Below are positions 1-64,000 of a stretch of DNA of 64,000 nucleotides, piece after piece. The stretch lies in contig NZ_CP081183.1 of the NCBI RefSeq assembly GCF_019693215.1, positions 2,359,226-2,423,225 of the forward strand, in the 5' to 3' direction. Within the stretch, counting starts at the first letter, position 1; every line of letters begins with the position of its first letter. Made by a program: the position numbers and the translations under genes. The notes beneath the pieces were generated by a model. The model had not been told where the DNA came from. It saw nothing but the letters and a program-made list of their open reading frames with translations, and ran no database searches. Source of the stretch: Salinarchaeum sp. IM2453 (GTDB lineage: Archaea > Halobacteriota > Halobacteria > Halobacteriales > Salinarchaeaceae).

Positions 1-572
1 AGGAGTACCAGACCGAAGGCAAGAACGGGCCGTCCAAGCGAGCGCGGACGGCTCGGCAGAAACTCTCCCGACGCAAAGACCATTTCCTCCACACGCTCTC
101 GAAACACATCGTTGAACGATGTGTCGAAGAAGGTGTAGAGGAGATAGCAGTTGGCGACCTCAGCGACATCCGCGAGGATGAGAACGGTGACTCGCGGGAG
201 TGGGGCCAGTCGGGGAACAAGAAACTCCACGGATGGGAGTTCGACCGATTCGCCCGTCTCCTTGAATACAAGGCCGAGGAACACGGCATCCTCGTTGACC
301 GGGTAGACGAGGAGAACACCTCAATGACGTGTTCGTGTTGCGGGCAGATTCGGGACAGCAATCGCGTGGAGCGCGGGCTGTACGTCTGTGAGTCGTGTGA
401 GACGACGATGAACGCAGACGTGAATGGCGCGGTGAACATCCGTAGAAAGATAACTCAGAGTCCCCCAACAGGGGATATGAGTAACGGCTGGTTGGCACAG
501 CCCGGAGTCTTCCTGTTCGACCGCGAGAGCGGACGGTTCACACCGAGAGAACAGGGAGTCTGCAAACCCTAA
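1..572 (+). CDS. tnpB: IS1341/IS605-type TnpB nuclease, C-terminal part (cut by window edge)
   Basis: The reading frame is open from the first bases (codons start at base 3) and ends with TAA at 570-572, so only the C-terminal part of an RNA-guided TnpB-type nuclease is present. Visible are the RuvC-II region (EIAVGDLSDI, its Glu catalytic), a four-Cys zinc finger (CSCCG followed by CESC) and the RuvC-III motif NADVNGAVNI with the catalytic Asp. An ATG at 324 is internal, not a start. There is no TnpA in view. The coding sequence is GC-richer than the chromosomal genes next to it. Just downstream lies the right-end hairpin (591-612), where the guide (omega) RNA of such elements normally maps. 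Family assignment is firm; activity cannot be judged without the N-terminal half. Confidence 0.9.
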   Translation, partial: EYQTEGKNGPSKRARTARQKLSRRKDHFLHTLSKHIVERCVEEGVEEIAVGDLSDIREDENGDSREWGQSGNKKLHGWEFDRFARLLEYKAEEHGILVDRVDEENTSMTCSCCGQIRDSNRVERGLYVCESCETTMNADVNGAVNIRRKITQSPPTGDMSNGWLAQPGVFLFDRESGRFTPREQGVCKP

Positions 573-575
573 TAT

Positions 576-621
576 CCCAACGCTCGGGATTCCTCCGCCT
601 TCAGGCGGAGGAGGATGTCAA
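576..621 (+). repeat. Right-end hairpin of the first TnpB element
   Basis: Nine-bp perfect stem TCCTCCGCC (591-599), loop TTCA, GGCGGAGGA (604-612), followed by GGATGTCAAG. It sits immediately after the tnpB stop. This is the expected right end of an IS605-family element and the likely 3' part of its omega RNA. A related hairpin ends the second TnpB element (35,031 onward). Confidence 0.75.
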
Positions 622-709
622 GTGTAATGGCGCTAGATTTTGTCTTTTATCACAAGTAAAATTACAATAATGACAATCCAAAAGAGGTGATAGTATATAT
701 ATATTATAT

Positions 710-1513
710 ATGCAGCATTCAGAGGCGAGTTCACAAAAGAATACTAAAAGCCCTCTTCGAACGGCACTTGTTGGGTTTGGGTTAGCGATTCTTGGCATCC
801 TCGTTGCAGAGATTATGATAGCTCCTGCAGCAGTGGTTGACCCAAGTCTTGCCGATGGAATTGGGGAAGCGACAATGACAGGTCAGAGTCTCGCGTTAAT
901 CTTGAATTTTGTTGGAATGGCACTGGCCGGAATAGCATACCTCATATTCACCGACCGCGGGCTATCTTGGATCGATCTTCGCCAGCCGACCCGTTCGGAC
1001 TGGCGATATGTGGTTCTCGGTAGTCTAGCAAGTCTCGGACTTCTAGTTTTATTTCAGGTTATTGTCTGGCTTGGGGTGCCAGCTGCAGACAGTCAGGTAA
1101 TCGATATTGTCGGAGATAGTCAGACAATGATCTTGATTATGATCGTTATTGTATTCTTATTTAACGCGCCAGCGGAGGAGTTTCTGTTTCGGAATGTGAT
1201 CCAGAAACGCCTATACGAAGGGTTTTCGCGGAGAGATGCAATCCTTGTCACAAGCGCTATTTTTGCGATAATTCATATTCCGATGTATGTCATGTATGCG
1301 GACACCGTCTTGGCAACGATGACCTCAATTATCCTTATGTTTGCTGGATCAGTTATTTTTGGGTATGTATACGCACAAACAGAGAATCTGTTTGTCCCAA
1401 CTCTTGCGCATGCAGTATATAACGCGGTACAATTTGCACTTCTTTATTTAGCAATTGAACTTGGTATTGAAGAAGTTCAACCTGGATTTGTTCTTACCAG
1501 TATTGGATTATAG
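710..1513 (+). CDS. CPBP-family intramembrane glutamic protease (CAAX/ABI type)
   Basis: A 267-residue integral membrane protein of the CPBP (Abi, CAAX prenyl protease 2-like) family. The family motifs are present in order: EExxxR at Glu156-Glu157-Arg161 (EEFLFRNVIQ), a helix with His189 (AIIHIPMY), and the C-terminal HAVYN motif around His234-Asn238. About seven or eight hydrophobic segments surround them. The ATG at 710 follows a long TATA stretch (691-710), which suggests a short leader or leaderless transcript. The substrate is unknown; haloarchaeal members are usually annotated only as CPBP proteases. It is convergent with the regulator at 1529-2323, with 15 bases between them. Confidence 0.88.
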   Translation: MQHSEASSQKNTKSPLRTALVGFGLAILGILVAEIMIAPAAVVDPSLADGIGEATMTGQSLALILNFVGMALAGIAYLIFTDRGLSWIDLRQPTRSDWRYVVLGSLASLGLLVLFQVIVWLGVPAADSQVIDIVGDSQTMILIMIVIVFLFNAPAEEFLFRNVIQKRLYEGFSRRDAILVTSAIFAIIHIPMYVMYADTVLATMTSIILMFAGSVIFGYVYAQTENLFVPTLAHAVYNAVQFALLYLAIELGIEEVQPGFVLTSIGL

Positions 1514-1528
1514 TGCCTTTGGCAGAAT

Positions 1529-2323
1529 TCAATCTGTCAGTAGGTCACTAGAAGATAGCGAATCAGATCGTTGTCGATACCGACTGAAGGTGTCCTGTGC
1601 CCACTCATAGATTGCAGTATTTTCAGAATCAACTGCCCCCCGAAGAACGCCTTGCGTATCACGGACTAACAGACATACTGCTTCATCTGCAACCATCACA
1701 GCTAGTGGAATATCGTCAGTAACAGCGATTTCACTTCGGTCATGGCGAACTAATTCTTGAAGCTTGGCACTTAGCTCTTCGTCAGATTGCAGTGCACTGA
1801 TGGCTGCACGTGAAAAAATTCCATTAAACTGTGTGTCTCCATTGGTTACTAGGTCATGCACAATAGTCAATGTTTCCTCGTTAAACGCATGTGAGACGGT
1901 CGTGATTCTTGCTGCGCCATCAATCAAGGTTAGAAGCCGTTTTAGCGGTGCGTTCGGACGGGTTCGAGTTGGTGTTGTTATCCTTGTATCCGCGAGATGT
2001 TGGATATCAAAAGTAAACTCATCTTCAGGGAGATAAGCGGCAATCCCTCGTAGCTGCTGCTCAGTCGTTATCATCTCCATGAGTTGTGTGAATCCTTTAC
2101 AGACAAGGGATCCTGTTGAAGTTGTCGTGTAAGCGCTATCCACCCGTTTCACCCATGATCGGTCTTGAAAGTCACCAAGGATACGACCGAGTGTTGCCTG
2201 TGAAACATCAGTTTGTTCTGCGAGTTCCTTTCTGGTGTAAGTTCCATTTGAGAGTAACTGAAGAACCTCAACACGATTAGGAGAAAGCGCTAAGAATTCA
2301 ATCTCCTCAAGAGCCGACTCCAT
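1529..2323 (-). CDS. Winged-helix transcriptional regulator
   Basis: About 264 residues from the ATG at 2321-2323. A longer frame upstream to 2395 begins with non-conserved residues and is rejected as the start. Residues 5-70 form a winged helix (NRVEVLQLLSNG, then KELAEQTDVSQATLGRILGD as recognition helix), followed by a central linker. The C-terminal domain of about 160 residues is the type found in haloarchaeal HTH sensors and resembles a phospholipase D-like or signal-binding domain that I cannot name with certainty. It probably represses or activates nearby genes. It is convergent with the CPBP protease and divergent from the EamA exporter at 2538. The 214 bases between this gene and the exporter contain both promoters, so control of the exporter is a reasonable guess. 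Confidence 0.8.
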   Translation of the reverse strand: MESALEEIEFLALSPNRVEVLQLLSNGTYTRKELAEQTDVSQATLGRILGDFQDRSWVKRVDSAYTTTSTGSLVCKGFTQLMEMITTEQQLRGIAAYLPEDEFTFDIQHLADTRITTPTRTRPNAPLKRLLTLIDGAARITTVSHAFNEETLTIVHDLVTNGDTQFNGIFSRAAISALQSDEELSAKLQELVRHDRSEIAVTDDIPLAVMVADEAVCLLVRDTQGVLRGAVDSENTAIYEWAQDTFSRYRQRSDSLSSSDLLTD

Positions 2324-2537
2324 ATTATTACATGTGGCGGTTGCGCAATAAAAGATTTCGCGCAGTGCAATGATTTCATGACCCGAAATACACATCGGCC
2401 GTCATAAATTTGCACAAAAAAGCAGTGTATACGGCCATTGCAATACTTTCTGGCTGAACCTATGCGTATGCCAGCACTTGTTATAGATAGGTGATTTACT
2501 TGTTTATTTTTAGACTTACCGACCGAGGTGGTATTCG

Positions 2538-3506
2538 GTGAACCGTCAGTCAATCTTATACTTCACTCTCGCAGGCGTATTCTTTGGAGGCACGTTTGTT
2601 GCCGCCAGAGGAGGATTGGAGTACTTCCCACCTCTGCTATTTGTTGCACTACGTTTCGACATCGCAGCAGCTCTGCTGTTAGCATATGTACTTATTGCGT
2701 ATTCACGTGAAGAAATCTTGCCACGGTCATCTGATGATATTGTCAGTATCATTGGCACAGGTGTGCTCGTTATTGGATTAGCAAACGCATTCCTATTCGT
2801 AGGGCAGCAGTACGCACCAAGTTCTGTCGGAGCAATTGTGTTTAGCCTAATCCCGATTCTAACAACGTTGTTTGCGGCAGTATTACTTGGATCAAAAGAG
2901 TTCTCTAATCGAACGATTACAGGGACAGTGATCGGCCTAGTTGGCGTTGTGCTTGTTGTGAGTCCCGACTTAGCAACAAGTGGCAGCATGACAGGTCGTA
3001 TCGCACTCTTTGTTGGTGCGGTAAGTGCTGCATTGGGTGCGGTACTTATCAAATACGCACAGCCACAAATCTCAAGCACTGTACGAATTGCATGGGGGTT
3101 GCCACTTGCTGCAATTCTTTCACATGGATTCGCATTCACTGCTGGTGAGGAATTTGGAGAGATTATCTGGACAACAGAAGCACTGTTAGCGCTAGCGTAC
3201 GTCAGTATCTTTGCTGGTGTCCTCGCGTATACTGCATACTTTGCGTTGCTTGACACAGCAGGTCCAGTTCAGGCCAACCTGATGTTTTATCTCATACCAA
3301 TTGTCTCGACAATCGGTGGAGCGGTGTTACTTGGTGAGTCGATAACTCCGTTTGTAGTGCTTGGATTTGTAATCGTCTTTGTTGGATTTGCCGTTATCGG
3401 AAGTGAGTCAGTCGAAATCAATGAGATTCGTGTCCGCATGTACAATACACTAACCAAGTCAGATACGAACGTCTCTGAAGTTTCAAACCAACAGAAGTCA
3501 GACTAA
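2538..3506 (+). CDS. EamA/DMT-superfamily transporter
   Basis: A 322-residue membrane protein with two tandem EamA domains (about residues 5-140 and 150-285), ten predicted helices in all. It starts with GTG at 2538, preceded by a purine-rich GAGGTGGT ribosome-binding site (2525-2532). Family features are the N-terminal GGTFVAARGGLEYFPP segment and the repeat-ending GxVLVVSP and GFAVIGSE segments. DMT proteins of this class export amino acids or other small metabolites; the substrate is not readable from the sequence. The last 30 residues are a hydrophilic tail. It is divergent from the winged-helix regulator at 1529-2323. Confidence 0.88.
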   Translation: MNRQSILYFTLAGVFFGGTFVAARGGLEYFPPLLFVALRFDIAAALLLAYVLIAYSREEILPRSSDDIVSIIGTGVLVIGLANAFLFVGQQYAPSSVGAIVFSLIPILTTLFAAVLLGSKEFSNRTITGTVIGLVGVVLVVSPDLATSGSMTGRIALFVGAVSAALGAVLIKYAQPQISSTVRIAWGLPLAAILSHGFAFTAGEEFGEIIWTTEALLALAYVSIFAGVLAYTAYFALLDTAGPVQANLMFYLIPIVSTIGGAVLLGESITPFVVLGFVIVFVGFAVIGSESVEINEIRVRMYNTLTKSDTNVSEVSNQQKSD

Positions 3507-4188
3507 CTAGCAACTTCACAGAAGAATCAGGACGGATACCACGGGGTTGACGCCGAGGTACTTTACAGTGTTAATGCCAGCCAACTCCTCACGGAGAAGG
3601 TCGGGAGGAATTACATTTGCCTGCGGGTGCGGTGCGGTCCCAAGACGGCGAAGCCTCGGGGCTTGACCCCAAGGTACTTCACAGCAAGGGCGTCTCACCG
3701 CGGGCGAAGGAGGACGATAGCGAAGTCAGGCAGGTGCTGAACTTCGTCGACGCGTTCGCAGAAACAGATCCCGAAACAGTCCACCCCCTGCTCGCCCGGT
3801 TCGATCGAATCGTTCGGTATAACGTCCAGCGAGCCTCCTACGGCGATCATCCTGTCGCTACTATCAACAGGGGACATGTCACCGGTGCGCTAGCGTCGAC
3901 GACTCTACGGCAGCACGTCCAGTCTTGCGTCGAGTGATCGGGAATCGCTATTCAGCACGGCTGCTGAAATCTGCCATTGGCAGAGGACCTCAATAGGGCT
4001 ACTTCGATCTGCTCCATCGCAACTGCTGTTTTCAGGGGGCTAGAATGGGTGAAACCCACCTCAATGGCATTATAAGACGACCCGTTTTAGTTGGATTGAC
4101 GGGCTGATTCTGTTCGATCAGTATAGCTGCTAACCGATGTCATCGGGAGCGTCTAAACAAGGCTAAGAAATTGTATCCATAACAACTG
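3507..4188. repeat. Gene-poor gap with IS605-type relic sequences
   Basis: This stretch has no convincing gene. Two copies of a motif related to GGGGCTTGACCCC-GAGGTACTTCAC occur, one near 3543-3571 and one at 3656-3682; the second contains the hairpin GGGG-CTTGA-CCCC. The same motif recurs across the window (7.5, 13.9, 23.0, 28.4, 30.2 and 32.2 kb). An open frame at 3617-3937 starts inside the repeat. Its last 80 codons (from SPRAKEDDSE) look protein-like but match nothing I recognise and may be a decayed gene. A further short palindrome GGGTGAAACCC lies near 4047. Confidence 0.5.
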
Positions 4189-4890
4189 TTATTTCTGGCG
4201 AGGAGGAAGCGCCCAATCTACGCTCATCCCATTTTGCCGATTTGGTCGCGTAATGGCCTCCATGATTGAATTTCTAAGTTCTGGAGTGACAAGTGCAGCA
4301 GTCATTATCCATGCAACATCCTTTCGAGAAATGGTGCCCCAGAGCTTTGTCCCTGGTTTTGCGACGGTCACTTCTCGTGTCAGCGGTCCATTCGTGAGGA
4401 TCCCTGCTCGAATGATAGTATAAGCAATCTGCCCTTCCCGAAGTGCATTTTCTGCTTGTTCCTTTGCCCGCTGCACGCGTTTGATTGCAATGTTGAATAT
4501 CGTCCCAAGTGCACTGTGTGGTTCTGGTCCCACACCGAGTGCTGATTCCATGATGAACTGGTCAACGTCTGTCTGTATAGCTGCGTCTATCAGTGCTTGA
4601 TTGCCGGCACCATCCACAAGCGGTTCAGACGAAAGAATTGCTCTTGGAGACGATCCAACAGCCGAAAGAATAACATCAACATCAGCCAGCGTCTGTTTTA
4701 GATTTGATGGTGATAGGAGGTCGTCAACAACGACTTGGTCAGCGCCAAGTGTTCTCAACATATCCTCATTCTCAGCACTTCGGGTCATCGCTGTGACTGT
4801 TGGAGATCGGTTGTCCAAGAGCCGTATTATTTCTCTTCCTGTTCCACCGGTTGCACCAGCAACTAGCACAGAGTTGGGTACATCTTCCAT
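4189..4890 (-). CDS. NAD(P)-binding atypical SDR (NmrA-like) oxidoreductase
   Basis: A 233-residue Rossmann-fold protein. The N-terminus carries the NAD(P) motif GATGGTGREI (residues 12-21), followed by the acidic DDLLSP segment after strand 3 and the conserved LSAVGSSP turn. The usual SDR catalytic Tyr-x3-Lys is not obvious, as in many NmrA/NAD(P)H-binding 'atypical' SDRs that act as reductases or redox sensors. The ATG at 4888-4890 gives the expected start just ahead of the first beta strand. It is a single gene, divergent from the YyaL protein at 5006. The specific reaction is unknown. Confidence 0.82.
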   Translation of the reverse strand: MEDVPNSVLVAGATGGTGREIIRLLDNRSPTVTAMTRSAENEDMLRTLGADQVVVDDLLSPSNLKQTLADVDVILSAVGSSPRAILSSEPLVDGAGNQALIDAAIQTDVDQFIMESALGVGPEPHSALGTIFNIAIKRVQRAKEQAENALREGQIAYTIIRAGILTNGPLTREVTVAKPGTKLWGTISRKDVAWIMTAALVTPELRNSIMEAITRPNRQNGMSVDWALPPRQK

Positions 4891-5005
4891 ACATTATGTT
4901 TAGCCTGCCTACGTATTTGCTATTTGGAAGCAAAGACCATTGATTCGAATAGTACTTAAAGCTATTTGGGGACAACGTTATTTGATTGCACACTGATATT
5001 ATATT

Positions 5006-6856
5006 ATGTCTTCAGTTAATAATAATCGACTTCAATCAGAGGTCAGCCCATATCTGCAACAGCATGCTGACAATCCTGTTTGTTGGCAGCCATGGGATAA
5101 AGAGGCACGAAAGGCAGCAAAGCGTGAAGATAAGCCAATATTCCTTTCTGTCGGATATTCCGCCTGTCACTGGTGTCATGTAATGGAAGAAGAATCATTT
5201 AGCGACCCGGATATTGCTAATCGTTTAAATAAATCCTTTATTCCAATCAAAGTTGATCGTGAGGAACATCCTGCCGTTGATCGGGTTTATCAACAGCTGT
5301 GCCAGCTTGTGACTGGTCATGGAGGATGGCCATTGTCCATTTGGCTGACGCCCGAACTAAAACCATTTGCAGTTGGAACTTACTATCCGCCAGAAGAGCG
5401 CTATGGACGTCAGTCATTTAGATCACGGCTGGACGACCTTGTGACAGAGTGGGAGACAAACCGGACAGAGGTCGATGCCCGGGCTGATCAGTGGACAACA
5501 GCACTCGAACAACACTTTCAACCGTCAAATAATGTCGCACCCTCAACATTCAATCTCAAAACGGTTGCAACAACTGCTGTTAGCCGGGCTGATGATGAGT
5601 ATGGCGGATGGGGAAATAGAACAAAATTCCCGCACACTGGACGGATAGAGGCGCTTTTGCTCGCGACGGAGATGTTTGGTGAAGAGGTATACCGCGACAC
5701 GGCGACTCGGGCGCTCGAAGCGATGGCTACCGGTGGATTATATGATCATGTTGGGGGAGGGTTCCATCGGTATGCTACTGATCGAGAGTGGACAGTTCCG
5801 CATTTTGAAAAGATGCTGTATGATAATGCCGAGTTACTTCGCGTCTATGCACTGGCGTATGCATCGACTGAGAATCGCCAGTACGAGACAGTTGTACGCG
5901 AGACGGCTGACTTCTTATATGAACACATGCGGCATCCTGATGGTGGGTACTATGGCACGATTGATGCACAGAGTGATCCCCCAAGCACACGAGGAAGCTA
6001 TACCGAATCAGAAGGTGCGTATTACACATGGACTCCAGATGAGATTGATAGAGTACTTGAACCTGAACGAGGGGAGATAGTTAAAAATCGGTATGGGATA
6101 ACACCAGAGGGGAACTTTAATAACACAACTGTATTGACGATTAGTGCAACAATAGAAGAACTTGCTGATCAATTTTCTCTATCAACAGCAGCAATCAACG
6201 AACATCTTACTCAAGCAAAGACAGAGTTGCAACGGGCCCGAGGACAGCGACCAGCTCCACATACGGATAAGAAAGTCATCACTGCATGGAATGGACTTAT
6301 GATTCATAGTCTTGTAACGGCAGCTGTTATCTTTGATGATGACGAGTATATGACACAGGCAGAGCAAGTGCTCTCGTTTATTCAGTCAAATCTCTATGAT
6401 AATGGCCAGTTGTCCCGTGGATACCTTGATAAGACACGGATGGATACCGCTGCTCTATCTGATTATGCGATGACTGGTCTTGGAACACTAGCATATACAC
6501 GGGCAACAAATGATGATACATATGTCCCAATGCTACATGCGATTATTCAGGACATTTTTGATCAGTTCTGGGATAAACAAGATGGACAAATATATTACAC
6601 TTCGGCCCGCCGAAACGATCTAATTGTTAGGCCGGTTGATCACACAGATCAGTCGCTTCCGTCTAGTACAGGAACTGTCCTTCGGCTGCTGACAGGAGCT
6701 AAACGTACTACTAGTATTGAATACGAAAGTAAAATTATCGACCAGATGTTATCAACAGTCCGACCACAAGCAAGTAATCAACCGTTATTGCACGCAACAA
6801 TCGCGATTGGAATCAGCCAAGACCGGTATAATCAGTTATTTGATGGGTACCTGTAG
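5006..6856 (+). CDS. Thioredoxin-domain protein, YyaL/DUF255 family (short C-terminus)
   Basis: 616 residues. The N-terminal DUF255 thioredoxin-like domain (residues 5-165) carries the CxxC motif CHWC at Cys54/Cys57 and the family signature [11 protein letters not shown]. It is followed by an (alpha/alpha)6-barrel domain related to six-hairpin glycosidases and N-acylglucosamine epimerases, with segments [20 protein letters not shown] and TAWNGLMI. Function in archaea is undefined; a role in thiol redox or sugar-like substrate processing is inferred. Family members I know are around 700 residues, so this one lacks roughly the last hundred. The frame simply ends at TAG 6854-6856, and I do not see the missing tail in other frames. 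Confidence 0.85.
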
Positions 6857-6988
6857 TCACACTATCCTATACGCTGGAAGTCAATATTGATCTCCTCATG
6901 CAGCTGAAGCGATGTATTTTCTCCTCGCCACTGCTGTGATTGCTCAGTCTATATACAAAATAAATATGGCCTAGTGGGGAACAACGCC

Positions 6989-7492
6989 CTACTTATGATC
7001 AGGAACTGAGGATGGAGCGTCAAATACAGACCGTAACCGGTGGTGTCGGTACACAAATCCAATTGATAGTCCGGCACGAACAAACGCTGTTGGAACTGCT
7101 GGAGGTGGTTCATACGTAATATGATCAATAGCGACAGTAGTGTCATCTTGTGCTATAAACTGGTGTCGGTGTTTCCAAACTGGTAACAGACCATTCGTTG
7201 CTATATCAATGAAGTGTGCCTGGTCTTCAGTGTAGTTCCGTTCTGTTATCTCTGTTTCCCATGTAATCCTCGGACCAACAACAGCTGGCTGTACCGACAG
7301 TACGATTTTTGTACCTTCTGTCAGTGTCTGAGATATATCGGCATGTGCTGGTCCATTAGGCGGCTTAATTCGATCAATTCTTGGAGATAAAATACTTGGC
7401 GTTAGCTGCAATAGCCCGTGTCCAGTTGAGTGGAACTCCCAGACTGATTTAAGTGACGCATCAACAGCTGTTTTCTTGTGAAACTGTGCCAT
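6989..7492 (-). CDS. SRPBCC-superfamily (START-like) ligand-binding protein
   Basis: 167 residues with the START/SRPBCC pattern: an N-terminal strand and helix (TAVDASLKSVWEFHSTGHGL), alternating strands ending in WETEITERNY, and a C-terminal long helix (AFVRAGLSIGFVYRHHRLRS). Proteins like this are often annotated as polyketide-cyclase-like or cell-division-inhibitor-like in haloarchaea. A hydrophobic pocket for a lipid or aromatic ligand is expected. The ATG is at 7490-7492. It has no operon partner: convergent with YyaL on one side, divergent from the VOC gene on the other. Confidence 0.75.
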   Translation of the reverse strand: MAQFHKKTAVDASLKSVWEFHSTGHGLLQLTPSILSPRIDRIKPPNGPAHADISQTLTEGTKIVLSVQPAVVGPRITWETEITERNYTEDQAHFIDIATNGLLPVWKHRHQFIAQDDTTVAIDHITYEPPPAVPTAFVRAGLSIGFVYRHHRLRSVFDAPSSVPDHK

Positions 7493-7622
7493 AGATATTG
7501 GTAAAAGAACTGAGGCATATTATTGATTGTTGTACAGGAGGTCAAGGCGACAGCCCCGAGGCCTGACCCTGAGGTGCGTTCACATCCATGGAAGTTATGT
7601 TCAGACACTTCTAACGCCAGTT

Positions 7623-8030
7623 ATGGAACTCGATGTTGTCGATCTTGATCACGTCGCGATTCATGTAACCGATCTTGATCGGGCTCTATGGTTTTACCAT
7701 GAGTTACTTGGAATGGAGATCCGTGATCATGAACGATATAAACGAGGAGAAGTCCCGTTTGTTGCTGTGGTTGCTGGGGGCCGACATATCCACTTAGTTC
7801 CAACTGACACAGATGACATTGACGTCGGAGGAGAACACATCTGCCTACTGCTTCGATCAGAAACAGTTGACACAGAAAACGAACTAAGATCACTCCTTGC
7901 TGAACTCCAAGAGCATGGCGTCTCCGTTGAGTCCAATGAACCGTTCAAACGGTACGGTGCATATGGAAATGCATGGGCAGCATATGTTCGTGATCCAGAT
8001 AACCGTCGCATTGAACTAAAGCTGCATTGA
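7623..8030 (+). CDS. VOC/glyoxalase-fold metalloenzyme-like protein
   Basis: 135 residues forming a single vicinal-oxygen-chelate domain. The first beta-alpha-beta-beta-beta unit begins DLDHVAIHVTDLDRALWFY and the second ends in AAYVRDPDNRRIELKLH. Candidate metal ligands are His11, His60 and the final Glu of IELK. The ATG at 7623 is chosen because an upstream extension (from 7527) runs through a repeat relic and is not protein-like. Family members include glyoxalase I, dioxygenases and fosfomycin-resistance enzymes; the specific substrate is not evident. The upstream 7546-7586 contains the dispersed CCCCGAGG-CTGACC-CTGAGGTG repeat. Confidence 0.85.
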   Translation: MELDVVDLDHVAIHVTDLDRALWFYHELLGMEIRDHERYKRGEVPFVAVVAGGRHIHLVPTDTDDIDVGGEHICLLLRSETVDTENELRSLLAELQEHGVSVESNEPFKRYGAYGNAWAAYVRDPDNRRIELKLH

Positions 8031-8036
8031 AGGGGG

Positions 8037-8078
8037 ATACTTGACCTCCCCTCACGGCTGAAGTCGTTGGGTTCCACC
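8037..8078. repeat. TnpB-element-end-like hairpin relic
   Basis: TTGACCTCCCCTCACGGCTGAAGTCGTTGGGTTCC resembles, as two segments, the end of the second TnpB element at 35,031 (TTGACCTCCTCCCACGACTG then AAGCCGTGGGATTCC). The stem is imperfect here, and no coding remnant accompanies it, so it is a solo end or MITE-like relic. Confidence 0.6.
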
Positions 8079-8139
8079 AGATTTCTGCCGCTGTTGGTAC
8101 TGCCTTGGAAGTTAAGACGATTGAGTCCAACAAGCAGAT

Positions 8140-8442
8140 ATGACGCCATTTGACGCAGAAAAATTCGAAGACAAGTACAAGCACTATTTTACTGAACTAC
8201 AGCAGGCCTACCGGAATGCTTTCGAAGAGATGGAGCAACGCTATGACTCAGATATTGTCCACTACATTGATCAACATCTTCTGGCAGAAAGTGAACCATT
8301 TTACGATGGAAATGGCAGGTTTCGGGTAGAACTCTCAAACGACACAGAACGGCAGGTAGAAGATGAAGACATGAGTGAAATACTTGAGGAGTATATACAG
8401 GTTCTTGAAGAGCAGATTGCAGCAGAGTTTGAATTTCAGTAG
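8140..8442 (+). CDS. Conserved small acidic haloarchaeal protein, function unknown
   Basis: 100 residues, strongly acidic, predicted mostly alpha-helical, with the recognisable haloarchaeal pattern FDAEKFEDKYKHYFTELQQA at the N-terminus and SEPFYDGNGRF in the middle. It looks like the DUF5783 family, which I name with only moderate confidence; no function is known. It lacks membrane segments and cysteines. The gene stands alone between an insertion-element end relic and a larger TnpB relic. Confidence 0.7.
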   Translation: MTPFDAEKFEDKYKHYFTELQQAYRNAFEEMEQRYDSDIVHYIDQHLLAESEPFYDGNGRFRVELSNDTERQVEDEDMSEILEEYIQVLEEQIAAEFEFQ

Positions 8443-9185
8443 TAGTAGGGGTTAGATCGGACTATCTAACGGGGTCGTATACTTGGCTGGAGAGATTCAA
8501 TTTAACTTTTATAGTCTAAGTCGCCGGAGTTAAGAAACGGTCGAATAACACAAGTAGGGCGGGGACACAACTGTGTGCGCTTAGTCCGGTCAACAGATTC
8601 AGATTGATTGGTAGTCAGCAGCAAGATTAGAGCGGGACATGCCTGCAATCAGCCTCTATTCTCCCGTTATCACCGAGTATTGATGGGAGACTCCGGGGCG
8701 ACAATAACTGCGGTGACTGGCATCGATACGAGCCTGTCCCAGCGAAGCCCCGTGATTGGAGGTGCTGTCATGGAAGCAGGAACGCTTCGCTGTGAGGCAG
8801 GAAAATTCCTCTTCAACGAAGCGAAGAGTTGCTCAGGTGGAGGCGAGGACAAGTCCACTTGTTGCAGGGCCCAGACACACTTTACACGGTTCAAGGCGAA
8901 CGCCCACCCGTTTACGGGTGTGGGTGAAGCCGACAACTGGGAACCATTCCACACTGGTAGCTCAGGCTGGATATTCAGCGAAATCCACGAATTACTTTGC
9001 CTTCCATCACAATTATCAGATACTGACGTAAAACAACGGTCCCTCCGAGTCACCGGGGCAGAACCACACAGAACCCCCTGCCGGATAGGAAACGGCTGCT
9101 TGGCTCAGCCAGCGCCGTCGGTCGCAAACCACAATATCCCAATGTGGGAATCCCACGACCTCAGTCGTGTGGAGGAAGTCAATCT
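8443..9185 (+). mobile_element. Decayed IS605/TnpB-type element, 3' remnant
   Basis: No intact gene. The part 9083-9185 matches the 3' end of the first TnpB element piece by piece: AACGGCTGCTTGGCTCAGCC corresponds to AACGGCTGGTTGGCACAGCC (483-502), then AATATCCCAA, a hairpin CCCACGAC-CTCA-GTCGTGTGG and terminal GGAGGAAGTCAA. Upstream, 8903-8924 forms another hairpin (CCCACCCG, TTTA, CGGGTGTGGG). The open frame 8608-9210 crosses all these elements; I treat it as not a gene. The relic's end abuts and truncates the small gene at 9179-9400. Confidence 0.6.
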
Positions 9186-9400
9186 GGGCGGGCAAGCCGG
9201 TTCTGGCTAATATATTGATCCAGTGGATCGAGAATAATTCGACTGCCGGATTGGTACTCGATACCATACGCAGATTCTTCGCCAATCCCTGTGAGATACA
9301 CCCGCTGCCGAGGCGTGTTGTCATCCTTATCAAGTTTCCAATACGTAGCTGGACACTCAAGTTCAGAGCGTGATGTTATGATTTCAAGATCGGAGGGCAT
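9179..9400 (-). CDS. Small haloarchaeal protein, C-terminus likely truncated by TnpB relic
   Basis: 73 residues from the ATG at 9398-9400. The sequence (PATYWKLDKDDNTPRQRVYL then YGIEYQSGSRIILDPLDQYI) is compact, rich in beta-strand pattern and protein-like, but I recognise no family. The last residues (RLARPD) and stop lie in the terminal bases of the TnpB relic, so the native C-terminus was probably replaced. No nearby partner on the same strand is close enough to form an operon; the helicase begins 270 bases away. Confidence 0.5.
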   Translation of the reverse strand: MPSDLEIITSRSELECPATYWKLDKDDNTPRQRVYLTGIGEESAYGIEYQSGSRIILDPLDQYISQNRLARPD

Positions 9401-9669
9401 GGTGGAGGGACTCAATTAAATATGTGTATGTTCATATAAATAAATAATACGGAAATGTTGTCCTTTGATTTTCAGTAAGAAGTATAGCTTCCTTAGCAGT
9501 TCCCAACACGGGTTTATCACCTCATGATGCTAGTTCGATATATTAGCAGTCGACACTATACAACAGACTTTGCGGATGGAGTGATCTACATACTTATTCT
9601 CGAACGTTGAGAACATCCATACATAATATGCCATGATCACACTACAGTGTCAAATAGATATTACAAGCT

Positions 9670-11658
9670 TCAATTCTCAAAAAGGCCAGGGACCGGGTCA
9701 TTGTACTGATTAACCACACGCTCTACCGTCTTTGTTAATGTAGGATAGTCATCATTAATTGTCATTGCCAACTGGTTTGTCGCTCTAAGTAGCCAAACAG
9801 TAGTTTCAAAGATGCGCTCAAGGTCTCCCGGACTGACGTGGTAGGCAGCTTCTAGCTCGGTTTTATCTTTCCCAGAACTCCAGTCGAGAAGGATTTGAGT
9901 TATACGAAGATCAGCAAGCCATGTCTCAAAAGATGGAACGGCTTGCTCGTCGGTTATGATAACATCGCGGTATTTTCGTGCAAATCGAAGTATCTCTGCT
10001 CGGTCTTGATCACTCAGATATACATTCGGCATTTCAGCAGTCGTTGAGATAAGTTCAAAAAACGTAACAAGGTGTGTTGAGGCTAGCTCTTTCATATCTT
10101 TGAGATCTGAAATAATGTCGGCCGCAGTCTGTGGGCTAAGGTACTGTTTTGCTGCTATTTCACCGACTTCTGTCGCCACATACTGCATATTAGTGTCGGA
10201 CGGGTTGTTGATCATCTCCATTTCTTGTAATTTGTCAAGAACCGAAGGCAGTTGACTCATTAATGCTTCTGACCCAGACTGTGCTGCAAAAAAAGTCTGT
10301 GCAAATACTGATTGTAGCGTATCTTGGCTGGTTGCATCCCCAGTAGCAATCAGTGCTAGAACATGAGTCTTCAATGCTTCTGGCGTCGCTAAGTGAGATG
10401 TAATAGAATCCAACTCAGAGTCAAAATATCGCTTTTTAACCTGCTCAGCAGAAGAATCTGGAGAGAACAGAATTGCTTCTCCATACGGATCCATTCCAGG
10501 TCGCCCTGATCGCCCCATCATTTGGTGCACTTCAAATGTCGGAAGCCACTCCAAGTTAGCTCCTGTATACCGTTTTAGGTCAGCAATGATAACACGACGA
10601 GCTGGCAGGTTGACCCCAGCAGCCAAGGTTGGCGTCGCACAAATACAGTCAAGCTTTCGGCTACGAAATGCTGATTCAAGCAATTGACGCTGTTCCGTTG
10701 GCAATCCAGCATGATGAAAACCAATGCCTCCAGAGACCGCCTCAGATAAGCGAGTACCGATGCCTGTATCTCCTGTCTGTTTAAGCTCCGTGGCAAGTGC
10801 AGATGATGAAGTGTCTGTAATCTGTTGTGTGCTGAGCCATTTCGCCAAAGACTCTGCCCGAGATCGAGAACGAACAAATATCAGTGCCTGTCCACTATTG
10901 TTAATTGCGCCGTTGACCAACACAGCAGCGGTTGCGCTTCGGCACATTTCTGCATTTTTTGAATCCAACGGCCCCTGTTGCTCACTAGTTGAAATTGTCT
11001 GTGTTGAGCCTGACTCAAATTGGATCGTTTTTCCATCACATATGCCTCGACGCAATTCTATTGGTCGCCACGTTGAAACGACAGGCGTTGCGTTAAGCCA
11101 ATCAGCGATCTCATTCGGATTACTAATCGTTGCGGATAGGCCAATAAACTGCGCATCAGGGAGTTGGCGGGAAAGCATCGCTACAGCCATCTCAAGCGTT
11201 GGACCACGGTCCTCTGAACCAATTAGATGTATCTCGTCGACCACGATTGTCTGAAGTTCGCGAATCCACGCTGCTCCAGTTCGAATAGCCGCGTCAACCT
11301 TTTCGCTTGTAGCAACAATGAGATCTGCTGTTTCTGGGTCACCAAGACGTTCGTCTACCGTTGTAGCTCCGATTGATAGAGCAACATCAGTGTTTGGCAA
11401 CTCAGAAAAGCGCGTGTACTTTTCACGAGCAAGCGCTCTGAATGGACAAATATACAGACCAGGTCCGTCGGAACTCAGCAGCCCAAGTATGGAGACAAAT
11501 GTTTTTCCGGACGCGGTTGGAATAGAGACGAGAATATTAGCATCCTCTAAAATTCCAGCCTCAACAGATGCTGCTTGTGGCGGATAGAGTTGCCTAATTC
11601 CGTCTGCTTCGAAATGGGACAGATATTGTTCCGAAAGTGAAAGCTCCCGGACATCCAT
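9670..11658 (-). CDS. Hel308-family Ski2-like DNA helicase
   Basis: 662 residues of an SF2 helicase. Motifs are a Q-like YPPQ (26-28), Walker A PTASGKT (47-53), motif II DEIH (141-144), motif III LSATI, motif IV region LIFVRSRSRAESL, and motif VI MMGRSGRPG. The DEIH box, the GLYICPFRALAREKY motif Ia and the winged-helix and ratchet-like region after residue 400 fit Hel308/Ski2-like helicases, which act on stalled replication forks. It is shorter than canonical archaeal Hel308 (typically above 700 residues), so it may be a paralogue. The ATG is at 11,656-11,658. It stands alone, 110 bases from the ABC exporter start side. Confidence 0.85.
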   Translation of the reverse strand: MDVRELSLSEQYLSHFEADGIRQLYPPQAASVEAGILEDANILVSIPTASGKTFVSILGLLSSDGPGLYICPFRALAREKYTRFSELPNTDVALSIGATTVDERLGDPETADLIVATSEKVDAAIRTGAAWIRELQTIVVDEIHLIGSEDRGPTLEMAVAMLSRQLPDAQFIGLSATISNPNEIADWLNATPVVSTWRPIELRRGICDGKTIQFESGSTQTISTSEQQGPLDSKNAEMCRSATAAVLVNGAINNSGQALIFVRSRSRAESLAKWLSTQQITDTSSSALATELKQTGDTGIGTRLSEAVSGGIGFHHAGLPTEQRQLLESAFRSRKLDCICATPTLAAGVNLPARRVIIADLKRYTGANLEWLPTFEVHQMMGRSGRPGMDPYGEAILFSPDSSAEQVKKRYFDSELDSITSHLATPEALKTHVLALIATGDATSQDTLQSVFAQTFFAAQSGSEALMSQLPSVLDKLQEMEMINNPSDTNMQYVATEVGEIAAKQYLSPQTAADIISDLKDMKELASTHLVTFFELISTTAEMPNVYLSDQDRAEILRFARKYRDVIITDEQAVPSFETWLADLRITQILLDWSSGKDKTELEAAYHVSPGDLERIFETTVWLLRATNQLAMTINDDYPTLTKTVERVVNQYNDPVPGLFEN

Positions 11659-11768
11659 GCATTTGTATTGTTTCGTATGAATGTAAAGGTATAGTCGGAA
11701 AACATCGACACTCTGCGGCCAGAAATCAGGTTTGGTTGATGAAACAGTATACTTAGGCTACCCCCTGC

Positions 11769-13703
11769 TTATATCTCTGATGAGGTCGCTTCTCTATGCA
11801 CCGTTTGACTGACAAATTCTTCTGGCAGTGATTCGATTTTACCAACTTGTACTGCCCACAGGTTTGCATAAAGTCCATTTTCTGCTAACAGTTCCTCATG
11901 AGTTCCACTTTCGACTATTTGTCCTTCATCAAGGACAAATATCCGGTCCGCATTCCGGACCGTTGATAGCCGGTGTGCAACTACGAATGTTGTTCGGTTT
12001 GCTGTTACTTCCTCAAGGTTGTTTTTGATAATAATCTCAGTTTCATTGTCAACGTGGCTGGTCGCTTCATCAAGAATCAAAATTTCAGGATCTTGAATGA
12101 GTGCCCGCGCAAGCGCGATACGTTGTCGTTGGCCCCCAGAAAGCTTTACTCCGCGCTCCCCAACAATCGTATCAAGCCCATTCTGAAGTGATTCAATAAA
12201 GGATAGTGCTCCAGCCTGCTGTGCTGCCCTCCGAATCTTAGCATCAGAGACAGATGAAACGCCATATGTGATATTCTCGCGGACAGTTCCTTGGAAAAGG
12301 AAGGGGTCTTGGCTAACATAGCCGATGTGTGATCGGAGACTCTTCTTTGTGACCGTCGAAATGTCTTGTCCGTCAATGCGTATTTTTCCATCGTCAATTT
12401 GATAGAACCGGAGCAATAGCCGCATCAGTGTTGTCTTTCCTGCCCCTGTTGCTCCAACAAGGCCAACAGTTTCACCAGGTGAAACGGAGAAAGAAACGTG
12501 ATTAATTGCCGGTTGATTATTAGCCTTGTACTGAAACACGACATCCTCATACTCGACATCACCTCGTACTGTCTCAAGTTCAGTCGCATCAGAGGAGTCA
12601 GCTACTTCGGAAGTATAGTGTGTCAGCCCAAAGACGCGTTCGCTGGCAGCCCGAGCATATTCGTAATCATTGATAATCTCTCCAAACTGGCGCATTGGCC
12701 AGAGAAACCGTCGACTGTACAGTAGAAATGTCACAAAAAACCCAAGCGACAGTTCGTTTGTGAAAACCCACGGAGGCCCTGAAAGCACCCACCATCCTCC
12801 AATCAAAAATGTGATAGCAAATCCGATTCCGGTAATAACACGGAGTGACGGAAAGAACTTGATCCGAGTTGTAATGGCATCCCAATTCGCGTTAAGATAG
12901 TCCTGAGAAACCTCATTTACGCGCTCAGATTCATATTCCTCCTGGTTATAAGCTTTGACAACATCAATTCCGCCGATATTATTTTCAAGCCGGGCATTTA
13001 GTTTCCCGACTGTCGAACGAACAGTTTGGTACTTTGGCTGAATAATTTGTACAAAGAGATGACTTGCAACTGCCAAAGCGGGGATAGATAATAGAGCGAC
13101 AAGTGCAAACTGCCAGTTCACCCAAAGTGTGATTCCAGCAACACCGACGATGAGGATTGAGATTCGGATAAAGGAATTAAGATCACGAGTAAAGAATTCT
13201 TCTAGTTGATTGACATCGTTATTGAGAACTGACATAATCTCACCAGTCTGATGATCATCAAAGAAGGACATATCCAGTTCTTGGACGGCATCATATGTGT
13301 CGGTTCGTACCTCATGCTGGAGATGCTGTGCAAAATGGTTCCAAGCGTAGCTATTGATCCAGTTTAGTATCGCCGCGATGATGTACGTAGACGCGATGAT
13401 TACCGCAGCAATCAGGAATTGTTCTGTTTCTGAAACCGCAATTGCAGATGCTGGTATTCCCGGTATCTCAGCGAGAAATGAACCATCTCCTCGGAATAAT
13501 GTATCAATCGCAATGCCAAGAATGAGTGCTGGCAGTAATTCAATGAATCGAGCAACAATGCTAGCGAATCCTCCAACAGCGAAGTGTGCACGATAGCCTG
13601 GTACATACTGCCGAAATATTGCCCACATTGCATTACCGTCTGCTGTTGGCAATTCTGCAATCAGATTTTCGCCATCTTCGTCTGGCTCAACGGTCGACAT
13701 CAC
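11769..13703 (-). CDS. ABC exporter, fused permease-ATPase (ABCB/MsbA type)
   Basis: 644 residues. Residues about 30-350 are a six-helix type-I exporter domain, and residues 370-625 a nucleotide-binding domain. The latter has Walker A GATGAGKT, Q-loop VSQDPF, signature LSGGQRQR, Walker B ILILDEATSHVD and the H-loop His in VVAHRLST. The half-transporter would act as a homodimer or with a partner. Substrates of this class include lipids and drugs and cannot be assigned here. The chosen start (13,701-13,703) gives a 30-residue acidic cytosolic leader typical of haloarchaea. Confidence 0.92.
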   Translation of the reverse strand: MMSTVEPDEDGENLIAELPTADGNAMWAIFRQYVPGYRAHFAVGGFASIVARFIELLPALILGIAIDTLFRGDGSFLAEIPGIPASAIAVSETEQFLIAAVIIASTYIIAAILNWINSYAWNHFAQHLQHEVRTDTYDAVQELDMSFFDDHQTGEIMSVLNNDVNQLEEFFTRDLNSFIRISILIVGVAGITLWVNWQFALVALLSIPALAVASHLFVQIIQPKYQTVRSTVGKLNARLENNIGGIDVVKAYNQEEYESERVNEVSQDYLNANWDAITTRIKFFPSLRVITGIGFAITFLIGGWWVLSGPPWVFTNELSLGFFVTFLLYSRRFLWPMRQFGEIINDYEYARAASERVFGLTHYTSEVADSSDATELETVRGDVEYEDVVFQYKANNQPAINHVSFSVSPGETVGLVGATGAGKTTLMRLLLRFYQIDDGKIRIDGQDISTVTKKSLRSHIGYVSQDPFLFQGTVRENITYGVSSVSDAKIRRAAQQAGALSFIESLQNGLDTIVGERGVKLSGGQRQRIALARALIQDPEILILDEATSHVDNETEIIIKNNLEEVTANRTTFVVAHRLSTVRNADRIFVLDEGQIVESGTHEELLAENGLYANLWAVQVGKIESLPEEFVSQTVHREATSSEI

Positions 13704-14066
13704 GTATAAGTAGGATTACACGGGTAAAAGACCTCCCTTGAGTGCGATAAAGACCTGCACATATCTTCGTTTTCAATATAAACGGGATCAAGCTCTGGCG
13801 TTGCAATGTACTTGAATAGTTCCTCAATCACTGCTCATTTGATGGGATATTCGACAAACGTTCAAGATCTCAAAGACCGCACGACTGTATTCCGACCCGC
13901 TCGCTCCCGTTGGTTGCTCGTTAGCTACGGGAGTAGCCTGTGAACTTTCTCGGGGTCAAGCCCCGTGGCATTTGCCTCGATTTTCTGTAAAGATCAACTT
14001 CTGCAGACTACGTCCCAGTCCTCAAGGGGCTGCCGAAGGCGGCGAATAATATGTTAGCTCACAACA
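13704..14066. repeat. Gap with IS605-type relics
   Basis: No gene seen. Around 13,890-13,990 there is a repeat relic: TCGCTCCCGTTGGTTGCTCG, TAGCTACGGGAGTAGCCTGTG and the hairpin GGGG-TCAAG-CCCC (13,952-13,964) followed by GTGGCATTTGCC. The last part is nearly repeated at 23,020-23,036. Confidence 0.5.
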
Positions 14067-14837
14067 TCAAACTGGGTCAGCTGGCATTAGTGAGCTAAAT
14101 TCCTGCTCTATCAGCCATTCAGATAAGTTAACAAGTTGTTGTGTTGCTTCTTCGAACAGTTGCATACCCTTTTCTGCGGAAGCATCGGTTTGATCTCCAA
14201 ATACGCCATTCTTAGAGTTATCGATCGCATCGTAGAATACTCGTGCACCAAACTTTCGTCCGGTTTGCTGATTAAAATTTGATAGCCCGTCGTTTTTTGC
14301 AGATGCTATCCGATTATCATGTACTAGCTCTTCGTGAAGATACTGTATGAGTGAGGTTTCCTTGGGCCCGCCATGTGGCCCTGGCTGTTCAAAGAACTCC
14401 TCGACAAGATCTGGAATACTATCATTCCACATCCACTCAATCGCATACATTATCCGGTCGTCTCGAAGTCGTTGTCCAACTTCTCGTAGATGTTCTCTGT
14501 TTCCACCATGTGCATTTACGTAAATTACTCGATCAATCCCATGGTATGCAAGGTTCCGCGTGAAGCTTTCAACGTAATCACGAAATACATTCGGTTCAAC
14601 CCACATTGTTCCGGAAAACTGGCGATGGTGTGAAGAGACACCAATTGTTATTGTCGGGGTGCAGATAGCATCAACTTCTGAAACTGCTTCCCGCGCAAAA
14701 GCCTCTGCAATCAGATGATCCGTGCCAGCCGGAAGGTGAGGACCATGTTGTTCTGTTGAACCGAGCGGCACCAATGCAAGAGAGGTTGACTCAAGTTGTG
14801 ACTTGATATCCGGCCAAGCTTCATCTGCGAGGTACAT
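14067..14837 (-). CDS. arfB: Creatininase-family amidohydrolase, probable ArfB (FAPy deformylase)
   Basis: 256 residues from the ATG at 14,835-14,837; the longer frame to 14,978 overlaps the divergent aminotransferase and is rejected. Creatininase-family metal-site motifs are clear: PLGSTEQHGPHLPAGTDH (Glu and His ligands), VNAHGGN, and the late Glu in HGGPKETSL. Archaeal members of this family include ArfB, which removes formate from the GTP cyclohydrolase III product in riboflavin and F420 synthesis. A GTP cyclohydrolase III gene lies 4 kb away (18,354-19,193), which supports that role. Creatininase-type hydrolysis of another amide remains possible, so the symbol is a moderate-confidence call. 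Confidence 0.7.
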   Translation of the reverse strand: MYLADEAWPDIKSQLESTSLALVPLGSTEQHGPHLPAGTDHLIAEAFAREAVSEVDAICTPTITIGVSSHHRQFSGTMWVEPNVFRDYVESFTRNLAYHGIDRVIYVNAHGGNREHLREVGQRLRDDRIMYAIEWMWNDSIPDLVEEFFEQPGPHGGPKETSLIQYLHEELVHDNRIASAKNDGLSNFNQQTGRKFGARVFYDAIDNSKNGVFGDQTDASAEKGMQLFEEATQQLVNLSEWLIEQEFSSLMPADPV

Positions 14838-14977
14838 GTAATAACAACGTAGAGTGGTTATATCAACGTATTGGCTATACGTGCATGTATCAATATTAGG
14901 CAGAAAATGACTCAGAGACACACCTTCTGGGCCCTGAATATGAAAAAATAGGTGTGTGGACGTGTGACGATAGTCCA

Positions 14978-16081
14978 ATGAAAGTTGATCAACCGCTGTT
15001 TTTTGACGTGATGTCGTATGCTAATCAGGCCGATCGTGACGTTATTAGAATGGTCAGTGGAAACCCGGATTGGGAGCCACCAGAGGCACTTCGTGAGGGG
15101 ATTCGGCAATATGCGGATCAAGATGCAGATACGTTTCAATATGCACCGAGTGTAGGGCTCCCAAGACTGCGCGAGCAGATTGCCAAGTATCATAATGTTT
15201 CGGAGGACCGGGTGATTATAACAAATGGCGCGGGGCAGGCAAACTATCTTGCTATGTCAATAGCGCTTGATCATACACCTAGTGGTGAGGTGTTTGCACC
15301 GGACCCAGGGTATCCATATTACCAAAAGCGAACGCCGGTGCTGGGTGGAACACTGAAGAAGCTAACGCTGGATACTGATGGGGCCCCTGATATCAATCAG
15401 TTACAACAGACAGTTTCAGAAGAGACAGCCGCGATCATACTCAACTCTCCAAATAATCCTACAGGGAAAGTGTACACGGCAGAAACTGTCAAGAAAATAG
15501 TTGAGCTTGCTGAGCAGAATGACGTATTTGTAATCAGTGATGAAGTATACCATCAGTTTGATTACTCCGGGCAATTCACCAGCGTTCTCGAATTTGAGTC
15601 TTCCCACGGGATTATAACAAACTCCTTTTCAAAGTCATTAGCAATCACTGGATTTCGAGTTGGATATAGCATTTTACCGGAGCCTCTTGTTGAGGAAGCT
15701 AGAGCCAGAAATATGCTAATTAATGTTTCAGTTAATAGACCGGGCCAAGCAGCGGTTTCACATGCACTCAATGCAACTGACGAAGCGTATTTTGAATCAA
15801 ATAAACATCAACTTAGAGAGCGGGTTGACACGTTTGTTTCAGTTCTTGAGGAGTATGGAGTTCAGTGTGTCCGGCCTGAGGGAGGGTTCTATGTACGCGT
15901 GTATCCAGAGAACCTCGGCGGAACTTTGGAGAACGCTAAACTCATGATTGACAGTGCCGGTGTCGCCGGTATGCCAAGTACAGCATTTGGCGATGATGTC
16001 GATGACTGGTTCCGGTTTGCATTAACAACAGACCGAATTTCAGATGCAGCCCACCGCCTTGGAGAATACTTTGTGGACTGA
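14978..16081 (+). CDS. Class I/II PLP-dependent aminotransferase
   Basis: 367 residues from the ATG at 14,978, which starts the conserved N-terminus better than the TTG-type start at 14,954. Fold-type I aminotransferase motifs are the substrate loop SPNNPTG (157-163), SDEVY (187-191) and the PLP-binding lysine Lys219 in SFSKSLAITGFRVGY. This group includes aspartate and alanine aminotransferase-like enzymes with broad amino-acid/2-oxoacid specificity; the exact donor is not evident. It is divergent from arfB, with 140 bases of shared promoter region, and convergent with the methyltransferase at 16,122. Confidence 0.9.
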   Translation: MKVDQPLFFDVMSYANQADRDVIRMVSGNPDWEPPEALREGIRQYADQDADTFQYAPSVGLPRLREQIAKYHNVSEDRVIITNGAGQANYLAMSIALDHTPSGEVFAPDPGYPYYQKRTPVLGGTLKKLTLDTDGAPDINQLQQTVSEETAAIILNSPNNPTGKVYTAETVKKIVELAEQNDVFVISDEVYHQFDYSGQFTSVLEFESSHGIITNSFSKSLAITGFRVGYSILPEPLVEEARARNMLINVSVNRPGQAAVSHALNATDEAYFESNKHQLRERVDTFVSVLEEYGVQCVRPEGGFYVRVYPENLGGTLENAKLMIDSAGVAGMPSTAFGDDVDDWFRFALTTDRISDAAHRLGEYFVD

Positions 16082-16121
16082 ACTTGTGCATTATTCTGAT
16101 TGGAACGCACAGCTGAAAGAG

Positions 16122-16940
16122 TCAGCTGGACTCATACAATATATCATATCGATGGGAAATATACGTTAAATCCCCAGCAGACAGTTGTTCACGACGTGTT
16201 TGAACCCAGTCGTCACGAGCGGACACATCATCCGATGAAACGCTTCTTTCGATATATTCAAGAATCTGATCAATGACCTGCTTTTCCTTGCCTGAATATG
16301 AATTATCTACAGGGTGGATAACCGCATCAGAGCCCCCAACAGAAAGAAGCCGTCCGGATCGTTGTGTTAGTTCATCGATGAGCAAGCGTCCGGTTTGACT
16401 ATGTTGCCCCACATTATCATCCATTGATTTGTGATATGCACTGAGTATATCTATGTCGGCCGGATGACCAGGGCGAAAAATCGAAACACCATCAAATGTC
16501 AGTGGCAAGTATATTAGCCCTCCTTGCTTCGTGAGTTGTTCAAAGACGTTCATCGCTTCGGAGATGTCAACAAGATCCATGAATTGCTGTGCAATAACAG
16601 CGTCAAATGGGACATCTGCAATTTGCTTGATTGCATTAAAATCAAGTGCATCGGCGGCGTGAAACTCCATCTCAAACTGATTAGGTTGACCAGGCTCAGT
16701 GTTGTTCTTGTTTCCTTGCTCACGGGCATATTCAATAGCAGGCTCAAACTGATCAACACCAACGTATGATCCTTTGCTAACTTGCCAATTAGCCAATCTA
16801 CGCGCCATTACGCCAGTGCCTGCTCCTGCCTCGAAAATATTTGGATTTTCGGGTAAATGAGCAAGAAATTCTTTGCGAGTGTGCTCGTGATATGATCGCC
16901 TGTCAACTGTTTGCTTTGCTTTAAGATACTCAACGTTCAT
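16122..16940 (-). CDS. SAM-dependent class I methyltransferase in pterin-type operon
   Basis: 272 residues. Motif I FEAGAGTGVMARRL (about residues 37-50), acidic SAM-ribose residue in YVGVDQFEPA, and motif II-like HAADALDF identify a Rossmann-fold methyltransferase. The start overlaps the end of the PTPS gene by 11 bases, and the gene is last of four co-oriented, overlapping genes headed by GTP cyclohydrolase III. The substrate may therefore be a pterin or a downstream cofactor, but that is inference from position only. A small-molecule or lipid methyltransferase unrelated to pterins cannot be excluded. Confidence 0.8.
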   Translation of the reverse strand: MNVEYLKAKQTVDRRSYHEHTRKEFLAHLPENPNIFEAGAGTGVMARRLANWQVSKGSYVGVDQFEPAIEYAREQGNKNNTEPGQPNQFEMEFHAADALDFNAIKQIADVPFDAVIAQQFMDLVDISEAMNVFEQLTKQGGLIYLPLTFDGVSIFRPGHPADIDILSAYHKSMDDNVGQHSQTGRLLIDELTQRSGRLLSVGGSDAVIHPVDNSYSGKEKQVIDQILEYIERSVSSDDVSARDDWVQTRREQLSAGDLTYISHRYDILYESS

Positions 16941-17355
16941 CTGTAGTCAATTCTTTTTGATAACTTCCCCAGGCTGTCTCATCCTCCCAAATGCGAACTT
17001 CAATTACATCTGGGGTCTCAGCAGTGAGATCCTCATCTACCTTATCAGCAAATACACGTGCAAATCGTTCGACACTTGGATTTTTACCCTCGAATTCAGG
17101 AAGATTGTTGAGCAGTGCATCTCGATACCTCTGTTCCAAGCGATCAATGATGGCTTCGACTGCCGTAATATCTACCAAATATCCGTACTCATTCAGTGTT
17201 TGCCCGAAGAATCGTACAGCAACAGTGAATCGGTGACTATGTACTTCTCCTTCTGGAGGTTCGGGATTAGGAACGATTAACCGGTGCTGTGCAATAAATT
17301 TGCGAGTAACTGATAACTGATGTGGGTATGCAATATCGGTATCTGGTCTTGTCAT
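16930..17355 (-). CDS. 6-pyruvoyl-tetrahydropterin synthase/QueD-family protein with Cys-to-Glu change
   Basis: 141 residues with the PTPS/QueD fold. Zinc ligands are His24 (FIAQHRL), His39 and His41 (EVHSHRF), and there is a late acidic residue (WEDETAWGSY). In classical PTPS and QueD a catalytic Cys stands four residues before the first His of the HGH motif; here that position is Glu35 (EGEVHSH), as in non-classical PTPS subgroups. It should still bind a pterin-like substrate, but probably does not make the standard product. It overlaps the dehydrogenase stop by four bases and the methyltransferase start by eleven, so it is translationally coupled. Confidence 0.82.
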   Translation of the reverse strand: MTRPDTDIAYPHQLSVTRKFIAQHRLIVPNPEPPEGEVHSHRFTVAVRFFGQTLNEYGYLVDITAVEAIIDRLEQRYRDALLNNLPEFEGKNPSVERFARVFADKVDEDLTAETPDVIEVRIWEDETAWGSYQKELTTDER

Positions 17356-18350
17356 GTGTATGTAAGCACCACTTGAAGTGTTGATTCAGGGGTTTGATTC
17401 AATCTTTTGTACGCCTTTTCAGATTCTTGGAACGAGACGTAATCTGTAATCATTTCACTTGCATTGATGTGGGTAAGCTGTCGCATAGCAACACTAAGAC
17501 GTCGATCAGTCGTCCATCGACCCCGAAGTTCAGGGGAAAGTGTGCTTACTTGGCTTGAAATGATCGAAATTCTGTCTCGGTGGAAGTCACGACCCAGATC
17601 GACTGGATGCCTCTTCTCTCCGTACCAAGATCCGACAACGATCCGACTATCGTAGCCAGCAGCAACAAGTGCATCGTCTAATGCAGCCGGTTGGCCAGAT
17701 ACCTCGTAAATTACATCGGCACTATCTCGCTCATCGAAGTATGTTTCAGCGGCATCTGGATGAATCGCTTCGTCTGCACCAAGCTTTCTGGCGAGTTCCT
17801 GTCGTCGAGTAACCGGTTCAACGACGATCAAGGACTCAAGCGGGAACTGAGAGAGCAACTGAACGGTGCATAACCCAATGACACCGGCGCCAAATACGAC
17901 AGCTCTCTCTCCAATTTTTGGCTCAGAATCCAGCAAAAAGTTTGTAGCTGTTTCCACAGAAGGTAGCATCGTTGCCGTTTCGAGGTCAACACTGCTAGGG
18001 ATAGGAATTGCTGATGATACGTCTACGCAGAACTCAGTCTGATGTGGATGAAAGACAAACACCGGTTTTTGAACCCAACTTGAGTCAACATCTTCCCCCG
18101 TTTTGGTCACTTTTCCAACAGCAGCATAGCCGTACTTTGTCGGGTACGATAGATCACCATTAATCGTTGTTAGCGATGCATCTGCAGACAGGTTTCGGGG
18201 GGCTTCATCATTGTAGATCAAGAGTTCTGTACCTGGACTGATACCGGAGTATATCGTCTGTACAGCTACTTCACTTGATTGAGGACTTACTTCTGGTTCG
18301 TTTCGGATTGTCACTTCCTGCTCGCCTGTAAAGTAGAGTGCTTTAGTCAT
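17352..18350 (-). CDS. Medium-chain (zinc-type) dehydrogenase/reductase
   Basis: 332 residues. GroES-like N-terminal domain with ISPGTELL, then a Rossmann domain with VVFGAGVIGLCTVQLL and YEVSGQPAALDDAL. The region where classical zinc alcohol dehydrogenases carry the catalytic Cys-x2-Glu and GHE motif is divergent (GISPGTEL, KYGYAAVGKV), so catalytic zinc is doubtful. It lies three bases after GTP cyclohydrolase III and overlaps the PTPS-family gene by four, so it is part of one operon. Context suggests reduction or oxidation of a pterin side chain or related intermediate; this is inference. ATG at 18,348-18,350. Confidence 0.85.
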   Translation of the reverse strand: MTKALYFTGEQEVTIRNEPEVSPQSSEVAVQTIYSGISPGTELLIYNDEAPRNLSADASLTTINGDLSYPTKYGYAAVGKVTKTGEDVDSSWVQKPVFVFHPHQTEFCVDVSSAIPIPSSVDLETATMLPSVETATNFLLDSEPKIGERAVVFGAGVIGLCTVQLLSQFPLESLIVVEPVTRRQELARKLGADEAIHPDAAETYFDERDSADVIYEVSGQPAALDDALVAAGYDSRIVVGSWYGEKRHPVDLGRDFHRDRISIISSQVSTLSPELRGRWTTDRRLSVAMRQLTHINASEMITDYVSFQESEKAYKRLNQTPESTLQVVLTYT

Positions 18351-18353
18351 TAG

Positions 18354-19193
18354 CTAATCATTTGCAGATTCCATGTTCAGGTAGTGTTCATACTGACCAT
18401 CTGACTCATACTCGCATAGACGAGTTCCATTTTCTCGGCATCGTTCAAGAGCATGTTTTGCTCGATCACCTGCCTCATGTGCTGTTTGACCTTCTCCAAC
18501 CCCAACTTGGTAAGTGATCGAGGTCTGTTGGTGGACCTCCTCTAGTATCGACTTAAACGCGTGGGTATCCAACGACGGACAGATGGCAATAACATTGTCT
18601 CCTCCAACAAAATATGCAGCACTATCATATTCTTCATATAGAACTCGTTTGAGTACACTAACCGATTCCCAGACAGCTGACTGCGTCGCAATCTCGCTTT
18701 GCTGATCGGTATATTTTGATGTGACATCCACAATGTCAAAGTGAGCTATTGTAGCTTTAGGCTGCAATGTGTCTGGTCCTTTCTGAACGTGCTGTACAGT
18801 CTCATTTCGACTGAGATCCTGTGCACTTCCTGTTGACTGAATACCTTCGCTCGCTGCGTCGATTGCGCCTGCCGGTGTTACATCTTCACCAATTCCGATA
18901 CTCGCAGTCACCGGATATCGATTTCGAATTCGTTCCTGAAACCGCTTATACTCATCAACTGAAACATGATTCCCAATCCCAATCATGTTATCAAATCGGT
19001 TGAAAAAAGCGTATCCATCGTGATACCCCATGAAATCAGCAAAATCCGCGTATAACCGAGCTTGCAGTGCTTGGATATCTGTCTCTCTTCGAGGTTCTGG
19101 TGTGACCGTCCACGGGCCATATGCATCTAATTGAACAACAGATGCCCGGACCGTATTTCCTTCATTATATGACACATTATCAGATAGGTCCAA
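18354..19193 (-). CDS. arfA: GTP cyclohydrolase III (ArfA)
   Basis: 279 residues. Archaeal GTP cyclohydrolase III converts GTP to a formylaminopyrimidine nucleotide (FAPy), the first step to riboflavin and F420 in many archaea. The family signature LDAYGPWTVTPEPRRETD is present, followed by LQARLYADFADF and the second half of the tandem nucleotidyl-cyclase-like fold with FVGGDNVIAICP. The start codon (19,191-19,193) gives a 16-residue leader before the signature. First gene of the four-gene minus-strand operon with dehydrogenase, PTPS homologue and methyltransferase. It is divergent from the CDP-alcohol phosphatidyltransferase at 19,348. Confidence 0.92.
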   Translation of the reverse strand: MDLSDNVSYNEGNTVRASVVQLDAYGPWTVTPEPRRETDIQALQARLYADFADFMGYHDGYAFFNRFDNMIGIGNHVSVDEYKRFQERIRNRYPVTASIGIGEDVTPAGAIDAASEGIQSTGSAQDLSRNETVQHVQKGPDTLQPKATIAHFDIVDVTSKYTDQQSEIATQSAVWESVSVLKRVLYEEYDSAAYFVGGDNVIAICPSLDTHAFKSILEEVHQQTSITYQVGVGEGQTAHEAGDRAKHALERCRENGTRLCEYESDGQYEHYLNMESAND

Positions 19194-19347
19194 GTAAACT
19201 TAAATTACTCTGTCAAATTAGATTCTGTTCTTATCTAAAAGACAGCACAGTAAAATCAAACGACCGGTGTTGTTTAGTAGACTGAATGCTAACATAACTC
19301 AAAGTTGTCTCGTGTATATGATCGTCACAGCATATCAATTATGATGT

Positions 19348-20103
19348 ATGAGAAATTACTCAATTAGCGAATACGGGATTCAGAAACGACTCATTTTGCC
19401 TTGGATAGTTGTTCTTGTAGGATTGCTAGTGTTTGTTGGTATTACTAGCAAGCATACTCTATCCTCCGGTATTCAAGGAGTGTTAGCCGCAGGTATTTGG
19501 ACTGGGATCTGGTGGGGTATTGTAATGTTTGTTTCTATCCGTGTGCCAGAGAGGGTAAAAACAACTCGTATAACGATAGCTTCATGGATTACTATTATCC
19601 GTGGAGGAATAACGGGGGTTTTTATCGGGATTCTCGCGGCTGGTAACCCGAGTTCAAGCACCGGATTAATTGTGGCAACGCTGTTCGCTGTCATTGGCTT
19701 GTTAGATTTAGTTGATGGATATGTTGCCCGAACGACAGATGCTGTCACCGATATTGGTGCTAGGCTTGATACGGAGGCAGATGCGCTACTTGTACTCACT
19801 GGATCAATATTTGTCGTTTGGACTGGAATTGCTCCAGCACTTCTTCTTGCTGTAGGAGTCGCACGATACCTGTACGTAGCTGGGTTGTGGATTCGTAATT
19901 ATTTTGGATGGAAAATTTATGATGAGACGAATCGACAACTTAACCGAATTTGTTTTGCGATGGTGCTAATAGCAATCTGGATAGGACTGCTCTTAGGATC
20001 TGAAAGCCAAGTAGTAAGTAGTATGTTTTTAATCGTCTCTGGAGTATTCTTAGTTAACTTTGTCCGGAGTTGGATTGTAACGATGGCACACTTTCGAGAA
20101 TGA
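19348..20103 (+). CDS. CDP-alcohol phosphatidyltransferase-family membrane protein
   Basis: 251 residues, six or more membrane helices. The complete catalytic motif D-x2-DG-x2-AR-x8-G-x3-D-x3-D is at Asp120 to Asp145 (LLDLVDGYVARTTDAVTDIG and on). Such enzymes transfer a phospholipid or phosphosugar moiety from a CDP-activated donor to an alcohol; in archaea they make archaetidyl-inositol, -serine or -glycerol. The acceptor is not readable. The stop overlaps the glycosyltransferase start as ATGA (20,100-20,103), so the two are translationally coupled and probably act in one pathway for a glycosylated lipid or glycoconjugate. Confidence 0.88.
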   Translation: MRNYSISEYGIQKRLILPWIVVLVGLLVFVGITSKHTLSSGIQGVLAAGIWTGIWWGIVMFVSIRVPERVKTTRITIASWITIIRGGITGVFIGILAAGNPSSSTGLIVATLFAVIGLLDLVDGYVARTTDAVTDIGARLDTEADALLVLTGSIFVVWTGIAPALLLAVGVARYLYVAGLWIRNYFGWKIYDETNRQLNRICFAMVLIAIWIGLLLGSESQVVSSMFLIVSGVFLVNFVRSWIVTMAHFRE

Positions 20104-21209
20104 ACCGTACTAATTCAAGAGCTGAATATTACTATCTGCCAGAAGTGCAGAGTAAGAAGCTTCGAATTGGGTTTGTTACCTATGAAAGTTCTGACATTAC
20201 CTCTGGTGGTTACAGATACAATCGAAAGCTTCTCGATTTTCTACAGTCTCGTGGACATACAGTTGAACAGTACTCACTTCCGAACAAACGGTCTTTGACT
20301 GTTCCGCGCAAGCGCTTGCCGGCTTCTCTTGGAGAACTTAACCAGTCATTTGATGTGCTCATTGAAGATGGGATTTGTGCCCCCTTGTTTTGGTATTGGA
20401 ATAGATACCTGACAGAGCCAGACACAATCGTTGGGTTAATTCATTATTTGCGACAGTGTGATCCAACGACAACATTTTCTCGGTACTCACGATATCAGGA
20501 GAATACGTTTTTACGAACCCTTGATACGTTTATCGCAACGAGCAATCATACACGCAAACAAGTGATGCATAGCTGCTCAACAGTCGACCCAGGAATTGTT
20601 GTATATCCGGGAGGCAGAAACGAAGCACATCAGAAAATACAGCTTGATCGACAGGACAATAAAACGCCATTACGAGTTCTATTTATCGGCAACATTACTC
20701 CACGAAAAAATGTTAACACACTGTTGGAAGCAGTACAAACAATTCCAGACAAGTCATTTGAAATTCTAATCGTTGGAGATCACACCGTAGAACCAGCGTA
20801 CACAAGAAAAGTTCAAGAACAGATTCAACAGATGGATACAAGTGCCTCGGTAAAACTGCTTGGAAACGTATCTGCGGAACGACTTCATTCCTTACTTTGC
20901 AAGAGCCACGTTTGTTGTGTGCCTTCTCTGTATGAGCCGTTTGGAATGGTCTACCTAGAAGCAATGGAATACGGGGTAGTTCCGGTAGCAAGTAACAATG
21001 GCGGTGCAAATGAACTCATTAATCATGGAAAAAATGGATTTCTCGTTCAGCCAGACAGCACAGCAAACATCGCTGATACTCTCCGACAACTCAGCGAGGA
21101 CCGGAGTGTGTTAATCAGATGTAGTAGCGGAGCACGAAGGACAGCAAATGCATTTCCCGACTGGTCAGAAAGCCTTGGACAGGCGCACAAATTTTTGAAC
21201 TACATTTGA
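20100..21209 (+). CDS. GT4-family glycosyltransferase
   Basis: 369 residues from the ATG at 20,100, inside the preceding stop. GT-B fold: N-terminal acceptor domain beginning RIGFVTYESSDITSGGYRYN, C-terminal donor domain with LFIGNITPRKNVNTLLEA and the E-x7-E signature in YEPFGMVYLEAMEYG, then NNGGANELINHGKNG. This is the pattern of retaining GT4 enzymes using nucleotide or lipid-linked sugars. Coupling to the CDP-alcohol phosphatidyltransferase suggests glycosylation of a membrane lipid; a surface-glycan role is the alternative. No signal peptide; expected on the cytosolic membrane face. Confidence 0.88.
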   Translation: MNRTNSRAEYYYLPEVQSKKLRIGFVTYESSDITSGGYRYNRKLLDFLQSRGHTVEQYSLPNKRSLTVPRKRLPASLGELNQSFDVLIEDGICAPLFWYWNRYLTEPDTIVGLIHYLRQCDPTTTFSRYSRYQENTFLRTLDTFIATSNHTRKQVMHSCSTVDPGIVVYPGGRNEAHQKIQLDRQDNKTPLRVLFIGNITPRKNVNTLLEAVQTIPDKSFEILIVGDHTVEPAYTRKVQEQIQQMDTSASVKLLGNVSAERLHSLLCKSHVCCVPSLYEPFGMVYLEAMEYGVVPVASNNGGANELINHGKNGFLVQPDSTANIADTLRQLSEDRSVLIRCSSGARRTANAFPDWSESLGQAHKFLNYI

Positions 21210-21210
21210 G

Positions 21211-21275
21211 AGTGAACTACCCCTACCTACTCGCCCGCTTTGGTCGCTCCATGAGGACGGGGACGTAGCTTGGAG
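21211..21275 (+). repeat. Solo IS605-type end relic
   Basis: AGTGAACTACCCCTACCTAC followed by TCGCCCGCTTTGGTCGCTCC and ATGAGGACGGGGACGTAGC. An inverted and diverged copy lies at 37,361-37,420, and a more decayed copy at 39,433-39,500. It abuts the glycosyltransferase stop. Confidence 0.55.
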
Positions 21276-21278
21276 AAG

Positions 21279-21719
21279 TTAAGATCTTGTAACGAATGTC
21301 AAGATAGCTGTTACCCAGATTCCAATTTCCGTGTAAAATGCCGGCGTGCCGATGTAGTGCTTACTGAATCGAATCGGCGGTAAAAACACTTCCGGGACGT
21401 GCTGAATAGATGGCCAGAACAGGAATTGCACATCGCTAGCCCGGCCGTTAATTATCATTTGTATTCCATCAAGCAGAAGGTGTGACATCCAACCAAGAAG
21501 GATGCCTCTTCCTCGTTGCGACTCGCGCAGGAATGGAATAGCAGCCATCACAGTGTAAATAGAGTGACCAAATGTATGATAGAGAGTCGTCACCCCTTGA
21601 GCGGCAAGCGATTTATCCAGTATATCAGGAAGAGCTGCTCCGGTAATAACAGCAAGTGCATCTGTAGATGTGTGCTTACTGATGGTATACGCTGCTGCTA
21701 GATGTGTTGGGAATAGCAT
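21279..21719 (-). CDS. YdjM/DUF457-type membrane-bound metal-dependent hydrolase family protein
   Basis: 146 residues, three or four hydrophobic helices. Family pattern: N-terminal MLFPTHLAAAYTISK with the early His, ALPDILDK acidic cluster, and histidines in YHTFGHSIYTV and GWMSHLLLDGIQMI. These match the LexA-binding/DUF457 'metal-dependent hydrolase' membrane family, which resembles zinc phospholipase C in ligand spacing; enzymatic activity is not proven for archaeal members. It is 12 bases after the FkbM methyltransferase stop on the same strand, hence a probable two-gene operon. Confidence 0.75.
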   Translation of the reverse strand: MLFPTHLAAAYTISKHTSTDALAVITGAALPDILDKSLAAQGVTTLYHTFGHSIYTVMAAIPFLRESQRGRGILLGWMSHLLLDGIQMIINGRASDVQFLFWPSIQHVPEVFLPPIRFSKHYIGTPAFYTEIGIWVTAILTFVTRS

Positions 21720-21731
21720 ATTTGCTTGGAA

Positions 21732-22535
21732 CTACTGAGATTCAGGAACGCACATAAGCACATCGTCTTGACTGTGTGCGTTATAGCTGTGTTTCTTACA
21801 CCACTGGAATATCTCAGATTTTCGACTTTCATCAGGAAGATCGTGGGGCTCAATATATAGTGCCGGTCTATGTGTATTGATCGTATCCACTGCACCGTCA
21901 AGAATACTCAGCTCAGTCCCTTCGGCATCTATCTTGATATGGTCCGGAGGTGGAATGTCCGTGAGCGAATCAATCGTCTTGATTGGAACGTCCTGAGTGT
22001 TTGTAACGTTGGCTCCCCAACGAGTTGCGTCCTTTTTGCTGAACGAAGACTGCTTTGGATGTGATGACTGATAAAACGTCTGGTAACCACTTTGATTTCC
22101 AAGTCCGCACAGGTGCAATTCGACAGTACCCTTTGGACAGGTCTCATTACGATTCACAACATGGCGGCGCATATTCTGCATACTAGGGTCGAATGCGACC
22201 ACATGCCGGTCAGGGAACTCAGCAGTAAGAGCTAACGCATATTCGCCTGCATATGCACCAATATCGTAAATGACATCATCTGTACCAGCCTGACTTGCCA
22301 GCAATTGTAGTAGTATATCATTTCTATGAGCACCCGCTATTTCATACGATTTGATGTTTCCTGCCGGAGTTTTAATTGTCCTTGGGAAGATACGTCTTGC
22401 GTAGTTCATTGATAGAATCTGCTGGTACGCCTGATATCCAAGTTCTACAACAGAACCTTGATATTGGCTTACGAATGGGAGAGACTTTTGATCTGCCAGA
22501 AGTTGATCGAACATCTGACGAACCGATCCGGACAT
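21732..22535 (-). CDS. FkbM-family methyltransferase
   Basis: 267 residues. The FkbM SAM-binding region includes DVIYDIGAYAGEYALAL and HVVAFDPSMQNMRRH. It is followed by the family's IKTIDSL and the HIKIDAEGTELSILDGA motif, then ALYIEPHD near the C-terminus. FkbM proteins O-methylate sugars or polyketides. Its proximity to the lipid-type CDP-alcohol transferase and GT4 enzyme suggests methylation of a sugar on a surface glycan or glycolipid, by inference. ATG at 22,533-22,535; the metal-dependent-hydrolase gene follows on the same strand. Confidence 0.87.
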   Translation of the reverse strand: MSGSVRQMFDQLLADQKSLPFVSQYQGSVVELGYQAYQQILSMNYARRIFPRTIKTPAGNIKSYEIAGAHRNDILLQLLASQAGTDDVIYDIGAYAGEYALALTAEFPDRHVVAFDPSMQNMRRHVVNRNETCPKGTVELHLCGLGNQSGYQTFYQSSHPKQSSFSKKDATRWGANVTNTQDVPIKTIDSLTDIPPPDHIKIDAEGTELSILDGAVDTINTHRPALYIEPHDLPDESRKSEIFQWCKKHSYNAHSQDDVLMCVPESQ

Positions 22536-22816
22536 ACACCACGTAAGGAGCTATAGAATCAAATGTCTTCTTTTGATATAACACAAAATTCCTCAGACTA
22601 AGATTGAAATGATTCTCACATAGTTGGATAAATGTGCTGGACACAACTATTCACATCACAGTCATATGGTCAATAATTCTCTATATTTTGTGAATAATTT
22701 TAGATTTGGGCATCTTGAACAACCAAGTGAAACTCAAATATAGTATTATAACAGTATTATGACGAAGAATTTCTCACATCCGTGTGTTTATTACGCTCCA
22801 ATTCTTGTATGTTATC

Positions 22817-22987
22817 ATGCCTCAATGTCCGGAGTGCGGTCGAACAGTCACCCGACTTAATGAGAATCCGGATATCGTTCTCTCCAGTGCGACAGGAGTA
22901 TGCGCAGATTGTGAAATGGTGCTGGCCATGAGTGAGTACGGAACACTTCAGTCTAATCCTGAAGAACCAAACAAAGAGACATTTTAG
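22817..22987 (+). CDS. Small zinc-ribbon protein
   Basis: 56 residues from the ATG at 22,817 (an upstream in-frame start at 22,784 adds a non-conserved hydrophobic stretch and is not used). Two CxxC pairs, CPEC at residues 4-7 and CADC about 30 residues later, make one zinc ribbon. The acidic C-terminal tail ends NPEEPNKETF. Haloarchaea carry many such mini zinc-finger proteins, mostly of unknown function. It stands alone. Confidence 0.65.
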   Translation: MPQCPECGRTVTRLNENPDIVLSSATGVCADCEMVLAMSEYGTLQSNPEEPNKETF

Positions 22988-23050
22988 CCGGGGGTTGGCC
23001 ACTTGTCAACTGCCTCTGGGTCAAGCCCCGTGGCATCCGCCTTGAAATTT
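22988..23050. repeat. IS605-type relic with GGGTCAAGCCCC motif
   Basis: CTGGGTCAAGCCCCGTGGCAT at about 23,016-23,036 repeats the sequence at 13,951-13,971. The rest of the 218-base gap before 23,206 shows nothing else notable. Confidence 0.5.
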
Positions 23051-23205
23051 CTTTAGAATTCGTGTTTTATTGTCTGATTTACAAAAGTCAGCTCTTATGG
23101 ATCTGCCCTGTTACCAATGTCTTAGGTAGTCAGTATCAGTATTTTAGCGCACATACCAAGGATTTTCTCGGAATTGTTATCTACCGGTAACAAAATTGGG
23201 AATGT

Positions 23206-23937
23206 ATGGGCATTCTAGTCACCGGTGGAAGCCGTGGGATTGGTCGAGCAATTGCGATTGAACTTGCAGACGATCACGATGTCGCAGTTGGATACAGAGT
23301 TTCAGAATCAGATGCCGAAGATGTGGTCACAGAGATTGAGGCAGACGGTGGAACAGCAATTGCCGTACAAGCCGACGTTGCTGACTCAACAGAAGTACAG
23401 GATATGGTTGAAACAACTGTTGAGGCGTTTGGAGAGCTCGACGCTGTTATAAACAACGCTGGTATAACGGATCCAGCCCGACTGCAGAATCTTGATGACG
23501 AACAATGGGATCGAGTCATCGGAACAAATCTTACAGGCGCGTTCTATGTTACACGATCAGCAATTCCGCACATTGTGCCAGATGGAGATATTGTGTTCAT
23601 TTCGTCCATCGGTGGAACTGGCGGAACTGTTGATGCAAGCTATGCTGCAAGCAAGGCTGGGTTACACGGACTAACGCGGGCTCTTGCTCGGGAGTTCGGT
23701 GGAGAAGGATTGCAAGTAAATGCCGTTGCCCCGGGGCCTGCTGAAACAAGTATGAACGATCAAATACTGACTCATTTAGAAGAGATTGACTTCAGAGGGC
23801 ACGAAAACGTGGACACGCACCTACCTCAGTATTCTTGCAAACCAGAAGATGTTGCGCATACTGTGAGATATTTGCTAGAGAACGAGTATATTCAAGGAGA
23901 AATTATTAATGTAAACGGCGGCATGCAATTTCGATAA
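23206..23937 (+). CDS. Short-chain dehydrogenase/reductase, FabG-like
   Basis: 243 residues. Classical SDR: TGGSRGIGRAIA (cofactor motif), NNAG (residues 84-87), catalytic Ser in FISSIGG and YAASK (Tyr-x3-Lys), then NAVAPGPAETSM. It resembles beta-ketoacyl-ACP/acetoacetyl-CoA reductases, NADPH preference being likely from the arginine-rich first turn. Haloarchaea use relatives in polyhydroxyalkanoate synthesis or general oxo-acid reduction; no PHA gene is in view. Single gene. Confidence 0.88.
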   Translation: MGILVTGGSRGIGRAIAIELADDHDVAVGYRVSESDAEDVVTEIEADGGTAIAVQADVADSTEVQDMVETTVEAFGELDAVINNAGITDPARLQNLDDEQWDRVIGTNLTGAFYVTRSAIPHIVPDGDIVFISSIGGTGGTVDASYAASKAGLHGLTRALAREFGGEGLQVNAVAPGPAETSMNDQILTHLEEIDFRGHENVDTHLPQYSCKPEDVAHTVRYLLENEYIQGEIINVNGGMQFR

Positions 23938-24145
23938 TTGCCTTCTGTAAACAGATGGATCAGGCGATTCAAAAGCCATCCTCCCGAGAAATAAATAACG
24001 ACGGTGTATCTCGTTAAGGATAGCGGTCTATTTGTATGAGTCAATCATGTAAACTTCCGTATATTTGCTTAGTGTGTCACTGAATCGTAGGCTCGTCCAT
24101 CTATCTCAAAGAAACTAACAATCTGTACAACATACTCGTGGATAC

Positions 24146-25366
24146 TTGAGCGAAATGAGTGATGAGTATGGAGATCAACGACTCTGGCGTCGAATTCCAT
24201 GGCGATCCCGGGCGCTATATGTCATCATTGCAAGCTCCTTGATGGGTGTGATGGGCGTTTCTCTCATTAGCCCGGTATTACCAATAATTCGACCTGCATT
24301 TGGTGTTACAGACTCAGAGGTCGGCTGGCTACTTACGGCGTACACACTACCAGGGATATTTATTACCCCATTTGTTGGCCTTGTGGCTGATCGATTAGGC
24401 CGAAAGACCGTTTTACTGCCACTGCTTTTTATTTTTGGTATTGCTGGTTCAGCAATTGCGTTCGTCAATAGCTTCACTGCTGTCCTTGGACTACGGTTTA
24501 TACAAGGGATTGGCGCAAGTGGGCTAGTTACGCTTGCGGTTACACTCATCGGAGACCTGTACACAGGTAGTCAACGAGATGCACTCATGGGCATTAATGG
24601 GAGTCTGATCGGGACAGGGGCAGCGTTTTATCCACTCTTAGGGGGCGGACTGGCAGCAATCCGGTGGAATATGCCGTTCCTGTTTTTCAGTGTGGGCATC
24701 CTCGTTGGGATTTTTGCACTGATTGTGCTTGAAGAAGGAGACACGTCAGCCAGCATGACCGTTCGAGAATATTTAAACCGCATTAGATTAGCAGCGATTC
24801 AGCCACAATCGGTCGCAATTTTCTCAGCAATCCTTATCGTATTTTTTGTATTCTACGGAACAATCTTGACTGGCCTGCCGTTGTTGTTAAACGATGAATT
24901 CGGACTTGGTACAGAGCAGATTGGTCCGGTATTAGCGGTCGTAGCTATCGCAAGTGCGGTTGTTTCCTCACAATATGGCCGCTTTGCTGCATGGCGCTCA
25001 GCGCCAGAACTAGTCGCTATTGGATTTATCTCATACGGTGCAAGTTTATTGTTTATTTGGATTGCTCCATCGGTAATTTGGATTGGTGTTGCGTTGCTTT
25101 TGTTTGGTGTCGGATTTGGATTGGTAATGCCGTCAATTGATACGACAATTATAACACTTGTTTCGGATGATTTGCGAGCTGGTATGATGGGGATGCGGAC
25201 TAGCATGCTGCGACTTGGTCAGACGCTAGGGCCGGTCGGTATTACAGCAATTGCTGAAACGTTTTTTGCAACGACGGTTGAAGGCTATTTTGCGGCGTTT
25301 CTAATCTCTGGGATAATTATCCTTACCGCTGGAGTTGGGAGCTACGTGTTATTGCGCAATAGATGA
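24146..25366 (+). CDS. MFS transporter (multidrug-efflux-like)
   Basis: 406 residues with about twelve membrane helices. The A-motif between helices 2 and 3 is GLVADRLGRKTVL, and the helix-5 C-motif-like GINGSLIGTGAAFYPLLGG marks a DHA1-type drug/H+ antiporter. The second half begins near residue 210. Substrate unknown. The TGA stop overlaps the ATG of an in-frame extension of the next gene, but the CAP-domain protein probably starts later, at 25,519. Confidence 0.87.
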   Translation: MSEMSDEYGDQRLWRRIPWRSRALYVIIASSLMGVMGVSLISPVLPIIRPAFGVTDSEVGWLLTAYTLPGIFITPFVGLVADRLGRKTVLLPLLFIFGIAGSAIAFVNSFTAVLGLRFIQGIGASGLVTLAVTLIGDLYTGSQRDALMGINGSLIGTGAAFYPLLGGGLAAIRWNMPFLFFSVGILVGIFALIVLEEGDTSASMTVREYLNRIRLAAIQPQSVAIFSAILIVFFVFYGTILTGLPLLLNDEFGLGTEQIGPVLAVVAIASAVVSSQYGRFAAWRSAPELVAIGFISYGASLLFIWIAPSVIWIGVALLLFGVGFGLVMPSIDTTIITLVSDDLRAGMMGMRTSMLRLGQTLGPVGITAIAETFFATTVEGYFAAFLISGIIILTAGVGSYVLLRNR

Positions 25367-25518
25367 AAGAGATAAGCCGGAGTACGATTTCTCTGTTTAA
25401 CCTGACGAGTAACAAGATGAATCGGGATCAACCTCGTCAGCGAAGATACATGATTGTGGCTGTGAGAAATCAACACTGTTTCGCTCTTTCAGCCAAAATT
25501 GTCCGTACGCACGTCTTG

Positions 25519-26184
25519 ATGAGTGACGAACCGTTTAATCGAAATCGGCAATTTATCGCTATTGTTGTGGTAGTTTTAGTAGTAGCTACAGTTGCTGTTG
25601 GGGGTACGCTCGCCGCTTTCTATTTTGGATTAACTACCGCTGACTCAGTCCCATTTGTCGATGAAGGCGATTTATTTGGAGAGGAATACAATGAGGCCGC
25701 TATTGAACAGTATGTTCATGATGAAGTAAATGAGGTTAGAGCAGAGCATAATGCATCAGCACTTGAGTACAACACGACCGTTGCAGATGCTGCTAGACAG
25801 CACAGTGTTGATATGGCTAATCGAGGATATTTCAATCACACTGACCCAGATGGAAACAATGTCGGCGATCGGATGAACGAATCTGGCGTAAGCTGGCGTA
25901 TTGCTGGCGAAAATCTTGCACAGAACTGGTGGTGGATTCGATATCAGACGGACTCAGGAACCCAGCAACATACAGCCAACAAAGAGCTAGCAGAGATGAT
26001 CGTTCAGCAGTGGATGGAGTCAGATGACCATCGTGAAAATATGCTCCGAGATGACTGGACAACGCAGGGAATTGGTGTATATAAATCAGATGATAATGCG
26101 GTTTATGTGACCCAGAAGCTGTATATCCCAAACAGGGGCCAAGAAAGCACACACCGGATAGCATGGTCAAATTCGACCTATTAA
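25519..26184 (+). CDS. Membrane-anchored extracellular CAP (SCP/PR-1) domain protein
   Basis: 221 residues from the ATG at 25,519; the 52 codons upstream, though in frame, precede the natural cytosolic stub and are not protein-like. One N-terminal transmembrane anchor (FIAIVVVVLVVATVAVGG) is followed by an acidic linker and a CAP domain with HSVDMANRGYFNHTDPDG, the GENLAQN motif and QQWMESDDHRENML. The cavity His and Glu residues of CAP proteins are present. Expected on the cell surface; roles in related prokaryotic proteins are undefined. It follows the MFS transporter gene on the same strand. Confidence 0.85.
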   Translation: MSDEPFNRNRQFIAIVVVVLVVATVAVGGTLAAFYFGLTTADSVPFVDEGDLFGEEYNEAAIEQYVHDEVNEVRAEHNASALEYNTTVADAARQHSVDMANRGYFNHTDPDGNNVGDRMNESGVSWRIAGENLAQNWWWIRYQTDSGTQQHTANKELAEMIVQQWMESDDHRENMLRDDWTTQGIGVYKSDDNAVYVTQKLYIPNRGQESTHRIAWSNSTY

Positions 26185-26259
26185 CAGAAAACACGTTAAT
26201 CACGTTGGAAACTACAGAAGTTAAAAAAGAGGCAATACTCTGTTTGTGTCGAGTACAAT

Positions 26260-26523
26260 CTATTCCTGACTGTCTTCGTCTTTGCTCTCAGCCACTTTTT
26301 CCATTGTTAGGCCCGCAATACCAGCTGCAGCAAGACCAATCCCTAGTGCTCGGAGTTGCCGGACGTATCCAGATTTTGCTTCGAGATCATCCGCGTTCTC
26401 AAAGTTTTTCCGGAGCATATTTTTTGTCATCTTGACACTTGTTTTGCGGGGGGCAATAGCAGTGACAATCCCATGCGTAATTGCCCACAATGCTCCAACC
26501 TTTCGTAATGATGATTGATCCAT
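26260..26523 (-). CDS. Small conserved haloarchaeal membrane protein
   Basis: 87 residues from the second of two adjacent ATGs (26,521-26,523). The N-terminal half is basic (HGIVTAIAPRKTSVKMTKNM), followed by one glycine-rich transmembrane helix (LGIGLAAAGIAGLTM) and a charged acidic tail. I recognise it as a type of small haloarchaeal protein without known function. Convergent with the CAP protein; a promoter region shared with the thiamine-binding protein lies upstream. Confidence 0.65.
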   Translation of the reverse strand: MDQSSLRKVGALWAITHGIVTAIAPRKTSVKMTKNMLRKNFENADDLEAKSGYVRQLRALGIGLAAAGIAGLTMEKVAESKDEDSQE

Positions 26524-26627
26524 CATATATCTAACTATGCTGTCTACCTATATAAACGCATTCGTCAACTAGCGAAATCATTGCTTACCGGCGATAGTTT
26601 CAATTAATTACCTTCCTATCTGAAGAT

Positions 26628-26948
26628 ATGGTGGTATTTGCATACCTTTCAGTTGCTCCAGTTCGTGAAGGAAGCATGGCTGATGACGTTGCTGATGCAA
26701 TTGCAGAACTCGATGCATTTGATGTAGAATACGAGACGAATCCGATGGGCACAGTTATCGAAGCTGAGGACATCGACACTCTCTTGGCTGCTGTTGGGGC
26801 GGCACATAAAGCAGTTGACGCGGACCGAGTCAGTACTGTAGTGAAAATCGACGACAAACGATCACATGATCACGATGCAGAAGAAAAGGTAACTGCTGTG
26901 GAAGACGTGCTTGGACGACAGGCGAAGTCAGAACACAACAAGGTATAG
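26628..26948 (+). CDS. MTH1187/YkoF-type thiamine-binding protein
   Basis: 106 residues of the DUF77 (MTH1187) family. The sequence begins VVFAYLSVAPVREGSMADDV, with the family's conserved EYETNPMGTVIEA strand pair and a helical C-terminal part. Structural homologues form tetramers that bind thiamine or related ligands. The acidic C-terminal tail is a haloarchaeal addition. Single gene; the start ATG at 26,628 is followed directly by the first beta strand. Confidence 0.83.
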   Translation: MVVFAYLSVAPVREGSMADDVADAIAELDAFDVEYETNPMGTVIEAEDIDTLLAAVGAAHKAVDADRVSTVVKIDDKRSHDHDAEEKVTAVEDVLGRQAKSEHNKV

Positions 26949-27041
26949 ACTACCTGATGCTATTTATTTAGCAATTGACTGCGAGTTAGGTTATGATTAA
27001 CTCTGTGTGTGGTTCGATATTATGAGAGATTAGTATACGAG

Positions 27042-27992
27042 TCACGTTTGATCCGTAATCATCTCTTGAAAATATTTTTTACCGGGAGATAGCAGGTATG
27101 GGGCTATGATAAGTACTGCAGCTGCTGATCCAGCCCATATGAGCGTAGTTAGTGGGTGCCCGATCGCCTCACGGAGAGAATATGATAGACCGACGAACAG
27201 GATAGCACCTGCAAACGTAAATCGAGGCGAAGATACAGCAATTCGCTGCGGGGAACGATCACGAACATAATGCCAAGCAAGTGAAGCACCAACGGCACTC
27301 CCAACCGCAATTACTCGGTTCGAACCTTGAATTCCACTCCACGCCGGGATTCCAAACCCATTACTACGAACCCAGACACTGAAAAATGTCACAGCGACGG
27401 CGAACAGAAACGCTGCCATAACGCCACGTTTCTCTCGTAATCCAACGATTGTTCCAAAAACAACAAGCCCAAGCAAGATTCCACCAATCACATCAACCGG
27501 GTAGTGAACGCCTAATGCGACGCGAGAGTATCCAACAATCCCAACAAACAATGAGCTAACGAGCAGGCGTTTTTGTTTATTCCAGACGTTGATGTCAAGG
27601 ACAAATAGTGCCGCAACAATCGTTGCTACCATAACATTCCCACTCGGGAAACTGGTCGTTGTTATTCCAGCCCCATGGCTGTAGAACCAAGATAGTGGCC
27701 CCGGAAACCACGATGGATCTACATGTGTTGTTACTGGCGGGCGTTCTGCCGAATTGAGCGACTTGATACCAGCCATTAGGCCATAATAACTACAAATAGC
27801 TGCAACCCACGATACGGTCTTTTGCGGGGCCCAGAAATACACAAGTGCAACGGCTGGTACAACGAAGACAACGCTTCCCAGGTGGGTAAGATAAGTTAGA
27901 ACCACAGCAATAACCTCGGGGGTGCCATAGACCATTGACTCAACAGTAGAGTCACTAACAATCGGGTGCCACTCGTCCGCCAACATTTGCAT
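27042..27992 (-). CDS. PAP2-superfamily membrane phosphatase with His-to-Asn change
   Basis: 316 residues with about eight helices. The three PAP2 motifs are KSLNSAERP (K-x6-RP, 77-85), FPSGN (115-119) and SRVALGVHYPVD (156-167, SR-x5-H-x3-D). The His that normally closes the second motif (PSGH) and protonates the leaving group is Asn119, so phosphatase activity may be weak or altered. The nucleophilic His163 is intact. The C-terminal 110 residues form additional membrane helices beyond a minimal PAP2 domain. Its substrate would be a lipid phosphate or diphosphate on the outer face. Confidence 0.85.
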   Translation of the reverse strand: MQMLADEWHPIVSDSTVESMVYGTPEVIAVVLTYLTHLGSVVFVVPAVALVYFWAPQKTVSWVAAICSYYGLMAGIKSLNSAERPPVTTHVDPSWFPGPLSWFYSHGAGITTTSFPSGNVMVATIVAALFVLDINVWNKQKRLLVSSLFVGIVGYSRVALGVHYPVDVIGGILLGLVVFGTIVGLREKRGVMAAFLFAVAVTFFSVWVRSNGFGIPAWSGIQGSNRVIAVGSAVGASLAWHYVRDRSPQRIAVSSPRFTFAGAILFVGLSYSLREAIGHPLTTLIWAGSAAAVLIIAPYLLSPGKKYFQEMITDQT

Positions 27993-28088
27993 ATACTACT
28001 ATGATAAGAGGTTTGAGTATTCCGGTATGTCAAGTATAACTTTGAATACCCGACACCTTGGTATTTGTTGATATCAAAGACATCCTAC

Positions 28089-28322
28089 ATGCTATTCGTT
28101 ATTACTACCCTCGTGGCAATTATTGTTGGACTCGCTGCCATCGGTATGTTATATCTGTTATGGTCTGGACAAGACCGCCTCTCAGGGGCTGACACAGAAG
28201 GAGAAAATCTCTCGAAATCAGCGATATGTTCAATCTGTGAAGATAATGGGGCAATGACTCGGATCAATGGTGAACCGGTCTGCTCAGAATGTAAAGAAGA
28301 ATACTACATAATGGAAGATTAG
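28089..28322 (+). CDS. Small membrane protein with C-terminal zinc-ribbon
   Basis: 77 residues from the ATG at 28,089, preferred over a TTG at 28,065. An N-terminal transmembrane helix (VITTLVAIIVGLAAIGMLYL) is followed by a cytosolic part with two CxxC pairs, CSIC and CSEC, spaced 21 residues apart. It is probably a zinc-binding membrane-tethered protein of unknown function. Not in an operon; convergent with the large membrane protein at 28,470. Confidence 0.65.
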   Translation: MLFVITTLVAIIVGLAAIGMLYLLWSGQDRLSGADTEGENLSKSAICSICEDNGAMTRINGEPVCSECKEEYYIMED

Positions 28323-28339
28323 TTGCCACTCCAAAAATA

Positions 28340-28469
28340 GCTTTGAGTTAGCGGTACGGTGAGGCGCTGAGTCCTGTCCTCAGGATCAACCAGCGAAAGC
28401 GAGCAGAGCAAAATCATTCGTAGCGTATCGAGGCGAATGATACAGGACTTGACCCTGAGGCTGTTCAGA
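28340..28469. repeat. Palindromic IS605-type relic
   Basis: CCTGTCCTCAGGATCAACCA near 28,373 and GGACTTGACCCTGAGGCTG near 28,444 are inverted and related to the dispersed GGGTCAAGCCCCGAGG family. They flank GCGAATGATACAGG. No coding content. Confidence 0.45.
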
Positions 28470-29993
28470 TCAGCCATCTCGATCATGCAGCCACACTTTG
28501 ATTCCGACCATAGCAAAAATAAATACAAATAGAGCGGGAACTACGCCGCCGATCATATCTCCAGGTTCAATGTTGACCGTCTCTGGATATAGGATGGAGG
28601 CTACAAGGAGGATAGCCGGGCCACAGAAAAAGACCATCACTAATCCACCAGCAATAGCCATAGGAACGCGAGCAGAGCGAAGTTTAGTTGACGTGATGGG
28701 CAAAGAAAGTTCGCTAATGGTCTGATTAACCTTTGTCGTTGGACCAATGTGACGTTCTAGCTTATCTTCGTTCCATCCGTGTTTCATCCAGATTGTTTTT
28801 GTTCCAAGAATGCGATCAGAGAGACGATGTTGAATAATTCCAGTGTTCCTGTAGCCTGGTTTTGGCATTGACCACTGGTATTCTTCAAGTAGCTGATCAT
28901 ATCCAATGATTTTTCCGTCATACCGGTAGTATTCCATGTGGCCATATTGTAAATAATACTCAAGAGTGTCAATGCCAAGAATCAGCACAATACCAAGTAG
29001 CGCAACACTTGGAGCAATGATCCAACCCCAGTCACCAGTTGCTTCTGCAAAGAGGCCGCCGATGTAAAGAGATAGCACAAGTACCCAGGGCGCAATAAAC
29101 ACAAATTTCCATAACCCATAGAATAAACTCGACTTGGCTACGGTTCTCGGATTGATCTGTACGCATCCATCTGGGTCTATATCAGGAACTGAAATCTCAG
29201 GCAGAGTTCGGCCTTCACGCGTTGGTCCTGCGAGCCAGTTTGTTACTCGACTCGTTGTAACGCCGCGGTCGCTAGCAAATGCTGACCAGTCGATCAAGAT
29301 TTTCCCTACAACGAGCGGAAGAAGTCCAACAGTTGCCTGATCAAGTTCTATTAAGTTACCAGCAAATGTATTGACTAATTCTCCAAGCACCTCGCTGATT
29401 GGAAGCCCAATAAAAAGTAAGAATACAAGAAAGAAACCTTGGCGAAACGGCGTGTTCACCACGGCTCGTGGAGTAACCTGCTTATATCGCTCTTGCTGAA
29501 TATAGTTTCTGTACACTTCCATTAGCTGACCGGCAAACAGGGTAATCGCACTGAGTACAACAATCGGCTCAATGCGAATCTCTGCTAAAATATCAGCAAA
29601 TAGAGAAACAATGAAGATGAATCCATATACGGTTCCGCCGAACACCAGCTGCTTTGCAAATCCAATATTTCGAGGATAAACAGGTGGAAGCCACGGGACA
29701 ACTTCTATACTTCCACGCTTCGCTTTAATCTGATCGCCTACCAACATCCCTTTGTCATCTTGACCTTCTCCAGGCGCATTGTCAGCCGACTCGTCCTCTA
29801 ACTTTGGTGGACGTGCAGCGAATAGTGCCTTTCCAGCAGCAAGAAATATCATCAAGCCAAGCTCAAGTACATATAATCCAACAACCATTGCTGCATCCCA
29901 GCTAAAGGCAAGAACACCAAACAGCGGCAAAAGATTTGCCAGAAGAATCGGCGTAAATCCACTTTTTATTCCTTTATTCGACATAAGCGACAT
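28470..29993 (-). CDS. Large haloarchaeal membrane protein (DUF6498-like)
   Basis: About 508 residues with some ten membrane helices in two blocks separated by hydrophilic segments. The N-terminal block (GFTPILLANLLPLFGVLAFS, then DAAMVVGLYVLELGLMIFLA) is typical of proteins annotated as DUF6498-containing in haloarchaea. The function is unknown; no catalytic motif was found. Starts at 29,993, 29,984 (both ATG) or 30,065 are possible; the later ones are preferred because conserved sequence begins there. The final residues run into the dispersed-repeat region. Confidence 0.7.
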   Translation of the reverse strand: MSLMSNKGIKSGFTPILLANLLPLFGVLAFSWDAAMVVGLYVLELGLMIFLAAGKALFAARPPKLEDESADNAPGEGQDDKGMLVGDQIKAKRGSIEVVPWLPPVYPRNIGFAKQLVFGGTVYGFIFIVSLFADILAEIRIEPIVVLSAITLFAGQLMEVYRNYIQQERYKQVTPRAVVNTPFRQGFFLVFLLFIGLPISEVLGELVNTFAGNLIELDQATVGLLPLVVGKILIDWSAFASDRGVTTSRVTNWLAGPTREGRTLPEISVPDIDPDGCVQINPRTVAKSSLFYGLWKFVFIAPWVLVLSLYIGGLFAEATGDWGWIIAPSVALLGIVLILGIDTLEYYLQYGHMEYYRYDGKIIGYDQLLEEYQWSMPKPGYRNTGIIQHRLSDRILGTKTIWMKHGWNEDKLERHIGPTTKVNQTISELSLPITSTKLRSARVPMAIAGGLVMVFFCGPAILLVASILYPETVNIEPGDMIGGVVPALFVFIFAMVGIKVWLHDRDG

Positions 29994-30065
29994 AACTATC
30001 GTTGGCGTCTGTATGACCATCGGGTCATTATAACCATCTATATTTGATTCCGTCGGTAAGAACAA

Positions 30066-30411
30066 TCAATTTTGTAGCCTTCCCTTAAGTACCAATTTCT
30101 AACATATAGGATTTATCAGAGCTTGTGCTTTGAGAGGTGTGGATCAAATCCTCTCTCATGTAGCTGTAGTATAAGTGCGTCGGAGTCAAGCCCCGAGGCT
30201 TGTCAGCGGACTCCTGTTCCCCCCGTGTATCACGGGAGGCTCTGGTTTGACCAGTCACGTTCACTGTCCTTGACTTGAGAGTCAGTCGACCGATGACTTA
30301 TCTCCCCTGAGGTCAAGTTTCGAGGCATCTTCTTCTCCCCCCTGTAAAATTGCTTTGTAGTGAACAATTTATGTTCTAATGAATAGTAGTTAACCTAATC
30401 AGAATCCCACC
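30066..30411. repeat. Gap with several IS605-type relic motifs
   Basis: Motifs GGAGTCAAGCCCCGAGGCTT (30,182-30,201) and CTGAGGTCAAGTTTCGAGGC (30,308-30,327) are in the same orientation. A hairpin CCCGTG-TAT-CACGGG lies at 30,222-30,236. No gene seen. Confidence 0.5.
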
Positions 30412-30981
30412 GTGAGTTCAGTTATCTATACCGCACTTGCATTGTTCCTTATAACTCATATCGACACATTTGCTGTGTTGACAGCATTTTGTGCCGACGA
30501 CGATTATCGCAGATTTGAAATTATTATCGGGCATTATACTGGATTTCTGATCGGCTTATTTCTCGCAATAGGGAGTGCAGTGCTTGCTGCAGAGTTTCTA
30601 CAGGAATGGACATTCCTACTTGGACTTCTTCCGTTTGCAATGGGTATCTGGGGATTAATCCATTATCGATCGACACCAGATATAGAGCCCCCAATTGTTA
30701 GATCGTCTAGAGGGAGGATTGTAGCCGTTACAGCCGCCGGTATTGGACTTAGCGGCGAAAATATTGCTGTGTTTGTTCCGTTTTTTGTAGAACTCACGCC
30801 AACTGAACTTGGAGTTATTGCTATGACGTATACTGTTGCTGCCGGAGGTATCTATCTTGCTGCAGAAATTCTTGGGCATCGAGTCGCCTCTGCTGGAACG
30901 CCACAGTGGGTTGATCGGTGGTTAGTGCCGTCTATCCTGACTGTGGTGGGACTATACGTCCTGGCTTCTGGTATCATATGA
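30412..30981 (+). CDS. CadD-type cadmium-resistance/heavy-metal transporter family protein
   Basis: 189 residues, GTG start at 30,412, about six helices. The family pattern is clear: an N-terminal FLITHIDTFAVLTAFCADDD segment, HYTGFLIGLF, and LSGENIAVFVPFF in the second half. The CadD family gives cadmium resistance in Gram-positive bacteria; in archaea the substrate is unproven. No metal regulator lies beside it. It is convergent with the duplicated membrane protein at 31,020. Confidence 0.78.
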   Translation: MSSVIYTALALFLITHIDTFAVLTAFCADDDYRRFEIIIGHYTGFLIGLFLAIGSAVLAAEFLQEWTFLLGLLPFAMGIWGLIHYRSTPDIEPPIVRSSRGRIVAVTAAGIGLSGENIAVFVPFFVELTPTELGVIAMTYTVAAGGIYLAAEILGHRVASAGTPQWVDRWLVPSILTVVGLYVLASGII

Positions 30982-31019
30982 TGACCGAATGATATGCATC
31001 GAGTGATAACCAAGTCGGG

Positions 31020-32030
31020 CTAAGTGATGTTTTGCTCAGGAAACTGGGTCAGCTGGTTGATATCAATCTTTCCAGTTACAGCAAGAAACCCATGTACGGC
31101 AAGAACCGAACCAAATGCAATTGTTCCAAGCTTTCCACCAGAACCTCCAATATACGGAAGAGAGTATACAAAGAAAAGCCCAACAATAGCGCCTACGGGG
31201 ATAAGCCAATACAAGGCTGGTAGCCGTGCTGAATCAGACATCCCAGCAAAAGAGGCTGCAAAAACACTAGCCGCCATCATCTCTCCTGTTGATGGATATA
31301 AAATCGGTAGTAATACACCTCCGGCGAGACCGACAATTCCAGAAGCGAACACCGCGTCAGCCACGGTATAATCGTGGATAGCAAAGGTTACTACCGCTCC
31401 AATTATCGAGTAGATTACGATCAGAATGACGATTGTTGATGTTGGAACGTGAACGGACTGAAACGTCCCATCGCTAAGAACGACAGTAAGTGTTGTTCCG
31501 ACAAACGCAATTGTCCCAAGCTTTCCACCAACTCCTTGGAATACTGGCTGGGAGACAGCATAGACAATGCTCGCAAACCCTCCAGCGAATAGTGCGTGCC
31601 AGTAGGTCGGGATCAATTCCGGTGCAGTCATACCAACAAAGGCACCACAGTATGCCGGAACAGCAACTGATGAAAAGAAGATAGCAGCAATAATTCCTAC
31701 AATACTTGCAGAAACAACCGTTGGGACTCCCAATTCGACAGTAAGACCAAGTGTAATGATAGTTCCGACGATAACCGCAGCCGTTGCATTTCGAAGATCA
31801 CGGTAGTCAAGAAAGAGGGGGGCATCTGCACTAGTTATAACCATCCATTCAAGCTTAGCACTCAAAGCAACTCCAAGCATAGAAGACAAGAAAAGAATAA
31901 CAACTGCATATAGGTACTTATCAAGGGCCACATCAATGCTAAACACAAGTAACACAATTACCGGCAACAGAAGTAAAGCTCCCCCACTAAATGCCAGTAT
32001 GTAAAATGAGTCGTCAGGAACACTAATCAC
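31020..32030 (-). CDS. Polytopic membrane protein with internal duplication
   Basis: About 336 residues from GTG at 32,030; a TTG at 32,057 would add nine. Roughly ten to eleven membrane helices. Counted from the longer start, the nonapeptide GGKLGTIAF occurs twice, at 177-185 and 307-315, exactly 130 residues apart. The region before each copy also aligns: PAYCGAFVGMTAPELIPTYW with FAASFAGMSDSARLPALYWL. It is thus a duplicated-fold membrane protein, perhaps a channel or transporter; I recognise no named family. There are no partner genes on its strand. Confidence 0.7.
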   Translation of the reverse strand: MISVPDDSFYILAFSGGALLLLPVIVLLVFSIDVALDKYLYAVVILFLSSMLGVALSAKLEWMVITSADAPLFLDYRDLRNATAAVIVGTIITLGLTVELGVPTVVSASIVGIIAAIFFSSVAVPAYCGAFVGMTAPELIPTYWHALFAGGFASIVYAVSQPVFQGVGGKLGTIAFVGTTLTVVLSDGTFQSVHVPTSTIVILIVIYSIIGAVVTFAIHDYTVADAVFASGIVGLAGGVLLPILYPSTGEMMAASVFAASFAGMSDSARLPALYWLIPVGAIVGLFFVYSLPYIGGSGGKLGTIAFGSVLAVHGFLAVTGKIDINQLTQFPEQNIT

Positions 32031-32139
32031 AATTCTGTATATGTTAATATTGAACAAAGAAATTGCGGTGCTATGAACAAAGAAATGTTATTTTTGAGTT
32101 GAAAATCGTTGTCCATAGGCTTAGTCAGCCTCATTTCAA

Positions 32140-32335
32140 TGAATCTTAAACAGGGAGGTAGTCATCCACAGAGAAAGTAGCCCGAGTGTCTTGGAGGATC
32201 TGGATGTGACACCGAGATACTTCACTGACTCCCCTCCACTAACTGGGATCGTGGGGGCAGTCGACTTGATAATCGCTAAGGAGACGGCATGCAAGCGGGC
32301 CAGTGACGGGTATCAGAACCTGTCACTAATACAAT
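32140..32335. repeat. IS605-type relic in long gap
   Basis: Contains GACACCGAGATACTTCACTG (about 32,207-32,226), a diverged copy of the CCGAGGTACTTCACAG element at 3,550 and 3,670. CTCCCCTCCACTAACTGGGA and GGGGGCAGTCGACTTG follow, which resemble 30,210-30,265. No gene in 32,058-32,440. Confidence 0.5.
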
Positions 32336-32419
32336 TAAATATATAATATAAATACCTATCAGCCAATTGTAACTATTTTCGAATTGCCACAGTATTTGCG
32401 TTAATAATAAACATATAAA

Positions 32420-32451
32420 CCATTATAATAATGGAAAAATATAATTTCCAT
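32420..32451. promoter_or_regulatory. Two overlapping inverted repeats upstream of a small membrane ORF
   Basis: CCATTA-TAA-TAATGG (32,420-32,434) overlaps ATGGAAA-(7)-TTTCCAT (32,431-32,451). Both arms are perfect. They lie in a very AT-rich tract 45-75 bases before the ATG at 32,495 and could be an operator. Confidence 0.4.
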
Positions 32452-32494
32452 GGAAATAATACTGAGAAATTACAGGCGCACAAGCACTACTCTC

Positions 32495-32641
32495 ATGTCC
32501 TTCATTAGAATACCACCGAAAGTAACTGTACTCGCATTGCTCTTTGGAATTATTGCCTTCTTTATACTATTGAGCACAATTACATTTCTCATTGAAAGGC
32601 TAGAATCCGTGTTCCTAGAAACAATTGCTGGTGAATTATAA
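32495..32641 (+). CDS. Possible single-helix small membrane protein
   Basis: 48 residues from ATG 32,495: a short basic N-terminus (SFIRIPPKV), one strong transmembrane helix (TVLALLFGIIAFFILLSTI) and an amphipathic acidic tail ending ETIAGEL. Composition is that of a real mini membrane protein, and it sits alone with a structured AT-rich upstream region. No homologue is known to me. An alternative in-frame ATG at 32,450 exists. Confidence 0.4.
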   Translation: MSFIRIPPKVTVLALLFGIIAFFILLSTITFLIERLESVFLETIAGEL

Positions 32642-32760
32642 ACCGTTTCCAGAACAATCTCCAGAGCGTTTTGTCTTTACCACACATATCTAACAAACGT
32701 ATATTTTATCAGTAAATTTCATTATACATATTTGGCAAATAAAACAAATACCGGGAAAGC

Positions 32761-32768
32761 TTTTTATA
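32761..32768 (+). promoter_or_regulatory. TATA box of threonine aldolase
   Basis: TTTTTATA centred about 24 bases before the ATG at 32,788, the spacing of a leaderless archaeal promoter. No ribosome-binding site is seen between them. Confidence 0.6.
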
Positions 32769-32787
32769 CGGATATCTAATTTAATGT

Positions 32788-33819
32788 ATGGTAGACCTGC
32801 GAAGTGACACGGTCACGACGCCAAGTGAGCAGATGCGAGAAACGGCTCGATCTGCTCCAGTTGGCGATGATGTGTACAAAGAAGATCCGACTGTTGAAAA
32901 ACTGGAGTCACGTCTTGCGACGCGACTTGGGTTTGAGGCTGGGCTATTTGTCCCATCAGGAACGATGGGGAACCAAATTGCAGTTCGGACGCACACTGAC
33001 CGTGGGCAGGAAGTGATTCTTGACGACAAATGTCACATATATGAGTGGGAGGTAGGTGGACTAGCCCAGCTTTCAGAGGTTCAACCTCGTCCAATCGATA
33101 GCCATGAACGGGGTATTCCAGCACCAGAGCAAATTACAGAAGCGTATCAAGAAGAAAGTCTACACAAACCAGGTACCGGACTCCTCAGCTTAGAGAACAC
33201 ACACAACAGCCGGGGTGGGATTGCTATCTCACCAGATCGCATTAATGCTGCCGCGGAGACGGCGCACGACTTAGGGATTCCAGTGCATTTAGATGGTGCT
33301 CGGATATTCAATGCAGCAGTTGCCCAAAACATACCAGCAAGCAAGCTTACTGCTAAGGTTGATTCAGCATCTGTTTGTCTGTCAAAAGGGCTAGGTGCCC
33401 CAGTTGGATCGGTCCTTGTTGGGAATACAGAATTCATTGAAGCAGCACGCAGACATAGAAAGCTTCTCGGAGGGGGCATGCGGCAAGCTGGTATCATCGC
33501 TGGGCCAGCATTGATAGCACTTGAGAATATTGATCGGTTGCACGAAGATCACAAAAATGCAACCCATCTTGCAGAAGCACTTGCAGAAGTTCCAGAGCTT
33601 GATGTCACATACCCTGAAACAAACATTGTTCTTGTGGATACGACAGACACGGGGATGACCGCTGCTGAGTTTCTTGAACTATGTGATGATGAGGGTGTGT
33701 TGGGGACCGAGTACGGAACGTATACGGCTCGATTCTGCACACATCTTGATATTGATAGATCAGATATTGAGACTGCAATTAACCGTATTTCCTCCTTATT
33801 TGTCTCTACAGCAGTATAG
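32788..33819 (+). CDS. ltaE: Low-specificity L-threonine aldolase (beta-eliminating-lyase family)
   Basis: 343 residues. Cleaves L-threonine or L-allo-threonine to glycine and acetaldehyde using PLP. Family marks are the N-terminal VDLRSDTVTTPSEQMRE, the glycine loop VPSGTMGNQ (55-63), Asp169 in HLDGARIFNAA and the PLP lysine Lys200 in VCLSKGLGAPVGS. Length is normal for the family (330-350). The gene stands alone with its own leaderless promoter. Gene identity is firm at family level; stereospecificity cannot be read. Confidence 0.9.
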   Translation: MVDLRSDTVTTPSEQMRETARSAPVGDDVYKEDPTVEKLESRLATRLGFEAGLFVPSGTMGNQIAVRTHTDRGQEVILDDKCHIYEWEVGGLAQLSEVQPRPIDSHERGIPAPEQITEAYQEESLHKPGTGLLSLENTHNSRGGIAISPDRINAAAETAHDLGIPVHLDGARIFNAAVAQNIPASKLTAKVDSASVCLSKGLGAPVGSVLVGNTEFIEAARRHRKLLGGGMRQAGIIAGPALIALENIDRLHEDHKNATHLAEALAEVPELDVTYPETNIVLVDTTDTGMTAAEFLELCDDEGVLGTEYGTYTARFCTHLDIDRSDIETAINRISSLFVSTAV

Positions 33820-33956
33820 GCTCGAGGTTAACAACTGATTATTACACTTTGGTTAAGTTTCCTAAATATTTGATAGATCACCAAGATTTAGTCGTACAGT
33901 ACTTAGGATAAGCGATTAGCATTTGAGATCAGAACTTGCTTTTAAGAGTAGTTTCC

Positions 33957-33964
33957 TTCTCGAC
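33957..33964. repeat. 8-bp target-site duplication, left copy
   Basis: TTCTCGAC immediately before the left inverted repeat of the IS6-type element. The identical octamer follows the right end at 34,728-34,735. Confidence 0.9.
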
Positions 33965-34727
33965 GGCACTGCTAGATTGACCCTCGCTGTTTGAGTGCTT
34001 CAACTGGCGGTTGATTGTCGAGTGCTTGGTGGCTGCGATGGTGATTATAGTAGGCAGTGTAGGCAGTCAGCCAGCGCTCGGCGCTGGCTTGACTGCCGTT
34101 CCACGTTTCGTGAAAGCGTTTGATTCGCATCGTATAGGTCTGAAAGAGTTTTTCGACCATGTTGCGGTCAGTATAGTTGAGCTCACCACTCAGATCAGTC
34201 CGAGCAAGCGCGGTGAGGTAGCCCATGCCATCGACGAGAAACTCCGCGTCGGAGACACGGTGTTTCTCTTTCAGTTCGTCTAAAAACTGTTCAGCAGGAT
34301 CACGGCCTCTGTGCCACGAAAGTTGTGCGTGGAGCACGACTTTCGTATCTACATCGATTGCAGCGTAGAGCCACGCTTTCTGTTCATTTTCAAGCTGAAT
34401 TTGCTTTTCATCGACAGCGATACGATCTGGTTCAGCGGTGAAGTCCTGATCGTAGTACTCGGCGTAGGCTTGGTACCAGTGATGGATCGTGGCTCGGCGT
34501 CGTTCGACGCCGAACCACTCACAGAGATCTCGACACTCGGCTAACGAGGCGGCTCCGGCGTGAGCAGCACACGTCAGCCTGATCAACCAGGCTGGCGTGC
34601 GCGTCCGATCACTATCCAAAAACTCCACATCCGAAGAATCCGTTATGTCTAGTTGGAGTTCTTCGAAGAGCATTTTCCCACTTCCCTCGAAGAACTCCTT
34701 TCATTTCAATCTCAATCTAGCAGTGCC
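33965..34727. mobile_element. Complete IS6-family insertion sequence (ISH14-like)
   Basis: A 763-bp element bounded by perfect 16-bp terminal inverted repeats: GGCACTGCTAGATTGA at 33,965-33,980 and its reverse complement at 34,712-34,727. It is flanked by the direct repeat TTCTCGAC on both sides, the 8-bp duplication expected for IS6 transposition. It encodes one transposase on the minus strand. The uninterrupted target sequence can be rebuilt by joining 33,964 to 34,736. Perfect ends and duplication indicate a recent insertion. Confidence 0.93.
33972..34673 (-). CDS. IS6-family DDE transposase
   Basis: 233 residues, full length for haloarchaeal IS6 transposases. An N-terminal helix-turn-helix region (residues 40-70, GVERRRATIHHWYQAY) precedes the DDE domain: Asp88 (IAVDEKQIQ), Asp148 (FLVDGMGYL) and Glu174 (MVEKLFQTY), followed by HRSHQALDNQPPVEAL near the C-terminus. 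All three catalytic residues are present, so the enzyme is probably functional. The stop codon lies inside the left inverted repeat. Confidence 0.93.
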   Translation of the reverse strand: MLFEELQLDITDSSDVEFLDSDRTRTPAWLIRLTCAAHAGAASLAECRDLCEWFGVERRRATIHHWYQAYAEYYDQDFTAEPDRIAVDEKQIQLENEQKAWLYAAIDVDTKVVLHAQLSWHRGRDPAEQFLDELKEKHRVSDAEFLVDGMGYLTALARTDLSGELNYTDRNMVEKLFQTYTMRIKRFHETWNGSQASAERWLTAYTAYYNHHRSHQALDNQPPVEALKQRGSI

Positions 34728-34735
34728 TTCTCGAC
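34712..34735. repeat. Right inverted repeat and right target duplication of the IS6 element
   Basis: TCAATCTAGCAGTGCC (34,712-34,727) pairs with the left repeat; TTCTCGAC follows at 34,728-34,735. Confidence 0.9.
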
Positions 34736-34860
34736 AATTTTATCAGTATTTTAACTCATTGTGGGTGTTCGGGCAATTCCCTCTAGAAGCCCCAATGCCA
34801 ATGGGGGCAAATATAGTTTAGCCAGAGTGTTTACAGAGATAGCGGATACACTATTGTATA

Positions 34861-35030
34861 TGAGTCGACATACCGTCACCCACGAAGCAGGAGCAATTTA
34901 TGAATTTGCACCTGACATGGACCCAATCGCCGCCGTCAAACCAGGAACTTCAATCACTATCGAGACCCGAGACAGTCTTCGGCGAGGTACAGACAGACTC
35001 AGACCTTATTGAAACAATCCCAGATGAATT
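34861..35030 (+). pseudogene. Acetamidase/formamidase, 5' fragment (frameshifted)
   Basis: The ATG at 34,861 opens a sequence of acetamidase/formamidase type: RHTVTHEAGAIYEFAPDMDP and TSITIETRDS. At about 34,976 an extra base shifts the frame. Removing one C of CAGTCTTCGG restores DS-FGEVQTDSDLIETIPDE, the expected continuation, while the actual frame stops at once. The restored frame runs directly into the end of the TnpB element at 35,031. The matching 3' fragment is on the other side of the element (36,614-36,967). Confidence 0.8.
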
Positions 35031-35040
35031 GACCTCCTCC

Positions 35041-35066
35041 CACGACTGAAGCCGTGGGATTCCTCC
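35041..35066. repeat. Right-end hairpin of the second TnpB element
   Basis: CCCACGAC-TGAA-GCCGTGGG with one mismatch, directly downstream of the tnpB stop on the minus strand. This is the likely 3' portion of the element's omega RNA. The same sequence, decayed, occurs at 8,037 and 9,147. Confidence 0.7.
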
Positions 35067-35088
35067 GTGGGTAATCCAACCAGATCGA

Positions 35089-36489
35089 TTACCCCGGCTG
35101 TGAACGTGCGGGTTTGCTGACGCTGGGTTGGTCGAATGAACGCGACTGTTCCTCAACATCGGCGGGTCTCCAGTCGTGTTCGTTCCACTGCCAGTACGCC
35201 CCCTCGTGGGGTGCGTCCCTGCCGCGTTCAGCAGACAGGGCAGCGGGCCGGGCCATCGGCCCCACTTCTTGCTGCAAGATGTTCCACGCTCCTGCCACGT
35301 CACTGTGAGCGTTTAGCTCGCAGTCTTGACACCGAAACGAATCGCCTCTCCGAGTGACATCACTACTCCCACACTCGGGACACTCGCTACTCGAATTGAC
35401 TTCGCTCACTTCCCGGAGTGTGATACCAACATCGCCGAGTGTCAATTCTATCCGCTCCAAGAGCTGTCGGTGTGACCAGAAAGCGTGGTTCTTTTCGTTC
35501 ACCTCAGCACTCCAGTACGTGTCCAGCACATCGGTCAACTCACCAACGTACACCGTGTCAACGTTGCGTTCAAGCAGCCACTCTGTGGCGTGTTTCACCG
35601 CCGCATCACGACTATGATCGCGTTTGCGTGATCGAGCGTCGTAGAGTCGCTTGATACGATTGCTCGTGTATTCATCTTCTGGGAGTTCCGACTGGAGTGT
35701 GGCGATTCGCTCGGAATAGCTCTGGAATCGGTCAAACTCTGGACGAGCGTGGTAGACCGCTGTCTCACCACGCTCGGTGACAACAGCCAATGTATTGTTT
35801 GCACCTACGTCGATTGCGGCTGCCTGCGTCGTGTTCTCTGTGTCGAGTGTGTGAGTGAAGGCATCCTCTCGCTGTTCTCTGAGTGTGTCTGGGTGAATGC
35901 GGACAGGATGCTGGACACGAAGCTGGTCAGCGTGCTCCTCGTAGATGAGTTCCAATCGGCTATCGTCACCATCCCACTGTGGGTTGCCGTTGACTTCGAG
36001 TGTGATACGCTCGTTGTGCTCGAAGTCGTAGCGGTCTTCGAGAACGTCACCGACACCAAATTCAAGCGTACTCCGGTCTTCGTCCCAGTCGAACGTGTAG
36101 AGGTCGTTTCGGACGAGGCCGTGCAACTCGTAGCCTTCTTTTCGGTTCCCCCAGTAGCCCGGTGGTGAGGGTTTCTCGGTCACTGCGGTGTTGGAGTCGT
36201 CGTGATACTGGTCGAGCAACCGGAAGTGACTGCGCCATGCTTCGCTATTCTTGCGAGCAATCTGCTGGCAGGTTGCCTTCCCAAGTATGGGGGCATACTC
36301 GTCGTAGAGGTCGGTGTACTCGGCGTTCCACACGTCACCATCGTCGCTGAAGTATTGGTGTCGGCGTCGGTAGGTGATCTGATTCCAGAGTGGGGGTTGG
36401 GCGGCCAGCCAGTCAAACAAACACTGCCGATACCTGTCGCTGGTTGCATTAGCGGTGTAGGTATTGGTTCGCTGTGGCCGGTCGCTCAA
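35089..36489 (-). CDS. tnpB: TnpB RNA-guided nuclease (IS1341 type), full length
   Basis: 466 residues. The N-terminal helical region includes RYRQCLFDWLAAQPPLWNQI. RuvC-I is AIDVGANNTLAV with Asp227, RuvC-II YVGELTDVL with Glu317, zinc finger Cys370/Cys373/Cys387/Cys390, and RuvC-III HSDVAGAWNI with Asp397. All catalytic residues are intact. TnpB proteins cleave DNA using a guide RNA made from the element's right end and help retain the element. The long tail after residue 410 is variable. It interrupts an acetamidase gene, and no TnpA partner exists here, so mobility would require TnpA in trans. Confidence 0.92.
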   Translation of the reverse strand: MSDRPQRTNTYTANATSDRYRQCLFDWLAAQPPLWNQITYRRRHQYFSDDGDVWNAEYTDLYDEYAPILGKATCQQIARKNSEAWRSHFRLLDQYHDDSNTAVTEKPSPPGYWGNRKEGYELHGLVRNDLYTFDWDEDRSTLEFGVGDVLEDRYDFEHNERITLEVNGNPQWDGDDSRLELIYEEHADQLRVQHPVRIHPDTLREQREDAFTHTLDTENTTQAAAIDVGANNTLAVVTERGETAVYHARPEFDRFQSYSERIATLQSELPEDEYTSNRIKRLYDARSRKRDHSRDAAVKHATEWLLERNVDTVYVGELTDVLDTYWSAEVNEKNHAFWSHRQLLERIELTLGDVGITLREVSEVNSSSECPECGSSDVTRRGDSFRCQDCELNAHSDVAGAWNILQQEVGPMARPAALSAERGRDAPHEGAYWQWNEHDWRPADVEEQSRSFDQPSVSKPARSQPG

Positions 36490-36613
36490 ACAGTTCGTTA
36501 TGTGATAGATTATCGTAAACGTTGGGATTACAACCAGCCTATGTCAGGTGGTTTGTGGCATATTATGTCGGCTTCATCCCACGGCTAAAGCCGATGGGCT
36601 TTCGCCTTGCTAA

Positions 36614-36967
36614 CGCTGTAAGGCAGCGATGGCAGATGGTGAAATGTGCGGGACTGGATCTGAAATTGCAACATCAATTGACGTGACTATCGACGTGATT
36701 CAGAATCCTGCAATAGACCTGAACCGTCCACTTGTTGAGACGCCAGATAAGTGGAAAACACTGGCCAGTGCAGAAACAATGGAAGCAGCAAGTAAATTAG
36801 CCAACCAAGATGCAGTTGAGTTACTTGCTGCTGAGCACGATATGGATACGACTGACGCATATATGCTGTCCAGTCTCATTGGAGGATTGGAAATTAGTCA
36901 GGTTGTTGATCCCCTCGTGACAGTGCGGAATACAATCCCAAAGACACATCTCTCTAATCCATTCTAG
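36614..36967 (+). pseudogene. Acetamidase/formamidase, 3' fragment
   Basis: In-frame sequence from about 36,617 reads CKAAMADGEMCGTGSEIA and continues IDVTIDVIQNPAIDLNRP to TAG at 36,965-36,967. The block AAMADGEMCGTG corresponds to the conserved C-terminal segment of acetamidase/formamidase enzymes (typically GDxHAAQGDGEVCGTG). An ATG at 36,629 makes it look like a 112-residue gene, but it lacks the N-terminal two thirds. Together with the 5' fragment about half of a normal 300-plus-residue enzyme is present; the middle is missing, so insertion was accompanied or followed by deletion. Confidence 0.82.
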
Positions 36968-37055
36968 AGTGCTCATAGAAGTCTACCAGCCAGCATAATA
37001 CTATACCTATATATGGGATGATAGTGATTCAAGATCCAGACAACTCCGTGTGAAC

Positions 37056-37310
37056 TTACCCCGCACTCCTCCGCTCAGGCTGCGCCCTCACTTTGTTGAG
37101 TGCGGTGCTTCCTGCCTTTCGGACAGGAGTTTCTGGTTCCACGACGGCACTTGCAGACACTTCATGGGTGGCATCCGTGTCCACAGCGGTGTTAGTCTCC
37201 ACAGGCGTTGATTCGGATTGTCCCAGCCCTACTTGCTGGTGACGGTGAGATGGAGTTTGACCGTGGATATGATCCCACTCGAAGCCAGCCTCAGGAGTAA
37301 ATCCCATCAC
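37056..37310 (-). pseudogene. TnpB C-terminal tail remnant
   Basis: 84 residues with the tail pattern I associate with haloarchaeal IS1341-type transposases: PSHRHQQVGLGQSESTPVET, VSASAVVEPETPVRKAG. No RuvC motif or zinc finger remains. The piece is flanked by the inverted motif GTGAACTTACCCC (37,050-37,062) and GGGGTAGTTCAC (37,406-37,417), so it looks like an internally deleted element of about 370 bp. Confidence 0.5.
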
Positions 37311-37360
37311 AATTCAATGTCTGGTATCAAGTTGCATGGTTTGATGTGGCTGAGTGACCG

Positions 37361-37420
37361 CTGGATCTCCGTCTTCAAGGAGCGACTAACGGAAGCGAGT
37401 AGACAGGGGTAGTTCACTAC
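37361..37420 (-). repeat. IS605-type end relic
   Basis: Read on the minus strand: GTAGTGAACTACCCCTGTCT, ACTCGCTTCCGTTAGTCGCT, CCTTGAAGACGGAGATCCAG. This is a diverged copy of 21,211-21,275. Confidence 0.55.
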
Positions 37421-37492
37421 AGCCTTTCAACCTAGCCATCGTGGGTGAAATCGGTGTAAACGTTATGCTTTTTGGGCCACAATGAGTGTTAA

Positions 37493-38182
37493 ATGTCAAC
37501 GCATCTTGATTCGTCGAAGCCGGAAAAAGCCGTCCGGACTACACTTGATCGGTTTAGACACGGAGATTCTCCCGCTGTTGGAGCATTACTTGATGATATC
37601 TCATTCGATGCTGTGGTCTCGATGTCAGAGAAAAAGCGGTTTGCGTTTTGGATTAACGGGTACAATTTGGCAGTACAGCACTTACTGCATGAAACGTCCA
37701 AAGGCCCAACTGACCCTGGTTTTTTTGATCAGCCTATTACAATTGCTGGTCAGCAACTGTCTTTGAATGATATTGAACACGGAATACTCAGAAAGCGCCA
37801 GAAATCAAAGCTAAAGTACGAACCATTTGCCTCGGTTGACCTGCTTAGTCAACTAGAAGTGCAGGAGCTTGATCCGCGAATTCATTTTGCGCTCAACTGT
37901 GGGGCACGAAGTTGTCCTCCGGTTGTTGTATACAACCCGTCACAACTTGACCCACAGCTCAATGCTGCAGTTGACCGATATCTGCAGGCGGAGACTAAAT
38001 TTGATGAACAAACAGAGACCGTTACTATCCCTGCAGTATTTGACTGGTTTGAAGGAGACTTTGGTGGACGACCTGGAGTCATTCAGTTCCTTCGTTCACA
38101 TGGGGCTATCCCGAAGGACTTCTCTCCAGTGATTAAGTACCGCGGTTGGGATTGGGAGTCCGTTCCTCGAAACTTCCTTTGA
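37493..38182 (+). CDS. DUF547-family protein
   Basis: 229 residues. DUF547 signatures: FAFWINGYNLAVQHLL (about residue 50), LNDIEHGILRKR, and HFALNCGARSCPPVVVYNP, followed by IPAVFDWFEGDFGG. The conserved Cys, Glu and Asn residues suggest an enzyme, but no reaction is established for the family. The ATG at 37,493 is preceded by TATGCTTTTTGG, a plausible promoter element. Single gene followed by a two-gene unit at 38,347. Confidence 0.87.
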   Translation: MSTHLDSSKPEKAVRTTLDRFRHGDSPAVGALLDDISFDAVVSMSEKKRFAFWINGYNLAVQHLLHETSKGPTDPGFFDQPITIAGQQLSLNDIEHGILRKRQKSKLKYEPFASVDLLSQLEVQELDPRIHFALNCGARSCPPVVVYNPSQLDPQLNAAVDRYLQAETKFDEQTETVTIPAVFDWFEGDFGGRPGVIQFLRSHGAIPKDFSPVIKYRGWDWESVPRNFL

Positions 38183-38346
38183 CGCAGTGTCATTTTTGAC
38201 ATTTATGAATTCACCTGAGAGTCAAACCTTGGGAGAGTCCAGCGAACCGCCAGTACGGATTCACTGATTGTTTAGACAGTTGATCTCAGTAGCCAACTCA
38301 CAAATAGCTGTTATATGTTGTATGATCAAGAGAATTATATTGTTAC

Positions 38347-38628
38347 ATGAAAACATACTGTATGGAATGGAACCGTCGTCAGGATCTAGAAGGTGGAAAA
38401 GAACTCGGGATCTGGTTACTTCGTGACGAGACGGGAACCGTACACGAAGAATTGTACGTCGAAAGCCACCAATACCGTGGAGACGATTTTGATGTATACA
38501 CGGCGACTCCAGAAGGGGAGTGGACACATCGGGGAGAGTTTGAAGAGGTTATTGATGCTTTTGACAGTGCACTTAATTACATTGAGCAAAGCGGTCATCC
38601 ATTGCGGTCGCCGATGACTAATGGATAG
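38347..38628 (+). CDS. Small haloarchaeal protein, unknown function
   Basis: 93 residues, acidic, alternating strand pattern: MEWNRRQDLEGGKELGIWLL, then GEWTHRGEFEEVIDAFDSAL. No motif I recognise. It ends eight bases before the ParB-like gene on the same strand, so the two are probably co-transcribed. ATG at 38,347 follows ATATTGTTAC. Confidence 0.6.
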   Translation: MKTYCMEWNRRQDLEGGKELGIWLLRDETGTVHEELYVESHQYRGDDFDVYTATPEGEWTHRGEFEEVIDAFDSALNYIEQSGHPLRSPMTNG

Positions 38629-38636
38629 GATTCTAC

Positions 38637-39260
38637 ATGTTGCCATTTCTGCAAAGCTCTGGGATTGTTGAGGAAGTTTCACGAAAAGAAGTGCTCAGGC
38701 ACTGGATACGCTTAGAGGCATGTGAGGAACCTGAGCAAAACATCACTGAAACTGATGATGAGCGCGACCTGCTTGAAATCCTTGTTGATCAAGCAGACGG
38801 AGCAAGCCACCACTTGTGGAATCCAGAACCTGTTGCTTGGTATCGATGTCGGTTATCTGAGTCACAATTACGAAACCTTCGTGTCATAGAGTCACCAGAC
38901 GGGATTGGCTGGGATGCGCTTACGGAAGATGAGTCTGTCATTTCTGCTGCCCAGACAATAGCTCAAGAAACAGTCCCACCAAAGGCAACGGCTGCAGTTG
39001 ATCTTACGAAAGTTCGGGAAAAAGCTAGAGAGTACCCTACGAACTCAGTTGAGCGAATCATCCTTGTGACACCACAGACACTAGCCAGTCCACGTATTGT
39101 CGATGGGAACCACCGGGCAACTGCTGTCGCACTTTCTCTTCTCTCTGGGGTAAGATACGACCCGGTTGAAGCATACCTTGGCATTGCGCCCAGATCACAG
39201 TGCAATATTATCAGCCATCTTCGATGGAAGATTCGATATATCTTCGGAGGTCAAATGTGA
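38637..39260 (+). CDS. ParB/Srx-fold-like protein
   Basis: 207 residues. The C-terminal half contains RIVDGNHRATAVALSLL, the DGxHR(A/V)xA core of ParB/sulfiredoxin-type nucleotide-binding domains, preceded by a strand-helix pattern (ERIILVTPQTL). The N-terminal 100 residues are acidic and unfamiliar (NPEPVAWYRCRLSESQLRNL). No helix-turn-helix DNA-binding domain of a true partition ParB is seen, so it is more likely a standalone ParB-like NTPase/nuclease-type domain. It is paired with the small gene at 38,347. Confidence 0.65.
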   Translation: MLPFLQSSGIVEEVSRKEVLRHWIRLEACEEPEQNITETDDERDLLEILVDQADGASHHLWNPEPVAWYRCRLSESQLRNLRVIESPDGIGWDALTEDESVISAAQTIAQETVPPKATAAVDLTKVREKAREYPTNSVERIILVTPQTLASPRIVDGNHRATAVALSLLSGVRYDPVEAYLGIAPRSQCNIISHLRWKIRYIFGGQM

Positions 39261-39600
39261 ATCGAACTGAGATTCAGTTCCAAGGCACTAGCACAATTCT
39301 TTCATGAACGTAGCTTTTGTCCGAGGAAATGGTTTAACCTACAATTAAACTTCCATAACAAGCCATACCATAATAACATCAGAAGAAAGTTGTGAAGGAC
39401 AAAGGTTTGTTAGTAGTTATATTCACCATTTGGACGTGAGTTACCCGCTTACTCGCGTTGTCGGCTTCTCAAGGAAGAGTGCTTAGCGCCTGCAATCAGC
39501 TAAACAGTGTAGCAAGAATTTACCTGAGCTTTGAATGACGATGAGATAATTGTCGCCAAATGTGTAATTATATTAACATTTGGAGCTATACACATACACT
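39261..39600. repeat. Gap with IS605-type end relic and promoter
   Basis: GTGAGTTACCCGCTTACTCG (39,436-39,455) and GCGCCTGCAATCAGC (39,486-39,500) are decayed copies of element-end sequence seen at 21,211 and 8,640. A TATA-like AATTATATTAA lies near 39,566-39,576, about 30 bases before the ATG at 39,601. Confidence 0.5.
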
Positions 39601-40062
39601 ATGTCAAGTGATGACATTGAAACAAAAGCAGAAGAAGATATGACCACAGAGATCGATGAAGGCATTCCCACAGAAGAGGATGGTGAAATGGACGTTGAAA
39701 CACAGCACAGCATGGAAGCAGAAAAGGACGTAGCAAACTATCTTGAACGACGTCAACCATGGTTTGTGATTGTTGCATCGTTCATTACACTAGGTATTTA
39801 TTTTCTGTACTGGTTTTACAAAGTCAACAGTCAGATGAAAGCCGCAAATGGTGATGAGAGTTCACCTGGTCTTCGAACCATTGGACTATTTGTGCCAATC
39901 CTCAACATCGTTATCCTATGGTGGACAGCACGATCGATTGGTCGTGTAATTGATGAACGAGATGAACTCGCTATGTTCCTTGCAGTATTTGTATTCCTGC
40001 CAGCGTTTCTGGGTGTTGTTCAAGGCGATATTAACGCAGTTATTGACGGCCGTAAAAAATAA
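39601..40062 (+). CDS. DUF4234-type membrane protein
   Basis: 153 residues from ATG 39,601. A 45-residue, very acidic cytosolic leader is followed by the DUF4234 pattern RRQPWFVIVASFITLGIYFL then YWFYKVNSQMKA, and two further helices (LFVPILNIVILWWTARSIG and AVFVFLPAFLGVVQGDINAV). Family function is unknown. It lies 27 bases before the LiaF-like gene on the same strand and is probably co-transcribed. Confidence 0.8.
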   Translation: MSSDDIETKAEEDMTTEIDEGIPTEEDGEMDVETQHSMEAEKDVANYLERRQPWFVIVASFITLGIYFLYWFYKVNSQMKAANGDESSPGLRTIGLFVPILNIVILWWTARSIGRVIDERDELAMFLAVFVFLPAFLGVVQGDINAVIDGRKK

Positions 40063-40089
40063 CACAAAATGCCCTAATTAATAGCCTAA

Positions 40090-40782
40090 ATGACACGAAA
40101 TCTATCGGGGAGGATCACGGCAGGGAGCATTATTGTTATCATCGGGATTGTTCTGCTGCTTTCGACAGTAGGTATTATCGAGATGCGATCAGTATGGGGA
40201 TGGATCCCGGCGCTGTTTGTTCTTATTGGTGTCTGGGCGTTATTCCGTAGTGATTTTCGCAATCTTGTTGGTCCGGTTATGATCATTGCAATCGCAGGTG
40301 CCTTTTTACTCAGAAATGTAGGCATCATTTCGGACGGTGCAATCGGGACGTGGTGGCCGCTATTTATCGTTCTTTTCGGAGTCCTTATCATGGTAAACCG
40401 GTCCCGAAGACGTCAGCGGACTCGGCTTGAAGGACATAGTGCGGGAGAGATAACCGCAATTGGGATTTTTGGAAGTGATGAAAGCCGACCTGTGACTGAT
40501 CGATTTACTGGAGGAGAACTTGTCGCTATATTTGGGGATGCACGACTGGATCTTGAAAACGCAAGTGTTCAGGAATCTCCAGCGATGGTTGAGACAATGG
40601 CAGTGTTCGGCGATGTTGAAATTCGAGCTCCTGAATCATGGAATGTCAAATTACAAACACTGAATATTTTCGGAGATACAACTGATCGACGTCGAGAATC
40701 TGATAAGCGAAATGAAACAGACTCTCCAGATTTAGTTGTAACAGGATTTTCTCTGTTTGGGGATATCGAAGTTCGAAATTGA
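40090..40782 (+). CDS. LiaF-like membrane protein with C-terminal beta domain
   Basis: 230 residues. Four membrane helices (DUF5668-like; e.g. ITAGSIIVIIGIVLLLS and IGTWWPLFIVLFGVLIMV) are followed by a soluble domain with repeated IFGD/FGDVEIR strands (AIFGDARLDLENA, AVFGDVEIRAPESW, NIFGDTT, LFGDIEVRN). That is the LiaF C-terminal/DUF2154 beta-solenoid type. Bacterial LiaF proteins tune envelope-stress signalling; in archaea the role is unknown. It is coupled to the DUF4234 gene upstream. Confidence 0.82.
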   Translation: MTRNLSGRITAGSIIVIIGIVLLLSTVGIIEMRSVWGWIPALFVLIGVWALFRSDFRNLVGPVMIIAIAGAFLLRNVGIISDGAIGTWWPLFIVLFGVLIMVNRSRRRQRTRLEGHSAGEITAIGIFGSDESRPVTDRFTGGELVAIFGDARLDLENASVQESPAMVETMAVFGDVEIRAPESWNVKLQTLNIFGDTTDRRRESDKRNETDSPDLVVTGFSLFGDIEVRN

Positions 40783-40829
40783 GTGGCTTGTAAAAGTGTA
40801 CCTACAAAAGAAATGTTGATTCAAATTTA

Positions 40830-41546
40830 TCAAGTCGTAGTCGCTGACAGTTGGCCGGGGACAATGTTAGGGTCAATTCCTGCTGTTTGTAGCACATCCC
40901 AGAGTGTGGCACTGTTGCTTGTCACGACAGGTACATTCAGCTCGCTCTCTAGAGATTCAACGCGTGAGAATGTTGGGTAGTTAGTACAGGAAATAAACAC
41001 TGCGTCGATGTCAGATACACCTTCTATCTCAGAAAGAACCTGATCAGCTGCTGCTTCAGGGCTTAAAGCGCCGATAGCAGCATTATTTTCCAGTCTTCGT
41101 CCAGAGATATGTACGACATTGTATCCGAGTGCGTTCAGATATGATCGTTCTCGTTCGACGAGTTCTTGATTGTACGGCGTTACAACAAGGATTTGCGTCT
41201 TGTTGAGAGTAGACAATGCTCGGTCAACTGACCGTGCGGTTACAACTGTCGGAACACCGGCTGTCTGTTCTAACTCTGATTCTAATCGGCGTGCATATTC
41301 TGGTCCTTCGAGTAAGCTTCCAGTCGTACAAGCATAGGCGATAGCATCGACGGAGGCATCACTGACCCGTTCAACAGCACCGGTCGCTCTGTTACGCATC
41401 GATTTTAGATCGGCGGCTGTCACAGATGAAAGAGGCATGCGAGCAACATGCACTGATAAACTGTCGTCAATAGTACGTCCAAATTCCGTTTCCGTTGTTG
41501 TGTTTGTTGAGGGGACAACAACGCCGATACGGGTCAATTTACTCAT
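40830..41546 (-). CDS. Asp/Glu racemase-family enzyme (maleate isomerase/hydantoin-racemase-like)
   Basis: 238 residues. Starts RIGVVVPSTNTTTETEFG, the N-terminal motif of maleate cis-trans isomerase and arylmalonate-decarboxylase-like enzymes. The two catalytic cysteines of the superfamily are in IAYACTTGS and FISCTNYPTF. The start overlaps the hydantoinase B stop by eight bases; it is the last gene of the NRAMP-hyuA-hyuB operon. In that context a racemase for a hydantoin- or oxoproline-derived compound, or a maleamate-type step, is plausible, but the substrate is unproven. Confidence 0.82.
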   Translation of the reverse strand: MSKLTRIGVVVPSTNTTTETEFGRTIDDSLSVHVARMPLSSVTAADLKSMRNRATGAVERVSDASVDAIAYACTTGSLLEGPEYARRLESELEQTAGVPTVVTARSVDRALSTLNKTQILVVTPYNQELVERERSYLNALGYNVVHISGRRLENNAAIGALSPEAAADQVLSEIEGVSDIDAVFISCTNYPTFSRVESLESELNVPVVTSNSATLWDVLQTAGIDPNIVPGQLSATTT

Positions 41547-43146
41547 TGGAACTCACCGTTTCATCTTGACGATCATTCTGTCGGTCATCTTCGGATCGTT
41601 GCTCTGGAGGCCCATGTCCACCACCACCGGGAGTACGAACTCTCACTGTTGTCCCAGCGTCAACTTTCTGTGTGGATTTAGCTCCAACTGGTGTGCCGTC
41701 AATTAGATTTTCGCCCGTTGCTCCGGGTTTTCCACCGGCGCTTCCCTTCGGTGGACTGCGACGTCGTTCAGTGAGCAATGACACCGTTGCTGGAACATCT
41801 ACCGTAATCGAACGCTCAATTCCCATGCCCCCACGGTATTTGCCATCGCCGCCACTGTCTGGACGTAGCATATACCGCTCAACGTGCATAGGATATTCCG
41901 ATTCTAGTGCTTCAACAGGGGTGTTAAGCGTATTTGTCATCCCTACGTGAACACCGTCAATACCATCTTTATCAGGACGGGCCCCAAAGCCACCGCCAAT
42001 CGTTTCATAATACGTAAACTCATTGCCCTGACGGCCGCCAATAATGAGATTATTCATTGTACCTTGGCTCTGTGCGGGTAACTCGTCAGCGAGCGGTTCA
42101 GATAGTGATAAAAACAAAACATCAGTAATGCGTTGGCTCGTTTCAACGTTTCCACCAACAACTGCGGCTGGTGGAGTAGGATCTAACAGTGACCCTTCTG
42201 GAATCGATATCGTTACTGGGTCGTAGCATCCTTGATTTGGTGGAATATCTGGATCGGTGATTGCTCTGACAACGAAGTATACTGCACTTTTGGCAACCGC
42301 CCGGGGAGCATTAATATTACCATCAACCTGCTGTGCGGTGCCCTCGAAGTTGACAGTAATCGTGTCACCGTGGATTCTAATAGTTGCAACAATTGGAACG
42401 GGATCCTCCGTTACACCATCTCCCTCCATAGCTTCTTCAGCGGTGTACTCCCCATCTGGCAACTTCTCGATTTCTCGCTGCATTCGAGTTCGCGAATAAT
42501 CAATAACTGCATCAAACGCGTTCTTAAGCTGCTCGACACCGTATTCATCTGCAATCTCACGGATGCGGTCTTCGCCACGGCGGTTTGCGGCGAGTTGTGC
42601 ACGAAGGTCCGCTCGTCGCTCACGCTGACCCCGGATGTTTGTCAAGATAAGATTAAGAACATCTTCATCAATCGTATCTTTGCCGCGGTACAGTCTGACT
42701 GGCGGAATTCGAAGACCTTCCTGATAGATCTCTGTTGCCCCGGCTGGCATACTGCCAGGAACCATTCCTCCAACATCAGCATGGTGGGCCCGCGATACGC
42801 CATATGCAATAATCTCTTCATCAACTGCAATTGGAGACACAAGTGTGATATCTGGTAGGTGGTTACCACCAGAAAATGGATCATTGAGTACCCAGACATC
42901 GCCTGGTGAAGGATCACGATTGCGAACTGCTTCTACTGCTTCTGGGAGAGCACCAAGATGAACTGGAATGTGCTCTGCCTGTGCAATCATTCGACCAGAG
43001 GCATCAAACAGAGCGGTTGAGCAATCTTGTCGTTCTTTGATATTCGGCGAATATGCTCCCTGAATTAAGACATTGCCCATCTCCTCAGCGACCTCTGTCA
43101 ACCGATTTCGAAGAATCTCAAGCGTCACAGGATCGATATCACTCAT
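41539..43146 (-). CDS. hyuB: Hydantoinase B/oxoprolinase family subunit
   Basis: 535 residues from the ATG at 43,144-43,146, which has a good ribosome-binding site (AAAGGTGAT); a GTG at 43,155 overlaps that site and is rejected. Family features are DPVTLEILRNRL at the start, GDVWVLNDPFSGGNHLPDI, DVGGMVPGS, and the C-terminal TERRRSPPKGSAGGKPG and TPGGGGHGPP segments. With HyuA it forms an ATP-dependent hydantoinase or 5-oxoprolinase. The two genes overlap by eight bases. The exact substrate (hydantoin, 5-oxoproline, N-methylhydantoin, acetone-carboxylase-like) is not decidable here. Confidence 0.9.
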   Translation of the reverse strand: MSDIDPVTLEILRNRLTEVAEEMGNVLIQGAYSPNIKERQDCSTALFDASGRMIAQAEHIPVHLGALPEAVEAVRNRDPSPGDVWVLNDPFSGGNHLPDITLVSPIAVDEEIIAYGVSRAHHADVGGMVPGSMPAGATEIYQEGLRIPPVRLYRGKDTIDEDVLNLILTNIRGQRERRADLRAQLAANRRGEDRIREIADEYGVEQLKNAFDAVIDYSRTRMQREIEKLPDGEYTAEEAMEGDGVTEDPVPIVATIRIHGDTITVNFEGTAQQVDGNINAPRAVAKSAVYFVVRAITDPDIPPNQGCYDPVTISIPEGSLLDPTPPAAVVGGNVETSQRITDVLFLSLSEPLADELPAQSQGTMNNLIIGGRQGNEFTYYETIGGGFGARPDKDGIDGVHVGMTNTLNTPVEALESEYPMHVERYMLRPDSGGDGKYRGGMGIERSITVDVPATVSLLTERRRSPPKGSAGGKPGATGENLIDGTPVGAKSTQKVDAGTTVRVRTPGGGGHGPPEQRSEDDRQNDRQDETVSSNE

Positions 43147-45133
43147 GCTGATCACCTTTTGTCAGCTCAAGGGTGCCGTTCTGGCGAACGATACCACTCC
43201 AGTTGTCTAGTACAAGTGTTGTGCTCTCATCTTGTTCCAAGATCGCTGGACCAGAGATTGTCTGCCCAGGTGATAGCTTAGAACGGTCGAATACAGGCGT
43301 TTCAACGAACGACCCGTCAATCATCGCTTTTCTCGCTCCTATCCGTGCATCTGTTTTTGGGAAGTCAACGGTTGTTTCAACCGAAGGAGGTTCTCCAACA
43401 GCGGTCACACGAAGATTAACAAGCTCAATTGGATCGTCCATCGAATACCCGTAAGTCTCTGTGTATGCTTCTTTGAACAGCGACCGAAGTTCTGCTTGCG
43501 ATTCGATATTGCTGATATCAATCGTCAGCTCAAAACTTTGTCCGGCATAACGAAGATCCACAGCACGCTGGAAGTGTAGGTTATCTGTTTCTACACGCGC
43601 TGATAAATCAGCTTCAATCTCCTCGAATTGCTCACTTACCTTTGTGAGGTCAAGATCAGAAAGACGGTTGCGATACGTACGAACTGTATCGTGCTTTTCT
43701 TGTGCAACAGTAAGGCCCTGCGCAGAGAGCACTCCGGATGCATATGGAATTACTACCCGAGTAATATCTAGCTCTTCAGCAATTGCAGTGGCATGTAACG
43801 GGCCGGCACCACCGAACGCAACTAATCCAAATTCACGTGGATCATACCCACGCTCAACGGTCATAGTTCGAATGGCTCTCGTCATCGCTGCATTGACAAT
43901 ACGGTAAATTCCTCGTGCTGCTTCTATTGAATCTTCGAGACCAGCTTGATCTGCAACATCGTTCACAGCCTCCTTTGCTGCGTCGGTATCAATAGTGAGT
44001 TCTCCACCAAGCGCCGAATCTGATCCAATATAGCCCAAAACAACGTTTGCGTCTGTCACTGTTGGTAATTCACCTCCCTTTCCATAGCACGCTGGGCCGG
44101 GATTTGCGCCAGCGGACTGCGGACCAACACGAAGTGCACCACCTTCATCAACCCAGGCAACCGAACCGCCACCGGCACCAACAGTATTCACATCAACCAT
44201 CGGCACAGCGATCGGATATCCTCCGATGTCTACATCTGTCGTTCTTGTTGCTTGCCCGTCTCGGATGAGACTTACGTCACATGAAGTTCCACCCATATCG
44301 AATGTAATTAAGTCCGCATCACTGCCTGTGACTGCACTTGCTCCAACCACACCAGCTGCTGGACCCGATAGTGCCGTTGTGACGGCGTTATCACGAACGG
44401 TAGGGACACTTGCAATACCCCCATTCGATTGCATGATCGACGGTTCTGGAAGATTTATCTCCTCTGCACGGGTAACAAGCCGACCCAAATAGCGGTCAAT
44501 CGCTGGGGTCACATATGCATCAACAACCGTTGTTGACGTACGTTCAAACTCCCGAAATTCTGCAAGCACTTCATGCGAAGCTGAAACATGAGCTGTGGTT
44601 TCCTCGCGAAGAATATCTACCACCGCTTGCTCATTTTCGGGGTGGGCATATGCATGGAGTAATGAAACTGCAATACTTTGTACATCGTCGTCCAGCGATG
44701 CAACAATGTCTCGAACCTCATCTGGATCTACTGACTCTACAACTCTCTCAGTTGTCGATCGCTCACTTATCTCATGTCGTCTACGACGAGGAACGAGGGG
44801 AGTAGGGCGATCGACATCAAGATCGTATAGACTTGGTCGATCTTGACGGCCGATTTCTAAGACATCCCGAAACCCTTCTGTCGTGATTAACGCTGTCTTG
44901 GCACCGTTCTGTTCGAGTAACGCGTTTGTCGAAACGGTCATCCCATGAATAAATCTATCAATCGTTGCTGGATCAATATCTGCTTTAGTGCATGCTTTTT
45001 GAATTCCAGCGATAACCCCTTCACTCTGGTTGTCAGTCGTTGGTACTTTCGCAGTCTCTAGATGATCTTTAGCTGCTAATACAACATCTGTAAATGTTCC
45101 GCCGACGTCAACGCCGACTCTCACATCTGTCAT
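43139..45133 (-). CDS. hyuA: Hydantoinase A/oxoprolinase family subunit
   Basis: 664 residues. ATPase-fold features: GVDVGGTFTDVVLA at the N-terminus, HGMTVSTNALLEQNGAK, LSGPAAGVVGASAV, FDMGGTSCDVSLI, and VAFGGAGPLHATAIAEEL. The partner HyuB overlaps its 3' end. It lies 21 bases after the NRAMP-like transporter gene. Together they suggest uptake and ATP-dependent opening of a cyclic amide. Length matches HyuA (about 660-700). Confidence 0.91.
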   Translation of the reverse strand: MTDVRVGVDVGGTFTDVVLAAKDHLETAKVPTTDNQSEGVIAGIQKACTKADIDPATIDRFIHGMTVSTNALLEQNGAKTALITTEGFRDVLEIGRQDRPSLYDLDVDRPTPLVPRRRRHEISERSTTERVVESVDPDEVRDIVASLDDDVQSIAVSLLHAYAHPENEQAVVDILREETTAHVSASHEVLAEFREFERTSTTVVDAYVTPAIDRYLGRLVTRAEEINLPEPSIMQSNGGIASVPTVRDNAVTTALSGPAAGVVGASAVTGSDADLITFDMGGTSCDVSLIRDGQATRTTDVDIGGYPIAVPMVDVNTVGAGGGSVAWVDEGGALRVGPQSAGANPGPACYGKGGELPTVTDANVVLGYIGSDSALGGELTIDTDAAKEAVNDVADQAGLEDSIEAARGIYRIVNAAMTRAIRTMTVERGYDPREFGLVAFGGAGPLHATAIAEELDITRVVIPYASGVLSAQGLTVAQEKHDTVRTYRNRLSDLDLTKVSEQFEEIEADLSARVETDNLHFQRAVDLRYAGQSFELTIDISNIESQAELRSLFKEAYTETYGYSMDDPIELVNLRVTAVGEPPSVETTVDFPKTDARIGARKAMIDGSFVETPVFDRSKLSPGQTISGPAILEQDESTTLVLDNWSGIVRQNGTLELTKGDQHE

Positions 45134-45154
45134 TTTATGTTCACCTCACAATCC

Positions 45155-46381
45155 CTATCCGAACAAAGCAATCCATTGGTCATAAAGTGTTTGTGCTGCG
45201 ATGGCGATTACAACCAGTGCGACAAGGATGCCAAGTATATTTTGCACTGTGCTATTGGTGTACTTTCCAAGGAGCTTTTCGCTGTTCATAGCATACAGGA
45301 GGAAGACAGCGAGTATTGGTAGCAAGATACCATTTGCAACTTGTGCGAACACAATGACATTCACTGGATTAAGACCGATTGTTGAAAAGACAATACCGAC
45401 AACGAGGATCGTACCCCATATCGCACGGAACCGGGTCGATGTAAGGTCACGCTCCCATCCAAGCACACCAGCAGTGGCATAGGCACCAGCAAGCGGGGCC
45501 GACATTGCGCTTGTAAAGCCAGCAGCAAAAAGACCGATTGCGAAGAATTCTGGAGCTACTCCAGCTAGCACTGGATCAAGTTGAGTAGACATCTCGCCTA
45601 CGTCACCAATCTCAGTACCTTCTGGAAAAACGGCGGCAGCGGTGATCATTATTGACGCTGTGATAATTCCACCAACAACGACAAGCGCAATAGTGTCAAA
45701 CCGGACTTCGCCGATTTGATCCGCATCCCCCCACTTTTCTTGAACAGTACTGGCGTGCAAGAAGAGGTTATATCCAACAACAGTTGTCCCGACAAGCCCA
45801 GCAATCAGGAATGCCTGTCCGTCCGGCACCCGGGGAATTAGCCCCTCAGCTATTGCTCCTAAGTCAGGGCGCACAGCAATTGCATTAATCACAAATGCAA
45901 GCCCCATAATTACGACGAGTCCAATAAATATTCGCTCGATGAGCTTGTAGTTTCCCGTCCAGAGCAATGCTCCGGCAACAATCCCAATCAGTGGTGACCA
46001 AATTTGGACACTTACACCAGTGATTGTTTCTAAGCCTGACGCTCCGCCTGTGATATTTCCCGTCTGAAACGCGGCTGTCCCAACGCCAATTGCGAAGATA
46101 ATGAGTGCGGCCGTGATAACCTGTAAGATGTAGTTATCAAACATCCCCCTGAGGGCCTCGCCGAGTCCCTCATTGGTGACCAATCCTAGTCGGGCACTCA
46201 TTTCCTGCAAAACGATTGTGGCGATTACCGAAAAGACAACCGTCCAAATCAACAGATAGGCAAACTCTGCCCCAATAACACTTGCTGTTGTGACCGTCCC
46301 CGGACCAACAAACGCGGCGGCAACGAGTGCACCAGGGCCAATCGATCGAAACCAATTCTCTACCGTGTCCACTATACTCAT
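45155..46381 (-). CDS. NRAMP-superfamily transporter lacking the canonical metal-site residues
   Basis: 408 residues, eleven predicted helices. Overall fold signatures are NRAMP-like (FVGPGTVTTASVIGAEF, LQEMSARLGLVT, GYNLFLHASTVQEKW). In metal-transporting NRAMPs helix 1 has DPGN and helix 6 has MPHN. Here the first is G26-P-G-T29 and the second is V202-G-Y-N205, so the Asp, Asn and Met metal ligands are all replaced. Similar NRAMP-related proteins (for example YcsG of Bacillus) sit beside oxoprolinase genes. First gene of the operon with hyuA, hyuB and the racemase-like gene, so an organic substrate is more likely than a metal, by inference. Confidence 0.85.
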   Translation of the reverse strand: MSIVDTVENWFRSIGPGALVAAAFVGPGTVTTASVIGAEFAYLLIWTVVFSVIATIVLQEMSARLGLVTNEGLGEALRGMFDNYILQVITAALIIFAIGVGTAAFQTGNITGGASGLETITGVSVQIWSPLIGIVAGALLWTGNYKLIERIFIGLVVIMGLAFVINAIAVRPDLGAIAEGLIPRVPDGQAFLIAGLVGTTVVGYNLFLHASTVQEKWGDADQIGEVRFDTIALVVVGGIITASIMITAAAVFPEGTEIGDVGEMSTQLDPVLAGVAPEFFAIGLFAAGFTSAMSAPLAGAYATAGVLGWERDLTSTRFRAIWGTILVVGIVFSTIGLNPVNVIVFAQVANGILLPILAVFLLYAMNSEKLLGKYTNSTVQNILGILVALVVIAIAAQTLYDQWIALFG

Positions 46382-46411
46382 AGTACAAATACACGATACC
46401 TTTTGATGTGG

Positions 46412-46438
46412 TTAATATAAGCTTACGCATTAGCGTAA
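46412..46438 (-). promoter_or_regulatory. Promoter with palindromic operator for the NRAMP-hyuAB operon
   Basis: On the minus strand the TATA-like TTATATTAA (46,412-46,420) lies 31-39 bases before the ATG at 46,381. Immediately upstream, where TFB's BRE would be, is the perfect inverted repeat TTACGC-ATTA-GCGTAA (46,423-46,438). A protein bound there would block or aid pre-initiation complex assembly. Confidence 0.5.
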
Positions 46439-47122
46439 AAATTTCATCAATTTGTGAGTGAAATTAACATGGCTATGAAAGGATTAGTTCAATGCACAAG
46501 GGGGCCTCATACTTAGGAACTGAAATACTGGATCCTGTCCACTTCCAGACAGCATAAACTCAGCAAAGGTAACTAAAGGGACCTCAGTGTCCTCGAAACG
46601 TCAGTCATTATCAGTTCTTGGTAATCCGATTCTCTTTATGAAGACGTTCCCGTGACACCAATCCCGTGGATACCGTGATGGGAATCGGGGCCAACCGGGA
46701 CACAGGTATGCCGTGCTATCACCATCTTAATTATTTTTGTGGTTTGTGGCACATTCCTGTTTTCCTCTGCCTCGGAACCGGCTTGACTCGGAGTTCGCCG
46801 AAGCTGTACTTCGAGTGGTTGCCGACCCGGATGATCCCATTCTCCACAGTCTCGACTGGGCGAACAACAGTTGCGCGCTGAATACACCTTCTGGTCCTCT
46901 CTGTCTTGCACCAACAACCCTAACACAATAGTGAGATTTACCCGCCAGAGCAGTAGAAAACTCAATAATTATCGAGAAGGATTTATATATGTCCTACAGC
47001 GCTGACCAACGAATACAACCGCAAATTGCCCGACTTAACTTCATTAGACTAATTAAATCTTGGGTTACTGAGAACTGTTGTAGACACCTGCATCCATTGT
47101 CTCGCTATGGTGGGAAATGAGG
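46439..47122. repeat. Long gap with TnpB left-end-like relic
   Basis: No intact gene. GTGGTTTGTGGCACATTCCT at about 46,738-46,757 resembles GTGGTTTGTGGCATATTATG at the left end of the second TnpB element (36,549-36,568). Hairpin CCCGTG-GATAC-CGTGATGGG lies near 46,662-46,683. Open frames here (for example 46,737-46,931, reading EAVLRVVADPDDPILHSLDW) look like decayed coding sequence. A TATA-like ATTTATATATG lies at 46,982-46,992 without a gene behind it. Confidence 0.4.
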
Positions 47123-48526
47123 TCACTCACTCATCTTGGTAGCCGCCTCGCGGAATAGCCCATCAAGCAGTTCAGGTAGTGTTGGATGATATGCTCTGTC
47201 CGGAACTTCTCTGACATCAAGGCCAAGTTCAACGAGAACTTGTGCCGTTTTTGCCATTGTATCAGCGTGATAGTGTAGCCCCTGATAACCAAGTATGGTG
47301 CCGTCCGTGCGGTCAACGACAAGCCGAGCAAGGCCCTTGGGTACATTCTTTGATTTGAATATTCCATCGTCACTCGCCTGGCGGGTGGCTACAACTACAT
47401 CATGTCCCGCTGCTTTAGCAGTAGTTGGCGTATCTCCCACGCGAGCAAACGGATAGATCCCCAGACCAGAGAATACAATATGATGATGGATGTTAGTATA
47501 CGGCTCAAGAGGCTCACCGTGAACATCGTTCAGAATGTTTTTGGCTGCCGTTTGTCCCTGTTCTTTCGCAACGTGTAAGATTGGTTCGTGTTCGTTTGCG
47601 TCTCCGACAACGTATATAGAGTCATTGTCCCGGGCCTGCATTGTTTGTTTCACCCACGCCCCGTCAAGATCGATGTTAGCGGCCTCAAGGCCGAGGTGTT
47701 TAATATTTGCTTGCCGGCCAGTGAAGCAGAATAATTCATCGCCTGTTACCGTTTTTTGCCCATCTGGAGTCGATAACAGTAATTCCACGCCAGTTTCGGT
47801 TTTGTTGATTCGCTCTTCTTGAGCATTTGTGATAATATCGATGTCGAAGTCCTCCCGGTAGATTTCTAAGATTTCATCACCAAACTCTGGGTCAGCTTCA
47901 TCCAAGGGTCGATCATCGTGTTCAACAACTGTGATGTCCATGTCTCCGGCTTCAACAAGATACGGTGCCATTTCAAGCCCGACATAACCGAACCCAAGGA
48001 CAATTCCTGAATCCGAAAACTCGTTTGCATCAAGAACATCCGAACTAGTCATATAGTTAACCTCTTCGATTCCTGCAATATCTGGGATATTTACTTGGGA
48101 TCCAGTTGCAACAACGATATAGTCGGGGTCAATCGTTTTTCCACCAACTGACAGCGTTCGATCATCAACAAATCTTGCTGATTCGTCATAGAATTCGACA
48201 TCATCGTGTTCAGCCCATTCGTGTATCTGATTACGACGATGCTTCGCCCACCCCAATGTTCGATCATCTTTTTCAGCAACGGTCACTCCGAGATCTACTT
48301 CAGGTATGCCATCAGTTAGCCGGTCATCATGGCGGACTTGATACCGGTGCGCGGCTGCTGAAAGTAGCTCCTTTGAAGGCATGCATCCTTGAAGGATACA
48401 CAATCCACCACCAGGATCGCCATCATCAATGAGACTAAGCTCAATGTTAGGTTCATCAACAAGTTCACTGGCAACTGCTGACCCAGCACTACCGTACGCA
48501 CCAATAATTGCTACATGAATGCTCAT
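47123..48526 (-). CDS. FAD-dependent pyridine nucleotide-disulfide oxidoreductase (dihydrolipoamide-dehydrogenase/mercuric-reductase-like)
   Basis: 467 residues. FAD motif IIGAYGSAGSAVASEL, redox-active CILQGC with Cys43 and Cys48, second Rossmann motif VLGFGYVGLEMAPYLVE, FAD-binding YVVGDANEHEP, and the C-terminal dimer-interface base AYHPTLPELLDGL with the catalytic His. The first motif has an extra residue (GAYGSAG instead of GxGxxG), which I believe is usual for this haloarchaeal subgroup. Not next to any 2-oxoacid dehydrogenase gene, so a stand-alone disulfide or quinone reductase role is as likely as dihydrolipoamide oxidation. ATG at 48,524-48,526. Confidence 0.85.
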   Translation of the reverse strand: MSIHVAIIGAYGSAGSAVASELVDEPNIELSLIDDGDPGGGLCILQGCMPSKELLSAAAHRYQVRHDDRLTDGIPEVDLGVTVAEKDDRTLGWAKHRRNQIHEWAEHDDVEFYDESARFVDDRTLSVGGKTIDPDYIVVATGSQVNIPDIAGIEEVNYMTSSDVLDANEFSDSGIVLGFGYVGLEMAPYLVEAGDMDITVVEHDDRPLDEADPEFGDEILEIYREDFDIDIITNAQEERINKTETGVELLLSTPDGQKTVTGDELFCFTGRQANIKHLGLEAANIDLDGAWVKQTMQARDNDSIYVVGDANEHEPILHVAKEQGQTAAKNILNDVHGEPLEPYTNIHHHIVFSGLGIYPFARVGDTPTTAKAAGHDVVVATRQASDDGIFKSKNVPKGLARLVVDRTDGTILGYQGLHYHADTMAKTAQVLVELGLDVREVPDRAYHPTLPELLDGLFREAATKMSE

Positions 48527-48761
48527 GTAATCAAGTAGGGATCAGTCCGGTTAACGATATCGTGGAGATACATGTGAACTAGATCCGCTCAACTGCCTCT
48601 GTTATGCGTCAGGGGAAAATACAGAGCGGAGAGGTATATATGCTGATTATAGCAATCGGTTATCAAACAAGCGTGGTTGTGGATCGAATTTGGGATGGAA
48701 TTATGAATTTTCTGTGAGCAGTTGAGTTGGTAGGTTCTCCGGGAAATAGAGATGTATGCTC

Positions 48762-50945
<2,184 letters not shown>

Positions 50946-50975
50946 CTATATGTTTGCCTTGAAGGACACAAGCCT

Positions 50976-51179
50976 TTGGTTGCAACTCAAAGATACTGTT
51001 CGGAAACCTGTGCCCCGCAGTGTTGGCACTGCGAGGTCATCGGCGATCACCCGTTATTTTCAATAGCGATGAAGAAAAAATTTGACGGTGTGGCCCGTCT
51101 ACACCCCCCGTCAATGATCGATGAAAGACTGGGAGATGGGACCGCCGAGAATAAAGTGTCAAAAAAGTTACATATGTAG
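50976..51179 (+). other. Possible small Cys/His-rich ORF
   Basis: A 67-codon frame with a TTG start reads CSETCAPQCWHCEVIGDHPL near its N-terminus, then SIAMKKKFDGVARLHPPS. The four cysteines could bind zinc, but there is no recognisable family, no clear ribosome-binding site, and it may be a remnant of the adjacent element. Confidence 0.25.
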
Positions 51180-51185
51180 GTAGAT

Positions 51186-52337
51186 TCATTGGGAATCACC
51201 TCGCTCAATCATCTGACGACGAGACTCCATTCTCCGAAGCGGATCTGGATGATCATAATGTAGCTTAATTGTCTCTGCAGACGCGTTCACACGTTCTCCG
51301 ACCATCTCAGGGCTCCATCCCTGATCACGCCAGCGTGTCACTGCACCTGTACGGATAGGATGTGGTGACTTCGATGACGGACAGCGGGATTCCTTTCCAT
51401 GCTCTCGAGCCTTACATTCAGCCTCATCACGCCCATGTGGGCACGATCCCCAGCGACACGGCTGCGTGATAACGTACAATAGCCGACGAATATTTGACTT
51501 CGAGACGCGAGCAGTCTCTCCTCTCTTCGTCGTAAATAATGGTTCTCGACCGCACTCCTCAGTACGATCAACGCGATTTACTTTGATGTACTCCTCAACC
51601 CGCTGAGCAACTCGTTCACTCAGAGCAACCGGTCGCTCGCCTGATTCTTTGTTCTTCAGTGGGGTTTCCGTCTCTGGACGATGCCGGAAATAGATAAACG
51701 GCGTTGACAGATCATCGACTGCGTCAAGGTCGACATCGCCCTCATGTCGCAACCGATCTATGTCTTCATCATCAAAATAGCAGTCCTGCAGATCAAGCGA
51801 GTGTAAACCACCTACGCGGCATCCAGTGTGCCACAATAACTCAAAAATAACTTGCTCACGCGAGGCACGAGCATACGTGTCCAATTTCTCTCTGAGCTCC
51901 TCCGCTCGATTTGCTTTGAGCAAGTCAGTGTTAACCTTCTCAGCAAGACTTGTTTCTGGAACCTCGACCTTTGACTCAAGCCCCTCCTCAACTGCACCAA
52001 TCTGCTCACAGAATCGAATAAACTTCCGTAGTGTTCCAAGTTGATTATTCAGCGTAGACGTTTTCAGATCCTTCGTGCGACGACGATACGCATCATATTC
52101 AAAGATATCCCGTCCAGAAAGCGAGTTCAAATTCTCGATACCATTCTCTTCACACCACTCAATGAATGGCTCCAGACGATACTCATAACTCTCAATTGTC
52201 GCCTCAGCGTGTGTCGAACTTTGCCGATCAAGCCAAATATCGAACGCACGTTCTGGTTTGATGGACTCAAGATGATCCGTACTGCCAGATTCTGAAGATT
52301 CAGACTCTTCATCATAGATATCACTATTCATTGACAC
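51186..52337 (-). CDS. Tyrosine recombinase (integrase) with Cys-rich insert
   Basis: 383 residues. An N-terminal acidic tail is followed by a SAM-like core-binding domain (residues 30-115) and a catalytic domain with Arg174 (TGCRVGGLHSLD), His326-x2-Arg329 (HPIRTGAVTRW) and nucleophile Tyr361 (KLHYDHPD). Between residues 293 and 320 there is an insertion with Cys294, Cys299, His301, Cys308 and Cys319 (QPCRWGSCPHGRDEAECKAR) that could bind zinc. The gene overlaps the next upstream gene by 14 bases. With the two upstream genes and the divergent repressor it forms a small integrated-element module. Confidence 0.9.
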   Translation of the reverse strand: MSMNSDIYDEESESSESGSTDHLESIKPERAFDIWLDRQSSTHAEATIESYEYRLEPFIEWCEENGIENLNSLSGRDIFEYDAYRRRTKDLKTSTLNNQLGTLRKFIRFCEQIGAVEEGLESKVEVPETSLAEKVNTDLLKANRAEELREKLDTYARASREQVIFELLWHTGCRVGGLHSLDLQDCYFDDEDIDRLRHEGDVDLDAVDDLSTPFIYFRHRPETETPLKNKESGERPVALSERVAQRVEEYIKVNRVDRTEECGREPLFTTKRGETARVSKSNIRRLLYVITQPCRWGSCPHGRDEAECKAREHGKESRCPSSKSPHPIRTGAVTRWRDQGWSPEMVGERVNASAETIKLHYDHPDPLRRMESRRQMIERGDSQ

Positions 52338-52926
52338 TCACCTCCACTGGATGATTAAAGGCTGACTCAGTGTCCTCAACTGTGATCGAAGTTTTGCATT
52401 CTTCGGCGAGCTGCTCACGAAGATTCATCGGGGTTCCGTCCGGCCAAGAAGAAGCAGAGAGTGCCTTTGTGTGTAGTGTCCGGAAGACTCCGATCCGTTT
52501 GTGTCGACCGCTGACTTTTCGACGGACGCTGCCCCCGTTAAAGCCGTTAGGATCAAAGCGAGCAATGATCTGCCGATTCTCTTGTTGACTCTGAATATGC
52601 GTTTTCAGCATCAGGCGCGTGGGCTTGCGGTACAGGAAATCGGTTTCAATAACCTCCCCGAACTCAATACGTAAGTTCCCAGTCTCTCGGCAGCGATAGC
52701 CAACGGTAATCTGCTGGTCTGGTTCTGGAAATGGAATCTGTCGCGGCTTGAATGCGAGTGGTGTTACGCCGGTCGAGCCACAGCTGAAAGCGTGACCGTC
52801 TGCAGCACTGACAGCGTTGCCCCGATCGGCGTAGAGTTCCTCCTTGTCACATTCAGTACATCTGATTTTGAAACAATCTGGCGAGTGAAAATCAGGAATA
52901 TACCCGTGCAACTCGGCGGCAATCAT
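52324..52926 (-). CDS. Zinc-finger-containing element protein, unknown function
   Basis: 200 residues. The N-terminal part has a four-Cys arrangement (CFKIRCTECDKEELYADRGN, then HAFSCG), which suggests a zinc ribbon. The remainder is a beta-rich domain with basic segment GSVRRKVSGRHKRIGVFR. It overlaps both neighbours (integrase downstream by 14 bases, small gene upstream by four), so it is co-translated with the integrase. Proteins of this type accompany integrases in haloarchaeal plasmids and proviruses; no function is known to me. Confidence 0.7.
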   Translation of the reverse strand: MIAAELHGYIPDFHSPDCFKIRCTECDKEELYADRGNAVSAADGHAFSCGSTGVTPLAFKPRQIPFPEPDQQITVGYRCRETGNLRIEFGEVIETDFLYRKPTRLMLKTHIQSQQENRQIIARFDPNGFNGGSVRRKVSGRHKRIGVFRTLHTKALSASSWPDGTPMNLREQLAEECKTSITVEDTESAFNHPVEVSVNE

Positions 52927-53093
52927 GGTTGACCGCCCTCCTCAAGGATGTTAGTAGCGACAGTCTTGTCGCCAACAACGAGATCAATAACTGCACTACC
53001 ATTGCGTGTGCGCCCAACGCGACGGGCGTGATTAAGTAACTGTGCGCGTTCCGTGGAGTAATCTTGATTACTCCGGATTGTATTGCTAGTCAT
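52923..53093 (-). CDS. Small element protein
   Basis: 56 residues from ATG 53,091-53,093; the longer frame to 53,177 begins with a basic, non-conserved stretch. Contains YSTERAQLLNHARRVGRTRN and VIDLVVGDKTVATNILEEGG, a short helix followed by strands. Its stop overlaps the next gene's ATG as ATGA. First gene of the three-gene integrase operon, divergent from the repressor at 53,292. Confidence 0.6.
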   Translation of the reverse strand: MTSNTIRSNQDYSTERAQLLNHARRVGRTRNGSAVIDLVVGDKTVATNILEEGGQP

Positions 53094-53291
53094 GGGTCGT
53101 CTAATTGCCAAGGTGACCCGGTTCCGGCGTGTTAGGGGCACGTCGGATCTTTTTTGATCCGAGTGGAACCGAGTCAAATGACTATTTGTGGAGGGTGGTT
53201 AAATATTTTACTCAGTATTACTGTTCAAAACATCAGCGAAACTGTTTAATAAATCAGAGGAATATATCGGCTGATCGACATCCATAGATAC

Positions 53292-53588
53292 ATGAGGAAT
53301 GCTAAATACGTAATAGATAGAATGCGACAGTCTGCTGACTGGATGGTTCCAGCTGATGACCGGATCTTGGAACTGATCCGTGAACACGGTAACTTGACCC
53401 CAAGTGCCATCGAAGCCTTCGGTGGTCCAACATCTGATCATGCAAGCCGCCGTGCGAAGAAACTGGCTAGTTATGGACTGCTGAATCAAGTACATCGGGG
53501 GCTGTATGGAATCACTGATCTGGGAGAAAGCTACCTTGACGAGGAGCTGGATGCGAGCGAGTTGGAGCCAGTTGAGTCTGCGGAGTAA
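53292..53588 (+). CDS. PhiH1-repressor-like winged-helix protein
   Basis: 98 residues. WMVPADDRILELIREHGNLT at residues 17-36 opens a winged helix. The recognition helix lies in TSDHASRRAKKLASYGLLNQ and the wing in VHRGLYGITDLGESYLDEEL. This pattern is that of haloarchaeal PhiH1-type repressors and relatives, typical of proviruses and integrated plasmids. It is divergent from the integrase operon with about 200 bases of AT-rich shared promoter, so it probably represses that operon. TATA-like TTTAATAA lies near 53,246. Confidence 0.85.
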   Translation: MRNAKYVIDRMRQSADWMVPADDRILELIREHGNLTPSAIEAFGGPTSDHASRRAKKLASYGLLNQVHRGLYGITDLGESYLDEELDASELEPVESAE

Positions 53589-53610
53589 CACTACCTTTTG
53601 ATCTGCTACC

Positions 53611-53955
53611 GCTTGTCCGAGCGTTGCCACTATTGACTGTTGAGTATGCATACAACTGCCTCCGAGCGACCTAAGCAATCTGGTCGCCGCATGTGTCTGT
53701 TTGGGGGATTGAATAATAAAGCTCAGCATCAATTCCGAGAGAACACTACCAGCATTGTTCCCCGATCGGCGCTGGAGTCCTGGTGACTTCTGTGTCAGCT
53801 TGCAACTGTATAGGCGTGCGAGTGTTGCCACTCCCGAGTCGTACATACTCATGCTCAAATTCCTTAACAGCGGACCAATCCTGTCCCGCGGCATATGTGT
53901 GTTCGCACGATAGGATAATAAAGCCCAAGCTCATTTCCGGAGAGATAACACTGAA
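53611..53955. repeat. Degenerate tandem duplication of a small gene
   Basis: Unit A about 53,611-53,752 and unit B about 53,812-53,955 align: GAGCGTTGCCACT with CGAGTGTTGCCACT, GCCGCATGTGTCTGT with GCGGCATATGTGTGT, GAATAATAAAGCTCAGC with GGATAATAAAGCCCAAGC, and TTCCGAGAGAACACT with TTCCGGAGAGATAACACT. The offset is roughly 200 bases. Unit B keeps an open frame (53,746-53,934, minus); unit A is broken. Confidence 0.6.
53746..53934 (-). CDS. Small protein, intact member of the tandem pair
   Basis: 62 residues: MSLGFIILSCEHTYAAGQDW, a middle acidic part (KEFEHEYVRLGSGNTR) and a C-terminal EQCW. No family recognised. Support for its being a gene comes from the duplicated but decayed copy next to it, in which the corresponding SFIIQSPKQTHAAT segment is still visible at the protein level. 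It may be an accessory gene of the integrated element. Confidence 0.35.
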   Translation of the reverse strand: MSLGFIILSCEHTYAAGQDWSAVKEFEHEYVRLGSGNTRTPIQLQADTEVTRTPAPIGEQCW

Positions 53956-53986
53956 CTCAATGAGAGCAACGCTGTGACAAGAGACT

Positions 53987-54688
53987 CTATATCTCTATTA
54001 CAATTGGCATATGATCGCTTGCATCGATCCACTCGTTAAACCTTCCAATCCAAAAGTCGGACAAGGATCCGATCACTTCATCGTGTGCAAAGACGTAGTC
54101 AATGTGGTATTCCCTATCTGACTTCTTGTGCATATAGAACGTTGTCGCGTCTTCATCGCCGAACGCCGATTCCGTCACTGAATGGTAGACGCTTCGTAAC
54201 CCACGATCATTTAGGAGACGAACTGTATCCGAAAAATCACCTCGTAAGGGACTGTTGGGTGATTCGTCCCACATTATATTCCAATTGAAATCTCCGACGA
54301 CAACCGTATCTGAGCCAATCCAGTCGTCATAATCTCGAACTGACGTGTAAACCTGACTAATATAACGATTCTCAGGATGCTCTTTATCATTCATGGCCCA
54401 TACTGCAAGCACATCTATTGACGTGTCAGTTGCCACTGGAAGACTGAATTTACCACCCGGTTCCGTGACGTTGCCCGGTTGAAGCGAAATCCCGTTTCGG
54501 ACGAAGACACCAAGCCCCTTGTGTTCGTTTTCGCCAATCCATAGCCAATCGGAAAATTCCGACCAATCACCACTCGTGACAGGACTTTCACATTCTTGGA
54601 TCACTAATATATCCGGGTCGTGGCGTAGAATTTGTCCCTTCTTTTCGCGAAAGGCCATATTGCAATTCCACGTTACCAACTTCGTCAT
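53987..54688 (-). CDS. Endonuclease/exonuclease/phosphatase-family protein
   Basis: 233 residues with the complete EEP fold signature: VTWNCNMA at residues 5-12, Glu32 (VIQECESP), GDFNWN, HIDYVFAHDE and the final SDHMPIVIEI. The family hydrolyses phosphodiesters in DNA, RNA or inositol lipids; an AP-endonuclease-like or nuclease role is possible. Haloarchaeal relatives often occur in accessory regions. It lies between the integrated element and the CRISPR trailer end, without operon partners. ATG at 54,686-54,688. Confidence 0.85.
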   Translation of the reverse strand: MTKLVTWNCNMAFREKKGQILRHDPDILVIQECESPVTSGDWSEFSDWLWIGENEHKGLGVFVRNGISLQPGNVTEPGGKFSLPVATDTSIDVLAVWAMNDKEHPENRYISQVYTSVRDYDDWIGSDTVVVGDFNWNIMWDESPNSPLRGDFSDTVRLLNDRGLRSVYHSVTESAFGDEDATTFYMHKKSDREYHIDYVFAHDEVIGSLSDFWIGRFNEWIDASDHMPIVIEI

Positions 54689-55079
54689 AGGAGACAGTCG
54701 TATTCGTGGACTATCAAATCTACCGTCGATCTCCTTCCAACAACTCTTGGAAATGTCTGATCACATATTTTATTATTTTGTCATTTAATAAATAGATTTG
54801 AGAATTGAACGTTTTCTTGCAGTTGCTTGAAGGAATTGTGACACTCTTTGATATCGCTAGGAGTATCTTGTTCTGAGGAGTTTTACTAATTTTACGCGCG
54901 CGCGCAGTTCTGAACAGATCGGTGGGGTCCCGGGAGGGTAGCGCGGCAGTTGCCCTGATCTGAAGGGACTACCTACAGACAGCTGGTTCGAGAAACCCCT
55001 ATGTTACAGTGTCTCGGGATGAGCGAAAACGCCTTCTTCAAACCGGGACGAGTCCGTGACTGGCGACGTTGAAGTGATT
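54689..55079. other. Non-coding stretch at the CRISPR trailer side with a GC-rich structured segment
   Basis: AT-rich until about 54,890, then sharply GC-rich. ACGCGCGCGCGCAG (54,893-54,906) is an alternating CG tract. CAGATC (54,915-54,920) pairs with GATCTG (54,957-54,962) around a GC-rich loop. GGTT-CGAGA-AACC (54,975-54,987) is a short hairpin. No open frame is convincing. Confidence 0.5.
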
Positions 55080-55087
55080 ACTTCAAC
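55068..55087 (-). terminator. Hairpin formed by the last CRISPR repeat and its trailer
   Basis: GTTGAAGT-GATT-ACTTCAAC: the 8-bp arm 55,068-55,075 is the exact inverse of 55,080-55,087, the 3' end (minus strand) of the terminal repeat. In the transcript it would form just after the last repeat. No U-tract follows, so a processing or end-protecting role is as likely as termination. Confidence 0.4.
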
Positions 55088-56766
55088 CCCACAAGGGTCC
55101 TTCTGAAACCTGGGTCTTGGCACGGTCGAAAACCAGCGCATCGAGACTTCAACCCCACAAGGGTCCTTCTGAAACGGGTACCACACGATCGCGAAGGTGC
55201 GGAAGCATTCGGACTTCAACCCCACAAGGGTCCTTCTGAAACGTTTTCAAAAAGTCGGTTAAGAGAATCATGGTTCTTGACTTCAACCCCACAAGGGTCC
55301 TTCTGAAACGAGTTGATTGAGGCTGATATTGACGGCCGTGTTTCAACTTCAACCCCACAAGGGTCCTTCTGAAACTTCGACTATCCGCTGATCCCCGACC
55401 TTCTAGATCACACTTCAACCCCACAAGGGTCCTTCTGAAACTTAGGTCTGTCGGCCGTGTACCCGTAGATGCAATGTCACTTCAACCCCACAAGGGTCCT
55501 TCTGAAACTCGATAGTTGCCTCGTACTCTGCCTCCTGGTCGAGACTTCAACCCCACAAGGGTCCTTCTGAAACCCGTGGCGACTGAATACGGAGACGAGA
55601 CACCGCTGTACACTTCAACCCCACAAGGGTCCTTCTGAAACCTCGCCGATGTGGGGGTTGTTTCTCAATGATTCCCACTTCAACCCCACAAGGGTCCTTC
55701 TGAAACAAGCTGGGGGCGAGTTTCGAGTCAACAACGTAGTCACTTCAACCCCACAAGGGTCCTTCTGAAACGGGCTACTGGTGGGATCTCACGCCGTTGG
55801 TGGGGGATACTTCAACCCCACAAGGGTCCTTCTGAAACGACTAGTCAGGCTTGCTATGTCCATGCCACGTGACGAACTTCAACCCCACAAGGGTCCTTCT
55901 GAAACCCGAAGTCGGACACTATTAGAAAGTGAAGGTCTCCGCACTTCAACCCCACAAGGGTCCTTCTGAAACACTGCCGGGTGGGGTATGAAGCATGACA
56001 GAAACCTGTACTTCAACCCCACAAGGGTCCTTCTGAAACATCATATCTAATTGTATCAACTCCAGACGGAGTAAGCACTTCAACCCCACAAGGGTCCTTC
56101 TGAAACGCCGGTTCAATATGATTGAGACGTTCGACTGTGCCCCACTTCAACCCCACAAGGGTCCTTCTGAAACTCCTTAAGTCCCAATAGCGATACGTTC
56201 GACTCAAAGACTTCAACCCCACAAGGGTCCTTCTGAAACAGTCATTGAAGCCGTTGTATTCGGTGTAGGGCTCAGCACTTCAACCCCACAAGGGTCCTTC
56301 TGAAACGGTAATCGACGGCCTCCGAAGGCGAACAACCCGTTCACTTCAACCCCACAAGGGTCCTTCTGAAACGCGTCGGACAGTCCGACCGCCGTACTGG
56401 CACGCGGCACTTCAACCCCACAAGGGTCCTTCTGAAACTTTCACCACAGAGCGGGCAGTACTTCGGGGCACAGTCACTTCAACCCCACAAGGGTCCTTCT
56501 GAAACTCCGTTCAGCGGGCATTGAGGTGATAACCAAGCTAAACTTCAACCCCACAAGGGTCCTTCTGAAACTGCGATCCAGAATGCAACCGAAATGCTGA
56601 TCAGCGTACTTCAACCCCACAAGGGTCCTTCTGAAACGGTAGGTTCCGTCTCTAGACACACCACTCATTCCACTTCAACCCCACAAGGGTCCTTCTGAAA
56701 CTTTACCGAAGAGTGGGAGTGTAACGTCTGTGGTGCACTTCAACCCCACAAGGGTCCTTCTGAAAC
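55080..56766 (-). CRISPR. CRISPR array, 26 repeats/25 spacers, type I-B
   Basis: Twenty-six copies of a 30-nt repeat; on the transcribed (minus) strand it begins GTTTCAGAAGGACCC and ends GGGGTTGAAGT, the haloarchaeal I-B type. First copy in window order is 55,080-55,109 and last is 56,737-56,766. By my reading all 26 are identical, including both ends. Spacers are 34-38 nt, mostly 36-37. The orientation is set by the leader and cas2 on the high-coordinate side, so the newest spacer should be 56,702-56,736 and the oldest 55,110-55,145. Confidence 0.98.
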
Positions 56767-56867
56767 CATGCCCAAATCACGGGCTATAGCTATTCTATTT
56801 CCTGGTTGGAATAAAGTCTTTTCGTCGACCCCCAATAGATCTCAAACCACCGGGGGTCGATGAACTC
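56767..56867 (-). promoter_or_regulatory. CRISPR leader with inverted repeat
   Basis: 101 bases between cas2 stop and first repeat. Contains the perfect 9-bp inverted repeat TCGACCCCC (56,825-56,833) and GGGGGTCGA (56,852-56,860). On the minus strand this hairpin follows cas2 directly and is followed by GACTTTATTCC (56,807-56,817), a possible promoter element for pre-crRNA. It may both end the cas transcript and mark the leader for spacer integration. Confidence 0.75.
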
Positions 56868-57131
56868 TCACAGAAATTGGCTATCTTCAGCTGGATCTTC
56901 GCCGTAGACGGTTCGTGAGACATACTTCTCTGAACTCATCTGGTAGATGATTATGGACTCACCGGGCTCAAGCATCGACTCAAGTTCCTGCTTGACCTTC
57001 TCAAAATCACCTTTCGTGATCTCTCCTTCAAAGACTGAGTTCTGTACATGAGTCAGATACTTCCGCAAAAATTTCAAGAAAAGCCGCGTTCGATCTGCCT
57101 CTACATCGTAGACAGCAATAACGTAAACCAT
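56868..57131 (-). CDS. cas2: Cas2 (spacer acquisition)
   Basis: 87 residues. Ferredoxin-like fold with the conserved Asp of VIAVYDVEADRTRLFLKFLR and NSVFEGEITKGDFEKVKQEL. Forms the integrase complex with Cas1. It starts one base after the cas1 stop and ends at the leader, last gene of the operon. Confidence 0.96.
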   Translation of the reverse strand: MVYVIAVYDVEADRTRLFLKFLRKYLTHVQNSVFEGEITKGDFEKVKQELESMLEPGESIIIYQMSSEKYVSRTVYGEDPAEDSQFL

Positions 57132-57132
57132 G

Positions 57133-58125
57133 TTACCACCACCGTTTGAATGCTTCGTAGGGTTCTCCCGTCAAAAGATGTTTCTTGAGTTTGTACGACT
57201 CAACCCGGAGTAAGTACTGATAGCTCACTTTTTTATTTAATTCGGGATGCTCAACAGTTTCCTCAAGTGTTTGTTCTAATTCTTTAGAGAAGGTCTTTCT
57301 CCCCGATTCGGTGAGGAGGCATGAGTTTAGCTCGGATTCAAAATCATCAACAGATAGTTGTCGCCGATTAACCAACCGGAATATAACCCGGTCGGTTAAC
57401 AGCGGCTTGAACAGATCCGCAAGATCCAACGCCAGTGAGTATCGTCTCTCTCCCGGTTCATGAAGATAACTGATTGTCGGATCTAAGGCTGTGGCCCTGA
57501 TTGCCGAGACGATATTTGCGTACACGAGGCTATTACCAAACGAAATCAGACTGTTCACCTTGTTATCTGGTGGATTATATGCCCTTCCGTTGAAAACAAA
57601 TCCGTTGGGGAGTACTTTATCAAATATCTGGTAGTACGCCCGTCGTGCACTCGCCTCTACACCCATTACTTCGTCAACCGCTGTGGTGTCAGCTAGTTCA
57701 TCTTGACATCGATCAAGGTCTGTAATGATAGAACTAAATTCATGCCCACGGTTGTTATAGTAGGTCACATTTGACCGCATATTGTGGATACTTCCTGCAA
57801 CAATCTCACGAGCAATCTTGATCCGATGTGTTGCATCATTATACGCTTGAACTTGGTTTACAACAGTCTGACCAGAGGTCTGCCCACGCTCAGGCATGAT
57901 CGAACCAGAATAGTAATCGTTCCAACCGAAGACATGCATAGCAATTCCGTGCTCGTTTAAGAATGAGACAAGTCGCGTATTGAAATCGATCTGTCCGTGA
58001 AGGTACAGGGCTTCGGCATTTTCTATTGGAAGGTATTTTTTGTCGTCGTCTTCGGTGACAAGTCGCACTGTGTCATTATGCCGCTCGATGCGTCCGTCTG
58101 AGAATATGTGGTAGTTATCATTCAT
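57133..58125 (-). CDS. cas1: Cas1b integrase
   Basis: 330 residues from the ATG at 58,123-58,125; a longer frame to 58,203 overlaps cas4 and its N-terminus is not Cas1-like. Metal ligands of the integrase site are Glu157 (MGVEASARRAYY), His222 (SYLHEPGERRYS) and Asp237 (LDLADLFKPLL). The N-terminal beta domain begins YHIFSDGRIERHND. It follows cas4 directly, with one base between stop and start, so coupling with Cas4 for PAM-selected spacers is expected. Confidence 0.96.
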   Translation of the reverse strand: MNDNYHIFSDGRIERHNDTVRLVTEDDDKKYLPIENAEALYLHGQIDFNTRLVSFLNEHGIAMHVFGWNDYYSGSIMPERGQTSGQTVVNQVQAYNDATHRIKIAREIVAGSIHNMRSNVTYYNNRGHEFSSIITDLDRCQDELADTTAVDEVMGVEASARRAYYQIFDKVLPNGFVFNGRAYNPPDNKVNSLISFGNSLVYANIVSAIRATALDPTISYLHEPGERRYSLALDLADLFKPLLTDRVIFRLVNRRQLSVDDFESELNSCLLTESGRKTFSKELEQTLEETVEHPELNKKVSYQYLLRVESYKLKKHLLTGEPYEAFKRWW

Positions 58126-58126
58126 G

Positions 58127-58693
58127 TTAGCAACTCCAGCAAAAATCGTGGTACGCGCATGAGTCACAATATGACTTTTCGGTTGCTGAGGGTGGTGAGT
58201 CATTTCTCACTATCTCATAGATTCCGCGGATCGCTGACTCAACCTTATCAATCGCCTCCTCATTTAATTCAACCGATTCTCGTTTTCGCTCGGTTGGATG
58301 AGCAAGTACACCGTCTTTCTTGACACCGACAACACGGTCCAGATACCACAGATAGTAGAGCAATTGGAGCCGTGCCGGTTCGATGAGTGATGACGAGGGT
58401 TTCACCTCAACAATACGACCGTCGTCCAGCATATCAGGCGCAATCCAGCCATCAATACTGAGATTTTGGCGCTGGTCTCCATACGCAGTATCATCGACGC
58501 GAGTACCGCGTACAACGTTGGGATTTTCGCGGTTAATCTCAATATTTCGGCTTTCGAACCAAAGTTCACGCTCACAAGCTTCATAATACTGCATCATTAC
58601 GCCTGTGACATGAAAAGACGCGTTAGCTGCTTCACTACGAGCAGATTCAAGAAGGAGTTCCACGGGGTCGATGTCACGTTCGGCCATGGTCAT
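58127..58693 (-). CDS. cas4: Cas4 Fe-S nuclease
   Basis: 188 residues. RecB-type nuclease residues in GWIAPDML and RIVEVKPSSS, followed by RLQLLYYLWYL (QxxxY). Fe-S cluster cysteines Cys40 (YYEACEREL) and Cys176, Cys179 and Cys185 (YCDSCAYHDFCW). The ATG at 58,691-58,693 overlaps the cas3 stop as ATGA. It trims prespacers for Cas1-Cas2. Confidence 0.95.
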   Translation of the reverse strand: MTMAERDIDPVELLLESARSEAANASFHVTGVMMQYYEACERELWFESRNIEINRENPNVVRGTRVDDTAYGDQRQNLSIDGWIAPDMLDDGRIVEVKPSSSLIEPARLQLLYYLWYLDRVVGVKKDGVLAHPTERKRESVELNEEAIDKVESAIRGIYEIVRNDSPPSATEKSYCDSCAYHDFCWSC

Positions 58694-61296
58694 AAGAACT
58701 GGTGATCAATGCTTGCGGTAGCCGTGACAAATCCGGTTGTTGCATCGAACTTGTCACCCTGTCGCCGTACATCAAGCATGTAGATGCCTTGATCTTCGAC
58801 GAGAATCGGAAGATCGTGAATTGCCTCCGCCCGGTCGCTGTCCTCTGAATAATATGGGACTGATATCCGGAGTGATTTCGTTTTGTCAATCAAATCGCGG
58901 AGTGTTTCGTAGTCATACTGTGCCTGTGCTTCCCGGATCTCTTCGAGTAATTTCCGTTCATCGTGCGTGCGAGCAATCACAATCTCTGCGGAACGCCGTT
59001 GATCGATCAGCGAGAGGTCACCAAGCTCTGCCGCCATTGCATCGTCTACAAAGTCTGCATATTCTTGTTTCCCGACGTCTTTGTCTTCTTGCAGTCGTTC
59101 AAAGTACTGGCGAACGGATCGTCGAGCAACATCCGTCTCCGAGAGGCCGTCAGTTTCGTCGCGGACACATTGGAGCGTTGCTGCTGCGACCGGAAGCAGT
59201 GTAGTTCCGCGGTTGTAGACTGCTTCTGCTGGCGTCCTTGTCTGGCCACCAGGAGCATCAAGCCACCACACTGTCACTGTGCCCCGATCAGACTCGAATG
59301 ACCGATTGCATCGCCCTGCTGCCTGAACAATACTATCGATCGGAGCGAGATCACGGTAAACGCGGTCGAAGCTGATATCGACACCCGCTTCGACCAGCTG
59401 CGTTGAAACGACTAGAACCGGCACCCTCCGTTCAGTGAGTAGTTTTATTGTCTCAATCAGAGTCAGTCGGTCAACAGGCCGAAGCCGGGTCGACAGGTGA
59501 ACGAGTGGTCTACCGTCAGCTGTCTCGATTCGATCCGCCAGATCGGAAGCTGAGATATCTTCGGCCTGGCCGCGGCGCTCGAGTTCATCTGCGTATAGAG
59601 CGCCCACATCCAGCATCGTTGGACTAAAAACCTGCTCAGTGAGCTCGCGAGCGCTTTCGATAGTATTACACACTGCAAGTGCTGAATCATCACCCTCGAC
59701 CGTATCCTGCAGTTCATGACCAGCAGTTGCGTACGATTTTGGATTACTCTGTTCCGCAATGTACCGCTCTGTAGAGGCGTCGAGTTCGTAAGCAACTCGG
59801 CTGATGGCAGAGAAATATGTGTCTGGTTTATCAATAAGTTTATATTCGTCCTCAAAGAGATGTGGCTGTGTTGCAGTCATCGCGATTACAGTCGCATTGT
59901 ACTGTTCGGTTAGCATCTTCACTAGTCTGGGAACAAGTTTCCACCAGTCAAGTGGCAGACTCTGCGGTTCATCGAGAACAATAACTGCGTTTCGCAATGC
60001 AGGGAGTTTCATTCCCTGCCGATTGGCGGGACCGGCGAGACTCTCGAAGAGTTGTACAAAGGTAGTGACAGTTACTCCAGCACGCCAGCTTTCTGCGAGC
60101 ATTGTCCCCACGTCGTCTGAAAGATCTGCCGCATCATCATCTTCGAAGTCCTGCATTGTTGTTTCCGCTAGATGGTGGTGAGCAGTCAGGAGGTTTCCAG
60201 TAATGTCAGTCTGATATATGTTCTCGAGTTCATTTACAACTTGGTCAATCACGCTTGTGAACGGGAGAGCATATACGACTCGATCGCCATCGGTTTGATC
60301 ACGTATTTCAAGCGCGGCTGAAAGCCCGGTGAGCGTTTTTCCCATTCCAGTTGGGAGTGTCAGTGTCGCAACCTGCTGGTCTGCCTCCACAAATTCTTGG
60401 ACAGAGTCAAGGACGGCTGTTCTAGCCTGTGATCGGTAGTAATTAAACTGCTCAGATCGAGATCCATCCACATCCCGAGTGACTTTCGACTCGATCTTGC
60501 TCACATACTCGTCCAAGCGGTCACCCGATGGATAATCGGGGGCGTATGTTGCTTCATTGTGTGGGGCTCCAGCGGCACTCAGTTTATCGGCCAAAATAAG
60601 ACTGCTCCAGCACTGTAGGGCACGTCCGTAGCAAGTTTCGGAAAGTGCGTCTTCTCGAGGTTCAGGTATGTTTCCGCTCGCAGCGACAGTCTCTTCAATC
60701 TCCTTCAGAAGATCGTTTCGCTCGTTGGCATCAATAAATCCTTCTCGAAATTCTTGCCAAGATCCATGACCCTCTGTAGCGCGCTGTACGATGTCCTGAC
60801 CAACGGCTCGATTGTTCTCATCAATGTCCTTGATTTGGTATGCAACAGCTGTTTGTCTTCGTTCATTAGCGTTCTGGTCTCCCGCAGTGACTCCCTCGCG
60901 TCGGTGGGATCGGTTGAAGACATAGTCTGCAACATCCGGCAGAGATCCATGGTGCTTGGCTACTGCCACAAATCCCGCAAGACAGGTTTCGGTCTTGAAA
61001 TCTCTTGCGCTGAGAGCATAGTAAGCAAGGAAAGACCCAAGTGGGGCGTGATGGCGAAGCAACTTGTTGTCAGGAGTTCGATCCGCGAGTAGGTACTCCT
61101 GGAAGTACGACGTTGCTTTCCCGATGTCGTGAACGTATGCCAGTGTCTCAACGATCGGTTTGAGCGACTCACCGTCAGGCGTTGTCATGTCAGGGTGGAC
61201 GACATAGCTGACACGCTCGGCGACATCCACGAGATGATTGAGGAGGAGTGTCCCCTCACTGCCATTTTCCGGGGGATGGGCATACAGCGGAGGCAC
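58690..61296 (-). CDS. cas3: Cas3 HD-nuclease/helicase (type I-B)
   Basis: 868 residues. N-terminal HD nuclease: NHLVDVAERVS, His56-Asp57 (YVHDIGKATSYF), HHAPLG and AKHHGSLPD. SF2 helicase: Walker A LPTGMGKTLTG (about 314-324), motif II DEPQ at 442-445, motif III MTATQP and motif VI QAAGRCNRS. Degrades target DNA recruited by Cascade. Lies between cas5 and cas4 with one base or a four-base overlap at the joints. Confidence 0.95.
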   Translation of the reverse strand: MPPLYAHPPENGSEGTLLLNHLVDVAERVSYVVHPDMTTPDGESLKPIVETLAYVHDIGKATSYFQEYLLADRTPDNKLLRHHAPLGSFLAYYALSARDFKTETCLAGFVAVAKHHGSLPDVADYVFNRSHRREGVTAGDQNANERRQTAVAYQIKDIDENNRAVGQDIVQRATEGHGSWQEFREGFIDANERNDLLKEIEETVAASGNIPEPREDALSETCYGRALQCWSSLILADKLSAAGAPHNEATYAPDYPSGDRLDEYVSKIESKVTRDVDGSRSEQFNYYRSQARTAVLDSVQEFVEADQQVATLTLPTGMGKTLTGLSAALEIRDQTDGDRVVYALPFTSVIDQVVNELENIYQTDITGNLLTAHHHLAETTMQDFEDDDAADLSDDVGTMLAESWRAGVTVTTFVQLFESLAGPANRQGMKLPALRNAVIVLDEPQSLPLDWWKLVPRLVKMLTEQYNATVIAMTATQPHLFEDEYKLIDKPDTYFSAISRVAYELDASTERYIAEQSNPKSYATAGHELQDTVEGDDSALAVCNTIESARELTEQVFSPTMLDVGALYADELERRGQAEDISASDLADRIETADGRPLVHLSTRLRPVDRLTLIETIKLLTERRVPVLVVSTQLVEAGVDISFDRVYRDLAPIDSIVQAAGRCNRSFESDRGTVTVWWLDAPGGQTRTPAEAVYNRGTTLLPVAAATLQCVRDETDGLSETDVARRSVRQYFERLQEDKDVGKQEYADFVDDAMAAELGDLSLIDQRRSAEIVIARTHDERKLLEEIREAQAQYDYETLRDLIDKTKSLRISVPYYSEDSDRAEAIHDLPILVEDQGIYMLDVRRQGDKFDATTGFVTATASIDHQFL

Positions 61297-61297
61297 G

Positions 61298-62098
61298 TCA
61301 GACGAACACCACCGTTCGATTGCCCACAGTCGATGCCGTAGCGTCGGTTACTGTGAGCATGCCTCCATCTGGATTGAATGCGTAGGTTGTAAACGCTGTT
61401 GTTGACCGACCATTTTTATCACGTTCCATGAAAGAAGGGGATTGCTCAATTTGACACCGACGGTCTGTGTTCATAATAACGTTATCAAAGCCACCAGGGA
61501 CTGTCGAATCAATGTCTAGAGTACCGTCATCAGAAGTGGTCACTGGTTCGACATCAAACTCGCCGTGGTAGTCGATTTCGGCGAGGTGCTCCGACAGGCC
61601 TAAACTTGGAACATAGTGGGACTTCCCAGCAGCGAGCATCTCCCGTAGTTTCTCGTAGCGTTCCTGGTCTGCCAAGGCAACATCGATCCGATACGCAGGG
61701 TTGACGAGTACTTCGTAATTATGTTGCTGCCGAGGATTTGTTGGATCAGGAAGTTTCATACTAATCTTTCCGCGGGCGTTAAGAGACGTGAGATCTTCGT
61801 CCGCTGTTGAAAGCGTATTCATTGGCATATTCACGGTTCGAAGGTCCTGAACGGGTTCAATTGCAATCCAAGAGTACTCAAATCCAAACAGTTCATAGTA
61901 CTCATCTCGTCCAATACCGAGAACAGCAGCTAAGAGACCGGCAACAGTCGTGCGCGGGATAACTCTATATGTCTGCTTGACGACGTTGCCTTCGACACGT
62001 CGGAAATGTCCCCATGGTCCCCTAACAGTAAGTGAAAGACACTGCTTTGGCCGTGTAGGCACATCATCTGGCGATGCCGGGTCCGGTGTCGCGTTCAT
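61298..62098 (-). CDS. cas5: Cas5b (Cascade subunit)
   Basis: 266 residues. The N-terminal RRM-like beginning CLSLTVRGPWGHFRRVEGNV is the Cas5 signature, followed by YRVIPRTTVAGLLAAVLGI, the G-rich loop region and LNARGKISMKL. It binds the 5' handle of crRNA in the I-B Cascade. Two bases after cas7. Confidence 0.93.
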   Translation of the reverse strand: MNATPDPASPDDVPTRPKQCLSLTVRGPWGHFRRVEGNVVKQTYRVIPRTTVAGLLAAVLGIGRDEYYELFGFEYSWIAIEPVQDLRTVNMPMNTLSTADEDLTSLNARGKISMKLPDPTNPRQQHNYEVLVNPAYRIDVALADQERYEKLREMLAAGKSHYVPSLGLSEHLAEIDYHGEFDVEPVTTSDDGTLDIDSTVPGGFDNVIMNTDRRCQIEQSPSFMERDKNGRSTTAFTTYAFNPDGGMLTVTDATASTVGNRTVVFV

Positions 62099-62100
62099 TG

Positions 62101-63168
62101 TTACGCGTCCGCGAGAGTTTCGGGGTATTCGTCGTACACGTTGATACGATCGATAGACGCATCTCCGAGTATGTCCTCAAGCGTCTCGTAGAGGAGTTCG
62201 GGGCCGCCGATATCACCCTGGTAGGAGAACTCCATAGAGTTGCTGGCGACAACACGGACACGCTTGATATGCTCGCTGGCAGCAGCAAGTCGATCGACGA
62301 ACGCATCGATCTCAATAGCTAGATCTCGGATGTTTCGGAGCTCTTCGGCCGGTTTAGATACGTCGTCGTCGATTGTTAGATCCTTGTCGATCCCACCGAT
62401 ATGGAAACTCTCTTCAGCGTACTCAACCCGACAGTACAGTCGCGGTTCTTGTCCAACTTTGCTCCGACTAATCGTTTGGTTTTTGATCGCCCGCCAGCAG
62501 AGCGTATCGAGCCGTTCAACATCTCCATGTGTCAACTTTGTATCAGCAGCTCCATGTTCGTCAACAAGACCGTGGAACCTGATGAGCCCATACTGGATCC
62601 GGTGGTCATCAAGATCGAATCCACCCTGTTCTTTACCTTCTTGAGTTGCGATGACGCTTGTTAAACTGTTGTACTCCTCATTTTCATTAACTGGATGTAT
62701 CGTTTTTCCAGGTGAAAACTGAACAGGACCAGTGAAGTTATCCGGCAGATAATCCTCATACTCATCAGCGTCAGTAGCCATCGTGGCCCCGAAGTAGCGG
62801 ACATCAGCGCTATTCTCTAGGAACATCCCAAAGATGGCATCACGAAATTGTTCAGCTTCATCTTCGTCGTCAAGATTATAATCGTCAGGATCAATCTCCT
62901 TTATCCGATCTTCGAGCAGTTGTTCACGGGTGTACTGATTCCCTTCTTCTTGCACATTACGAATGTAGACGCCGTGTCCGTCATCATCAAGCTGATCACG
63001 CAAATACCGTTTCAGGCGGACATCGGTAACAATCGCCTGCTGAGTTTGTGGGTCGATACGTGGCCGATTGGCCCCACTTAGTGGGTTGCCGTTCGGGTTC
63101 GCGTCAACGGCGTCGTACAGAAAAACTATTTCAGAGCGGTTCTGGACGGTGTCAGTAGTTTCAGTCAT
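62101..63168 (-). CDS. cas7: Cas7b/Csh2 (Cascade backbone)
   Basis: 355 residues. Typical Csh2 start: RSEIVFLYDAVDANPNGNPL then NRPRIDPQTQQAIVTDVRLK, with later GPVQFSPGKTIHPVNENEEY. Multiple copies coat the crRNA spacer. Two bases separate it from cas8b upstream and from cas5 downstream. Confidence 0.95.
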   Translation of the reverse strand: MTETTDTVQNRSEIVFLYDAVDANPNGNPLSGANRPRIDPQTQQAIVTDVRLKRYLRDQLDDDGHGVYIRNVQEEGNQYTREQLLEDRIKEIDPDDYNLDDEDEAEQFRDAIFGMFLENSADVRYFGATMATDADEYEDYLPDNFTGPVQFSPGKTIHPVNENEEYNSLTSVIATQEGKEQGGFDLDDHRIQYGLIRFHGLVDEHGAADTKLTHGDVERLDTLCWRAIKNQTISRSKVGQEPRLYCRVEYAEESFHIGGIDKDLTIDDDVSKPAEELRNIRDLAIEIDAFVDRLAAASEHIKRVRVVASNSMEFSYQGDIGGPELLYETLEDILGDASIDRINVYDEYPETLADA

Positions 63169-63170
63169 TG

Positions 63171-64000
63171 TTAGATATTCTCCTTAGTATTGGTTTTGAG
63201 TTGATCCCAGTCAGGATGATCGTTCATGCCATACGTCACGCCAAGTGCGTAGTAGAACCGGAGATCGTCAGTTCCGATTTCCCAGCTATCGGGGTCTGGC
63301 TGCAAGATCGTCTCCCGAAGCTGATCGACAACGTGTTCGAACAGCGTGATCGTACGATCTTCATTCCGGGTGTAGGTGATAGTCGTTCCAATAGCTTCTT
63401 GCGTGATCTTCTTTATTCGAGCTCCAGTGATCGATTTTACTGGGTACTGATCGATTAGTGTTGTCGACCGATCTTCGCTGTAGTTCTGGTACGCGCCAAC
63501 TTCTCCAATAAGAACGCCAAGTAAGAACGCACCACGGCGTTGGTCATTAATCGGTGCTTCCGGATCGTGAGCGAGTGCGGGGGTATCCTCGATAAAGGTT
63601 TCAAGCTTCTCGGCGGATGTATTGCCCCCGTCCGCAAGAATGTCTTCAGCTGTTTGCATACTGTATTCCTCATAGTCTGGTTCCTGTGTGATCGGTTCTT
63701 TACCGGTGTCAGCCGTCGAGAGTAAATCAAGTTCTTCATCAGCCAGCGCACACAGTTGTGCAAACTGGCTGGCAACGCGCCACGAAGGGAACTTGTCGAT
63801 GTTTTCATCATTTTCATCGGCGTCAATTCGATCGACATACTCCTTAAGCAACGTCTCGACGGCAATCGATCCACCACTCAGTACAGAAACAAGTGCCTTG
63901 ATCCGGGGGTCATCAGCACTGGCATCTGTATCGTCGCGGTCAACGAATGTCTGGCTGAAGTACCATCCCGTCGAGACAGATCTGAGCCTGTTATCATTTT
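63171..64000 (-). CDS. cas8b: Cas8b/Csh1 large subunit, C-terminal part (cut by window edge)
   Basis: The frame is open to the window end; only the C-terminal 276 residues or so are visible. The stretch GAFLLGVLIGEVGAYQNYSE followed by YPVKSITGARIKKITQEAI and the end RFYYALGVTYGMNDHPDW matches the C-terminal helical domain of haloarchaeal Csh1/Cas8b, which recognises the PAM and target DNA. A TTG at 63,851 is internal and not a start. In this subtype cas6 normally lies further upstream, outside the window. Confidence 0.92.
   Translation of the reverse strand, partial: NDNRLRSVSTGWYFSQTFVDRDDTDASADDPRIKALVSVLSGGSIAVETLLKEYVDRIDADENDENIDKFPSWRVASQFAQLCALADEELDLLSTADTGKEPITQEPDYEEYSMQTAEDILADGGNTSAEKLETFIEDTPALAHDPEAPINDQRRGAFLLGVLIGEVGAYQNYSEDRSTTLIDQYPVKSITGARIKKITQEAIGTTITYTRNEDRTITLFEHVVDQLRETILQPDPDSWEIGTDDLRFYYALGVTYGMNDHPDWDQLKTNTKENI

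Follow-up and report, generated by a model that had tools for sequence, protein, structure and literature searches.

A proposed 5-oxoproline importer of the NRAMP family heading a HyuAB operon in a haloarchaeon

What does a transporter of the NRAMP family carry once its metal ligands have been replaced, and what is its gene doing at the head of an operon for an ATP-dependent enzyme of the hydantoinase/oxoprolinase family? The question is raised by four genes, all on the minus strand, in a window of 64,000 nucleotides (the whole stretch of DNA analysed) from a haloarchaeon with a genome of 2.66 Mb in one contig. They encode an NRAMP-family transporter of the GPGT clade (408 aa, 45155..46381), the ATP-binding subunit HyuA (664 aa, 43139..45133), the metal-site subunit HyuB (535 aa from its ATG, 41539..43146), and a two-cysteine isomerase/racemase of the AMDase/maleate-isomerase/EutA superfamily (238 aa, 40830..41546). 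Pfam scores were 310 bits for Nramp against a cut-off of 29.8, which makes the transporter a member of the family by descent, 309 for Hydantoinase_A (HyuA also matched Hydant_A_N and Hydant_A_C), 678 for Hydantoinase_B, 94 for Amdase, and 39 for Asp_Glu_race. The operon of four genes with gaps of 21, -8, and -8 bases described in a first-pass annotation is correct provided that HyuB starts at the ATG, while its upstream end of 46438 overshoots the gene, as the first base of the transporter gene is 46381, with an in-frame stop codon further upstream. A GTG at 43155 is an alternative start for HyuB and would give 538 aa.

In alignments to solved NRAMPs, the two motifs of canonical MntH were both absent from the transporter: DPGN of helix 1 is replaced by GPGT (residues 26-29, 46295..46306, minus strand) and MPHN of helix 6 by VGYN (residues 202-205, 45767..45778, minus strand). 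The loss of metal ligands noted earlier thus holds for the Asp, the Asn, and the Met, but not for the helix-10 Gln (Q347 in FAQVANG, 45341..45343, minus strand), the sole position of the metal site that is retained. An AlphaFold model built from 38 aligned sequences (pLDDT 93.2, pTM 0.91) had the NRAMP fold, and in the helix 1/6 pocket, to which the first-pass annotation had drawn attention, both motifs lie at the half-helix breaks (24/27 for GPGT and 200/203 for VGYN). The best Foldseek matches of the model, with TM of 0.85-0.89, were EleNRMT and MntH, and the amino-acid carrier ApcT was a lower-ranked match. EleNRMT, an NRAMP-related Mg transporter with TM of 0.89, also departs from the canonical metal site, but it keeps the helix-1 Asp (DAGG), falls on another branch, and is 27% identical to the window transporter. 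The likeness to MntH/DMT1 extends to the Pfam Nramp profile, the fold (MntH of D. radiodurans and that of B. fragilis both matched with TM 0.85), and the helix-10 Gln, whereas the window transporter lacks DPGN/MPHN and its gene shares an operon with those of an enzyme that opens lactams. Amino-acid carriers of this superfamily bind a carboxylate through main-chain amides exposed where helices 1 and 6 break. In the window transporter, the metal site of helix 1 would have been turned into a Gly-Pro-Gly turn, and the free main-chain amides at the two breaks could bind a carboxylate in the same way, in place of a metal.

The closest precedent for such a transporter gives two answers. PxpT of Corynebacterium glutamicum, which belongs to the NRAMP family and has 50% identity to YcsG of B. 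subtilis, is needed for growth on 5-oxoproline (PMC13274462, 2026), while YcsG itself was put forward as an importer of Mn (PMC10448178, 2023). The YcsG precedent on which the first-pass annotation leaned is therefore contested: a homologue of YcsG is a reported NRAMP-family importer of 5-oxoproline, but YcsG has itself been called an importer of Mn. An approximate YcsG sequence served as a query, and only the database matches that it retrieved were taken as evidence. PxpT, YcsG, and PxpG of Clostridioides difficile resemble the window transporter in being NRAMPs without the Asp, Asn, and Met (GPGF, GGYI in these proteins). They are encoded in pxp operons, beside the genes of an ATP-dependent 5-oxoprolinase, and are reported to be required for using 5-oxoproline (PMC13274462), while the neighbour of the window transporter, HyuAB, is a putative 5-oxoprolinase. 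PxpT and YcsG differ from it in forming a distant separate branch, in having GPGF/GGYI instead of GPGT/VGYN, and in lacking the helix-10 Gln; furthermore, PxpT pairs with PxpABC, whereas the window transporter pairs with the non-homologous HyuAB.

The YcsG report bears on a reading in which the window transporter still moves a divalent metal (Mn2+ or other), for the metal site of HyuB or for nitrogen metabolism, which would account for its presence in the operon. YcsG, with the same lost ligands, is reported to be regulated by MntR and to raise cellular Mn (PMC10448178), although import was inferred by the authors of that report from overproduction and a failed triple mutant. The NRAMP fold, nearest structures that are metal transporters, the kept helix-10 Gln, and the metal site kept by HyuB would agree with a metal cargo, as would the two other NRAMP-like proteins of this genome, which are weaker matches with GVGTSH and SIGGSH in helix 1, none of the DPGN type having been found in the genome. 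We consider a metal cargo quite unlikely, since the Asp, Asn, and Met are gone, their replacement is invariant across the clade, members with DPGN or DAGG occupy other branches of the same tree, and the related PxpT is needed for growth of C. glutamicum on 5-oxoproline (PMC13274462).

The transporter clade, at 51% identity or more, was present in 84 of 292 haloarchaeal genomes. In Haloferax mediterranei and Haloarcula marismortui/hispanica, a megaplasmid carries the operon. GPGT was invariant, and helix 6 read (V/I)V(G/S)YN, in all 41 aligned haloarchaeal members, and HyuA and HyuB were found nearby in 38 of the 40 haloarchaeal clade loci that were fetched, the isomerase in 30. In comparison, HyuA/HyuB adjoined none of 18 other haloarchaeal NRAMP-type proteins (motifs DPGN, GPGS/GPGA, and GSGS), a difference in HyuA linkage with a Fisher p of 4e-13, although the counts contain close relatives and so do not represent independent events. 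The conservation of the motifs in 41 of 41 proteins, together with HyuA nearby in 38 of 40 loci, therefore makes the operon pattern more than chance. GPGT was present in all clade members with linkage to HyuAB or PxpABC, and no close homologue with DPGN/MPHN was found in the same neighbourhood, in line with the first-pass annotation; its suggestion that this branch carries an organic cargo is likewise favoured by the comparison of genomes, through the clade linkage and the lost ligands. No further enzyme recurred in the 40 loci, where the widely recurrent genes were those for an RHH regulator, HyuAB, and the isomerase, and no conserved partner was found for HyuAB copies without an NRAMP across 20 loci.

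Bacterial relatives of the transporter, about 41-55% identical and spread over at least 4 phyla, point to the nature of that cargo. We surveyed the best 80 loci of a genome-contig search, nearly all bacterial and ordered by likeness to a Pseudoalteromonas protein, which is not a random sample. In 33 of these best 80 loci, pxpA lies within 6 kb of the clade transporter, mostly as the next gene, and pxpB and pxpC are present wherever the contig continues. The hosts belong to Bacteroidota, Bacillota, Actinomycetota, and Gammaproteobacteria and include a Streptomyces, Kangiella, and Microbulbifer. Gene order varies: most have A-B-C following the transporter, Alkalihalobacillus has B-A-C, and in a Tepidanaerobacteraceae bin the transporter and pxp genes diverge. 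In two Bacteroidota bins (L133 and L135), a fused HyuA-HyuB of 1252 aa directly follows the transporter, in place of pxpABC. An oxoprolinase gene was absent nearby in 43 of the best 80 loci, mostly of Alteromonadales and relatives; PxpA was found elsewhere in 27 of 28 searched genomes of the unlinked or related kind, where it may just be common.

An unbiased sample of 178 genomes from one bacterial class (the class to which L166, a Flavobacteriaceae, belongs) gave a similar association. Within that class, PxpA occurred in each of the 6 genomes that have a close clade member and in 9 of the 172 others (Fisher 1.2e-7). The transporter gene touched pxpA in 3 of the 6 close members, compared with 1 of the 108 other NRAMP genes, the exception being a gene for a PxpT-type protein (SAIGPGFLTQT, VGGTVGGY). 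Two remoter GPGT proteins (34 and 40% identity) were unlinked, and counting them gives 3 of 8 linked (p 9e-4). One of the unlinked close members adjoins a gamma-glutamyltransferase gene, in keeping with a 5-oxoproline cargo.

The genes pxpABC are reported to encode an ATP-dependent 5-oxoprolinase (PMC13274462), and PxpABC and HyuAB have no sequence similarity (PMC8453981, PMC13274462). Because one transporter clade pairs with two unrelated 5-oxoprolinase types, which have in common the ATP-driven opening of 5-oxoproline, the cargo would most simply be 5-oxoproline. Judging from these sequence comparisons, the operon probably imports 5-oxoproline (pyroglutamate) and converts it to glutamate, with the window transporter as the proposed importer, and the bacterial comparison suggests that the compound is taken up for food and nitrogen. 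In the cytoplasm, HyuA would phosphorylate the lactam with ATP, and the metal site of HyuB would open the ring to yield L-glutamate, a route that would need no further dedicated enzyme. The isomerase/racemase would probably interconvert D- and L-5-oxoproline (or D- and L-glutamate), making both enantiomers usable.

The residues for this chemistry are kept. In HyuA, D9/D16 (DVGGTFTD) and D279 (DMGGTS) of the phosphate site were invariant in 65 sequences, and in HyuB, D41, H96, D99, and H121, invariant in 68 sequences, align with the metal site of the caprolactamase subunit CapB, whose residues D41, H99, D101, and H124 were shown by mutation to be essential (PMC8453981). These phosphate motifs and metal residues are common to the family of eukaryotic-type 5-oxoprolinase and caprolactamase CapAB (PMC8453981), from whose members the window HyuAB differs in its split subunits and in falling below the NCBIfam cut-offs of caprolactamase (526 and 283 bits against 1000 for the equivalogs) and of acetophenone carboxylase.

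The HyuAB family includes enzymes for several cyclic amides, and 5-oxoproline is not a substrate of caprolactamase (PMC8453981). The transporter might carry another compound that HyuAB opens, such as a 5-substituted hydantoin, creatinine-derived N-methylhydantoin, or another lactam, with the isomerase serving as a hydantoin racemase. The nearest PDB entries to HyuA and HyuB, N-methylhydantoinase 7hk5 and caprolactamase 6yra, fit such a cargo, and racemases are used in hydantoin pathways. Routes for hydantoin and N-methylhydantoin, however, need a carbamoylase or amidase; the operon contains none, and none in the genome reaches the cut-off of TIGR01879, the best match to that family having 19.7 bits against 204. 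The partners of the bacterial clade, pxpABC with its reported 5-oxoprolinase activity (PMC13274462), and an isomerase below the cut-offs of its nearest named families also speak against a hydantoin, and we regard this alternative as unlikely. The cyclic-amide substrate of the first-pass annotation can thus be narrowed to 5-oxoproline, not hydantoin, given the bacterial members beside pxpABC and a genome with no clear N-carbamoyl-amino-acid hydrolase by TIGR01879.

The isomerase scored 93.8 bits with the Amdase profile, and both cysteines (C73 and C187) were conserved in 34 aligned homologues, with one gap. The earlier label of racemase agrees with this two-cysteine layout of racemases and isomerases, but the nearest families are maleate isomerase, EutA, and arylmalonate decarboxylase, not Asp/Glu or hydantoin racemase. 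With these it has in common the fold family and the Asn of the VPSxN motif, and aligned maleate isomerases have the same two cysteines; it lies well below the NCBIfam equivalog cut-offs of EutA (105 against 318 bits) and arylmalonate decarboxylase (88 against 225). At one haloarchaeal locus (L034), the isomerase adjoins the transporter, while a HyuAB copy of that genome lies elsewhere. Because it stays with the transporter away from HyuAB, its substrate is probably the cargo or the product of the cargo, which would also suit a hydantoin racemase; a role in the use of 5-oxo-D-proline is our simplest guess.

HyuB homologues were found in 276 of the 292 haloarchaeal genomes and PxpA in 36, and the genome studied here has one HyuB and no PxpA. 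Because HyuAB is near-universal in haloarchaea and PxpA is rare, HyuAB may be the general haloarchaeal 5-oxoprolinase. In all cells, glutamate and glutamine cyclise spontaneously to 5-oxoproline (PMC13274462). A near-universal HyuAB with an optional importer would be explained by this, and the presence of HyuB in 276 of 292 genomes fits the disposal of an unavoidable metabolite. In a tree of HyuA, proteins with and without the transporter intermix, forcing at least 9 changes, and the enzyme therefore seems to have the same job in both settings. A displacement of PxpABC by the HyuAB operon within haloarchaea was considered and rejected, because the NRAMP clade is more frequent in genomes with PxpA (20 of 36) than on average (84 of 292), so that HyuAB and PxpABC are not mutually exclusive. 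An NRAMP belonging to haloarchaeal pxpABC was also sought and found in none of 12 fetched loci, where biotin carboxylase is a neighbour in most.

The formation of 5-oxoproline inside cells, where it builds up and serves as an osmolyte in some halophiles (PMC13274462), would also suit a transporter that exports 5-oxoproline or glutamate for overflow or osmolyte control and leaves HyuAB to dispose of the remainder. The direction of transport is not readable from sequence, but growth on external 5-oxoproline requires PxpT (PMC13274462), and a hydrolase and an exporter for the same compound would be wasteful. We hold export to be highly improbable.

Returning to import of 5-oxoproline, the relation of the window transporter to PxpT was assessed in an NRAMP tree of 108 proteins, made by a quick method with a midpoint root. 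The haloarchaeal VGYN group formed one clade (support 99) and joined the transporters of Alkalihalobacillus and Natroniella, both beside pxp genes (support 94, with an open fork above). The window transporter fell with bacterial GPGT/VPYN sequences, and the PxpT proteins formed a long branch of their own. Because of the midpoint root and because long branches meet in this tree, we claim from it only that the GPGT clade is not nested with PxpT. A wider scenario seems to us evenly balanced between true and false: that NRAMP-fold proteins evolved into 5-oxoproline carriers in two lineages or more, among them PxpT/YcsG and the GPGT clade, which are not each other's closest relatives and both have a Gly-Pro-Gly carboxylate site in helix 1, and that the haloarchaeal GPGT carrier came from halophilic Bacillota and swapped PxpABC for the HyuAB of its host, the general haloarchaeal 5-oxoprolinase.

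The idea of an NRAMP-type 5-oxoproline carrier is already published for PxpT and is not new, while the second NRAMP lineage, the pairing with HyuAB, and the archaeal version appear to be new. The literature searched, which covered few subscription journals and is weak evidence of novelty, contained no second NRAMP branch linked to 5-oxoprolinases, no link between NRAMP and hydantoinase/HyuAB, and neither a function for haloarchaeal HyuAB nor an assigned substrate for archaeal enzymes of this family. Current annotation names genes of the clade "Nramp family divalent metal transporter" and calls the adjacent genes hydantoinases, and many such annotations in haloarchaea and bacteria would be wrong if our proposal is true. 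It would then provide haloarchaea with a system for 5-oxoproline salvage and their near-universal HyuAB with a role, and the dispute over Mn and 5-oxoproline as the cargo of YcsG/PxpT would receive an independent test from a second ligand-less NRAMP branch with a second, unrelated enzyme. The structural question that follows is how an NRAMP metal site becomes a carboxylate site.

Control of the operon appears to differ between the window and its relatives. A regulator of the RHH (CopG) type is encoded just upstream of the transporter in 32 of the 40 haloarchaeal loci, and most relatives have TTCAYAC repeats 10 bases apart in the 200 bases before the transporter. The motif occurred 67 times in 46 sequences compared with 1.7 expected from mononucleotide shuffles, with 21 neighbours spaced exactly 10 bases, an excess that is descriptive, as the pattern was picked after viewing the sequences. 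The repeats look like a putative operator for the upstream RHH protein. In the window, neither the TTCAYAC repeats nor an RHH regulator or its remnant was found, and control therefore seems to have changed here. The window has a palindrome, TTACGCTAATGCGTAA (46423..46438, minus strand), 42-57 bases upstream of the transporter and beside a TATA-like stretch, which might serve as a promoter or operator.

Direct repeats of the motif TTCAYAC, spaced 10 bases apart, lie 5′ of the transporter gene at about -80 to -125 in the comparison loci L035-L073 and in other loci, and the gene for the CopG-type (RHH) regulator adjoins them there. The window and loci L034 and L063 have neither these repeats nor an RHH-regulator gene 5′ of the transporter. 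Upstream of the window transporter is an AT-richer intergenic stretch of 741 bases (46382-47122), inside which a TTG-start ORF of 109 amino acids with no clear kin was found; this stretch with its ORF is possibly a decayed gene.

Two distant NRAMP-like proteins are encoded elsewhere in the same genome (L002, C1:2024336, and L003, C1:1987811), with GVGTSH and SIGGSH, respectively, in helix 1, and this genome lacks an NRAMP of the DPGN type.

In Bowmanella and Aliiglaciecola (10198-11316 of locus L121 and 10196-11317 of locus L123), a ProB-like (glutamate 5-kinase) gene is convergent with the GPGT transporter gene; 5-oxoproline arises by cyclisation of gamma-glutamyl phosphate. A "putative hydro-lyase" gene was repeatedly found in bacterial pxp operons (L113, L114, L115, L132, L187), and its family is linked to D-glutamate cyclase, so handling of the D-enantiomer may be common to the operons that carry it. 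Most of the haloarchaeal PxpA loci L099-L105, L107, and L109-L112 have a biotin carboxylase gene near pxpA. Six loci in which the transporter has no oxoprolinase gene nearby (L137, L138, L144, L155, L165, L193) have a biotin carboxylase-like gene a few kb 5′ of the transporter gene. The hosts of these six, where named, are Porticoccaceae, HTCC2207, and SAR92 bins, and three of the six transporters show the GPGS/VPYN variant in the transporter tree.

Elsewhere in the window, a transposase-like ORF (33972-34673) and a TnpB-like ORF (35089-36489) were recognized by eye, as were Cas1-, Cas4-, Cas3-, Cas5-, and Cas7-like ORFs of a type I CRISPR-Cas locus on the minus strand (54900-64000), which includes an array (55080-56790) of at least 26 repeats of ACTTCAACCCCACAAGGGTCCTTCTGAAAC.
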